A stretch of DNA of 64,000 bases from Paramyrothecium sp. XJ0827 (lineage: Eukaryota; Ascomycota; Sordariomycetes; Hypocreales; Stachybotryaceae). A model generated the notes under the pieces. It ran no database searches and had not been told where the DNA came from. It worked only from the letters and a program-made list of their open reading frames with translations. Below, piece after piece: positions 1-64,000 of this stretch. Where the stretch lies: positions 5,777,001 through 5,841,000 of the forward strand of contig JAJFPB010000002.1 of the NCBI GenBank assembly GCA_020881915.1. The letters run 5' to 3'. Both the position numbers and the translations under genes were made by a program. The number at the start of each line of letters is the position of its first letter. Within the stretch, counting starts at the first letter, position 1.

Positions 1-1417
1 TGCGTCTCCACCTGAAGAGTCAACCACCAAGTACCAACCGTACAAGGCGCCTGTGATGCAGGCGTGGTTGGGATAAATCCGAACGCTTTGGCCGGCTTGA
101 AATGGAATGGGAGCGAGCTGGCCTTGATCTCCAGCAACACCTCCTAGGTCTTCGGGACTTTGCCATGAGACGATGCTGTGCTCTTGGCTAATACGGCTAA
201 CAATCAATCGTCGCTCTGGTTCCGATTCGGCAGAGTAGTCATTGCGATCCACAATACCCCATCCTTTGTAAGAGACGCATGGCTCCCGCCCGAGGCCCAG
301 AACCCCTACAGCGATAAGTGCTTCAGGCTGCTGCCGCTCACCGCTGTTGTAGACGCTGCAAACCTCAGCCATGACCGAGATGGCGATTTCCTCTTCGTAG
401 TCGCCCAGGCGGACCCGCGACTTGGTGGAGAGCTGCTGGACGTCGAGGATCGAGTAAACACCGGCGTGCAGCTCAAGCCTGGTTCGAAAGCCATGCGGCC
501 TCTCCGTCATGACTTTGTGCATGGTCTTCCTCAAGGCCTCCGCATCATCCGAGAGGGCGCCGTCGACGCCGACCAAATTCTCAACTGCTGTTACCTGCGG
601 CGACGCCCCGACACTAACAGTGATTTCCTTTTCGCTGGAGAAGTGATGGGAATTCTTGTGCAGGGCGTCGAGGCAGCCATAGATCTCTCCCTCTAGATTA
701 GCCATAGCCTTTTTCGGCGTGGAATCGTTGTAGCTCAGACTGCTGTGCGAGTACAGCCCGATGAAGTACGCCTTGCCTTCGTTCTCAAGCGCCATGACCT
801 TGGCGATCAAGTCGTCCTTGTTGAGCCCGGCGGGAGGAAGGCCTGCGCGATGGTAGCCCGTGTCCACTTTCAGGTATACGCCAGCTGGGAACCCTGCTAC
901 GTCGGCATAGCGGGCGACGTGGTCCAGCTGCGACGCCTCATCGATCATGACAGCAATGCTGCGCTCGCCCAGCTGATGGCCTAGAGCAGCTAGGCGTTCG
1001 ACTTGAGAAGGAGGAAGTGGAATCCCGTAGAGTACGTTGACGTTTCGGCGGCTGTCCCGGAGCTCTTGAAGCACAGGCAATAGGAACTCGAGCTCGGCGA
1101 TAGTTGACACGACCAATTTGACATCTTCATTCGAGTCGCCAGCCTGCAGGCGGGTCCCTTCCCGCGTCTATACAGACAGTCTATCAGTGCGCTTCCTCGA
1201 ATGTGATTGCGGGAGAGCGGCGTACCTTGTGAGTCTTGACGTGGGCACGAAAGTCGACACCCAACGAGTTCACGGCACTGCGCAGCGATTGGCAGTGACG
1301 CTGCACCTTGGCCTTGTCGAGGACCACAGCAGGTTTGGGCACCTGCGAAATATCCCGGCCGACATAGAATTTGCGCAAATCATCGACGCTGGGCAGAAGT
1401 CTCTGTGGCACAGCCAT
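1..1417 (-). CDS. D-serine dehydratase-like PLP enzyme (3' end outside window)
   Basis: Exons run 1417-1226 and 1167-1 on the minus strand; a 58-nt intron at 1168-1225 keeps frame, and the gene continues past the window edge, so its C-terminus is missing. The protein matches the fold-type III (alanine-racemase N-domain) D-serine dehydratase/D-threonine aldolase family. The PLP lysine is K64 in the motif RAHVKTHK. The far C-terminal motif NHACITGALYGWY carries the His-x-Cys pair that binds zinc in eukaryotic D-serine dehydratases. Family members deaminate D-serine to pyruvate and ammonia, or cleave beta-hydroxy D-amino acids; the exact substrate cannot be read here. It lies 1.1 kb from the divergent O-methyltransferase gene, so it could be a cluster member or simply the border gene. 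No broken frame was seen. Confidence 0.85.
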
Positions 1418-1773
1418 GGCCGGAGAAATCGGGAAGAGAGAGGGATATGCTGGATGACGAGGGAATCACGAAAGATATTTGTCGGTCCACGTTGTGAGGG
1501 ATAGAGGACGTGTCGCGTCTTACTTATGTGATCAAATAAACTGGCCAATTGCGCGGAAGAAGGCGACAAAGCTCAAGATTCGACTTCGCCAGGTTGTGGT
1601 CGGCCTGGCCCTTATAAGCTGGTTGGACAACTGGAGATTTGCGATGACCGGTTGCGACTCCAAGGCCGACAAGCCGGCACCGCATCATAGGCGCTAAACT
1701 GAAAGAAGTGCGCCGGAGCGACGAGCGAATCATGAGACGCCATGATTCTCCATCGGAGCTCGTACTAGTTGTC

Positions 1774-1815
1774 CTTGTGGGACCGCACCGTGTACGCTAT
1801 GATAGAGTCGCAGGT
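1774..1815. repeat. Dispersed repeat R2, copy 1
   Basis: About 42 bp beginning cttgtgggaccgcaccgtgt and ending gagtcgcaggt is repeated with a few substitutions and a small insertion at 22482-22526. The two copies sit on the two sides of the peptide-cluster region. It is probably a mobile-element remnant, but no terminal structure was found. Confidence 0.6.
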
Positions 1816-2045
1816 CTAAGTCAAGAAGGGGGGGGCTGACATCCCCTAGAAGCTGCCATCCGTAGTCATTTTCAGCTTTACTGCTAAATTTTGAAGCTAT
1901 AGGGTAAGCCAATAACATGAGCTGACAATTGACGGGGGATGGCAGATTCTAGCGAATGTCAGCTTCCCCTCCTCTTGACTTAACAAGGTCGTCAGACATC
2001 CATCTTCGGAGATTCGTCAAGGGATCTGTTAAACCAAACGCCAAG

Positions 2046-2202
2046 TTAGCATAAAGCGGCCCAACGGCCCAAAAGGCAGGCTCAAGCCCCGAGTGTGTTT
2101 AGCACACTCTAAGCAGATGAAACGACCCTCGGAAAGCCGGGTGGGAGGGAGGGAAAAACAAGGATCTCACAGAAGACATACAAGGCATTCATGCGGTTCA
2201 AC
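2046..2202. repeat. Dispersed repeat R1, copy A
   Basis: This starts ttagcataaagcggccca and contains tttagcacactctaagcag, then ccctcggaaagccggg, and ends gcggttcaac. The same ordered blocks recur at 7374-7517 and, more weakly, at 17001-17121. All three copies lie between genes of the putative peptide cluster. It could be a decayed MITE or solo-LTR type element, or a shared regulatory block. Confidence 0.65.
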
Positions 2203-2312
2203 GGGTCTCGTGCGGGGCGTGCAGCATAACACTGAACTGGCTTTTGGACCCCTGCTTGCACTGCACCAATAAGCTAGTTTAGTTGGGGAAGGCCCCCTAA
2301 GCAGTAATGGTC

Positions 2313-2324
2313 GCTATATAAGGT
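2313..2324 (+). promoter_or_regulatory. TATA-like box of O-methyltransferase 1
   Basis: The sequence gctatataaggt lies about 225 bp upstream of the start codon at 2547, followed by a pyrimidine-rich tract (cttccctccctgtctccccc). This is a common core-promoter layout in filamentous fungi. The function is inferred from sequence alone. Confidence 0.4.
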
Positions 2325-2546
2325 ATTCACCAGGCTGGCTTGGACCTGTCTTCCCTCCCTGTCTCCCCCTAACACGGAGATCATTAACAAGAGTGTATTG
2401 GTAACAAGACGACCAAGTCGACCACTCCAAGACTGCAAATAATCCCCTGAAGCCTTGCCGATATTTCATCCACGCCTATTGTAACTCCTTCTGCCCCATA
2501 GCCAAGTCGCTCAATTCGACCCTGCAGGTCGCTCACTGTCAAAGAC

Positions 2547-3984
2547 ATGGGTTCCCACGTCGTCGGAACCGTGGAGGGCTACATCGAGGAGCTGCGCAGA
2601 CTGCAATCGCAGGGGGACCTGGAAAGTGACACGAAGGCCAGGCAAAACGCCCTTGCCGTGGCTCGAAAACTGACTAGAAGCCTGGAACAACCGGAATACA
2701 TTGCAGGGGAGATGATCTTCGCGGTACGGCCCGTTCCAGACTTAGATATCCCTCTCAACTCGAGTCTTGCCTTGCTAACTTGTCTGGCGTCAGCAATTCG
2801 TACCAACGGCTGCACGGATAGCCGTGGAGATGAACATCTTCACACACATGGTCGAGAAACAGGGTCCAATCACGTCACAAGAATTGGCGTCGCTCTGTCC
2901 GGGAGAGGAGCAGCTCATCGGTGCGCAACCCGTCACGTCGATCGCCGGGGTAAGAAATTCAGGAGTAAGCTGACCCCTTTTAGTCCGAATTCTTCGCGTG
3001 CTGTCGTCGTCGGGTATTGTGGACGAAGTTGGCGAAAGGACATGGGAAGCGTCGCCCGTCACGGCAGCTATGGCCACGGAGGGCATTGCAGCAGGCTACA
3101 GAATGGTGTTGGTATCCCTACGACCTTCCATGTTTGACTTGCTCTTCATTCCCATGCTAATGATCTGACAGAGGAGAGATGGTAATGGCTGCCGCACAAA
3201 TGGGCCCCAGGTACCTTAAAGAAGTCGGCTATGTAGCTCCAACCGACCCGAATGACGGCTTCATGCAGTACGCGTTCCAGACGAAACTATCGAGCTTCGA
3301 CCTCATCGCGTCTAAGCCAAGCGTTTTCAAGGACTTCAACACCTTCATGGGCCGCAAGGTTGGCGCAAAGACAAAGTGGCTCGACTGGTACCCCGTCCAA
3401 GAGCGGGTGATCAAGGACGCGAGACAAGACACCCCCTTGCTTGTGGACGTCGGAGGCGGGAACGGCCATGACGTGATTTGGTTCCAGGAGCTCTACCCAG
3501 ATGCTGGACAGCTCATTCTGCAAGACCAGGCGTCCGTCATTGCCAGTCTCCAGAACCTGCCTGCGGGCATTGATAAAATGGCTTATGACTTTTTCACCCC
3601 GCAGCCAGTCAAAGGTGAGTCGAGCAAGGGGAGATTTCATGACTTCTCCTAACATCTGCTATAGGCGCCCGGGTGTACTACTTCCACCACATCTTCCATG
3701 ACTGGTCCGACCACAAGTCGCTTGAGATCCTCGAGCAAGTCGTGGCCGCGATGACGCCGGGCTACTCGAAGCTACTGATTCACGATATTATTGTGCCCGA
3801 GGTCGGCGCTCTGCAGTATCATGCGGCTCTCGACATGACTATGATGTGCTTCAATGGCGGCATGGAGCGCACAGCGAGCCAGTGGCGCAAACTTCTCGGG
3901 AAAGCCGGCTTGGATGTTCTGGAGATCTGGCCTGCGCCGGAGGATGGCGCCGGCGGGATGGTGGAGGCAATGTTGATGAAATGA
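2547..3984 (+). CDS. COMT-type O-methyltransferase 1
   Basis: The spliced model is 2547-2723, 2794-2920, 2984-3107, 3172-3614 and 3665-3984, giving 396 aa in one frame. It is an SAM-dependent O-methyltransferase of the plant-COMT/sterigmatocystin-OMT type (Methyltransf_2). The N-terminal part carries a winged-helix dimerisation region (VPTAARIAVEMNIFTHMVE). The SAM-binding motif LVDVGGGNGHD lies near residue 240, and the catalytic-base region reads FHHIFHDWSD. It is a close paralogue of the gene at 8658-10298: exons 2, 3 and 5 have exactly matching lengths (127, 124 and 320 nt), but this copy lacks one intron. The likely role is methylation of a hydroxyl on the cluster product, for example a tyrosine phenol; that part is inference. 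Confidence 0.9.
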
Positions 3985-5451
3985 AATGGATAAATATAGG
4001 GTGCCAGTTGCCAGACAGCACATATTCATTGTTAAAAAAGAAATTCATGACTCGCAAATTTTTATCACTGCATATGCCTTCATCTATACTCGAGCTTCAC
4101 CGTCACATTCGGGGAAGTAAATGCCGTCAACCCTTGGGCATGCCATGCCCAGATTTTCTTGTGCTCTTCTGTTAATATTGAAAACTTTAGAGGCCGTAGC
4201 CATTTACAGAACTTATCTAAGTTGTACTTTCACCAATTAATCGGTTTCTAGTAAAGGGACCTGAAGCCATTATACGAACGACTTTTGGGATTACTTTACC
4301 AACTCCCCTCTTTGTACGCTATTTTATCAAATTTCCCCTCCAGAAAAAAGGAGAAATCGCTCTATCTGCCGGCCTCTGTCCTCAGAATTATAGTGACAAC
4401 GCCATCGGCCACTAACCAGGTAGGAATAGTAAATAATCTCAGGATCAGCTTCTCCCTCTCATGAAGCTACCCGGTACACATCCGTCACACAGTCACACTA
4501 AATCAGGGAGAGCAGTTCACGCCAGGAACTATCGGTTGTGTTGCACCTGGACGGTAGCATTGCTGCAAGGACGACGGCCGATCCGTCAGGGTTGCTGCGC
4601 TAATAATAAAACAGCGTCCTGCGAAAAGGAGCAAACACTCATCCACATGGAGCTCGAAGGATCGAACGGGCAATTGATTGTTCCTTTCGGCAAGCCTCAG
4701 CCATGGGTAGAATTTGATGGGACATTCCTTCTAGGCCACACTGGTCGAAGATCCACGCAGCCCACCGCTATAATGTGTCGAGCGAAGGCTTTGCCGGGTG
4801 GGTGCAGGAACGCCCGCAGTTTTTAGGAAGTCAGGGAGAGCGTCGCATCCTCTAATAGGTATCTTCACATGTACGCATTTCAAGATCATGCACGAGAACA
4901 GGAATACCAATGCGGCTACTCAGCCCCATGGTGACATCGAAATGAATTCGATGCTTGCTTCCAATCGGTTTAGGCGAGCCGTTGTGGGCATCATTTCTTC
5001 AAAGCGAAGCTTGGCGTTTTTTTCCGGACTTCCATGGACAAGATTTGCGACGACAACTCTGTTGTCTCGCCTACGAGCCGGTAGGCGATACCTCATTTGA
5101 CAGTCAGTCTAAGCCATTGGGGGTGAACAAGAGAGATGCGCAACACCGTAGGACAACTCCAGATGCCAGCGAATCTGAGGCCAACATGAATCTACAGGAG
5201 CATGCATCCACGCTTGTCTTTTGTGAAATGACGGAAATGTACTCTCATGCGTGTCCAGAAGACACAATCCAGACCACGAGCTTGCTTCCTTATGCGTCGC
5301 CAACAGCATGCTCAGTGGTTTCATCTCGCAAGGGGAATCTGTCCAAATGGCAGTCGCATCTCCTTGTGAACGAGATTTGCCCCAATGCATCTTGTACGTC
5401 TACGAGCATAAGACCCGAAATTTGTGTCCCATCTCTGTTTATGATATCTTA
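3985..5451. other. Gene-free region between O-methyltransferase 1 and the MFS gene
   Basis: This 1.5-kb stretch is AT-rich just after the methyltransferase gene. A 206-codon open frame at 4955-5575 (plus) overlaps the end of the transporter gene on the other strand and shows no recognisable motif, so I did not call it. It could hold decayed coding sequence. Confidence 0.5.
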
Positions 5452-7099
5452 TCAAAGCGCCTTGGTCCATTGCCTGCCCACCTTGGCCAATCGAGTCGCC
5501 GTCAAGACAACCGTCGATGCTATCAACAATGCGCCGGAAAACTGGACATTGAATAATCAGTTCCATCGAACATAGAAAGGCAGCATCCAACGTCTGCATT
5601 TGAGGTTGCGGCAGAGAGGGAAACACTTACAGCAACCAGTCCAACCCAATTCTCGGAGTCACCGACAATAGCACCCGCAATTGGATAACTTACCAGAGCG
5701 CCGATACCTACAATAAATAAGGTCATGCCAATTCGTGTGCCAATCTTGCTTTTGTCATCGGACACGTTGGCGATGCTCGCCACTGGGAGCCCCATAAAGG
5801 TACCAGACGCCACGCCAAAGAGGAGCGCAAAGACGACGACGCCCGCCGCCGTTCGTATGGCCAACAGGCAAAAGGTCAGGATAACAGCAGTCAGGGTCAT
5901 GGCCGTCTGCATATTGATCGAGCCTGTCTTATCCGCAAAGTAGCCCAGCACGAGACGCCCCACCAACGACCCGGCATTGAGGATGATGAGGATGTTGTCC
6001 GCGAGCGTGTCTGACACGGTCGTGCGGGCCTCTGCATATAGCTGGATGTAGGTGATGATGGAGTACAGGCCCATGAAGCCGAGGCACAGGCCCAGGTTCA
6101 GCATCATGAATGGCACATCAGCGAGGGACCTCCAATCGACTATCTGGACGGGCGCCTTGGGTGCGGTTTTCGACCTCATCGCTAGAATGGGCAGCGACGT
6201 GACGAGAATGACGAACCCAATGACACGCGTCGTCCAGGCAAAGCCGATGCGAGGCTCCAGCTGCGTGAAGATGGCAGGGTATATGACGCCACCTAAGGGA
6301 CTAGACGTTAGCTGCCGATCTCAAACAGCTACAGGGCCGTCTTGGCGATTAGGCCGGGGCATTGGGGAGGGGGCATCCGGCACCACCAGTAGCCTTGGCC
6401 CAACTGTAAAACACTTACCAAGAGCGCTCCCCATGGACGAGACGCTTATCGCCAAGCCCAGGTTTCGGTCAAAATACTGGGAGACGACGGCCGGCGCCGG
6501 CAAGAATAGACAGCCGACGCCGAGGCCGATGATAACACCCTGGGTGAGCAGGATCTGGTAGAAGCGATGGGCGCTGCCGACGAGGAAGCTGCCGACGAGC
6601 ATGAGGCCCGAGCCGGTGTAGAGCAGGGACTTGCAGAATCCAAGGTCGAACAAGGGGCCGACGAAGATGGAGGCGACGAACAGCAGGCAGCTCTGGGTGG
6701 AGCCGATCCACGCGATGCTGGCGGACGGCTGTGCCTGTAAGAGATCGACCTCGTAGAAGGTCTGGAAGACGCCCCAGGCGTTCATGAGGCCCCTTGACGG
6801 CGCAGGTGTCAGTCAGTCGACAGGGTGGCCTGGCCCGGCTTGCGGGCGTGGAGTTTGGAGGATTTCGGGGCTTGGGGCCGCAGCTTTCTGCTCGGTTCTA
6901 CTCACCAGGTATTGAGGTAGACGCAAAACGCGCCCAAGACCTGGAGCCAAGCACGGAGCCCCTCTCGGGAACCCGGGCCTGGGACGGGCTGCTCTTCTTC
7001 TCCTCCCGGGTATTCAGGAGGCGGTTCGGCCGAGGCGGGCAAGGGCTTCTCCGAAACGGCCTTGTCGTGGGCTGCTGCTGCGTCGCTTGAGTCGGCCAT
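5452..7099 (-). CDS. MFS transporter, monocarboxylate-porter (MCT) type
   Basis: Minus-strand exons are 7099-6906, 6792-6419, 6292-5631 and 5541-5452, giving 439 aa. A hydrophilic acidic N-terminus is followed by RAWLQVLGAFCVYLNTWG, the usual first helix of fungal MCT-like carriers, and about twelve membrane segments. The loop between helices 2 and 3 and the GVGCLFLPAPAVVSQYFDR segment fit the family. The last exon is short; the 89-nt intron before it restores a normal final helix (FSGALLIASTVVLTATRLAK), whereas reading through gives an unrelated tail. It lies between the two O-methyltransferase genes. Export of the cluster product, or uptake of a precursor, is a reasonable guess; the substrate is unknown. 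Confidence 0.88.
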
Positions 7100-7373
7100 G
7101 GCTGCGAAACGGGAGATGCTGGGCTAGCAAGATGCAACGGGAAAAGCATGAGGGTGCAGCAAATCGTTGGACCAAGACAAAGAAAATCATGAGTCCGAAC
7201 GCAAACCGTTGGTTCAAAGAGACGCTGACCAACAATGCCGTATTAGGAAGGCCCCAGCAGCAGAAATTTAGCATTGGGCTCGTGTACGCATTTTACATCT
7301 AATACAGCAGGCCATAGCGGGCCATAGGGCTTAATTCTACAGCGGTCTGTAGTAGCTACGACCGAAGGTTGGA

Positions 7374-7517
7374 TTAGCATAAAGCGGCCCAAAGGCAGAA
7401 ACAAACCGCGGATGTATTTAGTACACTCTAAGCAGATAAAGTGACCCTCGGAAAGCCGGGCGGGGCAGCAAAGCACTGACCTTGCTGGGTTACATACAAG
7501 AAAATATGCGGTTCAAC
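7374..7517. repeat. Dispersed repeat R1, copy B
   Basis: It shares ttagcataaagcggccca, gtacactctaagcagat, gaccctcggaaagccggg and atgcggttcaac in the same order as copy A at 2046-2202. It lies about 275 bp upstream of the MFS transporter start. Confidence 0.65.
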
Positions 7518-7532
7518 AGTATCCGCAGTCAA

Positions 7533-7810
7533 GTCCCTCTTGGCGTCAGGACGGATTGGATTTGATCAATCTGATCAGGGGGTAAATCCTTCGTTCCGGC
7601 CGCTCCCGCTGTACTACACCCATCTAGTACGGCCGGAAAGTCTCCTTTCATTTTTTTCAAAGTTGTTACAGTAGTAAAGTCCCTCGTAGCGACGGGACGG
7701 ATTGGATTCGATCCACCTGATCAGGGCGGAATTCCTTCGTTCCGGCCGCTCCCGCTGCGCCGCCCCGCTGTGCGGCCCCCACCTGCCACGGCCGGAAAGA
7801 TCCCCGGAGC
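7533..7810. repeat. Diverged tandem duplication, two copies, period about 146 bp
   Basis: Copy 1 (7533-7678) and copy 2 (7679-about 7810) share gacggattggatt, tgatcaggg and cttcgttccggccgctcccg in the same order and end in cggccggaaag. Many differences are C in copy 2 against T in copy 1 (for example gattcgat versus gatttgat), and copy 1 is the more AT-rich. This is compatible with mild repeat-induced point mutation followed by drift. Confidence 0.7.
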
Positions 7811-8576
7811 GTTACAATGTCGCGCCACACGAAATTGTCCGCCTTGGCCTTTCACAGGTCCACAATGTCTCAAGGCGTCTGGAAACCATTGTCTCCACGA
7901 TTCAACTCCGTGGGGTCGACATCTTGGAAAATCGTACCCCAAAGACTCAAGCCTCCAAACCCGCCTGCTTGCCAGCCCCTTCTTGACACCTCTCAAACAT
8001 CGGACTTGACCGTTCTCACCTCGCACTATCTGCCGAATGTACCCCTTTTGTGACAGGTCTTGCCTGTACTGGGCTCTTGATCGGCACGGGATTATAATTT
8101 GCTGCAATGCAAACCCAGGTCTCGAATCCTCTTTGCTATCTTCCCCTCCCAACCGATCAGTGTCTATCTATAGTAGGCTGCCATGTTGCGGTGATAGGCT
8201 ATACGGCGTACTTGCAGTTATAATTCCGCCGTAGCGCCGATGAAAATCAGTCCACTTCCCCCCTGCTTGTGCCGCATGCGCGAGCTCCTTCAGCATGGGG
8301 GTCCTCGGACGATCGACGAGCTTGATTCGCGCGGGCCCCACCCGGCTCGCACCGGGGGCGTACGGGGCCTGTCGTTGAAAAGCTCCCATGTCCTCGAATT
8401 CCAAAACGTGCATCTGACATGGGTGACGTTCACCAGTGTACAGGGATGACAAGTACCGCCGGAAGTACCTCGATGGCGTGGGTACATGCACGGCACATGT
8501 CGAGAGAGAGGGAATCCTGTTGGTTCGAAAACCGGCCTGCAGCGTTGCTTCGTCGCAATTGTTGGTTCAAGATAAT

Positions 8577-8632
8577 GTATGTATGTGCATGTGCATGTGC
8601 ATGTGCGTCTGTGGGTGTATATGTGGGTGGTA
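8577..8632. repeat. Microsatellite (tgcatg/tgtatg type)
   Basis: The run atgtatgtatgtgcatgtgc continues as repeated gtgcat hexamers and then gtgggtgtatatgtgggtgg. It lies just beyond the 3' end of O-methyltransferase 2. Confidence 0.8.
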
Positions 8633-8657
8633 CAGCTAGCTGCTAAGGTATCTATTC

Positions 8658-10298
8658 TTACGCCGGGAGAATGGCTTCGACAACGCCGCCAGCACCCTCC
8701 TCGGGAGGCGGCCACACCTTGATAACCTCGAGGCCAACCTCAGCCAGCAGCTCCTTCCATTGGCGGGCCGTCCGCTCCATGCCGGCATTGAAACACATCA
8801 TCGTCATGTCAAGCATGGCAATGTAGGCGGATGCCTGGGTTTCCGGGACAATCATCTCGTGGATGTACAGCTTGGAGTAGCCGGGCTTCATGGCCGCGAC
8901 GACGTTCTTCAGAATCTCGACGCTCTTGTAGTTGGACCAGTCGTGGAGAATGTGGTGGTAGAAGTAGGCGCGTGCACCTGCGCGAGCGGACCGTTAGCAC
9001 GTGGAGCAAAGCGAGACGAGCGCCATGGAAATCGTGGCGTGCGGGTTGCCCAGCTCTTACCTTTAATGGGCTGCTCGGTAAAGAAGTCGTACGGCATCTA
9101 TGCAGAAAAGGCGGGTCAGCAACGTGCGCTTTAGGTGGGCAACTTCTGCAAGGGGAAGAAACCGAGCGATCGTCAAAGGTCCAGAAAAGTGTAGACAAAT
9201 GCAGCGCGGCTCGGTTCCCTTTCCTTGCTAGACGTCGCTCCTTTCTGTTGCGCGCATCACCCGCGCAACTTCTCAACTTACAGCTTCAACGCCCTCGGGC
9301 AGCTCGAACTTGTTCTCGAGCACGCTGGGGAGATCCTGGAGGACAATCTTGCCCGGAGCCGAGAGCTTGTTGTGCAGAGCAATGACGTCGTGGCCACGAC
9401 CGCCGCCAATGTCGACGAGGAGCGTCGCGTCCTCGGCCGTGGAGGCGCCCTCAAGCAGGCCCTCCTGGAAGGGATACCAGTCGACCCAGGTCTGCCTGGC
9501 GCCCATCGAGTTGCCCATGAAGGCGTTGAAGTCCTTGGCGACCTGCGGCATTGAGTGGAACAGCTCGAAGCTGGATAGCTTCGTCTGGAAGGCGTACTGC
9601 ATGAAGCCGTCGTTGGGGTTGGTCGGGCACTTGTACCCGGTCTCCTTGAGGTATTTGCCGGCCTTGATGGCCGCGCCCATGACCATGTCTTCGCTGTAAT
9701 TGTGTTAGTCGTTTCTGGTGCGATTGAACTTGGTCCTCATCATGACTAACATCATGCGGAAGCCGGCCGAGACACCTTCGTGGGCCATGGCGTGGGTGAC
9801 GGGCGTCGCGAGCCATGTCCGCTCGCCAACGTCGCCGACAAGCCCGACACCGGCGAGCGCCCTCAAAAGTCGAGCTATCATGCCGCTGTTAGCCAGAACA
9901 ACCTTCTGTTCACCACCGAGGCATGCAGGGACGCACTGATGAGAAGCTCCTCGCCGCCAGACTTCTCGGCCAGCTCGTCGGACGTTATCGGACCGCCATG
10001 CTCGACCATGAGCTCAAACAGGTGCAGGTCGACCGATATCCGCGCGGCGATGGGGATGAACGGCTATCGCCCGTGTTAGCGCAACGCGAATACGTTTGGG
10101 TTCCTGCATGTTTTGAGTGCGCACCGAGAAGATGAGCTCGGCGGCGACATCCTCGGGACGCTGCAGGCTGCCGGTGAGCTGCCTGGCCTTTTGCAGCGCC
10201 GCGGCCCGAACGGTCTCGTCGGTGCCGTTGGCGAGGCGCTCCTTGAGGGCATCGAGCTCTCCGATGAGCGCGACTGCGCCGGCCTGATCAGCTGCCAT
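8658..10298 (-). CDS. COMT-type O-methyltransferase 2
   Basis: Minus-strand exons are 10298-10125, 10063-9937, 9874-9751, 9693-9282, 9097-9061 and 8977-8658, giving 397 aa. All five introns are GT-AG and the phases close. It has the same architecture as O-methyltransferase 1: a winged-helix N-domain (IPIAARISVDLHLFELMVE), the SAM motif LLVDIGGGRGHD and the catalytic region YHHILHDWSN. Exons 2, 3 and 6 match the paralogue's lengths; the extra intron at 9098-9281 splits a block that is fused in the paralogue. The two probably arose by duplication and now act on different sites or substrates. The gene is transcribed convergently towards the MFS/OMT1 side of the locus. Confidence 0.9.
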
Positions 10299-11898
10299 GT
10301 TTGCTACAGGTTAATTGTTCTGGTCGGATGTTTCCGTGCTGAAAGTAAAGTAAATAAGACAACGACTAATGTATGGCGCAATGTCAAGGCAGGCAGGCAG
10401 TGAGTGTTGCGCTGCAGGCTTGCTTCGGGCTGGTTATGTACGATGTCTGCGGGATGCAGTCGCGCTGCGGGGTTCAGGTCAATCCATGGCCAGCATCCCA
10501 TTCATCCCACGCGAACCAGGCGGATCAATGGGGTGAATAGGGCATGTGGCCCCCTTGCATGTGGCTTCGTTAGTTTCAGCCCGCGGAGGAATCAACAGGG
10601 GCCGCATGGACATGGAGGGCTGGCAGGCCTTGCCTACGAGTGTGGTGGTGTCGTGCGCCTCCCTCATTGAGGGTGAAGATGAATTTCGACCGGTGTTGGG
10701 TGTGTCTACAGAGTCATGTTGCGCCGATTTGATACGTTGGAAGGCTGGCGTTTCTTGACCAGTACTCTGTAAGAGGGCGTCATGGCGACAACATTGGTAT
10801 GTAAGCATGATACATCATCATAGATGGGCCGAACGGGGAAGGCAATGTGAAGCAACTGCAGGGTGCAAAGCAGGGCCATTGTTGGTTGACTGCTAACCGG
10901 CTACGCACAGACAGGTCAACCCTACTCATGGCGAAATAAACAACGCAGAAGCGTGGCTTACAGAGGCACTGAAGCCATGCTGTGGTAATATTGAATTCGA
11001 CGCCTTAGGGACCTGCGATGAATGGTAAGGACTCTCTCAACCTCGAATAGGCTATCCAATAGGCTACAGAGTCGAGTGTGTCGTGTGTCCGGGGGTTCGA
11101 AGCCAAGAAAAACTTGGTGCTTGGCCTCGATTTGGCTGTCAAGCGAGCGTGGCGTGCCTCTCCCGGTTCCCCCGGATGCAACCTCGCAGGTTGCATTTTG
11201 GTTATCGCAAAAAGGGGGACCAACCAGACTCCCAAATCATTCAATTCCCCTGCCACCCTCTTCCAACGTACGGTGCATGTACCCCTAGGAAAGGAGTACT
11301 TACAGGCTACCTACGGCAGCTCGAATCACTTTGGTTGCACAGACCAGGGTGGGAGAGCAGAAGCCTGCATGACAGGCCGTTATTCCCGTGCCAGGGGACT
11401 TTTGTCTCTGTGCGCAACTCCAGATGCAAATCCTGATGCAACAGGAACAACAGGAGCAAGGTGCAGGCATGGATGGGGAGCGGACATGGACGGGGAGCGG
11501 AATTGGACTGGACTGCAAGGTCTGGCTGCAAGGTCTGACTGCAAGGTCTGACTGCAAGGTGGGATTTTGCCTCCCCCTTCCTCTGGACAGGCCAAGCGCA
11601 AGCATACGATTCCTGAAGCTTCACAACGCGGTTCGATGCAACATACGGATGACAAAGGGCAGTTTCTCGCATCGAGTCGCGTTGTGAAAAGAGAGGCTTA
11701 GTTCCACCTAGATCAACTCGTCGTCGTCGACATGCTCTGCACCGCGTCGTAAAAAGTAGTCGAACCTCGATCACAAAGAGTGTCCAAACAGTCCTTTCCG
11801 GCACAAAAGTCCTCCCTCTGTTCGGCGCAAATCACTTGTCCATTCCCTTCACCATTGTTCCTTTCAACAGTCGTCTCTAACCGCACAAGTCCTTCGCA
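10299..11898. other. Intergenic region with a minisatellite
   Basis: This 1.6-kb stretch separates the divergent O-methyltransferase 2 and SAT4-type genes. A short minisatellite lies at 11472-11560. Open frames are short, overlapping and motif-free. Confidence 0.55.
11472..11560. repeat. Minisatellite, 13-bp unit plus a related 5' block
   Basis: The unit ctgcaaggtctga occurs about 3.6 times (from 11512), preceded by a twofold gatggggagcgga-like block. It lies about 340 bp upstream of the SAT4-type gene. Confidence 0.8.
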
Positions 11899-13358
11899 AT
11901 GGCAAACGACGGGCCCGATCTCGGCCCCGCCGTCATCAGCATATCCGTCATCCTGAGCGTCATGTCGACGGTCATCATTGCCATGCGGGTGTGGGTTCGC
12001 CTCACGATCCGCAAGAACCAGCGGCTCACCGCCGACGAGGGCCTGATTCTCGTGACCTATGTTAGCAACCACCCGCTGCTATAGCTGAGCCCCCTGACGG
12101 GTAGCCGACTAACAAAAATCAACTACAGGCCCTGGGCATCGTCAACTCCGTCATGGTCATCATTTCGGCATACTATGGCCTCGGAAAGCACATGGCGGAC
12201 CTGGCGGACCGCCCGCAGGACATTGCCAACGCCATCAAGTGGGTGTACCTGAGCGAGGGCCCTGCCATCATGGCCGCCGGCTTCGCGCGCATCTCGTTTG
12301 CCATTCTCCTCCTCACCATCACCCCGCCCACCAAGAGCGGCCGCCGCTTCCTGTGGGCCATCATGGTCATCCAGCTTGTCTTTGACCTCGCCGCCGTCAT
12401 CGTTACCTACGCCCAGTGTTCGCCCGTCGAGAAGTACTGGAACCAGCCCAACCCGCTCGTCGAGGGCACGTGCTGGGATGCGACTATTCAGCAGTACACT
12501 GGCTACGTCCAAGGCTGTGAGTAAAGTCACGTCGACTATCAGGAATACCGTGTGCTGATCCATCGCAGCCGTCTGTTCCTTGGTCGACCTCATCATGGCC
12601 CTATACCCCATCTCTCTCTTCTGGAACCTGCACATGAAGCTGAAGCAAAAAATCTACCTCAGCGGCATCATGGGACTGGGTGCAATGTGAGTTAACCTTG
12701 GGAGTCGACGATACCCGTTCTTTAGCTGACGCAACCCCGTCAACAGTGCTTGCGTTACCTCTACAGGCAAGACAATCAACCTGCGCGCATTCACTGCGGC
12801 TGGCGACTTTACCTGTACGTCTTGCACGACTTACCTCGTTCGAATTGTCAGCGGATGCACTAACTTTTCCTAGATGCCCTGGCTCAAGTTGCCATCTGGT
12901 GGACGTAAGCTGTTCTCCTTCCAGATACCACCAAGCATTCCATTCTTGCAAATGTACCTGGCTAACCACTCTGCAGAACCGAGGTCAACGCCGTCCTCAT
13001 TGCCGTCTCGATGCCCGCCCTCTCGCCGATCATCAGGTCCAAGAAGCCGGGCTCCACCGCACGGAGCGGATCCTCGGGAGGCGGCGCCGTCCTCAACACG
13101 TTCCACTCGTGGAAGAAGCACAACGTGCGAGCCACAAACGACACGGAAGGCTCTTTTGAGCGCCTCGACGAGCAGGAGCTCGAACATATCAACAAACCCG
13201 CCGAGCTTAACCATATCAACAACCCCGTCGAGCTTGACCATACGGCCAGGACGTACGACTACAGCATCAGTCCGCAGTACGCGCGAGACAACACGGCACG
13301 GGAGGAGGGCATCCGAAGGGACTTTGTCGTGTCCGTAACGAGCGAGCGGCGTCACTAG
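11899..13358 (+). CDS. SAT4/rhodopsin-like seven-helix membrane protein
   Basis: Exons are 11899-12060, 12129-12516, 12569-12686, 12747-12814, 12874-12904 and 12977-13358, giving 382 aa. The protein has the layout of the fungal integral-membrane 'SAT4/rhodopsin domain' family related to Pth11 proteins. The first helix (ISISVILSVMSTVIIAMRVW) is followed by TADEGLILV and then by helices containing FARISFAILLL and FLWAIMVIQLVFDLAAVIV. The cysteine-containing CSPVEKYWN loop and the block INLRAFTAAGDFTYA then IWWTTEVNAV are hallmarks. The tail is hydrophilic with two HINxP repeats. Such proteins recur in secondary-metabolite loci, but their biochemical role is not settled. A 31-nt micro-exon is required to keep the conserved YALAQVAIWWT block. 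Confidence 0.88.
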
Positions 13359-13949
13359 GCTGGATTCTTTCTCGAGGTATCCGTGGACTGTACTATACTG
13401 CATTGCGTTGCGGGACATTTGTGACATTAGTTGTCTAGACGAAAAGACTTTCTGATCAGGTACAAAGCCAAAAGGCTGTTTTACGTGTAAACTAGATCTG
13501 TACAGTGAATCTGTGGTTCTAACCCCGACATCTGGTTCCTGGCCACCGTGCTTTCCATGATATAGTCAAAATCAGTTCTGAACTGGCACAAGATGTAGGC
13601 CGGGTTCGTTGAGCCAAATTGTTACAAGCGTGGCGTCCGCTCGTGACAAGTCACATCAATAATACCTGCGGCCATGATAACATCTGTCAAATCTGCATGG
13701 GATTCAATGCAGGCATGGAACGCACGGAGAGAAAGTGGCGCGAGTTACTCGACAAGGCCGGGGTGGAAGCGATCAAGGTCTGGCTGCTGGTCGAAGCAGA
13801 CGCGGATGGCACTGTGGAGGCGATGCCCAGACCGGCTGATTTACGAAGAGAGTGGGAATTTCACTTGAACAATAATCTCGTTGACTCGTAATGGTACATT
13901 TGATTGTTCCAAACAGATCTACGCTGCAGCAAGAAAGAACTGCGTGGCT
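13359..13949. other. Intergenic region holding an O-methyltransferase relic
   Basis: Only the relic at 13688-13828 is recognisable. The rest lies between two convergently transcribed genes. Confidence 0.6.
13688..13828 (+). pseudogene. Relic of a third O-methyltransferase (C-terminal fragment)
   Basis: The translated fragment reads GFNAGMERTERKWRELL, then DKAGVEAIKVW and GTVEAM. This aligns with the C-terminal 45 residues of both O-methyltransferases in the window (FNAGMERTARQWKELL and EVIKVW in copy 2). The SAM motif and catalytic His region are absent upstream, so it cannot be a functional enzyme. It shows that an extra paralogue once lay next to the UstYa genes. Confidence 0.8.
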
Positions 13950-15045
13950 TTAATCAAGGAGAATATCATCCCCGTGGTAGATACCGTCCGGGCTGGGCCG
14001 CTGCAGCTTGTCCACCTCAAACAGGTCGAACATGCGCTCGCCGGCCCACGCATCCAGCGACTCCCAGTTGGCGCACCTGTGCATGTCTACGTCAAAGTTG
14101 GTCGGCCAGTAGCCCGCCTTGTCGTCGTGCTGCGCCGTGTTGTTGATCCAGCGGAACGTGACCATGGAGAGGTCGGGCTGGCACATGAGGCTCTCACGGA
14201 TGTACTCGATGCAGTGGTCTAGACTGTCAGCTAGGAACCTAGAAAAAAAACGGGACAGTAATGGCGGGGTTTGCTCAACGTACCAACGTGCCTTTTCTCC
14301 CGCGCCATGGCGTCGCCCGCCTTGTCGGCGTGGTAGTGCTCCTTGAAGACCATGCGCTTGACTTTTTTCTGTGCTCATGGCGTTAGCTCCGGTAAACTCG
14401 GATACACGGCGGGTACTGTACCAGGCAGTGTAGAGAGTGGTAGACGCTGAGAGACGCGATGCCGTCTTGGCCGTCTTTTGTGTATACCGAGTGAAGGCCC
14501 TTTTCGTCGAGATAGTCCTTTGGCACGCGAATGTTGTCGTCTTATAAGAAGCCTCCGTTAGTAACAAATCCTGAGTGATTCTCGAAATCCAAGATAGACT
14601 CGCTTTGGAGAAGTGCATGCCAGGCCTGTTCCATCTCCTCTCGAGGATCCCCCGTGAATGGGTTGTCCACAATGTTGGTTGGGAACTTGCGCTCCTCCCA
14701 GACGAGGCCTTGCCGGTCGGGTACTGCATTGTCACGGAGGATCAGTCTAACATTCGGATCATGAACATATGGACACGTACGCGGTAGCTTGGGCTTTGTG
14801 GTCGAGTCTTGGATGGAGCTTGGGGGAAAAGTCGTGGCAAGAAGAACCGCGTAGGCGGCAGTGTACAGCGCAATCAAGACAAAGTGGAATACCAAAGCCC
14901 GTTGCCTCTTGAAAGACCACCAGGGAAGCTGCTCTTCGCGAGGCAGTCGGTCGCCGTCCTCGGACAAGAGTGGTTCATTGGAGTGCCCCGACGACTCGAC
15001 ATCGTCGTCGACGTCTCGCGCAGGCTTCTTCTCCAGGTCGTACAT
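13950..15045 (-). CDS. UstYa-family (DUF3328) oxidase A
   Basis: Minus-strand exons are 15045-14781, 14723-14604, 14540-14422, 14368-14284 and 14218-13950, giving 285 aa. The protein has an acidic cytosolic N-terminus, one membrane anchor at about residues 50-72, and a lumenal domain with two HxxHC motifs (HSLHC near 163 and HVDHC near 195). These are the signature of UstYa/UstYb-type oxidases that cross-link Kex2-released peptides. The block NIRVPKD before motif 1 is also typical. The intron 14541-14603 would use a GC-AG border (gcgagt donor) with a perfect ttactaac branch site; reading through meets a stop, so splicing is needed. The gene shares a 531-bp divergent promoter with UstYa-family gene B. 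Confidence 0.88.
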
Positions 15046-15576
15046 TGTGCGTGACGAAACAAATCAAGGAATATACCGAGGTTGACTTGAGATATCGCAC
15101 AAGTTCAGGCTCGAGTCTTCACCAGAAAACCATTATCAGCTTCACTGACTGGGTAATCAACATCACGGAGTGGAGAACCCTGAGTGCGACTGGGCAAAAA
15201 GCCTGATGGGCTCAGTGCAGTGCGAGTGACGGAGTCGATGCATGCATGCACACGCTTTGCCATTGCCACCAACACACCATGAGATCCTAGCCAGTCCTCT
15301 GCCCTCTCGGGCTGCAGCACGTCAGGCAGGTCGGGAAACGATAACACGTCCGAAAGCAGAGCGAATGGATCAACATCATGCATAGGTGGCAAGGTCCTCC
15401 ACCCCGATGCTACGATGCGACTTACATGGGTGGGCAGACCCCCTGACAGTCTAGGCAACAAGCAAAGTCCGATCGAAACTGGTAGTCTTGATAAATCGAG
15501 GCGAGACTCTAAGAGCCAGCCGCGCTGCAAGAGCACTCCTCAACGGAGTATTCATCACAAATCGTTGTTTCTCGTC
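15046..15576. promoter_or_regulatory. Divergent promoter between two UstYa-family genes
   Basis: The two UstYa-family genes are transcribed away from each other from this 531-bp gap, so they are probably co-regulated. No motif could be assigned with confidence. Confidence 0.5.
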
Positions 15577-16595
15577 ATGAATTTCTTCCGGGAATCCGCG
15601 GGCTACCGGGCCATTCCGGGCGACAAAGAGCGGCAAGATGCCACGACCGCCAGACCCAGCATGCGTCTCCTTCGCGGGGGTCTACTCGGCCTCGCTGGGC
15701 TCTCCGTGTTTGTCCTCGGCGTGCTGGTGGGCGCCGGCACCGGCTCGACGTCGCGATCTGGGCCCATATGTGCGGCCCAGACGCTGCAGCAGCCGAGCTC
15801 GCCCGCCGTGGGCGCACCACCCATCGACCTGACCTTTACCGTCGTCGAGAAGCCGTTCAAGTACAACCGCACCTTTGGCGAGGACCCGTTCCACAATCAG
15901 GCCACCGTGGACGCCTGGGAGGACATTGTCCCTCGTACGTTTTTCTTCTCTCTACTCGTTGCAGTTGCAACGACGCCCCTCTCGGGCTTCATGTAACCTT
16001 CGGCTAATGCGATAGCCGCTGTCAGTGGGACAGGGTTCCGTCCAATGGCCCGATAAGAGCCACAAGGTGTACACCTTGTCAGTTGTTCACCAGCTTCACT
16101 GCTTGGTAAGACCCCCTGCCTTCACCTACCAGGGCGGCGCAGTCGACAACGTGACTGCAACTCTGCATTTTTCTTATCGGATTTATTTGGTTTTCGGCCC
16201 CCATTTTGTCTTGCCTTCCGTCTTTGTTCTTCCTGCTCTTATTTTGGCGAACCGGCGCTGACGTTGCGGTGCAGTGGTCGATCCACCAGAGCTACTACAC
16301 TGAATCACACGATGACGAGGACGGACAGAACGAGCACGACCACCAGCGCAGGCGAGGCGAGGGCGGCTTCGCGCACATGCGGCACTGCTTCGACTACCTG
16401 CGTCAAGCCCTCATGTGCGCTGGCGATGTCACGCTGGAGCCCGTGGATTCCAAGCTCGGCGGGGTCACGGGCTGGGATAACCTCCGCGTTTGCCGGGATT
16501 ACGACCAGATCAAGGAGTGGGCCGAGACTCACAGGGTGAGCGATCTGCGGGGCTTCCTCGAGACACCGGACGGTCAGGGACATCACCATGGCTAG
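15577..16595 (+). CDS. UstYa-family (DUF3328) oxidase B
   Basis: Exons are 15577-15934, 16026-16105 and 16275-16595, giving 252 aa. It has a short cytosolic head, a Gly/Leu/Val-rich anchor at about residues 31-54, and then a lumenal domain. The motif HQLHC (141-145) closes exon 2 and HMRHC (180-184) lies in exon 3, followed by FDYLRQALMCAGDVTLEP, which matches the conserved segment after the second motif in the family. The C-terminus ends in a His-rich HHHG. The acceptor at 16025 is chosen because the nearer upstream AG puts the HxxHC block out of frame. The role is inferred from the family: oxidative macrocyclisation or hydroxylation of the repeat peptide in the secretory pathway. Confidence 0.88.
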
Positions 16596-17000
16596 GAAGA
16601 GTTAAATGTAGCGCTGTAATTCATACTGCAACTTGGACTTGGCATTGTCTCTGGAACCCTTCTGGGCGCCCTCCATGGGATGGAGTTTAAATCCGCCACT
16701 CCACCACCCCGCAGTTGGGACTTTGTATGTTTCGAGTCGATACGGTAATTAATCGCCCTAGCTTCCGCGCGGGGCGGGCCGTTTAATGGTGCTTCCTCCC
16801 GCTCTTCCGCGGGCACCAGTGGCGCTTCCTGTAGCCCTATACTCGGCGCCGAGGCGGAATGGCACTTAGCCTAGAGCCGTCGTGGGTAGCAATTGCGACA
16901 CAAGTTTCGCAGGGGTGCTGGCATTTTACGCGGAGTAGCTATCACAACAGAGGTGAAATGCCTAGAAGGGGAGCCCACTTTCGGTAGGCTTCTCAAAGAA

Positions 17001-17121
17001 TGATACAAGCCTCGAATGTATTTAGCACACGTGAGCTACACAAAAGACACCCCGAAAGGCAAGGCGGGGCTAAGAATCAAGGATCTTACACTCCTACAGA
17101 GTACAATTCCCGTGGTTCAAC
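17001..17121. repeat. Dispersed repeat R1, copy C (diverged)
   Basis: It shares cgaatgtatttagcacac, caaggatcttacac and gtggttcaacag with copies A and B in the same order, with more substitutions and gaps. Confidence 0.5.
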
Positions 17122-17258
17122 AGCAGTTGTAGCACGGACCAGGCCAGGGGCTTGAGTACCCGGCGGAACTTGCAGGACGGGACGCAAAAGACAATGCCAC
17201 AGGCAGGGAGAGAGACGAAGGAACTGGCTCATCACTGGCGGTCCACACACGTAGGCAC

Positions 17259-17310
17259 GCTGCATGATGCTGTACAACGCTGCATGATCCTGTACAACGC
17301 TGTATGATCA
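17259..17310. repeat. Minisatellite, 20-bp unit, about 2.6 copies
   Basis: The unit gctgcatgatgctgtacaac occurs at 17259 and 17279 (one substitution), with a partial third copy from 17299. Confidence 0.85.
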
Positions 17311-18692
17311 AGTTGAATCACAGTGCAGAAACTTCGGGAACTCGACCGGGAACTGATGTGACGGGCTTGCATTCGCTAAACCGAAGTCCCAATCCCCCTC
17401 CTGTTTAGCAGAACACATTCCCCGCGCACCCTTGTCACTGTTCTGAGGGCTGGTGGGAGCTTGCTCTCGGTTCGTCCGTCCCACTCGCCAGGAGCGCCAG
17501 TACGCGGCTCTTGACCAGGATTCCTTAACTTCATCGCAGCTGGTTGGTTGCCAGGCGGTAGAGGCGTACGGCACTGGGAACTAGCGGAGGAACTAGGAAG
17601 GTAGTATCCTTGTGCTGATCTATACGGATCTGGGGGTGGGTTACCTCCTAGGATTCCTCGAAGCATGGGGTCCTCGTCCAACGACCTTTTGTCATTGCAA
17701 TAGCCTTTTTCCCAGAGACGTAATGGAATTTCTTGAAGAGAGATAGAATAGTAGATATTTTTACTTGAGCTATGGTGTAGTGGGATATCGTCGTATATAG
17801 ATTCTATTCATGTTTGATCAATATCATGGAAGAATGCATTCAGAAACCAATATTTGGCGGTCCTAGCTGTTCTCCCGATGTTCCTCACCCTGTACTGCCG
17901 AATAGGTTGCATCATGACCATCACCTTAAGGCAGGTCGGACTTTTCCGCTTTGAGAGAGTTGACCACCCGGACAGGGCATCTGGACTGCGCAAGAATTCA
18001 ACATGATGGACCAGTCAGATCAACGAGGGCCAAAGTTTGGAGTGCCACTTGTGTACAGCCCCCCGCATACCTTACATCCATCTGTCTGGCGCGCAGGAAC
18101 ATACAGCGGTCCTAAAAAGGGACAACGAAGCCATCAATAACAGTTGAGTGCCAACCTACTTGGCCACTCATTGTCGTTGGGCAATGAGACAACATTTTCA
18201 CTCACGTAGCGATGGGGCCCAGCATTCGTGCTAGGTCCAATGATCGCGCCGATCTCGCAATTGTATATGCAATGACACGCTGACCGTTGGCCACTCTGGC
18301 TTGCAAGGTGGTAACTACGACGTTGTGACATGGGTGTCTTGCAGCGTCGTAGATACTACCTGAGTAAAGATGGTCGAACCAACAGAGACGGGCTTCCCGT
18401 CTTGGAAGGGCCCCGTGGGGAAGGCAGGAAAGAAAAACCAATTGGAATAGCAGCCATACTCAATAGGCTTTCTCGTACTTGACTTGGCAGGACAAGGAGC
18501 ACATCAGATACTGGGTTCGGCAGGACCACGTACTCGTAGGTCCCGCCTCGTGTCTCCTCTGTCTCGATCCATATCAGGTGGGAGCATTCCTAGACTTTCG
18601 AAATACTTGCTCTATTTCATCTCCTTGTCAAACCGCTCGTCAAAGTTCAACATTGTTGCTTTGAAGCATCGAAAACTCGCCCGAATATCAAA

Positions 18693-19400
18693 ATGAAGTT
18701 CAGCGTCGTCATCGCCCAGCTCGTCACGGCCACCGCCGTGGCCGGTGCTGCTATCCCCAAAGCCATCCGCGCCGGTAAGCGGTGACCTTTTTCCCACTTG
18801 GTCCACGTCGACACTTGCCTGACTGCTAGCCCTACCGTGATAGACTCTGACGAGGCCGTTGTCTACCCTGCCCAGGTCGACCAGTCGTGGGTTGATGCCA
18901 CGAAGCGCGCCGGTGAATTTTGCCTCCCAAACATCGTGAAATGTGGCGAGTATAGCTAATGCCGGACATAGATTCTGACGAGGCCGTTGTCTACCCCGCC
19001 AGTGTCGACCAGACCTGGGTCGACGCCACCAAGCGTGCCGGTAAGTCCAATGCCTTTTGCACTTGCTTTCTCAACCTGATGGGAACTGCTGTAGACTCCG
19101 ACGAGGCCGTCGTCTACCCTGCTAGTGTCGACCAGACCTGGGTCGACGCCACCAAGCGTACCGGTAAGTCTAATACCTCTATGCTTGCTTTCTCAACCTG
19201 ACGAGAACTGCTGTAGATTCTGATGAGGCTGTTGTCTATCCTGCCCAGGTTGACCAAACTTGGGTCGACGCCACCAAGCGTTCCGGTAAGTCTAATATCT
19301 CTACTATTGCCTTCTTAAGCTAACGGGAACTGCTGCAGACTCGGATGAGGCTGTTGTCTATCCTGCCCAGGTTGACCAGTCCTGGGTCGATGCCCAGTAA
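18693..19400 (+). CDS. Kex2-processed repeat-peptide precursor (candidate dikaritin-like RiPP precursor)
   Basis: Exons are 18693-18774, 18844-18912, 18972-19040, 19095-19163, 19217-19285 and 19339-19400, giving 139 aa. Exon 1 encodes a signal peptide (MKFSVVIAQLVTATAVAGA) and a few residues. Exons 2-6 each encode one 23-residue repeat. The first half is DSDEAVVYPA plus Q or S; the second half is VDQ, then S or T, then WVDATKR and a variable A/T/S. The KR ending repeats 1-4 is a Kex2 site; the fifth repeat ends WVDAQ and a stop. All introns are phase 1 and the four internal repeat exons are all 69 nt. The candidate core is the Tyr-to-Trp segment, whose only variation is Q/S and S/T. Three UstYa-family genes nearby support a cyclised product, but the chemistry is inferred. 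A non-cyclised secreted Kex2 peptide is the alternative. Confidence 0.87.
18844..19400 (+). repeat. Tandem exon-intron repeat array (5 exons, period 122-128 bp)
   Basis: Exon starts are spaced 128, 123, 122 and 122 bp apart. The last three introns (54, 53 and 53 nt) are also alike: each starts gtaagtc and contains ttctcaacctga or a variant, and each ends gaactgctg(t/c)ag. The duplicated unit is therefore exon plus intron, not coding sequence alone. The first two introns are diverged. Confidence 0.9.
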
Positions 19401-19925
19401 ATCGGCTGCAGATCAAATATAGTTAAACACGCTCTTTAAATAGCATTCATTTGAGTAGAAGATGAATATATTCCATTAACTCAAGTCTCGTAGAGCAACC
19501 AGCGGGCTAGTTTTTAAATATATAGCATTTATGAAAATGAAATCCGCCCGGAGAGAGGAACAGACCAAAGGTTTAAACTTAAGCAAATGTGAGCTTTGCG
19601 CAAAAATCGAGCTGCGAGGTGTATTGTAGGCAATGATATGGGCGTCAATGAATTCTGCTCAATAGTTCAGGCACAATCCTTTGGAGTGACAAGCATGTGA
19701 AGAAACGCCGTATGATGTGGTGTCTGCCAGCTCGCCTGACGACACCCCGGTCTGGATAGCATTGCAACGTAATTGCACAGGGATGCCCACCAACTCGTCT
19801 GTCCCGTCCACTCGTGTACTCCATACATCAAATTTCCTCCTTCACCCCCACCCCTCCCTCTGGCTCCCCGAGCACTCTGCTTCACAACTTCTTCGCATCT
19901 GCAGTCTGCCCTTTTGCGAGACATC
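19401..19925. other. Intergenic region between precursor and UstYa-family gene C
   Basis: This 525-bp gap joins two genes on the same strand. It is AT-rich after the precursor stop and ends in a C/T-rich tract just upstream of 19926. No gene seen. Confidence 0.6.
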
Positions 19926-20900
19926 ATGAGTCCGCTATCGTCTTCAGAAAAGTACGAACCGCTCCGGCGGGCATCTACCGAGGGATTCAAGGACAACAGC
20001 AGCGAAGAGTCGTCGCTTCCGTCGGCTCCATGGCCCCAGCGACGGGGCGGGGCGATGGGCTTTTCACTCTTATCCTGGGTCGTCTTGACTGTCGTGCTGG
20101 TGCTGTCCTTGGTGGCTAATCTGGTGCTGGTGCTGCGATTGCAGCCGTCGTCGTCGCCTGAGCCCAAGTGCGGCTCGCATTTTGGTGAGAAGCATTCCAG
20201 GGGACCCTCTACAGCACAAGGCGAGGGCATCATGCTTACAGTGGTGTAGCGGGACTTGAGCGCACCGTTCCGATACAGTTTCATCATTCGACCGAGTACA
20301 CCAACGACAACCTGACGGCCGCTACCGAGCTGTGGGAGAAGCTCAGCGGCGACCCGGGCGTTGTCGCCCTGGAGAAGCACTTCATCGACGAGACCGGCCT
20401 GCCAAGGGCTTTGCCTTTCCCTTGGGACAACAACAAGGAGGTCTACTTACTTCAAGCCTTCCACAACTTGCACTGCCTGGTACGTTGCGACTCTGATCCT
20501 CTACCACTGTCGGAAGCCTCGAATGAAAGGCTTCAACCAGGACACATCGCGCTAACCTCTACTCTCCCAGCGCACTCTGTTCCGCTACGCCAGGTACACG
20601 GAGCTCGGCGAGCCAAATCACATCGCCTTCAGCCACGCGCTGCACTGCCTGGACCAGCTGCGGCAGGACGTTGTCTGCAACGCCGACGACACGCCGCGCT
20701 ACGCGGGCTTCCAGGACCCGCCCGGCACGGGCGCCGGCCAGACGCGCATGTGCCGGGACTGGTCCAAGCTGGAGAAATGGGCACTGGACAGGACGGCCTG
20801 CTTCAAGCACCACGACGAGGTGCCCGGCCCCATGGTGGATCGGTTCAAATCTTGTCCAGACGGGCGTGTGCTATGGCCCACGGAGAAGAGCGGCGAGTAG
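19926..20900 (+). CDS. UstYa-family (DUF3328) oxidase C
   Basis: Exons are 19926-20184, 20250-20479 and 20571-20900, giving 272 aa. A Ser/Arg-rich cytosolic head is followed by a long hydrophobic anchor at about residues 45-71. The lumenal domain has HNLHC (158-162) at the end of exon 2 and HALHC (185-189) followed by LDQLRQDVVCNADDTPRY, the classic second-motif context of UstYa proteins. Splice positions just after HxxHC-Leu are the same as in the other two UstYa-family genes, which supports common descent. It lies directly downstream of the repeat-peptide precursor on the same strand, the arrangement expected for an oxidase acting on that precursor. Confidence 0.9.
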
Positions 20901-23001
20901 ATAGGCCCGTGTTGTAGAGCATTGTCGTTTGACTGCTAAAATTAATAAGAGAGCATGTACCTTGGAAGATAATCCTACCAGAGACAAGCCATCGTGTATT
21001 CTATGCTAGAATAGCATATTAGTCTAGGGCAAAGTAACAAGAGGTTAGGGCTAGGGCTAGAGAAGAAGAACCTCTGACCCGCGAGACAGAATCTACGCTT
21101 TCGTCGGGCTGGTCCCTGATGTTTACGACATTACCCCGGATTATAGTCATAAAACACTGTGATGCACGTATTGCTCCACACAGCACAGATGATAATTGAG
21201 AGGGCCAAGAATCTAGACCTCTTGGTACATGCCGCGGGAGGCCGGGATACCCTGGGTTCCTAGCTTCCTTCATGGGTCCCTGACTGGACAAGCAGGGGGC
21301 ACCGCGATCCTCCCCAGACCTATTTCTTGGGCCTGGACCGTCGTAATGTCTCAGAGGAAGCAGAAACTGACAGGTCTCATGCGAGCGAGCAGCTCTTCTG
21401 TTGTTAGTGTTGGTGGCGAATAGAGTTTTCGACTGCGACGCGGCTGGGACGAGCCGATTGTTATGCTGCCGTTCTTCGAATAACTTTGCTGCTGCAGTTC
21501 GATTCAACTTTGTTGAGGGCAAATAACACATGTTGCTACAAAACTTAGTATTATTAATTTTGGCTTTTCTAGTAGCATCACCACGGCTGCAGCCACAAGC
21601 TTCATTTGGACCTTGGTGCTGCAGCAATATCTCAGTTAGCTCCATTGAGTTCCTGTCGGAATTGATGGCTCAACCCTTGCAAGTGCCTGTGGTACATTGT
21701 GTTTTATATCTTTATTGTTAACTTTGTTATTACTGTATCTGATTTTCTAGGTGTTAGATCTCCATATTGAATTATTTTTACTGTATCAGTGTCTCTATTT
21801 GATATTCTTAAATTTAGATCATGATAAGTTTCTTAATACTCTTAAGCTTTAGTAATCTAGGAGCTAGGTGCTTGAATAGTACAATATAGCAGTGATGGGG
21901 GTTAGTAGTTGTTCGACTATTTTGCCTATAAGTTGCACGTGCCCTACCAATATTCAGGACGTGTAGTTATAAACAGAGCCTTGTAGTCATTAGAGCAATT
22001 ATCATGTGATGGTACTATATCAAATTCTGGATCGTGTAGATACAACAGTCTTCATGATCTTCGTCCCAAAATGCAAGAAAACATAACGCCAGAACAATAT
22101 ACAACTTGATCCAACGGTGACCTTATAGCGATACTAAGAGCGTAGTGGCCTCTAGTGTTACCAAGACTAAAAGCTTCATCTTGACTATTGATTGTGTAGG
22201 CTGGTGTATCCTTCCCTGCATATGGGGCGTGGGTTCTGACCCTGGAACAATTGTTCTGGACATGGGTCTCCGAACAAAATGAGGGTATATAACGATTCCT
22301 TTTGGTGCCCTTTTCGTCATACCTCAAAATGATATGGTAACTAATTGCTTGTGCAAGCTTGGGTACAGGAGCTAGCGCGACGCGCCCGTGTATACGTGGC
22401 TGTGACTCTATACGTGTGTAATGTTGAAATGCTGTCCCGTTTCTCAAAGTAGCCCGCGTACCATACTCAGCATGTGATCCTCTTGTGGGACCGCAACGTG
22501 TACGCTATTATGCTAGAGTCGCAGGTTTGGCAAGGTCATCGGACATCAATCATGCTTCGAAGATCCGTTGATGGCTTTATAGCTTTTTGTGTTATTCAGG
22601 CTGCAAAGCTGGCATGCCTGTTCAGGTCGTCACTGCCTGCCGCACAGTTGCAGAGGACGGCCGGGCGCATGAGATCTTCGGACCTTTCATGATCGTAAGT
22701 TTTGGCCGCGTTGAGCTTCATAATGACGCTGCGACAGGTGTCCAACTTTTGCATCAAAGCGTTCAACATCCGGCTTAAACCTCTCACTACTTCCGCGGAA
22801 TTGAACACGTAAAATAAACGATGCCATGGTGGGATTGCACTAGAACACGTAATTGATGTCAACAGCCTTGGGAGCCTATGCGAATGCCTTATGCAGGCAG
22901 CAGCCTCATTTTCGAGACGTCTGCAGCATTGCTACTTTCCCCTCGCATGGTCGGATTTCCGACTGAACGAGCATCACAATCAACATTGACCATTACGTAT
23001 C
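20901..23001. other. Gene-free, partly AT-rich region at the right border of the peptide locus
   Basis: 2.1 kb without a supportable gene. The minus-strand 208-codon frame at 21019-21645 is of mixed composition and has no domain. R2 copy 2 lies at 22482-22526. The stretch 21700-22050 is strongly AT-rich. Confidence 0.55.
22482..22526. repeat. Dispersed repeat R2, copy 2
   Basis: cttgtgggaccgcaacgtgt followed by acgctatt and gagtcgcaggt matches 1774-1815 with one substitution in the first block and a small insertion. Confidence 0.6.
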
Positions 23002-26000
23002 ATGGAAGTCCTTGGGGCGGTTGCCGCAAGCTTACAGCTCTCCAGTCTTTTTCTCAAAGGCTCTGTTGGAGCTGCCAGGCTTGCCAAGGATCTGAAGGAA
23101 GTCCCAGGGAGGCTGGGCGATCTTCTGAATCACCTAGACCGAGAAGTCAGATCCATCAACGACCTGCTTGTAGCCGGATCGTCGATCTACGATTATATCA
23201 CGACCGACCAATACACCCAGCTTTCACGGCCGGCCATCGAAGCGCGGAAGGCAATCGAGGAGACACTGCTAATCCTGCGGCCGCTGGCGTTGGTCTGCAA
23301 CGATCCAAACACTTCAACTAAAAGTAGACGCTGGAAAGCCTATACCCATGCATGGGAATTCCTCGTGAGGCAAAAGGAGGTAGAGGCCAATCTTACATCC
23401 ATAGATCGACTCAATACGAGCCTGCTGCGGCAGCTGCAGATTTGTGGCTTCGAGACGCAGTCATTGCTGCGGAATAAAGTGTCAGAGATTCAACAGGGTC
23501 TGGTGGCGGTTCGCGAGTCTCAAGACCGAAAGAATCTTTCCATCCAGCACCAGCTGTCCCGTGCAAACGACCAACTAGTCACTCTTGTCGCTCGGGTCGA
23601 AGCTGGCGCTGCTTCTGTTACCCAAGCCCACGAGCAAATGTTAAAAGATTATGGGACGGTTATCTCACATATCGGTGCCAGCAGCGATAGGATTGAGAAT
23701 GCGTTACGCGCTCGAGCAGCCGAGTCTCGTGAACTCGCTATTCAGGACCACAGTATGCTCCTAAAATCCATCCGAGAGATTCTCGAAGGCGCTGTTGCAG
23801 AACAATACAGAAAGCAGCATTTTATTGCAGATTCTGATATCAGTTCTAGATTTGAGGTCGACATTCGACGAAAAACAGCCAAGCTGGCTGGCTATGTCTA
23901 TAGTGAGATGCCAGCGTCAGGCCTATTAAGCGATGATGCATCAAGCTTCGTATCTAAACGTCAGCGTTGTACCTGCTAACACAAAGCACCCGAAAGGGCA
24001 AGCAAAATCGGTCGTGCCTCCCTGCGCATTCAAGCAGGAGCTACTCATCACTGTTTTGTCCATGGCAAACAACGGAAATGGGAGTTCTCAGCCGATTTAG
24101 AACTTACACCTTTGGTGTGGGGAACTTTACGACTTACCCTCGGTTTGCTCAGCGGAAACAAAGGCTGGGAGCTTTCGACACCTGTCAAGTACTATGCTGT
24201 CGTAAAGAGGTCGACGAGCCCTTTATTCAAGCTTTTTGATGACTTCATTGACAGTATACCTCTCTTGTTAAGCTCCGATGAGAAGAAATTAGCTCCAACA
24301 TTTGCATTTCATATTCGAGGATTGTGCTGGTAGAATGATGTTATGTGGGATGTTCCGACTCTAGCAGTGTGCTTGCACAGGCTTGTACAGCACGTCGAGC
24401 TAGTCATCAGCTTGGGTGAAGCTTCAGGCGCCGATTGTGACGGGGCAGGACAGAACCTTCTAGCGGTACGTTCGAATTGATCATCTGGCTGTTCTTATTG
24501 CCAAAACGCCTTCCTGACACATAGAACCTTTGCTCAGGAATTCATGTATTTAGCAAATTTGATCGACGCCACACTGGGCCTGGACGACGACCTCCTTAGG
24601 CCACTTGGCCGACTTACTGATATTGCCCGACGCTCACAGATTGACGTCACCGCAGAATGTCATTTTGTCAGCGGCAAAAAGGGCCATATTTCACAAAGAC
24701 ACCATTTGGGACGATGCGAGGTGGTTTGCCAGATACGGCAGAAGCGAGAGTGACCCTTCCCAGGGGGATGTCTACCAGGCCATCTCCTACTTTTCTCAGT
24801 CTGCCTTGTATGAACATGTTAAACCGATCCTGTACGATGAGATTATCGATTCCGCTATTCATATGAATTGGTTCGCTCGTGATGGCCCTGAAATTGGGTC
24901 ATTAGAAGCTGCTTTTTCTGTTGACCACCCTGAGGTTGCTGAAGGTCAGTTCCTACCTTTTTCTAGTATGTGTCTGGTTTAACATAATATCTTGCGATCA
25001 GCAATGGGTTGTAGTGATCTTGAACTATGTATTTTACAAAGACGCATACCGGCTCTTCCTAAGCTTTTTGGCAAATGGAAAGAGCATCTGCCACACAAAC
25101 CACCCGACGAAACCCTGACAATGTTATCTGTCGGGTGGGCCGAAGGATTACAATTCCTTGTCCAACAAGGGTGCCGCATCGCTAAAGCGATGATGTTTGC
25201 TTGCAAAGTACACGACTTGGAATCTGCAAACATTTTGCTTTCTTCCAAGAACCCCTTGTACTACGAGGTACCTATGCATTGTCCTTCTAATGAATCTGCT
25301 GTCAAAGCTTGGCTCATGAAAGATCCTGACCTTGGCTTACTTGGCCACGCGATGTCCACGATGCACATCTTTCAAACCTTGTCTCAAAGGCTTAAACTCG
25401 AAATGGATATAATGGTTCCGTGCAAGGAGCTAATGCGGAGGCATCCAAATGTTCCCAGGGCTATGAATCTACAACAAGATCCTATGACTGCCGCCCGCAA
25501 GTTCAAGGACTTGAACGGGTCTCTGGACATGAAATTAGCGACATTGCCATCACCTCATTGTGCTGAAAGTATCTTTCAATGGGGGCAGGAGAATGCACGG
25601 GAGGCCGTGGAAATATTATATCGATCCGGTTTCACTGACCTCAACGCTGTGTGTGAGCACAACATGCCACCATTAGCAGAGTATTGTGAAAATTTTCACA
25701 GAAACCGTATCAATTTACGAAGGGGAAGAAAGGGTTTAGAGAGTGCATTAGATTTGTGGTCCGAGTTTGTGGGTTTGTGTCTCCGACTGGGGGCAAATCC
25801 AGACTTTCGGACAATCAAGCCCGTGACGGTGAAATGGCCACACCTCATGTTCTATTTGGCACAGATGACTCGGTACGGCATGAAACTTAATGGCGAACTT
25901 TCGCAACTATATCCAAGCGAGTCTATTGTGGACAACTGTCGATGTTTTTGTTCTTCTGGAGGCTGCAGGCCATCCTTCGTGCTTTGGCGGTGTCATCGCC

Positions 26001-26155
26001 AGTTGGATTTGGACCAAGAACTCTGTCAAGCTGCTACTAAACGTCGTGAGAAGCGGCTCTTCTCTTGGTTTAAGGCGGCATATGATTCTAGCGCATCCCA
26101 AAGGGCTTGTTGTCACAGGATCATTCGTCTGGTTTATTTATTTAAGTTGGCTTAA
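23002..26155 (+). pseudogene. Broken fungal N-terminal-domain (STAND-associated) gene
   Basis: The first open frame starts MEVLGAVAASLQLSSLFLK, the form of the fungal N-terminal helical domain found at the head of many NLR-like and ankyrin proteins, followed by coiled-coil-like segments. The same frame continues past an in-frame TAA (23977-23979) and a TAG (24331-24333) with clear coding character (FSADLELTPLVWGTLRLT and SPLFKLFDDFIDSIPLLL). Beyond an intron near 24461-24538, a frameshift near 24655 is needed to reach ILSAAKRAIFHKDTIWDDAR. A normal intron follows near 24943-25001, and then a 380-codon frame with the Cys-rich block CRCFCSSGGCRPS. Both stops could come from CAA or CAG by CpA-to-TpA change. 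The protein as it stands would be cut at 325 aa. Its original function is unknown. Confidence 0.7.
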
Positions 26156-26798
26156 TCGGGATAACTTTGGAATTGAATTATCGAAAGCGTTTTAAGTATG
26201 CCACTGTGATGCTGCCAAAGGTCAGTTCCTACCCTCTCTTTGAAATATATGTGGATTGTCATTTGATATCCCGCTTGATTAACTGCAGTCATGCACCTTG
26301 CTTCACAGTCAGGAAATGGTGGCGTTATGTCTGAATGCCTTATTTGCGTCAGACAAACGCGCTGTTTTTTCATGCAAATTTGTTTTACGACGGGCGTTCG
26401 AATGTTTCGGTAACTGATTTCTTCCGTTGCTAGAATGCTATTTGCTGGCATAGTCTGTTTACAATCCTATGAACCTCATTAATGAGGTCTTAAGACCGGA
26501 TTCCAATTTGTTTTCCCCTCTCAAGGACCCAACCAGCCCCAAGCCAGGATAGCGTTCCCACATCGTCCAGTCCTGCATACAATTTTCGAAAGATCCCAAC
26601 CGAACCCCCGAGAAAGCCAGTAGATTAGAAGCCCTGATACAGAAGCGGAACGGGGAGCATGACGCTTTGATAGTCTCTGTGTGAATTATTCGCGGATGTT
26701 TTAAGTTCATTAGCCGGAGACAAGAGTGTCTCTAATGATATGCTTCATTCATTCCTTCATAATACAAACAGCAATCGTCTAGTCAGTCTCTGCCCAAA
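26156..26798. other. Gene-free stretch between two convergent STAND-type genes
   Basis: About 640 bp. Near 26217 the block aaggtcagttcctacc repeats the donor region of the intron at 24943, suggesting a duplicated and decayed exon end. No gene called. Confidence 0.5.
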
Positions 26799-29700
26799 TT
26801 ACTCATTCTTCCACCCTTCATATCTAAGCCAACAGTAAAGTGTCAGAGTCGCCACTACGAAAGAACCAATAGCAGAACCAGTAGACCCGTCTTGTGTCAG
26901 CGTGCTGTAAATCGTAACAAAGGAAGCAGTACCAATCATGATTGTCAGACAAAGGAAAAGAACGAAACGTTTATTCCAGCCTTCGGTGATCAAAATCCCC
27001 CATCCCAAACAATCGACTGCTTCATCAAAGACAAGCAGTTCATTTAGTTTTTTCGGGAAACGATTCCACCAAAAGCATCCGAGGTGGTCGCCTGGCTTGA
27101 GGAGCTCGTGGAAGAAGGGGATGCTCAAGATCTTGACTTTGAGAGGCACCGGTTTGTACTCGTAGGTTCGTTTGACCAGAACTTCTTCTTCGCCGGGGAT
27201 GGCGGACTTTACAATGTTGCCAGCAAATATTTGTGTTCGTACTGGCATTAGTTGAAACTTTTGTTTGTCTCGACGTTAGCAAAGAGGCAGTCGGAGGAGA
27301 AGAATGCGGCAGCGTCTATATAACTTACCTGTACAAACTCAACTTTTTGAGGGATGAAAATCCTACAGTCGTCAAGATATCTATTGAGCCAGTGCGGCAT
27401 TTCGATATACCGGGGAAATGTTCCCGAAAGCGGTTTCATTATCCAGTCGGCGACGCGAATCTTCGCGGGAAACAGTGTCGCAAAGCTCCAATCATGTCCA
27501 TGGCGTGTCTTTGTGTATTCAGTCTGAATATTCTGAAAGAGGTACTGATCATTTGTGACAGAGGAAATATCGATATGTATCGGCTTGATTAATCCCTGCT
27601 TCGTATTCACACAGAGAATCAAATACTTGGGCAAGGACATCATGCTTGTAGTTGATAACCGCTGTCCAGCCCCGGAAAGACTGTTTGTTGGTCCTGCTGG
27701 CAGAACTGGCATATTGTAGACTGGGGAAGCTTGTCCACCGACGAGAGTCGAGCTGGGAGATAGGTGTGCTTGTGGCGGTGATTGCGGAGCAGATGTTGAG
27801 GCGCCCGGGCTACACTTCCGGACTGCATCCGCTTCACTCCTGATTGTCTGCTCAAACTCCTTCACCCCACCAAGAACCGTTTCTTCTATATCCAGATACT
27901 GCAGATGGCCGCATCCCTGGGCAAGTCAGATCAGGCAGGAATGCCTGTGGAGGGGATTTAAACTTACACACGTGTATGTCACCCTATACGAGCCTCTGGG
28001 AGGTGGGTCCACTATCTTCATGAACCAGTACCAAATTGCCGGTGTCCAAGCAAGCCGCCACGGGGGCGTGGAAGATACCTCGCCTCCTGACCCTGCTGTC
28101 GGCTCTTGTGCTGAAGGGATGGCAATTGGATTTTCAGAGGCCTCACTTTCGATCTCATCTCCTGAAATTGAAGAGGCGTCATCACTGACTGACGCTATTC
28201 TCTTCTCATTTTCGCCACGAACATTGTAGATCCAGTACCCTTGGGAAGTCGTGAGTTTGCCTCTATTAATGCCCTTGTTGCTCTCTAGTAGCTGGTTGTC
28301 AACATGTTCAGTGTTCTTCCGAAGCTCAATCGCCCCTTGAGGATCAAATCTGCCGACTGTTGCAATGGGAAATTGAATCGCTCTTTCCAGGTTCTGAAGG
28401 TCGGCAAAATGCTGGCGGATATTTGTACTCCACTCGTTCTCTTCGGTAGAGCTATTCTGTCTATCGAGTTGGGTATGGCTTTCCCAATCGTGCTGGTGGC
28501 CGATATGAATACTTTCAGGGTTGCGTAAAATGTCTTCTATCTTGATATCCCGCAGCTCCTTGAAATCAAGCCCATTCGGTATGATTGTTAATTCTCCATC
28601 GACGAAAAATACCATTTCCCCATCTTGAGTGATTGCCGGCCCCAACCCGTGACTGGTTGAAGCGAAAGCGTTCAATACAAAGAAGTGTTGGGTGAATTGA
28701 CCCGATGAAGGAACATCTGAACTGATGCTTGATACCCAAGAGTTCTGATGGAGGAATATGAAGTTATCTGTCTTCTGGTCAATGCCAATGAAAAATCGTG
28801 CATATTGCGGACCTAATGCCATCCAGGGAGTCAGAGTCGGTGAATTCGATATTAAAGTAGTTCTTCTAAGATCGAACAAGAAGATCGTCGAAGATAAATC
28901 ACCACCCGAAGTATGCTGAATTTCGAAGATCAGGAAGTTTGTCTTGTACTGAATGAAGTTTCTGATGCCAACTTCAACGGCACCATCAGGAATAGTGTAG
29001 TCCAGTAGAATCTCGAGCTCACTGGTCTGCATTGGAAAACTGCTGCCAGAAAATGTCGTTATTAAATGGTCCTTGACAAGCAGAAACTCATCCTCATCGT
29101 GTATTGCTAGCCAGTGACGAATATCATTATCCTGCGGTGTATGATCGGCTGAGCCAATAAGAGAGCCTGTTTCTGTAGAGTAAACCTGATCTCGTCCAAG
29201 GGCAGCAACAAGAAGATAGCTACCGCTGTCGCTAAAGCAGATCTGACTGATCGGCGCAGCCACAGATAGCTTTGCCAATAGTTGATACCGTCTCTGGGAC
29301 AAATCCTTCTCTGATTCAGGCCCTTCAAATTTTAGATCAAGCTTCCAAAGCTTCAAGGTGTCGTCACTGGCCGCGGCCAAGATGTGGTTCTGACTAGCCG
29401 CCATCAGCATATTGGATTGAGTTGACATTTCAGAGTCCAGGAGAAACAGCTCCAGGCCTGTTTTCGCATTCATAGCAGCGATCTGCCCATCGCGCCTAGC
29501 ACTAAAGACGAAGGATTTTGTAGGGTGTACACAAATCGAAATTATCGGGCGTTCTCTTGGTTCTGGGTTTCCGACCTCTCTTCCAATAGCAGATCGATTC
29601 TCAACCATAGCGTCCATGCTATTGCTGTCAAGTAGTTCTTTCCGAAGCAGTGTATCTGGAGACCATACATGCATCGTTGAGCCGCTAATAGCGACAATAC

Positions 29701-32700
29701 TTGCCGCATCAGCTGCAAACTTGATGCTCCGAAACACAAACTCTGAAGAAGCAACTTGAAACAAGATATCGAGTGTTTCAGAATCCCGAAGCTGCAAAGT
29801 GCCTCCCGAACTTGCAAGCGCAATGGTACGGCCATCTGGTGAACAAGCTAAAAGTGAACAGCCAGTAAAGGTATTCTGTTGACTAAGGAGTAATCCACTG
29901 GCTGAGTCATAGATTGAAAATACTCCAGAAGCGTTGAGAGCCATAAGAGCACGGATGTCATCACTTGGGTTGAACATGAGTTCACATACTGGTTCTCCAT
30001 CTCCAGCACTAACTTCTTCAATCAACTCAGCACTTGCTGAGTCCCAGATTTTGATCCTACCATTTCTATAGCCAAAAGCTACGAGATCTTGATCGGGAAT
30101 CATAGTAGCTGACGTGGGAACATTTATGGGGGATGATCCATCAATCGCAACATTGAAGTTAAATGATACATCTTGCAGCAGAGCACCGTCGGAGGCAGCC
30201 CATTCCGATAAAACACCTTGATCGGAGACTCCGATGAAGGAATTCATTGTCGAAGTGAGATATAGGTACCGCGATGTCGATTTCGTTTCCCATATTTTAT
30301 TGCCTTCGGAATCCACAAGTACGATGGATTTCCGGGTATGCGCCAAGACGAAGGCTTCCATGAAGTGAATGAGATATATCGGTCCATCCAATTCAACCGT
30401 GCGCAACTTTTGATAGGTTTTCTGGCTGTATAAGCTCAGTTTGCCTGATCGCGACCCAACGGCGATTGCCTGATTGCCACATGACAGTGAAAGCGAATGG
30501 CTATCAGCTAAACTCAATGATGCAATACAGTCATCCCAAACCGTGCTGTGGTATCCCAAGATCTTGAGACCTCTTCTGTCTGTTTGCCTGTAGATTGCCG
30601 ATTCTTGGGGGCACAGAGGGGGTATGAGCGTATATATCGACTGCGGACAATCCAAAAGCGCGCTTCCGAATCTCGCAACTATTTGGAGAAGATCTGTCGA
30701 CCATGCGTCTACATTCATAATCTTACTCCCCAATGGTGGCATGTGCTTGGACCTCCTGGTGAGATATACCTTCAGTTGGTTTGAAGTGCGAGTCAGATAG
30801 GAGAGACTTTGCTTCTGGGCAATTCGTTCAATCCAGGTTAAGACGTTGGTGCTCAAGAATTTATCGAGTGCTACGAGAAGCTTGTCAGGCTCGGGCGCTG
30901 CGCGGCCAACATGCTCAGAAAACTGGGTCATGGCATAGTCCAGGAGATCCGAATCCGGGAGTTTTGCTTTCGTCGTGGTCTTCAGGCGACGTGGCCGCTG
31001 TAGTTCAGGAGAAGCCAAAAGTTTGAGGCATACCAATGCTATGCGCCCATGCGCCTCCGCTTTCGATATTCTCATTTCTGCTGCATCTTCTGAGAAGAAG
31101 AATTCGCAGACGGTACCATGGCTAATCTTGACCAGGTTGGTAGACCTGTCCACAAACAGTAATGGACCACAGAGTGATTCCACCGTGTTGATTGGGTCAT
31201 GCAAAGTATCGCCCAAGTCCAGAGTGATTGCTTGAGAAAGTTGGGAAACGGTAAGATTTTGGGAACTCATGACGACCCACATGAGTATTGTTTTGATCAT
31301 GTCCACATGCCGAGCGTTCTGCTTCCAAGTTTCAATGATGCTTTGGTACTGCAAGTTTATACCAGTCGGTAAACTCTCGAGGACTTGTTGCACGTCCTCC
31401 ATAGTGTAAGACATGCTTAACTGGTCGAGTATTAGTTTCACCCAGAGGAAGCATCCTTCAGATTTTTGTGCCACCCTTGAAAGGACCATCTCCTTCGTAG
31501 GTGGATCGTAATAAGCCAACTCATCAGCGCGACTAAGTATGTACTTTTGAATGTCATCAATGCTGTCTTCTGGAGGGATTTCCATAAATTGCACATGCTC
31601 TCGAAACTCAAGTGACTGAAGTCTTGAATGTATGTATCCCATCCTTCTAGTCGTTATGAAGATGTTGAAGTGCAAACTCAAGGTAGGCATTAGTGTAAAG
31701 AATTGATTCCCGCTGCTGCATTCGTCCAGAGCATCAATAACCCAAAACTGTCTTTGACGGAGGCGAAGCTTGAAATTTGTTAGTCTGTCAGTGTTAATTT
31801 GCGAGCTTTTGCTACTACTTGCCCCGAAGATGCAGCTGATAAATACTTGCTTCCAGATGACCTTTAGATCATCCAAGTCAATTGCTGGCCGATCGTGATA
31901 CATATGAAGTAGGCGTAGCCGAACGACAGTGTTTGACAAGGCCATCTGGTACGCCATGGATTTCAAGAATGCCACCAAAGAGCTCTTTGATCTGTCGTCA
32001 CGGTGAAAATAATAGCTTGCACATTTTAACCCGGCGGCATGCAACTCGTTGACGACGTGAGAAGCAAGGTACGTCTTACCAGCTCCCGGGGCCCCACGAA
32101 CACAGAGAATGGTGGGGCTTCTAAGACCTTCCTCTACCTCTCCATTTGAAGTCTGATCTTTGGAGTTGATTTTTGGGTTCATCCATGTCTGGAACTCTTC
32201 AAGGCCATTGATCCAACGACAAGTACCTTCTGCTATGTTGAAGGATTGCCTCTGTGGGACATCCACCCCAAGAAAAGTCTTGATATCGTCCATTTGACGT
32301 GTGACTCCTAATTTATAATTTAAAAAGGAAGTTTTTCTTCATAGTATATAAGGGACTTACTTTCCAGACTATGTTCGATTTCGCTACAGAGCGCATTTTT
32401 CAAGGTCAAGTAATTCGGGTCGGCGGGGCTTGTGAATTTGCAAATATTGTAGTGATCCGCATTCATCAGCTGAACATGTTCATTTGGAAGCCCTATATTG
32501 TTTGCGAAACTCGTTTAGCCATGGAAACCTCTGCAGTGTGATATAAGGCAACTGCTGGAACTGCTTACCCAGGATAGCATGCTCTTTTTCGAGTATTAGC
32601 AAGGTGGTCTTGAACTGCTCTTTTTGAATGGGCAATGTTTCATAAAAGGAGTATATCCTTAACTTGGAAGCATGGTTTCGAAAGGCTTTGTTGACTTTGA

Positions 32701-33363
32701 TATAAGTATTGATGATACTTTCGAAGAAGAAAAGTGTGGGAAGTTCCGAAGCATCAGGGTTTCGGAACACTAGTGAAAAATTTAGATCTTTTGTTTCGAT
32801 CTGATGAGGAACGGCAAGGAAGAGCATTGATTGAATGCGGTTTTGGAGTTTCGGTACACCCTGAGACTGAAGAAAAGCCTGTGGTAACGCATCAGTTATG
32901 GCTGAGAAGCGTCTAGGAACTGTTAACCGCACCTCTTTGATTACCAAACCACCAATATCGTGACCAAGAAACACAATGGGGTTCTGAATGAATTATTGAT
33001 TTAGCAGATCCTGCAATCTCCAGGAGGACTTCTGCTTACATTTTCATCTGCTTCTAAGTCGGTGAGTCCTACTAAGCTTTCCATCAATGACCGTCCGTAG
33101 TCGCTGACATTGTACGTGGATATGTCGTATCCAGGAGTCCAATGCACATCATATCCGAAGGAGTATATGTTGAAATGTTCGAAATCTGCTTCTTTTGGCA
33201 GCCAAAGTTGAGGCCAAAACGACTTCGGATCATGGTTTCTTTGCCATGTATCGGTGGAACCTCCCCCGAGGCCATGGACAAGCACCAGGTCAATGAGCGG
33301 TTCTGAGGAAGCGTGTATGAGGAATAATCCTTGTGGATTTTGGGGCGTCGAAGTTGACTCCAT
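26799..33363 (-). CDS. NLR-like STAND protein: SesB-like hydrolase, NACHT, WD40-like repeats, C-terminal membrane segments
   Basis: Minus-strand exons are 33363-33040, 32983-32933, 32878-32569, 32492-32361, 32307-27968, 27916-27329 and 27257-26799, giving 2067 aa with all phases closing. Residues 1-270 resemble the alpha/beta-hydrolase (SesB-type) domain (LVLVHGLGGGSTDTW); the nucleophile elbow reads GHDIGG, with Asp where Ser is expected. The NACHT domain has Walker A GAPGAGKT at about 344-351 and Walker B-like FWVIDALDEC. A long C-terminal part has WD40-like units (for example GRTIALASSGGTLQLRDSET). A low-complexity linker and a conserved tail with two hydrophobic helices (FVLFLCLTIMIGTASFV and IGSFVVATLTLYCWL) follow. 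Proteins of this type act in fungal non-self recognition and programmed cell death. Here that role is inferred from domains. Confidence 0.85.
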
Positions 33364-36359
33364 CCTTGGTCAAGCAATTTGGCCTAGCGCCTAGTCCATG
33401 GATGGATTGGTTAGCTGGAACGATCAATGAAGTCACGCTTTAAGCCGAAGTTGGGAGAATAACCGGCGAGGAGCACCCGTCAGCCAGGTGGATGGAATCA
33501 CGGGGCGTCGTGAGAAGAGGCGCACAAATATACGACTTACAGGACGCTTCGCCATTGATTTCGTCGCATCTATACTCCGGGGCGCGGGCAAGGTGTTTCG
33601 TTTGTGTAGGGGGGACACGGGCGTGAACTGCCATGGATTTCGTGCAAATAATTTCTAGTGAGCGCCTGACCTGACGAGGCTCAGCCAAGGCAACAAGCAA
33701 TTGGGCATGCGGGCACACTTGTGATTGGGGGAACACTACTCAGCCGAGAAGTTGACCAATCGAGTCCGGAATCGGGCTCCTGTCAGGATGAGGATCCCAC
33801 TTCACCCATCGAAGCAGATTCAGCCTCGCGATAGTACCGGAAAGCCATGCTAAGCCGCCGCTCTCGTGGCATTTGTGATAGCCAATGACATCAGTCCAAT
33901 AGCAAAATCGGAGGTCCATAGAGCATGCAAAAACTTCTTGATTTGTTTTGTTCCTCTTGCAAAGCGGCTTGCCAACGGCTTAGACTCGCTGAGTAGATGA
34001 TTTTCAGGCTCAGACTGGCACTTAAATCAACTTGATAACGACGGCGGCAGCTTGTGGCTGAGTCCACATTTTCCGCATCGATCCATCCACCTTATTATTA
34101 TTATCATGGACATGTTTTTCGCTAGGCACGTGACGTTCTTGAGGCACCTGCGCGAGGATAAATAAATTGACGATTGATGGATATTCGGCAGAGGAGCGTG
34201 ACGTCTGCCACCGGCCCGTATGTCTGATTGCACACGACTCCCAACACACTCACCCGTCGAAGCTGAAAAATAGGAAGGCGAATGTAAGATGCTTGAAAGA
34301 CTGCGATAGCGAAGCACTCGGGCTGGGCTGGTGTTGCGAGCAAGAAAATCACCAGGGGCTTGAACAGGTTCGTGTGTTTCCAAATGTCACCTCTACATAC
34401 GAACTCCAGAGTTGCAAATTTACATCCTCATTTCTTGCTTGACACATGGTTTGTTGACAAGCTGCTGGAGAAGTTCATAGTAAATTCGACTGAGTCCTAT
34501 GCAAGATTGTGTAGAAGGCCTAGCAAAGGTTGCTGTCCGGGTAGACTACAGCACTATGGTGGACGATCAAGATTGCCAGGACCGAATTGACGCAGAGAGT
34601 ACGAAGCAATTTAAGTCTTTTAATTGATGCCTGGGGATGAGTGTCCGGCCAAGATCATTTGTGAGTCTTCTGGCATGGCTGACGAACAACCTTCACCTGC
34701 TTTTCGTCACTTAGCTTGACCGAGCCCAGCATGTCAAAAAGACCTTACCCGCCTCAGTCGAGAAACATTACCTAAAGGGGACAGTGCATTTCGTTTTCCA
34801 AACAATGTGTATGGTGGTAACATTTAGTCGAAGCTTGAACACCCCGCCGACAACCCGAAACCCCTTTGCATCTCGGCCGTGTCGAATTCACCGCGAAATG
34901 ACAAATCCGAGATCGGTCAGAAGAAGTCAGAGGTCTGAACTGGCGTGCATGTATTTTCACGCCGTAAGATTCGATGCTCCAAGACTATGCCCTGCACGGC
35001 TTGCGTACGGCGGAATAAGGCTGCCCAATGCCAGCGTGAGCCAGTTGCAGTTGTCTTGAGATTATCAGCAGCTCGTTCCAGTACTTCTACGTTGCACGAA
35101 GATGTAGCTCTTCGCCGGCCTCTGTCACTGAGAGGAACACTCCTGCAAGATATTTTTCAACTTCAGCTGATCAGGCGACTCCTGTTGCCGTCCCCTCTGC
35201 TTCTAGTTCGACTACAATTCCAAGTGGGTGAGAATTATTCCGCGCAGTTTTATTCACAGTTTACATAATATACCAATATTTCTCTGGAAGGAAGAAATCC
35301 AAGGGCGAGGGGTGTGAGGAACGAATACCTTAGCGAATCGATGGCGCACATAAATTACTCTGGACACAGATACCTTCGTATCTTCCTATTCCCCAGGCAA
35401 GAACAGGACTTTTGCTGCACACTTGAGGGTTTGCTGTATTTGATTGCAAATGGTGAAGGTTTCTCAAATGGCAGTGGTAGTGTACTCCGACAACGATCAA
35501 TGAGTCCAAAATTTTCGTATTCCCTTCCGTCCTTACGATACTTTTGAGATATTTAAAGCTGTCGATGTGGGATCAAGGGGAATCGTTTGGTTGCCCAGCT
35601 TCTCTAGCGCAGGCTTCGCTCGAGACCCACCCTGTAGGCTTTCATGGTCGTGAAATTGATGTTTGATATATTTGCCAACAGCAACTAGAGCGAGTTGTAT
35701 ACATAGAGAACGCAAGCGAGCTAAAGGTAGTACGCATCAGCCAGGAACGAATTTTTAGACTTATTCTGGCTACAGAAACGTGACAGCATTCATGTCTTCA
35801 GCAAGAAAAGAATACCCTGCTGTGCAGCATAGATAAAGTCCGCCAATGAAACAGTGAATCACTTGCCAGTTAAATGGAAAGCGACTTGCCTGGGCATCAA
35901 ATTAGCAGTGCGTTGAATGGATAGATACACGAACTTCGCTCTTTCTATTTGCTACTTACGAAGAATGGTCACTAGGGCAATGCTAACCTGTCATATATTA
36001 CTGACAGTCACAAGAGCAGCATGAGAGGATCCAAACCAGCGAACAATCACATCCATCAAAGAGAGGAGAAATGGCAAAAATTTGGTGGCGAAGTTTTTAT
36101 CATAGTCAGTGTTGACTGGACCCAATCTTTTGTCTACTACGGCTTTGTTTTTTTTGTGTTTTACTTAATTTTCCTATCCTCTTCTCAAAATCTGTTGTTG
36201 TCCATGTCCTTGATCCTAACAAAGAAAATCCCTGCCCTCGTACACAGTTACCAAACTAGGCTCAGTCTCTGGTTTCTGTCACCATCATCCTCCAAGTGCT
36301 CCTTCCTCACACCATGTGTGGTACGAAAAGATCTGATCCTCGACTCCCAATCGAACTGT
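33364..36359. other. 3-kb gene-poor region with a regulator relic
   Basis: Only the Zn2Cys6 fragment at 34942-35045 is recognisable. Other frames are short, overlapping and without motifs. Confidence 0.5.
34942..35045 (+). pseudogene. Zn2Cys6 transcription-factor DNA-binding domain, frameshifted relic
   Basis: One frame gives SRRKIRCSKTMPCTACVRR followed by NKAAQCQRE, the second to sixth cysteine part of a Zn2Cys6 domain (C-x5-C-x2-C-x7-C here). The first cysteines are only found in another frame (SELACMYFH just upstream), so one or two bases are missing between them. No fungal-specific transcription-factor domain follows. It is a dead fragment of a regulator gene. Confidence 0.65.
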
Positions 36360-36620
36360 TTATGGACCGACGGTGCCTTTGGGCCAGACGCAGAGGAAGT
36401 CAGTTTCGACGAAGCGGCCGATCTTGTTCTCCTTACCGTCGAGCGCAAGGTCTCCCTTTCCACGACTACCGTTACACTTTTTACACGTGTCATCGACGAC
36501 TTCGTTGCGGTGCTTACAGGTGACGCAGATCCAGTAGTAGAGGGTGGTGGCCACAAGGAAGAGGTTGACTGGGGGGAGGGCAGCCTCCTCGGCGGGGGTG
36601 AGAACGCGTGGTTCAGACAT
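36360..36620 (-). CDS. Small zinc-ribbon-like hypothetical protein
   Basis: An intronless 86-aa frame. It has a Pro/Ala-rich N-terminus, a hydrophobic stretch (LFLVATTLYYWICVTC) and four cysteines spaced C-x2-C-x10-C-x2-C (CVTCKHRNEVVDDTCKKC), resembling a RanBP2-type or rubredoxin-like zinc ribbon. The basic segment GSRGKGD follows. I do not recognise a named family and cannot assign a function. The upstream DNA (36621-36855, minus-strand promoter side) is C/T-rich on the coding strand, as in many fungal promoters. Confidence 0.55.
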   Translation of the reverse strand: MSEPRVLTPAEEAALPPVNLFLVATTLYYWICVTCKHRNEVVDDTCKKCNGSRGKGDLALDGKENKIGRFVETDFLCVWPKGTVGP

Positions 36621-38428
36621 TCTGTTCTTTGGTGAGTCGCTGAAGTTTTTCTCCCCTTTATGTTAGTATTTTTTTTGGTGGGGGAAGGGGTTGTTGGTGT
36701 GACAGTTGTATGTAGTCGAAAGACAAGAAAGTGTTGTGTGGTAGGAGTGGAAGAGTTGGCTGTGACAATGTGTTTGTTATGTGTAGCCCAAAGCGAAAAA
36801 GTTGTTGTGTTGTTTTCAGTTCTCTGGGAATCGATTCCAAGGCCGCGGATTCCACTACTTAAATATGTTTTTGCGTCTGAGTTGATTCACTAATGCTTCA
36901 ACGTGGAAGCTCATGACTTTCGAATGTAATTGCCTGTTCATCACAATCGGTTTATGTTCTGACAGTTGTCTGCCACTGTTCTAGAGACTGGCAAAGCATG
37001 CTGGAGATTACTGTTCTGTGATTCAACGACGCTGCGCATTCTGAAAGGCAGTCTTCCGGCACGGACAAAGCGCAGCGGCGAGTCCAAGCGTGTCCAGCCC
37101 GAGCACAAGGTTCATGTCAATGAAAACAATGGCACGCACACGCCCAAAAGTCCGAGCGCAAGCTGCTCCAATGGCTGCCCAGAGGTCAAGGAAGCAGATG
37201 CCTAGTAATAAAGCTTTAGCCGAAGCGGCCATAACCAAGTCCAACTCTCTCGTCGTGAAGAAGTTATCAATTCGATCACAATTCTCTGCCTCATCTCCCT
37301 TTCCCGACTTCCCACGTCCCAGACGTGAGGGATGTCGCATCCCTCATCGCACTCTAGAGAAGCTGTACGGCGCGGCTGTGCAAAGCCGCTTTTGCACACG
37401 ACAACAATAGACCGGTGCAAGACGGCGTCTGCAAAAACGTTATAGACGTCTTCGTCGTAGCAGCTCTCAGCCAAATTTCTTGTCAATGATGTTTTTAGCA
37501 AGTCTAACCGATGTATCAGTGGTAATTCGCTCATCTAACGGTAGATAGTGCTGTTTGAACTCTCGAAATCCAGTAGAGAAATAATAACTGAAGCGACGAA
37601 AATCGTGTGTGTAAGAGCGATGTATTCTTCGCCTGACCCAGGAATGATAGCCTTCTTGCAACGCAGATCGAGGCTCATGCTCCGTATCTCCAGGCCTGGT
37701 GGTGAGACTGGCCATGCTGGATCATTGAGAAAGATTCCAGTAGGGATGAGGGCATAGCTAAGACCAATTCATCCGAATGTTTGATTGTTCTTATCTTGAA
37801 TGAAAAAGAGACGCTTTTATGTACCTACCTAGGCTTGAGTGGACCATAAAGCGTTTTCAGAGTTCTTCCGGGGGGGGGGTTGCAGAATTTCCTCGGGCTC
37901 GAAGTGAATACTTTTTTATTTGGAACGAACCGTTTTGTAGGAGCCAACAACTCTGCCGCTTCAGTCAAGTTGAGCTGAGAATGATATGGCTGCCAGATTG
38001 CTGAGGCAGATGCATAGGACTTCAGCATTTGAGCCGGGCAACGAAGAGCTCCCTGGCAACTTTATTCTTTTGCCGCAGTCCTATCATCCTTTCTTTGCCT
38101 ACCTGCTTTAGTGGTATCCTGTATGGCTTCAATCCCTGTTGGAGCCCCTCCAACTCCAATCGCTTGATTCCGCTGATCAATTCACACGATTGGTCTTTCT
38201 CAATCGCTTTCGGATTTTTTGATTCCTTGACTTCAAGTCTCTGTCTGTTTCCAGGCTTCTGAGTATGACCATCAACCCATGTGGACAAGCTTCTAGACAA
38301 GTGCGTGGCATGGATGAGACACTACTAATCTCCATTTCTCATAATGTTGATAGCATTGCTCATGATGGCGTATGATTGCATTTCAATCGGCCTTCTTTTT
38401 CTCTTTCTGTGCAGCGTCTTTCCATGTT
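36621..38428. other. Gene-poor region
   Basis: 1.8 kb with only short motif-free frames, such as an 82-codon one at 37467-37715 on the minus strand. A ten-G run lies near 37871. Confidence 0.5.
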
Positions 38429-39202
38429 TCAAGGTGGTAGATGGAAACAACCTCGACGAAAACACAAATTCCGGGTTAACGCATCATACTGAAGCATTTT
38501 GCCGTCTTTACTGCATTCTCGGCTTGTCTGATCCAGCAACTTCTCCCCCATCTTGATGGTTTCTGTGATCTTGGACTTCTTTTTGGATATCGCGAATAAG
38601 TAGTCAAAACCTGCTTCAATCTCCTCTTCTATCTTTATGTCTTGTGCATGCCGTCTAAGAAGACGGCCGCGCAAATGTTCTGATCCCTTATTTGAGATAG
38701 AAAACTCGCCCTTCCAAGCTTTTGTGCTGTAGATGCGTAGACTGAGCACCATTGGGTGCAACTCACCAATCAGAGCTTCAAGCGTATGAATGACTTTCCA
38801 GTTACCCAGCCCAAGCGTAGGTTTTAGATCTCGCGGTGCCGAAGTCAAAATTCGAAGTAACGAGTCCATAATATCAAGTAGCGGGTGCATGGAAGGTTTT
38901 GAAGACAGGATATCTTTGAAGCGTCGCAAAAGCCATCCAAAAACGCGGAATCTGGAGTTATAATGTCCATGAACTTCTAAAAGCGTATGGCGAATCTTCC
39001 AACAATGTACCCGAAAATTTGGATCGAATGCTTGGGCGGCATGCCTCAACCCGGTACGGATTTCTTCAAGCATAAAGTGGACTTTTTGGTAAAGCTCTCC
39101 ATTCATTAATATGATGAGGCTTTCAACTCGATCAAGTGCCGCTTGGATATCCTCCCGGCCGGTAAGGCGGTACAGATCTGTCGCAGCTGTCAGAAAGTAC
39201 AT
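38429..39202 (-). CDS. Hypothetical protein, possibly the 3' part of the adjacent decayed gene
   Basis: A 257-aa frame with good coding character but no domain that I recognise. It is helix-rich and basic (for example VHCWKIRHTLLEVHGHYN and RLLRRHAQDIKIEEEIEAGF). It overlaps the 3' end of the DUF6536-like frame at 39132-39644 by 71 nt in a different frame. It may be a separate exon of the same gene, the result of a frameshift, or an independent gene with a start further upstream. Confidence 0.4.
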   Translation of the reverse strand: MYFLTAATDLYRLTGREDIQAALDRVESLIILMNGELYQKVHFMLEEIRTGLRHAAQAFDPNFRVHCWKIRHTLLEVHGHYNSRFRVFGWLLRRFKDILSSKPSMHPLLDIMDSLLRILTSAPRDLKPTLGLGNWKVIHTLEALIGELHPMVLSLRIYSTKAWKGEFSISNKGSEHLRGRLLRRHAQDIKIEEEIEAGFDYLFAISKKKSKITETIKMGEKLLDQTSRECSKDGKMLQYDALTRNLCFRRGCFHLPP

Positions 39203-39644
39203 GGCCCGTACGGAGCAGCCACCCGACTTTTACAGCCCAAGTTGCACTGGAAACGGTGCGCAGGCTGGGGACTCCAAAATAGAGCCACTTCCGTCTCTTG
39301 TGGGCGGCATCAACCTGAGACCGGGTTGGTGCTATGAGGCATTGCATACAATAGTTGCCTCCCGCCAAAATTGTAGCACCGATGATGTTGAGTACATGAA
39401 GTGCAGCATTGATGACCCTCACTGCAGAACAGCATTGTTGGCTGACAAGACCGTCTCCGTTTTTGACTTGCGAATCATCGCCCGTGCTCGCCGCAATTGT
39501 AAGGGAGAGGGTAATCAAGAATATTGCGAACGCCAGCATGGAGAAAAAGAAAGTGTCGCCGCCATATTTCATCCACCATCTGGTTGATTGCTGTGGGAAA
39601 ATGGTGGATGTAGAGGCTATGGCCTTGTAACAATATTTGATCAC
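39132..39644 (-). pseudogene. Truncated DUF6536-type membrane protein
   Basis: A 170-aa frame contains a transmembrane helix (FFFSMLAFAIFLITLSLTIAA) and the conserved segment LAGGNYCMQCLIAPTRSQVD followed by AHKRRKWLYFGVPSLR. This is characteristic of the N-terminal region of fungal DUF6536 proteins, which are normally several times longer. The frame ends soon after this block in a Pro/Gly-rich tail with no family resemblance, so the gene appears truncated or frameshifted. Confidence 0.6.
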
Positions 39645-39791
39645 AGTGGCCCTGGCACGTGCGAAAGCAAGGTAACATTGGGAACTAGCGTCCGTCCGCC
39701 TTATTATTAGTCAGTCGCGTGAGCCGAGTCTCTGTAGAGAACGCTGCGCCAATCCCCATCTGTTATTTATCCTGATTCTACATCCGCCAAC

Positions 39792-41689
39792 ATGACAAAG
39801 ATGGACTTGAGGATCGCCGCTCTGCCAGCATGGTTTCTGCAACTCGGCTTGGCGGCCGCGCACCTGGGTGGTCAAAGTCAAAGCATCGCCAGGAACCTGG
39901 AACGACGGCAGAGCGCTATTCCAGCCAATCTGACCCATGATTTCTCACTGTTCAAGCCAGTGCCCATTCCAGCGTCGAATGCGTGTCCCACCGAAACGCT
40001 GATGGCGCATGTGTTCGCCAATTCATACGGCGTTCCGTTTGTCGCCAATTACACGCCGCCCGCGTGTGACTTCAACAGTGTCGTCATCACCTTCACGGCG
40101 AAAGTCGCAGGCAGGCAGTTCGACCGCCTGGCTGCCATGTATCTGACCGATACCGAGGTCTGGCGCACCAGCACCGAGGAACCTACGCAGGCCGGCATCT
40201 ACTGGACTTACACCAAGGACCTCTCTGCATACTTGGCGCTGTGGAAGCAGCCGCAGACCCTCATCTTCGAGCTTGACAATATCAATGACTCGACGTACAC
40301 GGGCCAGTACAACACCACATTGACGGCGACCTTCTTCAAGGCTGACGATGCGCCAATCAAGGCCGATGCAATCCTGCCCATCTCCTCTCTCAAAGGCAGA
40401 GACGGCAAACAAAACGTCTTTACCATCCCCGCAGACAATGCGACCGTCAACTACGCCATTCCGAAGAACGTGACACGCGCCATGGTGTCTCTCTCAGCCA
40501 ACGGCCAGATCGACGAGGAATTCTGGTTCACGAATGTGCTGACGCCCGACCGGCATACCTTTGAAGACACGACCGGGCCCCTGGTGGCCGGCGGGCCGTT
40601 CCGTGAGGTGCAATTGCTGATTGACGGCTATCTCGCCGGTGTCGTCTGGCCCTTCCCGGTCATGTGTGTGACCGCCGCTGCATGGTGACTTTCACAGGAT
40701 CGACTGACAAAGCGTCTAGTTTTACCGGAGGGTTCGCCCCCGGGTTGTGGCGACCGCTTGTGGCCATCCAAGCATTCGACTTGACCGAGAGCGAGATAGA
40801 CATTACCCCATTCTTGCCCTACATTACAGACGGGAAGCCGCACAGCTTCACCATCAAGGTCAAGCAGGTGTACAATGCAGGCAACGGGAGTGCCACACTG
40901 ACCGACGTGGGGAGCTACTGGCTCGCCACGGGCAAAATCTTCCTCTTCTACGGGGCTGATGCTCCCAAGAAGCCGTACTCGCACAAGCCCCCTCATATTG
41001 TAGGGGCCGAGCCGAGCATCGAGGTGTCATCCTATGTCCACACGACTCCGAACGGCACAAACTTGACGCTCTCGTACACAGTCACCGCCTCGCGCGAATT
41101 CAGCACCTCATCCAAGCTCGGGACATTCCGCCAGAGCCTATCGTACAGCAACTCGGGCTTTCTCGAGGATGGAGGTTTGACACAGACCACGACGCAGCTA
41201 ACAAGGGGCTCGCAGAACACGGTGGATGCGCTTGCGCCGTCCTTCAACCAGGTTCTATCCTTCTCATACCCCATCAGCGTGTATAACAAGTACATAATGT
41301 TCAACAATGGCAATGCCTTGAATATTAGTGCTGCTGTAAACGTTAGTCTCGACTGGATAGATTCCGGTCGTCCAGACATTTCAACATTTTCACTCGTGGC
41401 CGGGCCATCAACCATGAACAACGTACTTACTAGCACCGGATTCTACTCGTCGCTGGGAGTCACCGGCGGCACCACGGAGGAGACAATCACTGAGACGAGC
41501 TACGGGTCAACGTACACGCGCCACCTCATCGCCGGCAATCAAACGGTGGTTCTGGACTCAAATCCGGACCCCGCCGTGGCCAATGTGGCAGCGCCCTCAA
41601 CAAATTTTGAAGGCCATGGGGTCCGCCCAATGAGAAAGCCAAAGGCCATCCTTGGAGGAGGCCCTAGGATCCTACACAAGCAGCCGTAG
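39792..41689 (+). CDS. Secreted PNGase A-like peptide-N-glycanase
   Basis: Exons are 39792-40663 and 40720-41689, giving 613 aa. The 56-nt intron restores the family block WPFPVIFTGGFAPGLWRP, which is otherwise split between two frames. An N-terminal hydrophobic signal (LPAWFLQLGLAAAHLG) directs secretion. The body matches the peptide-N4-(N-acetyl-beta-glucosaminyl)asparagine amidase A family: TYTKDLSAY, LIFELDNINDSTYTGQYNTT and FREVQLLIDGYLAG are recognisable blocks. Members release N-glycans from glycopeptides and act outside the cell or in the secretory pathway. Neighbouring DNA is gene-poor, and no partner enzymes are nearby. Confidence 0.88.
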
Positions 41690-44038
41690 GAATAATTTCC
41701 CTCGGCCCTTCACAGGAGATATCAATGGCTGAAAGTCACCTGGCATGATGACAGATGAATTTTGGAAAGTAAATCAATTAATTTGCACATCGATGAGGCT
41801 GGCAGAGCCAGTAAATGCCGAGGATGCTTGTGGCTCACGTTTGTATGTGATAGACGAAATTCGTGACCGGCCTCAAGACAACGAGGGTTGAAGTAATGGG
41901 CAAGATACATGTGGATGCTGTCCAAGTCTGGGTTTGGCTTGTACGTGGCAATTAATGGGACGAACAGATTAGGAGGCTGTACGGCAGCAAAAATGAACTC
42001 GAGGACCTGGAAGCCATAACGTGGTCTGCGCCCAAGGATATCGAATCGCTATCGTCTGAAGAAGGGGAGTCCCCACTCTACAATCTGATCGACAGCCCAT
42101 AGTAGAGTTGTTCGTAGGCCTTCAAGAGGCAACACATTGCAAAATAGTCCCAGTGCTGCAGGGACCCGCGCGACCGGGTCCGCGCTCTCTTGAAGTTCGT
42201 GTAGTTAAACATGACTGGCGGGATCTTAATACTCGACATGTATATACGGGTGGCGGGCGCAGTCTTCCTGAGCCTGAGCCCTGCTTCATCTAAGTTGTGG
42301 GCGCTGTTCGCCCAGGCGGCATCACAAATTGAGCTGCTAGAGCTACGTAGGTGGTGTCTAGAATGTGACAACAGTTCACGTAGTGGTTTTATGCCCGAGG
42401 CCACGAGGAAACGCTCTCACTTGCCAGAGAAACGATAGCGGCCCTGGGGTGTGACAGGAGGAATAGCACGTCTCGGCGAGTCTTCGACCTGGATCATAGG
42501 AAGCTGATGTTGCGTGGTCAGCTATTTTCTATTCTCAACACACTATTACTTGATTTTGACAAATGCAACGGCTTCGGTCCAGACGGCTTTTGGATGTAGG
42601 AGTCATAGTAAGCTAATTAAATCCAATCTCTCGCAGAACATACCACACAACCTGTTGAACCGTACCATATGACCGAAAACAAAGAGGTCTGTAGTGGGCC
42701 CAAATATTTTACTGGTCTGGTGGTTAGTTTGACAATGAAAAGACGCATTTGCTCGCTAAGCTGATTATAAGACGGCCGAGCCTAACCATAAATCCTGGGT
42801 CAGGAAGATCAAAGGTTCAAACTCTGGAAGAAAATGGCAACAATAGAGAAAGGTACAGATTACCTCAAGAACTTGTGCCAATCTAGGAGAATGTGTTGAA
42901 CCGTACAATAAGACCTGGAAAAATGGAGGTCTATAGTACACCAAAATCTTTTTGCTGTGGTCTAGTGGTCGGTTTGACACAACCTCGCGGAGACTGACAA
43001 AGTGATAGGTCCGAAGGCGAGCTGCACCCGAGTATCACGGCCGAGGGCTGCTGGAGTATCCTCCATAGCGTTTACGCGAATGATAGCAGAAACATGTTCT
43101 GATACAGCTCCGTAGGAGATTTGAAAGTGGGCATTGATGCGGCGTACGAGTCAACGGATCAACCGGCGCGAGTTGCAGAAATACAGGCGCCTGTTCATGA
43201 CTGTCCACAGGGCGGGTTGGTTTCGACCCAAGGACGATCCAGCTAGGAAACAGTGTTTGCGCTCTCGGTTCCGCATGAACGGGCACGTATTGCAGGTCGC
43301 GCTCCGCATCAGAAACAATTAGACTTGCACGATCAAAAGGGTTGTGTATGCCCACGGCTTGCTGGAATGAGAGACTGAAGATTGCCTTAGGCCTCTCAAC
43401 TTGCTGGACATATGAGCTACCCTGGAGCATTCACGTACAATCATGTAGTAGATTCCTAGAATGCGATTCAATGCATACTCTCACTTTCTAATCTCCCCTT
43501 TATGACTGTTGGTCGTATAGCTCGAGATAGAAGCCTTGTCTTGGTTAGGCTTGCCGCTTTTTGAGAATGCTGAGGGACAGAATTGGCCTCCCGCTGCACC
43601 GTCGAACCATTGCATGACTCTGATCCGTGAGCATGTTGTTGGTCGACACACTTACGAATCGGTCGAAGTGAAGGATGGTACGGGCGGTCTAGAATTCGAA
43701 ATTTCAGTCCCCAAGCAAGGGCCGAGAGAAAATAAAATCACGCAAATGCAAAATATGACCAAATGAGGGAGAGGGGCTACGGTTGTTGGTGCTGCTACTT
43801 CAATATTGCAGCTGCTCCCCTGCCAGACGATACAGCAGAGTCGCGACAGGCGACCCCATTGGCCATCTCACTGGGGAAACGGACTGCTAGGTCGTACTGG
43901 GAATTGGCAGATAACGTGTTGCCCGCCCAATGTCCGCCTGGTCAGCCCCGCTACAAAGGGTTTTTTAAGCTCAGCCATTCACGCTCTCCTACCGTGTCTA
44001 CGACCTTTTTCATTATCAGAAGCCTTAATATTGTGAGA
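41690..44038. other. Gene-free region with a duplicated 85-bp block
   Basis: 2.3 kb with no supportable gene. It holds the repeat pair at 42653-42735 and 42894-42980. Short frames show no motif. Confidence 0.55.
42653..42980. repeat. Direct repeat pair, about 85 bp each, 240 bp apart
   Basis: Copies at 42653-42735 and 42894-42980 share tgttgaaccgtac, then gaggtct(g/a)tagt, then ggtctggtggttagtttgac in copy 1 and ggtctagtggtcggtttgac in copy 2. Most differences are transitions. Confidence 0.7.
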
Positions 44039-44525
44039 ATGCCATTTTTCAGATACATCAAAGTTGCTATACTCCTCTCTGTGGTGTCTGCTACTACTGG
44101 TAAGAGCCCGTAACCCATTCGCCAGAAGAGCATCACTTAACTTAATAGTAGTTACGTATAACAAAAAGTACGACGATAATTCTACACCTAGCAGCCAGCT
44201 GGCTTGTTACAAGGATAGCCTTTTAATGCGTGGCTTTCCTTCATGGAAATCTATTGGCACTATACCATTTGAGGTAATTGGCCTCGAAGGTATTGATGGA
44301 CCAGAGTCTCCTTTGTGTGGGAGCTGTTGGGAAATTGAAAAAGCGGGCCAGTCGATGACTTTCCTTGCCCTTGGTAGGGCCGAAGCCGGTATAGCTATCT
44401 CACTTAGGGCTATGAACTATTTCACATATGATCAAGGCGAGGAGATAGGGTCTCTTCCCATGTTGGCTACTCGGCATGATGACACATCGAATTGTGGCAT
44501 TCCTCGGCAGGATAGGGAACTCTAG
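44039..44525 (+). CDS. Cerato-platanin family secreted protein
   Basis: Exons are 44039-44099 and 44149-44525, giving 145 aa; the acceptor may also be three bases later. The signal peptide is MPFFRYIKVAILLSVVSA. The mature part has the family's V-T-Y-x(3)-YD opening and four cysteines: one in SQLACYKD, a CGSC pair in PLCGSCWEIEKAG, and one in TSNCG. The block FLALGRAEAGIAISLRAMNYF corresponds to the usual LAIDHAGAGFNIGLGAMN region. Cerato-platanins are small wall-associated or secreted proteins with a double-psi beta-barrel, often recognised by plants. This copy is divergent, with Arg and Glu replacing the usual Asp-His pair near the barrel groove. Confidence 0.85.
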
Positions 44526-45745
44526 ACTGAGGGTTACAGTCTTAGCATTAGTTTACTTATCTGCTTTGCGGATTTTTGAAAATGTAAATGCCTATCTTGA
44601 ATCATCAAAAACTTAGGAACGAACCCTCCAGGGAATCACGCTGTCTAAGCCTCCCCAGGACGCTCAGTTTGTGTTCAAAATGCAAGCCTGTATCGAGCCG
44701 CCATAGAAGGCTATCGAGGCGGCTTGGTGGAAAAAAGTCGCCCACAGGATCTCATATCATCGGTTGTGAACTCTTATATGAATTGGAACAATTCGACCAT
44801 ACAGCAATTTGCATCACTTAGCTCAACAGAACCTGATTCTAAGATGAGGGGTTCAAGCATCGATATGGCATGTCCTCCTGCTTGATCTTGGTAGACCGCC
44901 CTCACCATGTCCAGTTGACTTTGAGATCTGCGCAATAGGCGGGGGGGGGGGGGGGGATCCCAATCACGATGCTCGTTTCCATTGGTCCTTCGCATGCCTG
45001 ATGTTGGAACGAACGCAGGGATTGTGAGACGCTTGATTAATTCTTTGTCGCGCCTTCTGGCGCTCCGAAGAATCCTTTTTCTGACTTGAAGTACACTAAA
45101 TACATTCGAGGCTTGTATTGGCCATTTGAGCTGCATAACACCAGTACGTACTCCGCCTGGTCATGGCGCCTCTGGTCCAACAGATGGTGATGACACTGTG
45201 GGAGCAGGAGAAGAATGAGGTTGGTTAACTACTAGAGGTGTGGAATGATTGTTGGACCAGGAATACGCCATTTGCGGCTCTCAATTTTCCGGCTTGCTAA
45301 GTCAACGTTGTGGTATCTAGTGCACTTGGCCTTTTCCCTGTGGATCTGTCTGCGAATCATAGTACTAGTCACTTGATGGTTGGCATGTTTCGGCCTGACA
45401 AAAGCCAGCCGGGGCGGCCAACGATAACCCCAATCACGAGCCGATCACGAGCCGGGCTAGTGGGAACCTCCGGCGTCAAAGTTGGGCCTCTTGAAGCCCT
45501 TGACCCGAAATGGCCCTACCCTAGAGCGTCTTCTCTTGCTCTTCAACTCATCGAGAAAGCTATGAAAATGCAATCAATCTCACAAAAACTCTGGAAGTGG
45601 TCTCAAGGTCAAACTCACTAATTCATTATTTGCTAAACTACAAGTTCTACCCAAAGCATGGAAGAGCATCACAGTGTCTAGGGCTCTAAAAACATGCTCA
45701 ACGCTTAACTGGCAGAAAAAAGGAGAGCTCCATGTGCAAGTAAGA
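44526..45745. other. Gene-free region with a poly-G tract
   Basis: 1.2 kb. A run of 16 G lies at 44941-44956. A 103-codon frame at 45310-45621 has no motif and is not called. Confidence 0.5.
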
Positions 45746-46457
45746 TCAGTTGCAAGCTAGCATCCAAGTCAAAACGCCTTCGACAAGCCCGACAAGCCCC
45801 AAGCTTGTTCCCATGACACCAAGTCCAGTGTCCAGGCTTTGTCGAACAATGCCTGCAACGAACCCAGCAATGACCGATCCTACCATCGAGGTGATAACAA
45901 AAAACAGCAGCGTGGCCTTGTGAAGCTCAAAGCGGACGAAGAGTGCGTCTCGGGCGACGCAGGTCCCAGGGGGCTCGTCAATTACGGCAAAGCGTCTGAA
46001 AGACGAGATGAAATCGGCTGTATCTGGGAGTACCTCGGTGCCGCGCACCGCCCTGGTAAGGACGTGGGAGCGTTGCAAAGCGTCGACGTCGACCAGACAG
46101 GGACTGTGTTGGGTGATGACCTCGATTGGTACCTACGCCTGATCAGTTTTCGGTGGCTGCGCCAAGGCGGTTTGGCTGGCGACGTACCGGAGACAGCGAA
46201 GCGCCATACACGGTCGGGACGATGAAAGGGGCAAGTTTTCTCAGCGACCTCAAGGGTACGGAACGAGATTCGTCCAAGCGATCGACGATCTTCCTGATGA
46301 CTTCAGGCCCCCGGTCAGACGACAAGAGCGCAAGGCGGCCAAGGTGGTAGCCCCTGTTGGTCAACGTCGCAAAGCGCCAGTCGAGCCTTGAGACGGGGCA
46401 GACTGTGCGAGCTGGCCCGATGTAGCGAGCGGATCCAATCTGGTTGGAAAGGGGCAT
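45746..46457 (-). CDS. Hypothetical protein with two C-terminal membrane helices
   Basis: Minus-strand exons are 46457-46188 and 46132-45746, giving 218 aa; the 55-nt intron has a ctgatc branch site and a gtacgt donor. The N-terminal half is basic with no recognised motif. The C-terminal part has two hydrophobic segments (LLFFVITSMVGSVIAGFVAG and GVMGTSLGLVGLVEGVLTWM). The soluble part probably faces the cytosol. I do not recognise the family. The fit of two long frames through a canonical intron supports a real gene. Confidence 0.6.
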
Positions 46458-46790
46458 GGTTTGATGGTTAAAGATGGGCTTAGATGGGCTTGTGGACCCG
46501 GCAAAGGTAGATTTGTATGCTGCCAGCTAAAGAAATGACCAGTCTGTGGGCTGAAAGTAAATTTTGTGATGGGAAAATTCTATCCTCTCTCGCCGGCCCA
46601 TGAACATATATAATACAACGCGCAAGAACAAAGGAATACGCATGGCTGGACGATGATGGGATGTGATCCTTCACGATGTCCAGTACGACTGGCAGTAATG
46701 GCGCCCTGTTCCCGCGCAAAATGTTCAGGTAGGCGTCCTAGCACAGCGTGGGACCACGCAAAGTCTCACGTCAACCGTGGCAGTCCACGA

Positions 46791-46993
46791 GGTGGACATT
46801 GGAGCTGTGGGAGCACTTCTAGGACTCCGTCCTGTGCAGTTCCGCGCCGCCGGGGGATTCCACATCAACTCCTAGCAAACATGGGAAGCCTCTAGATGTG
46901 GATATCGGTGCTGTGGGCGTGCCTCTAGCTCTCCGTCCTCTGCAGTTCCACGCCCTCGTGGGGCTCCACGTCAACTCACAGTACCCATAGGAA
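46791..46993. repeat. Diverged tandem duplication, period about 106 bp
   Basis: gtggacattggagctgtggg at 46792 matches gtggatatcggtgctgtggg at 46898. The copies go on sharing ctccgtcct, gcagttcc and ctccac(a/g)tcaactc in order. Confidence 0.75.
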
Positions 46994-48190
46994 GCGGCTG
47001 GACATGGTGCCGTGTGCCCGGTTCACAGAACGAGCGGCAAGAAAAAGGGGTTTGATGAGAATGGGTAACAGTCCCAAGCCGTTTACAACTACGGGTACCC
47101 GTATGTAGAACTCCCTGTCCTCTTGCAAGGCCGTCCTGAAGCAAGTAGCATGCCTGAAGCTGAAGAGAATAAGGAAGGACATGGGGATGGGTAGAGTTGT
47201 GATGTCCCAGTCGCAACAACTTGAGACCAACGCTCCCGCGATATCAGTATCCAGTGAATTGAGCCGAGCTCATATCGACGCCGTCTTCTCACAAAAGCCC
47301 GGGTCCAAAAACGGCGAAATGATCTGCATAGGGGGGCTCGGTTATGCAAGGCACAGGCGTGGAGACCCCATGGGATGGTGAGCCAAGCGAAAAGAGACAT
47401 TCGTTTGACCCGTTTTACCCTCCGTTGCTTTCCTGCTCGGAGTATTCCGTCCAGTAACGTTTACGCTTGTCCCCCCCCCTCCACAAACCACGTCGGTCAC
47501 GAGGCGTGCCGTAGCTGCAGGAAACACCACAGACTTTAGACTCAGAGTTGTTGTTCCTGTTCTAGCGGATTTTGCGCCTGTAACACTATACATCTCACCG
47601 CTACTTGAAGGAAGATTGGATAACGAGCATTAAAGAGTGACAATGGTGGGATGCAGTCACAGATGGAAGACGGTGCTGGACATGTCTGCTGTCATGGTCC
47701 TTGGGCTCTGTTACCACTAGCCATCAGCGTATTGCAAAGGTTGAGGTCGTCGCCGCTCCAATTCGGCACTCGGCCGCCGAACATCGACCCAAGGCAAGTC
47801 GGTGTGTCGTTGGGTCACGGGGCGGAGTGGTCTACAGTAATCCTTCACAGGAGGGCACAACACTCGCGGAAATGAACGAGCAATTGCACATGGCTGGATG
47901 TGTGGCACGTGATTTTCACGCTTCTCGATGCATCTGACACACTGTGGACTGCGTGGACTTCCACACAGGTCTCCTGGGAAGTCCTTCAAAGATGTCGGCC
48001 AAAAGACAGACCGGCTGGATGGTGGCTGGCGGCTTGTCAGCCTCAGGCAATCTTTAAAGCCCCTGAGACTGAGCCTGGCTAAGGTAACTTTCCACAACCA
48101 CCCGAGTAGTGAATGTTTTCCTGCGTGGTGCACCCTGACCAAAAGCACTGATTGTACGTGTAACTACACGTCGACTTTCCCGGGCCACGT

Positions 48191-48262
48191 GAGCGGCTTG
48201 CACTGCCCCAAGCCGACTACATGAGCGGCTTGCGCTGCCCCAAGCCGGCCACATGAGCGGCT
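48191..48262. repeat. Tandem repeat, 32-bp unit, about 2.3 copies
   Basis: gagcggcttg then cactgccccaagccg repeats at 48191 and 48223, with a partial copy from 48255. Confidence 0.85.
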
Positions 48263-48689
48263 CTAGGAACATGGTGCGGGTCTCATTCGTGGCAGACTTG
48301 TTTGTCGATGGAAAATAGCAGCAGTGCGATTTTGCTGCTGCACTCAATGACAGTACTCTGTACAGTAAGATGATATCGTGTGTCTTCGTTAGGAGAAGAT
48401 TAACGAAGGGAACGATTGTTGCAAGATCTTATAGACACACACGCATTTTGCACGTATTCACAGCTATTTCCAATGATTTCACAAGGCGTTATTGAAACAG
48501 CCCACGAAAAACCGAGGTTTCTGCTCTCTGTTCTCTTCTCCTACGGGACTCCCATACGGGAACCCCTTCCAGGTCTTGCTCTTCGGACTTCCCGTTCTAC
48601 CGTCAGCTTTTAAGACGATTTTCCATCCCATGGAAGCCTGACAAGTCTGTTCCTCGCCCTCCCGGCATGGCAAAAGGTAGGAAGAAAGG

Positions 48690-48720
48690 TGGGGGCGGGG
48701 GGGGGTGGGGGGGGGAAGGG
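48690..48720. repeat. G-rich tract
   Basis: Runs of five, nine, nine and three G separated by single bases or aa. It could form a G-quadruplex on the plus strand. Confidence 0.7.
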
Positions 48721-49395
48721 AGAAGACTTGATGGAAGTGCAAGGAGGAGGGAAGGAAAAAGGGTTCTAGTACCTGCCTTAGTCTTGAATTTTGATACGCC
48801 ACGTTGCTGGTAGAGAAGATGATGCTTGAAGAGCTTGGCCACGAGCGTGAATTGGTGATGATTAGCTGACAATGTGGAGTTGAGGTAAAGGGATAGATGG
48901 CAGTATTGCATAGAGCGTTATCTCTCGCGTCCTCGGATTCTTGAATCGATCGTTTTCATCATGCGGAAAAGGCCAAAACAAAACCGTAGCAGGTTGACGG
49001 AGTACAACTCCAGGGGCAGAGGAAGTTAACCTTACGTCACAAGTCCAGCAGGGCTGAATGGCTCCACTCCGACCATCGAGGGGGGTGTTTGCACCCCGGA
49101 CCAGACGGTTGGGATGAACGGCCGTGGCACACGGACCAGTGACTTTTGCTATTTCATCCCATCTCGTCCCATCTTCCTTGGGTCATTTCCCCCTTGTCCA
49201 TGACCTGAAAACACATTCATCTTACCAGTCCATACACACATTGCTTCTTCACCTGTTTGTTCTATACCTTCATTCTTTCATTGGCCGCTGTGCGGACATT
49301 CTACCCTGCTTCTGTTGACACCAACCCCACGCTCATTATCTGCTATCATATGCCTACTTTCGCCGGTGCTGGACCTACCGCGCGTTCATTTCGTC

Positions 49396-51179
49396 ATGTT
49401 TGGCTTCCAGCTGCCATTCTCGACGTCCGGTAAGGCTGAGGCATGCTGTGCTACAAAGTATCTGGCTAACGCGAGAGCTGTTCCTCTCTTCGTGTCTAGA
49501 GTTGCGGGACTTTCGCCCAGCCAGACAAGGTCGCCGAAACGTGGCCGAACCCGACCTTGAAACGGCCGATGCTTACACTCAACCGCTCATTTGGGCCAAC
49601 AATCACGGTGCGGCGCGATCCGACCGCCCCTACGTTCTTGACACGGCCTATGGATACAGCCTTCCGCAATGCGAAGACTGTTTCAAACCCCGGGCGGTGT
49701 ACAACCTGGAGGGTTATAATCTAGCCTCATATGGTCCAGAATGCCTCTGCTGGATGTTCCCTCCCGCTATATCTAAAGGCAACCAAGGCACATCAGAGGC
49801 ATTCAGTACCGTCGCATCAACCGCTTGGTTGAGCGTACATCCAACTGCTTTGGCAGACGTCTCGAGTGCATCGATCCATATGCCAAGACTGCCACTCGTA
49901 AGCTACCCTGAGGCGCTAAGGCCATTTGATGGCGTTGCTAGTTGGGAGTTGGACGTTATGGCGAACGCGCCCACAGCGTCTGATTTAAACCCGTCTGCTG
50001 GCCAAGAAGACTTCATCGCAACATGGCCGGGGATGACTTTTGGCGACTTCCTGGACCAGACGTCACCTGCTTCTCTCATCATGCCCAAGAAGGAACATGC
50101 TGATTGCATTGAAATCGCTCCTCTGCCAGACTTTAAGTCACTACGGAAGGGCACTCAATCACCATGTCATGGACTCAGAGATGAGAAAAGCCTTCGCAGC
50201 GCTGGCTTCTTGCTCGCTGATCAAGCATTGGTGGATGCTAGCCCAGGAAAGGAGGTTGCCAGCGATTCGTCAGCCACCACAGCATTTTCGAGCCACGCAG
50301 CCCAGAAGCGCGGGCGCTCGGGAGACGACGGCGGCTATGATGACGAGGATCCAGCCCCGAAGCGGTGGAAGGAGAAAGCAACTGGGTCAAAGAAGTACCA
50401 GCCCAGGTATGACTGTCTCATTGCAAGGATGGTTGACCATCTTGGTGGAGGTACACAAACTCTGAGAAGCCCTGCGTGTGCTCAGGAGGGCCTAGAATTC
50501 CAGGACCTGTGGTGAGTTTCTGTGTTTAAATGGTAAAGGACGAGAAGTCTGACTGCAGTCCAGGAGACACACCCAGAGTGTTCATTCCGAATGCAATAAC
50601 CCTGGCCAGCAGCTCGGAGGATCCTCGACTATTCACAAGGGCTTGTTGAGGAAAATGGAGGAGGTATATAAAGACACCACTCTGGGCCGTGAGGCAAAGT
50701 GGAAGAGATGGTGGAAGCTGCTCGCCCCCAGCACACCCGACGAGGAGGTACCCGACCCACGACACCAAGGCGTGAGCATCAATTACGAAGCTGGAAGAGA
50801 GAGGCGCTGCAAGATGTTTGTTGAGCTCTACGCCAGCAAGCGAGCTCTGTCTAAGTCTGTGCAAGAAGAGATACGGGCTCTGGAATGGGTATGGAACACC
50901 CACCACCAAGGCCAGCCCGTTGTCGATTGCGAGAGCTATTCGACGAAGAGGAAGACGCGCCAGACAAAGCGGCGACAGTTTCAGCAGCGCCAGCAGGATG
51001 TCAAGCATGAGGACCAACAGGGGGCCCAACAAGAAGCCCAAGATGACGACCCATATGAAGACCAACAGGAGATGGTCAATGGCGAACCCATGGCATTGCT
51101 GAAGCAGCTGAAGCAGGAGCTGCCCAACCTTGAGCAGAGCCACGTCAGGCTGGTGACGGGCTTACCATCTTCGACATGA
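49396..51179 (+). CDS. Hypothetical protein with atypical zinc-finger-associated C-terminus
   Basis: Exons are 49396-49429, 49500-50406, 50451-50511 and 50559-51179, giving 540 aa. Introns of 44 and 47 nt are needed to join three frames, and the total length is an exact codon multiple. The N-terminal 300 residues are Ser/Pro/Ala-rich with no motif; a nuclear-localisation-like KRGRSGDD and PAPKRWKEK follow. The segment YTNSEKPCVCSG then SRRHTQSVHSEC resembles an eroded or atypical C2H2 region. Next comes the family-like helix LLRKMEEVYKDTTLGREAKW followed by KRWWKLLAP, similar to the W-x(4-6)-L-F-P block after atypical C2H2 fingers in many fungal proteins. The tail is Gln/Asp-rich. A nuclear or regulatory role is a guess. 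Confidence 0.6.
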
Positions 51180-52622
51180 TAACGAGAGACGATAGAGACT
51201 ATGATTTTTAACGATATAAACCCTGATTTCTTGCAGGACGGGACAATGCGTGGGTTCGCAGGACGAAACTGAAATCGAACCAGTTTATTAGCATGATGCC
51301 AAAGCCGCGACGGATACAATGGCATACCCAGTTATTAGATGGAAGCGATTTGCGAGGCGGCTGCGTTGCTTACAGTGGCGTTTTGAAGAAGATTAATGCC
51401 GTGGATTTGAAGAATGGTTGAGTCATACTCTTTTCTCGTTAATTAAACAGATAACAAGTGCTCGACTGCATTCTTGAGACTCCATTCAAGATTAAATAGA
51501 ATTTGAGAACACTCTACTTATGGTTCTCCTAGGCGGGGTTGAGGGGTCCGAGAAAATCTCGGACCTCGACGCTGTTCAGGCGTGGCTTGAATTGACGCAA
51601 GTTTAATTTTCTATCACGAAACGTCAGTAAATGAAGCCAGAGCGAGTTCCACCGACCCGGCGTCATGGTTCGTTTTGTTTCGTTTGACTTTACCTGCTCG
51701 TTGGCTTGGAGATAAGCGTACTGTATAAACGCAAACTCGTTGCAAGACACGCCGACGCAGTGTCGTTGGCAACCTGTACTGCTCAGTATATCAATCAATG
51801 CTGGTGACTTTTTGACAGCAACGGCAGGGACTCCTTTCGTTCCATGCAGCTGTTGTGCAACCCCAAAGCCCAAGCCTGCTTTGCGCATCTGCATCGAGGA
51901 CGTCATTCTCCCACGGTCGCGGGAGCCCCCTGCTCAGCCCGCTCGCCCTACTCCTCTTCCCCGCTGATCTGCATCTACCCGCTAATCGCATGGTCTTACC
52001 GAGGAGACCAATTCGAATTTCAGTTAGTGCTAGCGCTCAAGTTACGCCACGCTGTTAGGCCGCGAGACCAGCTCTTCCGCCCGCAGGGTCTAGACCAATA
52101 GTGGCCATAAATCATCAGACCATACGTACGCCAGGTACAGAACTCTGGTGCCCCGGGACCTTATTTGGGTGGTATATGGTAGGAGCTGGGCACTGCGCTC
52201 CACCAGGTGGATTTATTGGCGATGCGCATTCTCTACCGATCCGATCAGTCCTTGGCAAGGCTCGAGGATTTCCCCGCAACCCCTGCTCTGTGCAAAGCTG
52301 GGCGGTCAGTATGACGCAAAGCATGATGGGAGCGTTGCTGCGGAGGATCAGGAATTCCAGGCTTGCGCGTCAGCCGTCGAGGCTATGTATAAAACGGTGT
52401 AGCCGAAATGTCGTCGTCTCGCCGGGACATCTTCTAGGCTTTAGGCTACGTTTGGCGTGTCCTAGATCCCAGGACCTTGCCCTCTTGCTCGGGAGATTCC
52501 ATTCTCTTGGTTGTAGCTTGACTCGTGCTTGACGGCCTGTGCCTTGTGATAGACAATTGCTACGCATCACCTAGAGGAGGGAGCCGTTTTCACGTGCGGG
52601 AGAATCGTCCAAATTTGTCGCA
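51180..52622. other. Gene-free region
   Basis: 1.4 kb upstream of the GMC oxidoreductase. Frames on both strands at 51529-52570 are overlapping and motif-free. Confidence 0.5.
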
Positions 52623-54907
<2,285 letters not shown>

Positions 54908-55001
54908 TAATATAATGTCTATTTTAATTCACGAAACCCCTGAAGATTTGCAAGGCTCTTTTATGTCCTCCTTTGTTTCTATTTTTTTTTTCTTGCGAGG
55001 C

Positions 55002-56682
55002 CTACCTCATTGTCGGCATATTAACATTTGCCTTCGTCCCTGCGGCCTCCTCACTACCCCAGAAGCTCGTCACCGTCTTGAGCTGCGTGTAGAAGTTGAG
55101 CCCTGCTTTGCCGTAGAAGTAGCTGTGCCCGCCGTTCGAAATACTCTTCTTGTTGCCCGTGAAGGAGAACATGGGGAGCGGCACGGGAATCGGGACGTTG
55201 ACGCCAACCTGCCCTGCCTCGATTGTGTTCTGGAAGCGCGTGGCCACGGCGCCGTTTCGTGTGAAAATGGCCACGCCATTACCGTACTCGTTGGCGTTGG
55301 TGAGGGCAATGGCTTCGTCGAGTGTGTCGACTGAGATAACGACGAGAGCGGGGCCAAAGATTTCTCGTTTGTAGCACTCCATTGAGGGCGTGACATTGGC
55401 GATTATAGTCGGGCCAACCTGTAAGAACTAAGATTAGCTTTGTGTGGTTAAGTAAGAGTAGAGGACATACAAAGTTGCCATTGGGGTATCGCTGTGGCCT
55501 GTATCCTGTCCCATCGAGGAGGACGTCGGCTCCCTCCGACGATGCGCGTCCGATAATGTTCTCTATCCTCTCCCGTGATTCAGGCGAGATCACTGGACCC
55601 AAATCGGCGCCATCCTCGAATCCACCGTCAACCTTGAGGTCCTTGGCCTTTTCCACCAGCTGTGAAACCCACTCCCTGCTCTCCCCCACCGTCACCAGCA
55701 CGCTCAATGCCATGCACCTCTGCCCAGCGGCTCCGAATGCAGCGCCAACGATTGCGTTCAGGGCGTGGTTTTTGTCCGCGTCTGGCATAAGGATGGCGTG
55801 GTTCTTGGCGCCGAGGTTGGCTTGCACACGCTTGCCTTGTGCGGTACCGCGCGTGTGGATATACTCACCCACGGTGTTGCCTCCTACAAAACTCAAGGCT
55901 TTGATAGAAGGATTGTCAATGAGGAAATCGACAGTGGGTTTACCGCCATGAATAATATTGATTACGCCATCAGGAAATCCAGCATCCCGAGCCAACTCGG
56001 CCAGGATCATAGCAGCACCAGGATCGCGCTCCGATGGCTTTAGAACAAGAGTGTTGCCAGTGATGGTGGCCACAGGGATGGTCCAGAGCGGGATCATGGC
56101 AGGGAAGTTGAAGGGGCAGATTGCACCAACCACACCGAGTGGCTCCCTGATAGTCTTTGTCTCCATGTTCTTTGCAACAGGCAGCACATCGCCAAGCAAT
56201 TGGGTCGTGATGCCACACGCTGTCTCCGCCACCTGCAGGCCACGTAGGACGTCTCCCCTAGCATCAGCAAACGTCTTGCCCTGTTCAATAGTAATAGATG
56301 TGGCTAGGCGGTCCCAGTTGTCCTTGATCAGAGACACAAACTTGAACATGATGGACTGCCGCGTCAGTAGACTAGTCGCCTTCCATTCTGGGAAGGCCTT
56401 TTCCGCGCTGGCGATGGCGGCGAGGAGTTCAGCATCCGAGCTTTGCGGTGTGCGTGTAACAAGTGAGTTCGTGGCCGGGTCGCGGACGTCGAAGAAGGAA
56501 CTGGAAGAAGAAGGGAGAAACTGGTTGTCGATGAAGTTGGGGACGTCCTTGGGTGAGGAGATGGGTGCATGAGACCTGTCATAGTTGAAATATGACCGTG
56601 GTGTGCTCAACGAAAAGAAGCGAGATGCAGGACGGAGAACGGGCCGCAGATGGCGCGTGCTCAGCAGTGTTCGAGACGCCAT
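55002..56682 (-). CDS. Mitochondrial (methyl)malonate-semialdehyde dehydrogenase
   Basis: Minus-strand exons are 56682-55471 and 55418-55002, giving 542 aa. The start at 56682 is chosen because it yields a mitochondrial-type leader ([20 protein letters not shown]). An earlier in-frame ATG at 56799 would add 39 residues without a targeting pattern. The enzyme has the ALDH fold with [16 protein letters not shown], the cofactor segment [11 protein letters not shown] and the catalytic cysteine in AAGQRCMAL. The final part [20 protein letters not shown] is near-diagnostic for CoA-acylating MMSDH (usually SFTGS.G...GD..FYGK). It converts malonate or methylmalonate semialdehyde plus CoA to acetyl- or propionyl-CoA in beta-alanine and valine breakdown. 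Confidence 0.9.
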
Positions 56683-57208
56683 CTTGAGCAAGCCAGCCTT
56701 GGTCTCTTGCAATAATATCGTATATGCCTGACACCTCAATGCAAGCAGACAAATGGAAAGATTTCTGAAGGCCAAGGAGCCACCCAAGAGCAATGCCATC
56801 TGGCGTCTTTTGTCTTATACCCGTCGGCAGCTGAGATTCATAGCTGGCATCTGGTGGAATTACGACCAACCAGCCAAGACAGAACACGGACCAATCACTA
56901 CCGACGCCCTCCACCAACAACGGTCGCATGGTGGGCCACGAGACACCGCTAATGATCGCGTGTTCTCTAGCGTGCATAAACGACCCTTGATCTAGAAGCC
57001 TCCACCACGACGTGGGCCGCTTGATTCCGACGGTTACCGTCGTAAGTGTGTTGGTTAGGCCTACTAGCAACCCTTTAAGAACCCTTTAAGAAGGCCTGAT
57101 TTCGGCCTCTGCCGACTCGTTCGAACTGAATTGATCAATCTTGTAATTGTCCCTCTCATCTCGTTGCTCAAGTGTCTCATCGGAAAATCTGGCCTGGGTG
57201 ACATCATC
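56683..57208. promoter_or_regulatory. Divergent promoter between dehydrogenase and aminotransferase genes
   Basis: A 526-bp gap between head-to-head genes of one pathway, so shared control is likely. It contains CGG-type triplets (for example gattccgacggttaccgtcg near 57025, a near-palindrome accgtcgg-like site) of the kind bound by Zn2Cys6 regulators. The assignment is speculative. Confidence 0.4.
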
Positions 57209-58853
57209 ATGTACTCGATATACTCGCGACGGGCTGTGCATAGAATCAGCAGAGCTCGAAGCCTTGGTGCGAATGCCTATGGCGTCTCAAGATGTGCTTC
57301 AAGCTCTGCCTTCTTCCCCAACGAGCCGGCAGGGCCAACCGTAAAGACTGCGATTCCTGGACCTGAGAGCCAACGCATACTCAAAGAATTGTCGACTGTC
57401 TTTGACACACAAAATGTCAACATGGTGGCCAACTACAAGGAGAGTGTGGGAAATTAGTATGCGTCTTGCATCGCTCAGCGCCATGAGGTCGGGAAAACTA
57501 ACAGGACTTTAGTATCGCTGATCCGGATGGCAATGTTCTACTAGACGTGTAAGGACATCGAAGAAAATTCGGAAGTGCTTACTGATGTGGCCAATATGCA
57601 GCTTTGCCCAAATCGCGTCGATACCGGTGGGCTACAACAACCCTCGACTCCAACAAGTCTCCCAATCTCCCGATGTCCAGAGCGCCTTCATCAACCGTCC
57701 CGCTCTGGCCAGCTTTCCTCAGCATGACCTGCTACCCATCTTGAAAAGCGGCTTGCTGGCAGCTGCTCCGCCGGGCCTGGACAAGATTTACACATCCATG
57801 ACCGGATCGGATGCTAACGAGATGGCGTACAAGGCGGCCTTTATGTGGAAGCGACAACAACAGCGCGGTACTGCCAGTGAGTTTACCGAGGAGGAAACTG
57901 TTTCGTCCATGGATAACGCGCAGCCGGGCGCGCCTAATATGTCGATTCTCTCCTTCCACAAGGGCTTCCATGGGCGGCTGTTTGGCAGTTTATCCACGAC
58001 GAGGAGCAAGGCCATTCACAAGCTGGACATACCTGCTTTCGACTGGCCGGCCGCGCCATTTCCACAGCTCCAGTACCCTTTGGAAGACAACGCAAAGTCC
58101 AACCGGGAAGAAGAGGATCGCTGTCTCAAAGCAACGGAGCACCTGATCCTCAACCATCCCAGCCCACCCGCCGCGGTTGTTGTCGAGCCGATCCAGTCCG
58201 AGGGCGGTGACAACCACGCGACACCTTACTTCTTCCAAGGCCTTCGCGCCCTGACGCAGAAACAAAACATTCTGCTTATCGTTGACGAGGTGCAGACCGG
58301 TGTTGGTGCTTCAGGCAAGTTCTGGGCGCACGAGCACTGGAACCTGTCCTCTCCTCCCGATATTGTCACGTTCTCCAAAAAAGCCCAAGCCGCAGGCTTC
58401 TACTACAAAGACCCAGCAATTCGTCCCTCTCAGCCATATCGCCAGTTCAATACCTGGATGGGCGATCCGATGCGAGCGCTGCTTTTCGCCGGGATCTACA
58501 AGGAGATTCAGTCATTGGACCTTGTGCAGAACACGGCAGCGGTAGGCAACGACCTATACGCTGGGCTGAAAAGACTGGCGGGAAAATACCCACAAGATAT
58601 AGTGAATCTGAGAGGCAAGGACTGCGGCACAATGATTGCATTCGACTCGCCGCGAAGAGACGAGCTGGTGCGGAGAGCGAAGATCGAGGGCGTGAACCTC
58701 GGAGGATGCGGTGCCAACGCAGTGAGATTACGACCAATGCTGGTGTTTCAGAAGCATCACGGTGAGTATGGCTTGCCAGAGAAGACGGACATCGCTAACA
58801 GGACGACAGCCGATATTTTCTTGGAGACGATGGAGAGGATCTTGCGGAACTAA
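57209..58853 (+). CDS. 4-aminobutyrate/beta-alanine aminotransferase
   Basis: Exons are 57209-57456, 57513-57548 and 57602-58853, giving 511 aa. An Arg/Ser-rich N-terminus suggests mitochondrial import, although fungal GABA transaminases are often cytosolic. The class-III PLP aminotransferase pattern is clear: FAQIASIPVGYNNPRL, the cofactor loop MTGSDANEMAYKAAF, SILSFHKGFHGRLFG, the aspartate in LLIVDEVQTGVGASG and the PLP lysine in VTFSKKAQAAGFYY. The end (GVNLGGCGANAVRLRPMLVF) matches eukaryotic GABA-T. It transfers the amino group of GABA or beta-alanine to 2-oxoglutarate. Beta-alanine gives malonate semialdehyde, the substrate of the divergent dehydrogenase. Confidence 0.92.
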
Positions 58854-59299
58854 AATGTGATTTGGAAGTGCGTGGCCCAGACAGACGACATTAGTTAACT
58901 AAACTCTGAGCACGCGACATATGAATAAGCCCCATGTTTCCACGCCCGCCGTCAACCTGGTCATAGCAATAAATAGCTTGGAATAAGCAAGATCAAATCT
59001 CGTCGAGGACCCTCCAGGCATGATCGTAGCGCGCGTCTGTCTCCATAGTTCCACTTTCTCACGGAGGCCTGTCCAATCAGACCCGGCGTCTGCTCTCCGA
59101 CTTGCATAAGCTGACCATTTCAGGGTCCACCCAGGACAGGGACGGGCGGGCACGTTCTCTAGCGTGCATTAGAGCGGCTCGCGAAAGGCTTCGTAACCGT
59201 CAGAGATCCCCGCATCCCCTTCTCTTGACACCCTGTGTCCTTTCCCACGAACGTCCGTCCCGTTTCCTGGAACGTGGAGACTTCCACGTGTTGCTTCCA
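58854..59299. other. Intergenic region upstream of the Zn2Cys6 regulator
   Basis: 446 bp; frames here read into the regulator in wrong phases. No separate gene. Confidence 0.55.
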
Positions 59300-61078
59300 A
59301 TGCCAGGGCACAAAGCACCGCGTCCGGTTGGCGCCGTGCCCACCAAGAAGAGGCCGTACGTGCCGAAAGTCAAGGGTATGTCCCGCGTGCTGCAGCCCTG
59401 CGGCTTCAGGGTCCCCGCGGTCGAGGCTGATCTGGATCGCGGACAGGTTGCCATCCTTGCGCGAGACGTCGCATTCACTGCGATCGCTCAGGCCCGCAGT
59501 GCCGGAAGTGCGTCTCCAAGGGCTTGAAGTGCATAGGGCTCGGGTGGGACATCGCCGTGGGCGATGATGTGCTGGCGCCCTTGGCACAGAACGAGGCTTA
59601 TATCAGCTGGCCAGGAGATCTTGACTCGTACGTGAGAACTGATAGTCCCCGATGCAAGGTCGCATGGTCTAACCTTTCAACAGAAGCCAACCATATTTTG
59701 AGGCCGATACACACGATCTGAATAGCTTGAATCCCTTCCAGTCCGTTCCGGCATCAGAACTATGGGCAACATTCGACGAAAGTCCCGCAACCACCATCGA
59801 CACCATCGACACCATCGTCGACCCCGTCTCCACCAGTACAGACCTTTTCCTGTTTGAAGATAATCGTTTGCTGCAGCCAATGTCAGATCCAGTATCATTA
59901 ATGAACAGACAACTATGCTCCCACTGTAAGCAAGACACTCCAGCTTCTCGCATCAGTTGCTGACCACGGCAGTCTCTACGAGGATCGCCTTTGAGATGGT
60001 GGCTATAGATGATAAACACAACGGCTGGCGACATCTCGTCTTGCCGTTTGCCCACTCCGACGACCTCGTCATGAGCGCCGTCCTTGCTGTCGCCTCCTTC
60101 CACAACCACATCCTCAACTCCCCTCACCTCTTCCATCAAGCCCGGTCAACAGCTTCTGTCTCCAACGGAGAGCTGTTGGAACATTTCCCATCATATCTAC
60201 AAATGCACGACTACAAGGTCCTTAGCGGGCTTCGGCAACGGTCTGACTTGGCGCGGTGTGACGTTAAGGCAAGGCAGTCTGTCTTGATCACCATTCTCGT
60301 GTTGCAAGTTGGAGCCATGGTCACCGGCAGGGGCGATTTTCCCTCACTTTATAGGATGCTCGAATCGGCTTTTGAGGCCGTGGGGGGCGAGGCAGGGCTC
60401 GGAAAGGGTGAGGTGGCTGATTTTATCCTCTCGCAGGTCTACAAGTACGTTGGCCCTCCCCTTCCAAGTAGATTCCTTGACTCTAATTCTCTTCGATCAA
60501 GGTTTCGATTCTATGGCGCCACGCTTCTTGACGAAAAGGCTGCCTTACAAGCCATCTGTTCTCCTTCCAACGCAGGACGTCTCCTGAACTCCCTCTCGAG
60601 TCGCTGGCTCAATCAACCAGAACATGGCAGAACCCTCCTTATGATCAACGACTTAGTAAGGCAGGCCATTGACTTCTACGTCGACCAGGCAGGCATAAAC
60701 TCATCCTCAATCACCGAATCTTTTGACCCATCAGATTTAAGCCAGTCAAACTCGGAAGATGTACAAGTGTGTTTTCCTACCAAGAGTCCCATCACGCGGA
60801 TACAAGATTTTGTTGAAAAACTAGACACATTGCTGCGAGACCCAGTGGGTGCCTCATGTGAGCAAGTGCTAATCTGGGCGACTTTCGTGGTGGCGTCAGG
60901 ATGCGTGCTGCAAGAGCACATCTCGTTTTTCGAGCACGTTTTCTCAAGACACTATTCACGCTGCGGTTTCCTCAATGTGGTGGTGGCCATAGAGACTTTA
61001 CGCAGAATCTGGAGCAGACGGAATGCCGAGGAGAGATGGACGGCGTTAATGGCGCAGACGAAGCGGCTAGTAATGTGA
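59300..61078 (+). CDS. Zn2Cys6 transcription factor
   Basis: Exons are 59300-59375, 59447-59627, 59684-59925 and 59973-61078, giving 534 aa. The first intron must be removed to assemble the DNA-binding domain: CHPCARRRIHC followed by DRSGPQCRKCVSKGLKC has the exact C-x2-C-x6-C-x6-C-x2-C-x6-C spacing. A Ser/Thr/Asp-rich linker follows. The C-terminal half is the usual fungal-specific transcription-factor region (GWRHLVLPFAHSDDLVMSAVLAVASFHN). A further optional 57-nt intron (60445-60501) would also keep frame and is plausible. It stands next to the aminotransferase and dehydrogenase genes and may regulate them. Confidence 0.85.
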
Positions 61079-61572
61079 GCAACAATATGCGGGCCGGACA
61101 TAGGATCTGATTTCTTTCTATCATTCAAAGAGGCTAGCGGAACGGAGCAGAGTAAGATTGGGATGACACGTCGATCTTTGCTTAGGAGTGACTTTGGGAT
61201 GTTGGTTTTTCGTATACCTCAGCGTGTTCAATTGATTTACATACAGACACTCAGTCATTTATCCACAGCTCGTGATTCAAGTGGCATTGTTTTATTCAAT
61301 AAATCACACTCACAAACATATTGCAAAGCTCTTACACTATGAAATCGTGACCATAGCAATACCCCTTCTCAAGATGCCTCGATGTAGCCTGAACCTGAGA
61401 TAAGGGGGAGACAATGTGACGTAACACAGAAGGCGAGGCTGTGAATTCATTCCATGCTGTGCTTACTGCCAACTCATTGTTGCGACATGGCTTGACGTGT
61501 CTCTCGTGACATCTCGCAGAGCTTGGTTACCAAGCGAGTAATGGCGTGACGAACAATCGTTCATCGTATTCC
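61079..61572. other. Intergenic region between convergent regulator and P450
   Basis: About 490 bp, AT-rich. No gene seen. Confidence 0.6.
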
Positions 61573-63521
61573 TCATATTTTCCTAAACATGATCGTCTTC
61601 GTAGGATCCGGCAGACTCTGTACTGGGGTCAATAGAATTCTTGAATCGAGCTTCGGAGATGCCACCACTTACCTGAGAGCCATGCAGCAGGTTTTTATGG
61701 CGTTCAGTCACACCAGGCGGGTTTTGGATCTCGTAGTGCTTCAGAATAACCGCCATGATCATCTTGATCTCGTTGGTGGCAAAGAATCTCCCTGGGCATG
61801 CGTGCCTGCCGTAGCCGAACAGGAGACTGCTTGTTCCGACACTGATGAACTGGCTGTTGGCCACGACCTCAGCGGCCTTGGTGTGCGACTTCTCCTTGTC
61901 CTTGGATAGGCGGAGCTTGTAGTACCGGAGTGCGTCGAAGGTGCCGGCATCGGGGAAGAAGTCGTCATCCGCGTTCATTCCACCAGCCGGGGCTTCAATG
62001 TAGACGCCGGCCGGAATATGCTGCCCGCTGGACAAGGTGAAAGGCTTAAGGACTTTGCGTGTAAACGAGCCTATGCCAGTTAGTCCATGCCATGTAAAGC
62101 CCTCTCCTGAAGATAGACCTACCGGGACCGAATGGGTGAACCCGCATAACCTCTTTGAGAAAACTGTCGAGCTTTTTCATGTTTTGCAGCGATAAATTTG
62201 TGAACTCGCCATTAGTAGCAGCTATCGCTTGTTCAACGTCTTCGCGAAGCATCGGAATCAGGTCTGGCATGGCGGCAAGCGTGTACAAACTACTCGAGTT
62301 AGTTTTCATTTATAGAAAATCTCACCGTGGGTGGTTTACTCACACGCTCGTGGTTGTAATAGTGGTCGTGTGGATGGCCGCAAAGCTAATGTTAAGTTGC
62401 ATTCTGGCAATCGCCTCGGAGTCGGAAAAGCCTTCGGCAATTTGATCGTCAATGATCCACTGCAGCATATCGTCTGGCTTCGGGACTCCGTTCTTCGCAT
62501 CTTCCTGTCGCTTGGCAACGACGGGCCGCAAGAGTTCGACTGCTTCTGCCACGCGCTTCTTGACCCGCTTCACGCTGGGAAGGAAAGGGGCGAAGTATGG
62601 TCGGCGCCATTGCGGCACCGCGGCCGCATCGTGGGCAGCCTTGACAAGGTCGATTGTGTAGTTGATGGCCACTTCAAGATACTTCTCGTCGCGGCAAAGT
62701 TCTGGACCAACGAAGACGCGACCCGAAACCATGGCCACGATCCGGAGTAGCTTGGCGAAGATGTAGACTTCGCTAAATTCGTCGGATTGAGGTAGCTCCA
62801 CCGACAGCGCTTCGTACACTTCATCGGAGATGGTTGGGTTCAATCTGACTGTATCAAATGTTAAAAACCATGTCTCGTACTCGTATTATCAGGGATAGTT
62901 GCTCACCCAAGGCTGGGGTCAAGGATGATCTGACCGTGTGGATCAGAATTGGCGAGTCTACCTCCAACCCAGTGTACTCCGCTTGCATGGTCTTGAATGG
63001 CATGAGTTAATGACATGAAAAGAGATGCAGAAAGGTCTCAAGACCTACCTCCTTGATCGCCTCAATGACACTCAGCACATCGTCCGGCAGTTTCCTCAGC
63101 TCGGCCAAGTATTTGCTGGAAACTACAACGGTCTCGGCGGCTGCAACTTGATCAGCAATGGAGCTCTGTGCTTCCAAGGTAATGCGACGTACGTGCTGTG
63201 GTAGCGACACGGAAGAAATCCGCTCCTGCTTTGATCTAAACCAGAGCGTAAGCATTCCAAACAGCAGTGGTAGGCTGAAATCGAGTAACTCACTCTACGG
63301 TAGCCCTCCGCGTACAAATCCCAGGCCGCGCCCGCGCTGAACTCCTTTCTTCGAGCGGTCACCGAGCCACTGCCAACATGAGGGATCTTTGCAAGCGAGC
63401 GGGGTACCAGCAGAGCCTTTGCAAGCCAGGCCGATACCAGAATGGTGACGCATGTTCCAATAAGAGGCCATCGGGAGTTGAGTCCCGTGGGAAAGACAAC
63501 GTCGACCGTTGTGTTGTCCAT
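61573..63521 (-). CDS. Cytochrome P450 monooxygenase
   Basis: Minus-strand exons are 63521-63294, 63228-63049, 62991-62907, 62848-62344, 62289-62123, 62070-61673 and 61617-61573, giving 535 aa. The N-terminal anchor is WPLIGTCVTILVSAWLAKALLV. The K-helix region reads FLKEVMRVHP, and the heme-binding loop FGYGRHACPGRFFA contains the axial cysteine. The short last exon supplies the canonical end SLPDPTKTIMFRKI, which is lost if the preceding exon is read through. The I-helix region (ISFAAIHTTTITTTS) has the AAxHTT pattern common in fungal secondary-metabolism P450s. The second exon has an extra stretch (QHVRRITLEAQSSIADQVAA) that may be an unspliced small intron. Substrate unknown. Confidence 0.88.
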
Positions 63522-64000
63522 CTTTGAAGATTTTAAGACAGCTTCTGCACGATGGATGACGATCAATCGAAAAGGAAATGGAAGTCTCAACGGTTTATGT
63601 AGTGCAACACGAGCGAGGACCTCCTCACGCTTCAGCTGCCTCGCTTAGACCAACAGATGACCGGCTGTTGGGCTCTCGTCGCACTGTCGGTGGGGCTGAT
63701 TCCGCACGCACATGCATGACAGCCGGGATGGGAGTGAAAAGTGTCCGGGAGATTACCTTCCCGTCAATGGGCGCTTCACCATTGGCTGATCCCCCCGACG
63801 GCAGAGGACCCCTTCTCGTTTGGCGCTGCCCCAGAACGACTTGGACTGGCCCGTGCCCCTCGGTTGCGCCCATTGTTGCATTACTGCCCCCTCATTCGCC
63901 TGCAGGTAAAGCTCAGCGATAACCTGCATGGCTGGAGCGAGATCGTCCCTCGCTATGAAGTCGCCCATGCACGACGGGCAGCAAGGGTCGGGGTGTCGGG
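63522..64000. other. Upstream region of the P450 and window end
   Basis: A minus-strand frame at 63753-63968 (71 codons) has no recognised motif and may be the edge of a gene beyond the window or chance. Nothing is called. Confidence 0.45.

Follow-up and report, generated by a model that had tools for sequence, protein, structure and literature searches.

The interval 2547-20900 of the window, the whole 64,000-nucleotide stretch of Paramyrothecium sp. XJ0827 DNA analysed here, is best explained as a dikaritin-type RiPP cluster (probability roughly four in five), in which the UstYa and O-methyltransferase (OMT) genes beside the precursor would oxidise a released peptide unit, probably by cross-linking its Tyr, and O-methylate it. 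Judged from sequence, the product is likely to be a modified, probably cyclic, O-methylated peptide.

Gene content of the locus and architecture of the precursor

Within a genome of 51.8 Mb, the interval holds a precursor gene, three UstYa-family genes, two full OMTs, an MFS transporter and a fungal-rhodopsin gene, all modelled as gene-finder predictions (Table 1). Domain searches agree with the MFS carrier of the original prediction and place its 'SAT4-type' protein in the fungal rhodopsin domain family.

Table 1. Features of the locus, in window positions
Feature	Position	Strand	Details
OMT1, O-methyltransferase	2547..3984	+	5 exons, 396 aa
MFS transporter	5452..7099	-	4 exons, 439 aa; PF07690; member by position only
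OMT2, O-methyltransferase	8658..10298	-	6 exons, 397 aa
Fungal rhodopsin-domain (SAT4-type) membrane protein	11899..13358	+	6 exons, 382 aa; PF20684; member by position only
Third-OMT C-terminal remnant	about 13640-13831	+	tblastn, best E 4.8e-17
UstYa1, UstYa-family oxidase	13950..15045	-	4 exons, 309 aa; conserved cluster core
UstYa2, UstYa-family oxidase	15577..16595	+	3 exons, 252 aa; conserved cluster core
Precursor gene	18693..19400	+	139 aa, 6 predicted exons, of which 2-6 carry a single unit each
Precursor exon 1, signal-peptide-like leader	18693..18774	+	gene model
Precursor exon 2, unit 1 DSDEAVVYPAQVDQSWVDATKR	18844..18912	+	gene model and codon comparison
Precursor exon 3, unit 2 DSDEAVVYPASVDQTWVDATKR	18972..19040	+	gene model and codon comparison
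Precursor exon 4, unit 3 DSDEAVVYPASVDQTWVDATKR	19095..19163	+	gene model and codon comparison
Precursor exon 5, unit 4 DSDEAVVYPAQVDQTWVDATKR	19217..19285	+	gene model and codon comparison
Precursor exon 6, unit 5 DSDEAVVYPAQVDQSWVDAQ, then stop	19339..19400	+	gene model and codon comparison
UstYa3, UstYa-family oxidase	19926..20900	+	3 exons, 272 aa; starts 525 bp 3' of precursor; member by position only

The splice model of the precursor consists of a hydrophobic N-terminus, judged from the sequence to resemble a signal peptide, followed by five units of the form DSDEAVVYPA(Q/S)VDQ(S/T)WVDA, four of which are followed by TKR. Tandem Repeats Finder (TRF) independently recovers most of the unit array (18969-19394, period 122, score 550). 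A secretory five-repeat precursor with Kex2 sites, as first proposed, agrees with the spliced model, the array and a KR in 4/4 linkers. When introns are penalised more heavily, the gene finder reads through intron 3 in frame. The repeat originally delimited as VVYPA, VDQ and WVDATKR is present in the sequence, but the conserved unit is actually 18 residues long and each copy lies on a separate predicted exon. These exons are symmetric, an arrangement that differs from that of seven other UstYa-linked repeat precursors in the same genome, and an inter-unit intron is also present in one xylarialean relative. An exon-per-unit layout would offer a simple genetic route to altering peptide copy number. 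Strong purifying selection acts on the units: among the 20 codon columns, 12 show synonymous variation alone, 3 differ in the encoded residue and 5 are invariant, and dS (0.56-2.2) lies far above dN (0-0.09) in pairwise comparisons, 9 of 10 pairs being estimable.

The three UstYa genes match PF11807 above cut-off (3.8e-38, 1.5e-29 and 6.3e-22), and each of their products shows a pair of HxxHC motifs (HSLHC/HVDHC, HQLHC/HMRHC and HNLHC/HALHC) and, close to its N-terminus, a single hydrophobic stretch (both judged from the sequence), in line with the paired motifs and membrane anchors described initially. The AlphaFold model of the closest UstYa1 homologue (P0026) has one N-terminal helix (residues 43-73) and places both motifs on confident helices. 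Two HxxHC motifs are found in 96 of 106 UstYa relatives, one in 5 and none in 5. UstYa1 and UstYa2 cluster with hypocrealean proteins; UstYa3 is the nearest query for 0 of the 106 matches and no ortholog of it was retrieved.

OMT1 and OMT2 both carry PF00891 and PF08100 and are 57% identical to each other; OMT1 shares 95% identity with a protein of Paramyrothecium foliicola, and both methyltransferases fall in xylarialean-type clades. The two methyltransferases originally noted are thereby recovered, and a third is added as a C-terminal remnant, which tblastn matches best with hypocrealean OMTs of the cluster type, though their lead is modest (Akanthomyces, 75 bits; highest-scoring xylarialean query, 66 bits). 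An older OMT persists only as this remnant, adjoining UstYa1.

Conservation of the precursor and its gene neighbours

The search of the repeat in other fungi, suggested at the outset, recovers relatives of the precursor: 24 homologs at E <= 1, of which the three with least support lie at E 3e-3 to 0.4. Names are attached to 18 of the 24, and these come from 18 fungi. Across this family the 18-residue unit, D-x-DEAVVYPA-x-V-DQSW-V-D, is almost unchanged, with Trp retained in 58 of 62 units located by their Tyr side and the upstream D, D, A, Y, P and A identical in 57/57 units located by their Trp side. Among the inter-unit linkers, a dibasic pair occurs in 23 of 37 and is absent from 14. Kex2 release is therefore not universal in the family; the description of the peptide as Kex2-released fits the present locus, where 4/4 linkers end in KR, but does not extend to the family as a whole.

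Genes were called as lying on the same contig when they came from the same organism and their contigs were of identical length. By this definition, precursor and UstYa relatives share a contig in 13 of the 14 precursor species with a UstYa match (0.71 expected); among the matches listed, 4 of the 18 named precursor species have no UstYa match. UstYa1 and OMT relatives do so in 16 of the 23 UstYa1 species that have an OMT among the 120 matches listed of 236, where 0.96 would be expected; 23 of the 119 named OMTs in that listed set lie on a contig with another cluster gene. At least 31 contigs carry two or more of precursor, UstYa1, UstYa2 and OMT, and at least 4 carry all four, among the matches listed. 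The sharing of contigs between precursor and UstYa1/UstYa2 covers Hypocreales, Xylariales in the wide sense and Eurotiales.

Locus tags give a closer view. Cordyceps fumosorosea has neighbouring tags for precursor (ISF_09178), UstYa2 (09179) and UstYa1 (09180), and Beauveria gryllotalpidicola for OMT (MY11210_003173), UstYa2 (3174) and precursor (3175), with its UstYa1 relative at 003196, 21 tags from the precursor. UstYa2, UstYa1 and OMT occupy consecutive tags in Hirsutella (HIM_01340/41/42), Anthostomella (120100/110/120) and Monosporascus (DL764_008805/6/7). In Beauveria bassiana, one genome of which carries the precursor family, the contigs of the cluster relatives differ in length and give no same-contig match. 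Conserved company with the precursor was not seen for UstYa3, the MFS gene or the rhodopsin gene among the relatives examined.

Because precursor, UstYa1, UstYa2 and OMT co-occur in other fungi, the RiPP reading is backed and the OMT family is, as far as shared contigs indicate, a real cluster partner of the other three; the dikaritin-like locus first suspected here has gained support from its relatives. That the precursor family is nearly invariant between Beauveria, Xylaria and Aspergillus, and has two oxidases and a methyltransferase linked to it, suggests a single peptide retained by many fungi, not a toxin that changes rapidly.

Alternative readings and a proposed pathway

An unlikely alternative is that two clusters adjoin: the right-hand one (13950-20900) would comprise the precursor with UstYa1-3, and the left-hand one an OMT/MFS pathway unrelated to it. 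The contrasting affinities of OMT1/OMT2 (xylarialean-type) and UstYa1/UstYa2 (hypocrealean) would fit such a division, as would the 3.6-kb gap between OMT2 and UstYa1, which holds the rhodopsin gene. Against it, xylarialean contigs pair members of both OMT clades with this UstYa family: among the matches listed, those of the OMT1 clade share contigs with cluster-family UstYa genes in Nemania serpens and Xylariaceae FL1651, and those of the OMT2 clade in Xylariaceae FL1019, Xylaria bambusicola and Nemania NC0429. That the cluster is inactive or decaying, its ancestral product no longer made and its older OMT reduced to a remnant, is highly improbable: the fragment beside UstYa1 is what such decay would leave, but two OMTs of that family are still intact, as are the UstYa genes with all their motifs, and the excess of dS over dN in the precursor units also speaks against it.

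Alpha-factor-type precursors resemble the repeat and KR layout seen here, including an acidic '..EA' spacer, which counts for a secreted linear pheromone-like signalling peptide whose adjoining UstYa and OMT genes serve another metabolite. We consider this very unlikely, given that precursor and UstYa1/UstYa2 relatives keep to common contigs in nearly all testable species of three order-level groups. A developmental role is possible, as argued for POI2, yet DUF3328 neighbours are missing from almost all pheromone-type KEPs in the parts of that survey drawn on here (PMC7329392).

Under the preferred dikaritin-type reading, the leader is predicted to route the precursor into the secretory pathway, where Kex2 would cleave after every TKR, as the dibasic sites suggest. 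The acidic D-x-DEA stretch is likely a recognition or trimming spacer, by analogy with the 'ED' beside the ustiloxin core. The likely targets of UstYa1 and UstYa2 are the invariant Tyr and perhaps the Trp, UstYa3 may contribute a lineage-specific oxidation, and OMT1/OMT2 would methylate a hydroxyl of the product. A bolder extension, possible but doubtful, is an ancient and distinct class of ascomycete RiPPs, in which symmetric phase-1 exons, each a complete unit plus cut site, would allow units to be added, lost or skipped in frame; two dedicated UstYa proteins would cross-link Tyr to Trp, a dedicated OMT would O-methylate the product, and the peptide's job would be conserved in insect pathogens, endophytes and moulds. 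The set of UstYa1, UstYa2, precursor and OMT is small enough to probe the role of paired UstYa proteins.

Comparison with known peptide systems

Literature text searches found no description of the unit DSDEAVVYPAxVDQ(S/T)WVDA or its peptide, in keeping with its being called undescribed; the precursor family itself may nevertheless be a catalogued KEP type, G-6 (#13) of Umemura 2020, on overlap of genus and composition only (PMC7329392). In the portions of that study used here, G-6 repeats likewise contain Tyr and several Asp, DUF3328 genes lie within 15 genes in 46/49 members, and no product is given (PMC7329392). Beauveria, Cordyceps, Hypoxylon, Chaetomium, Aspergillus and Penicillium are common to G-6 and the precursor matches, and Monosporascus and Talaromyces to G-6 and the UstYa matches (PMC7329392). 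Motif 3 of a 250-secretome survey, DADAATXYV[A/V]D as given in the part consulted, also has D-x-D-x-A before Tyr but is without YPA and DQSW (PMC6339444). That motif is nearer to another precursor of the genome analysed here, DADAAEKYKLYVD (L010). By one published account, the dikaritins counted in 2022 numbered only five, compared with 838 or more KEP types, and a UstYa neighbour stands beside 22% of KEP genes (PMC10512285).

An exon-wise search for tyrosinase (PF00264) gave 47 genome matches, none within the window (C8:5777001-5841000), and an exon-by-exon search for the S41 peptidase (PF03572) of phomopsin-like clusters gave 0 genome matches, although a split gene could escape it; ustiloxin/phomopsin chemistry is therefore not directly transferable. 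As the original prediction held, the repeat differs from known dikaritin cores: it has none of YAIG, YVIP or FYYTGY in common, and in place of the YxIx core of the ustiloxin/phomopsin subgroup the unit reads VVYPAxVDQ(S/T)W. With the dikaritins ustiloxin, phomopsin and asperipin-2a, as portrayed in the sections covered, the locus shares a secretory precursor, repeated cores, KR sites and DUF3328/UstYa genes alongside, and the ustiloxin core too has an acidic flank, 'ED' (PMC6514808, PMC10512285). It departs from them in its 18-residue, near-invariant unit with both Tyr and Trp, its one exon per unit and its linked O-methyltransferase family.

Peptide units and their conservation

Selection acts on the peptide unit of the precursor in the window. 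Variation is synonymous only in 12 of the 20 codon columns of the unit, and the nine estimable unit pairs give dN values of 0–0.09 and dS values of 0.56–2.2. The synonymous-only columns and the excess of dS over dN rule out an array that is merely a young DNA repeat. The window occupies C8:5777001-5841000 of a 51.8-Mb genome assembled in 15 contigs. All gene models are predicted, by a purpose-written small gene finder using codon usage and splice sites, and Pfam bears out the gene kinds named in the original prediction. The closest kin are in Paramyrothecium foliicola, one protein of which shares 95% identity with the O-methyltransferase (OMT) OMT1 and another 82% with the UstYa-family oxidase UstYa2, on a contig equal in size to that of the OMT1 match.

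Among 5.8 billion proteins searched, 24 precursor homologs were found at E ≤ 1. Units located by their Tyr side, 62 in 25 precursors, retain the Trp in 58 cases and the Asp three residues before it in 59. All 57 units located by their Trp side agree in the D, D, A, Y, P and A that precede it. Between YPA and VD the unit has one freely varying column. Inter-unit linkers of the family contain a dibasic pair in 23 of 37 cases and none in 14 (Xylariales in the wide sense, 11; Aspergillus, 2; Beauveria gryllotalpidicola, 1). The proposed release of the repeats by Kex2 is therefore plausible in the window's species but cannot be general across the family; in relatives without dibasic linkers, either other cuts must serve or the gene models are wrong.

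Exon layout of repeat precursors

The predicted exon 1 of the precursor encodes a hydrophobic leader and each of exons 2–6 carries one unit. Exons 2–5, with complete units, measure 69 bp each, and exon 6, including the stop, 62 bp. In the predicted models all five introns are in phase 1, with intron 1 right behind the leader and introns 2–5 one residue past TKR, so that gain or loss of entire units keeps the reading frame. The unspliced stretch is broken by stops. Introns 3–5 are 75–85% similar among themselves, whereas introns 1 and 2 are 39–51% similar to the others, which suggests that exon and intron were probably copied jointly as a module.

As a within-genome control, 14 other stretches with PF11807 matches and the neighbour of one (L010–L024), together with the upstream locus L009, were scanned for repeated peptides. 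Seven control loci contain repeat precursors, and in each of them the displayed repeats follow one another in a single open frame, uninterrupted by introns. A separate exon for every unit is thus not the general arrangement of UstYa-linked precursors in this genome. The L010 precursor resembles motif 3 of PMC6339444.

UstYa-linked repeat precursors at control loci of the same genome
Locus	Stretch	Position in stretch	Strand	Units
L010	C5:583001-593000	~8100-8700	+	8 around DADAAEKYKLY, KR after most; all in one open frame
L012	C9:4990001-5000000	within 1700-3400	-	many AVAYGRHTDDVP with KR sites; single open frame, 325 aa or longer
L013	C8:553001-563000	~9300-9850	+	10 of (E/D)STNNQAGWG(K/R)R; one open frame
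L014 (small)	C10:5530001-5540000	~4890-5000	-	ADGFKRDEEV; near UstYa gene ranking second closest to UstYa3
L016	C15:2620001-2629000	~5690-5880	+	ADAREKPSIWLR; no dibasic sites in units
L018	C9:4740001-4750000	~2770-2110	-	LEARHHQGAKTN
L020	C1:469001-479000	~6950-7450	+	GDPILDIN

Judged from sequence, the exon-per-unit layout is not private to the window's species, because the annotated precursor relative of Biscogniauxia mediterranea (P0022) enters an intron-like stretch after unit 1 and then reads the next unit out of frame. In frame +2 all 18 scored positions agree with the unit, whereas 300 shuffles of the tail, which was chosen by eye, reach 12 at most. Several other annotated relatives show, by eye, extra leader residues at the position of intron 1.

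Gene company and methyltransferase history

The three UstYa-family oxidases were searched jointly as one alignment (E ≤ 1e-10), giving 106 matches, 51 nearest to UstYa1 and 55 to UstYa2; UstYa3 is nearest for none of the 106 in this joint search, in which its words were possibly never drawn. OMT1 and OMT2 together yield 236 matches at E ≤ 1e-60, the best 120 of which underlie all OMT counts. Genes of one organism on contigs of identical size were taken to share a contig (no size is common to two species names), and expected numbers are the contig share of 45 Mb. Precursor species having a UstYa match carry it on the same contig in 13 of 14 cases (expected 0.71; the exception is Beauveria bassiana), and 4 of the 18 named precursor species have no UstYa match among those listed. 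UstYa1 species with an OMT among the matches listed have both on one contig in 16 of 23 cases (expected 0.96). Of the 18 named precursors, at least 10 lie on the same contig as an OMT, and at least 31 contigs hold two or more of the four gene kinds (all four, 4; three, 12; two, 15). Neighbouring locus tags form direct pairs or triples in Cordyceps fumosorosea, Beauveria gryllotalpidicola, Hirsutella, Anthostomella, Monosporascus, Madurella, Arthroderma, Lecanicillium and Aspergillus karnatakaensis, with a counter-case in the B. gryllotalpidicola UstYa1 relative, 21 tags away. Shared contigs and neighbouring tags thus define, by genome comparison, a conserved set of precursor, UstYa1, UstYa2 and OMT. 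Dermatophytes (Trichophyton, Arthroderma) possess UstYa and OMT relatives, and none of the 24 precursor homologs is theirs.

UstYa1 (support 93/81 and 95/90) and UstYa2 (96/96) group with hypocrealean proteins. OMT1 and OMT2 fall into two clades that are otherwise xylarialean except for the window's closest kin (P. foliicola and one metagenome protein), and may have been acquired by transfer or represent old paralogs. The stretch separating the rhodopsin-domain gene from UstYa1 contains an OMT remnant, which aligns with roughly the final 43–62 residues of the enzyme; in Hirsutella, Anthostomella, Monosporascus and Madurella an OMT stands next to UstYa1 at this position. Hypocrealean queries match the remnant best (75, 74 and 70 bits), ahead of Madurella and others and of Hypoxylon at 66 bits, so that their lead is modest. 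Most simply, an older OMT would have decayed, with OMT1/OMT2 taking over its role.

Upstream of OMT1 lie a gene with an alanine-racemase N-terminal domain (D-serine dehydratase-like) across the window border (-44 to 1417, - strand) and, by eye, a P450-like gene (L009 3932-5728, - strand). A 1470-aa open frame at 27929-32992 (- strand), with a NACHT-like P-loop by eye and a hydrolase-like frame upstream, resembles a NOD-like receptor of fungi. Frames seen by eye at 53300-62885 (GMC-oxidoreductase-, aldehyde-dehydrogenase-, aminotransferase- and P450-like) are possibly another metabolic cluster.

Proposed chemistry and known systems

According to passages of PMC6514808 and PMC10512285, UstYa-family proteins in dikaritin pathways help to form ether links and also desaturate residues. 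By analogy, UstYa1 and UstYa2 would likely oxidise the unit at its invariant Tyr, perhaps cross-linking this residue with Trp or with a β-carbon, and an OMT would likely cap a hydroxyl. UstYa3, 525 bp past the precursor, is divergent (nearest in the genome 40% on C12 and 37% on C10) and may contribute a step of its own. The AlphaFold model of a 79%-identical UstYa1 homolog (mean pLDDT 78; four other models, 61–66) displays a single helix near the N-terminus, and both HxxHC motifs sit on helices that are predicted well; no fold relatives stood out in structure comparison.

The locus is very probably a genuine and conserved RiPP cluster, and at the sequence level it displays the features of a dikaritin cluster. 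It differs from the ustiloxin/phomopsin subgroup, which has a YxIx core and a tyrosinase gene: its unit lacks YxIx and the window has no tyrosinase match. Literature text searches did not find the unit sequence. The precursor family may be KEP type G-6 of Umemura 2020, for which the available text of that paper (PMC7329392) offers no description of product, OMT company or exon layout. The same text reports DUF3328 neighbours in 46 of 49 G-6 members, and if the two are one, the family has already been catalogued there.
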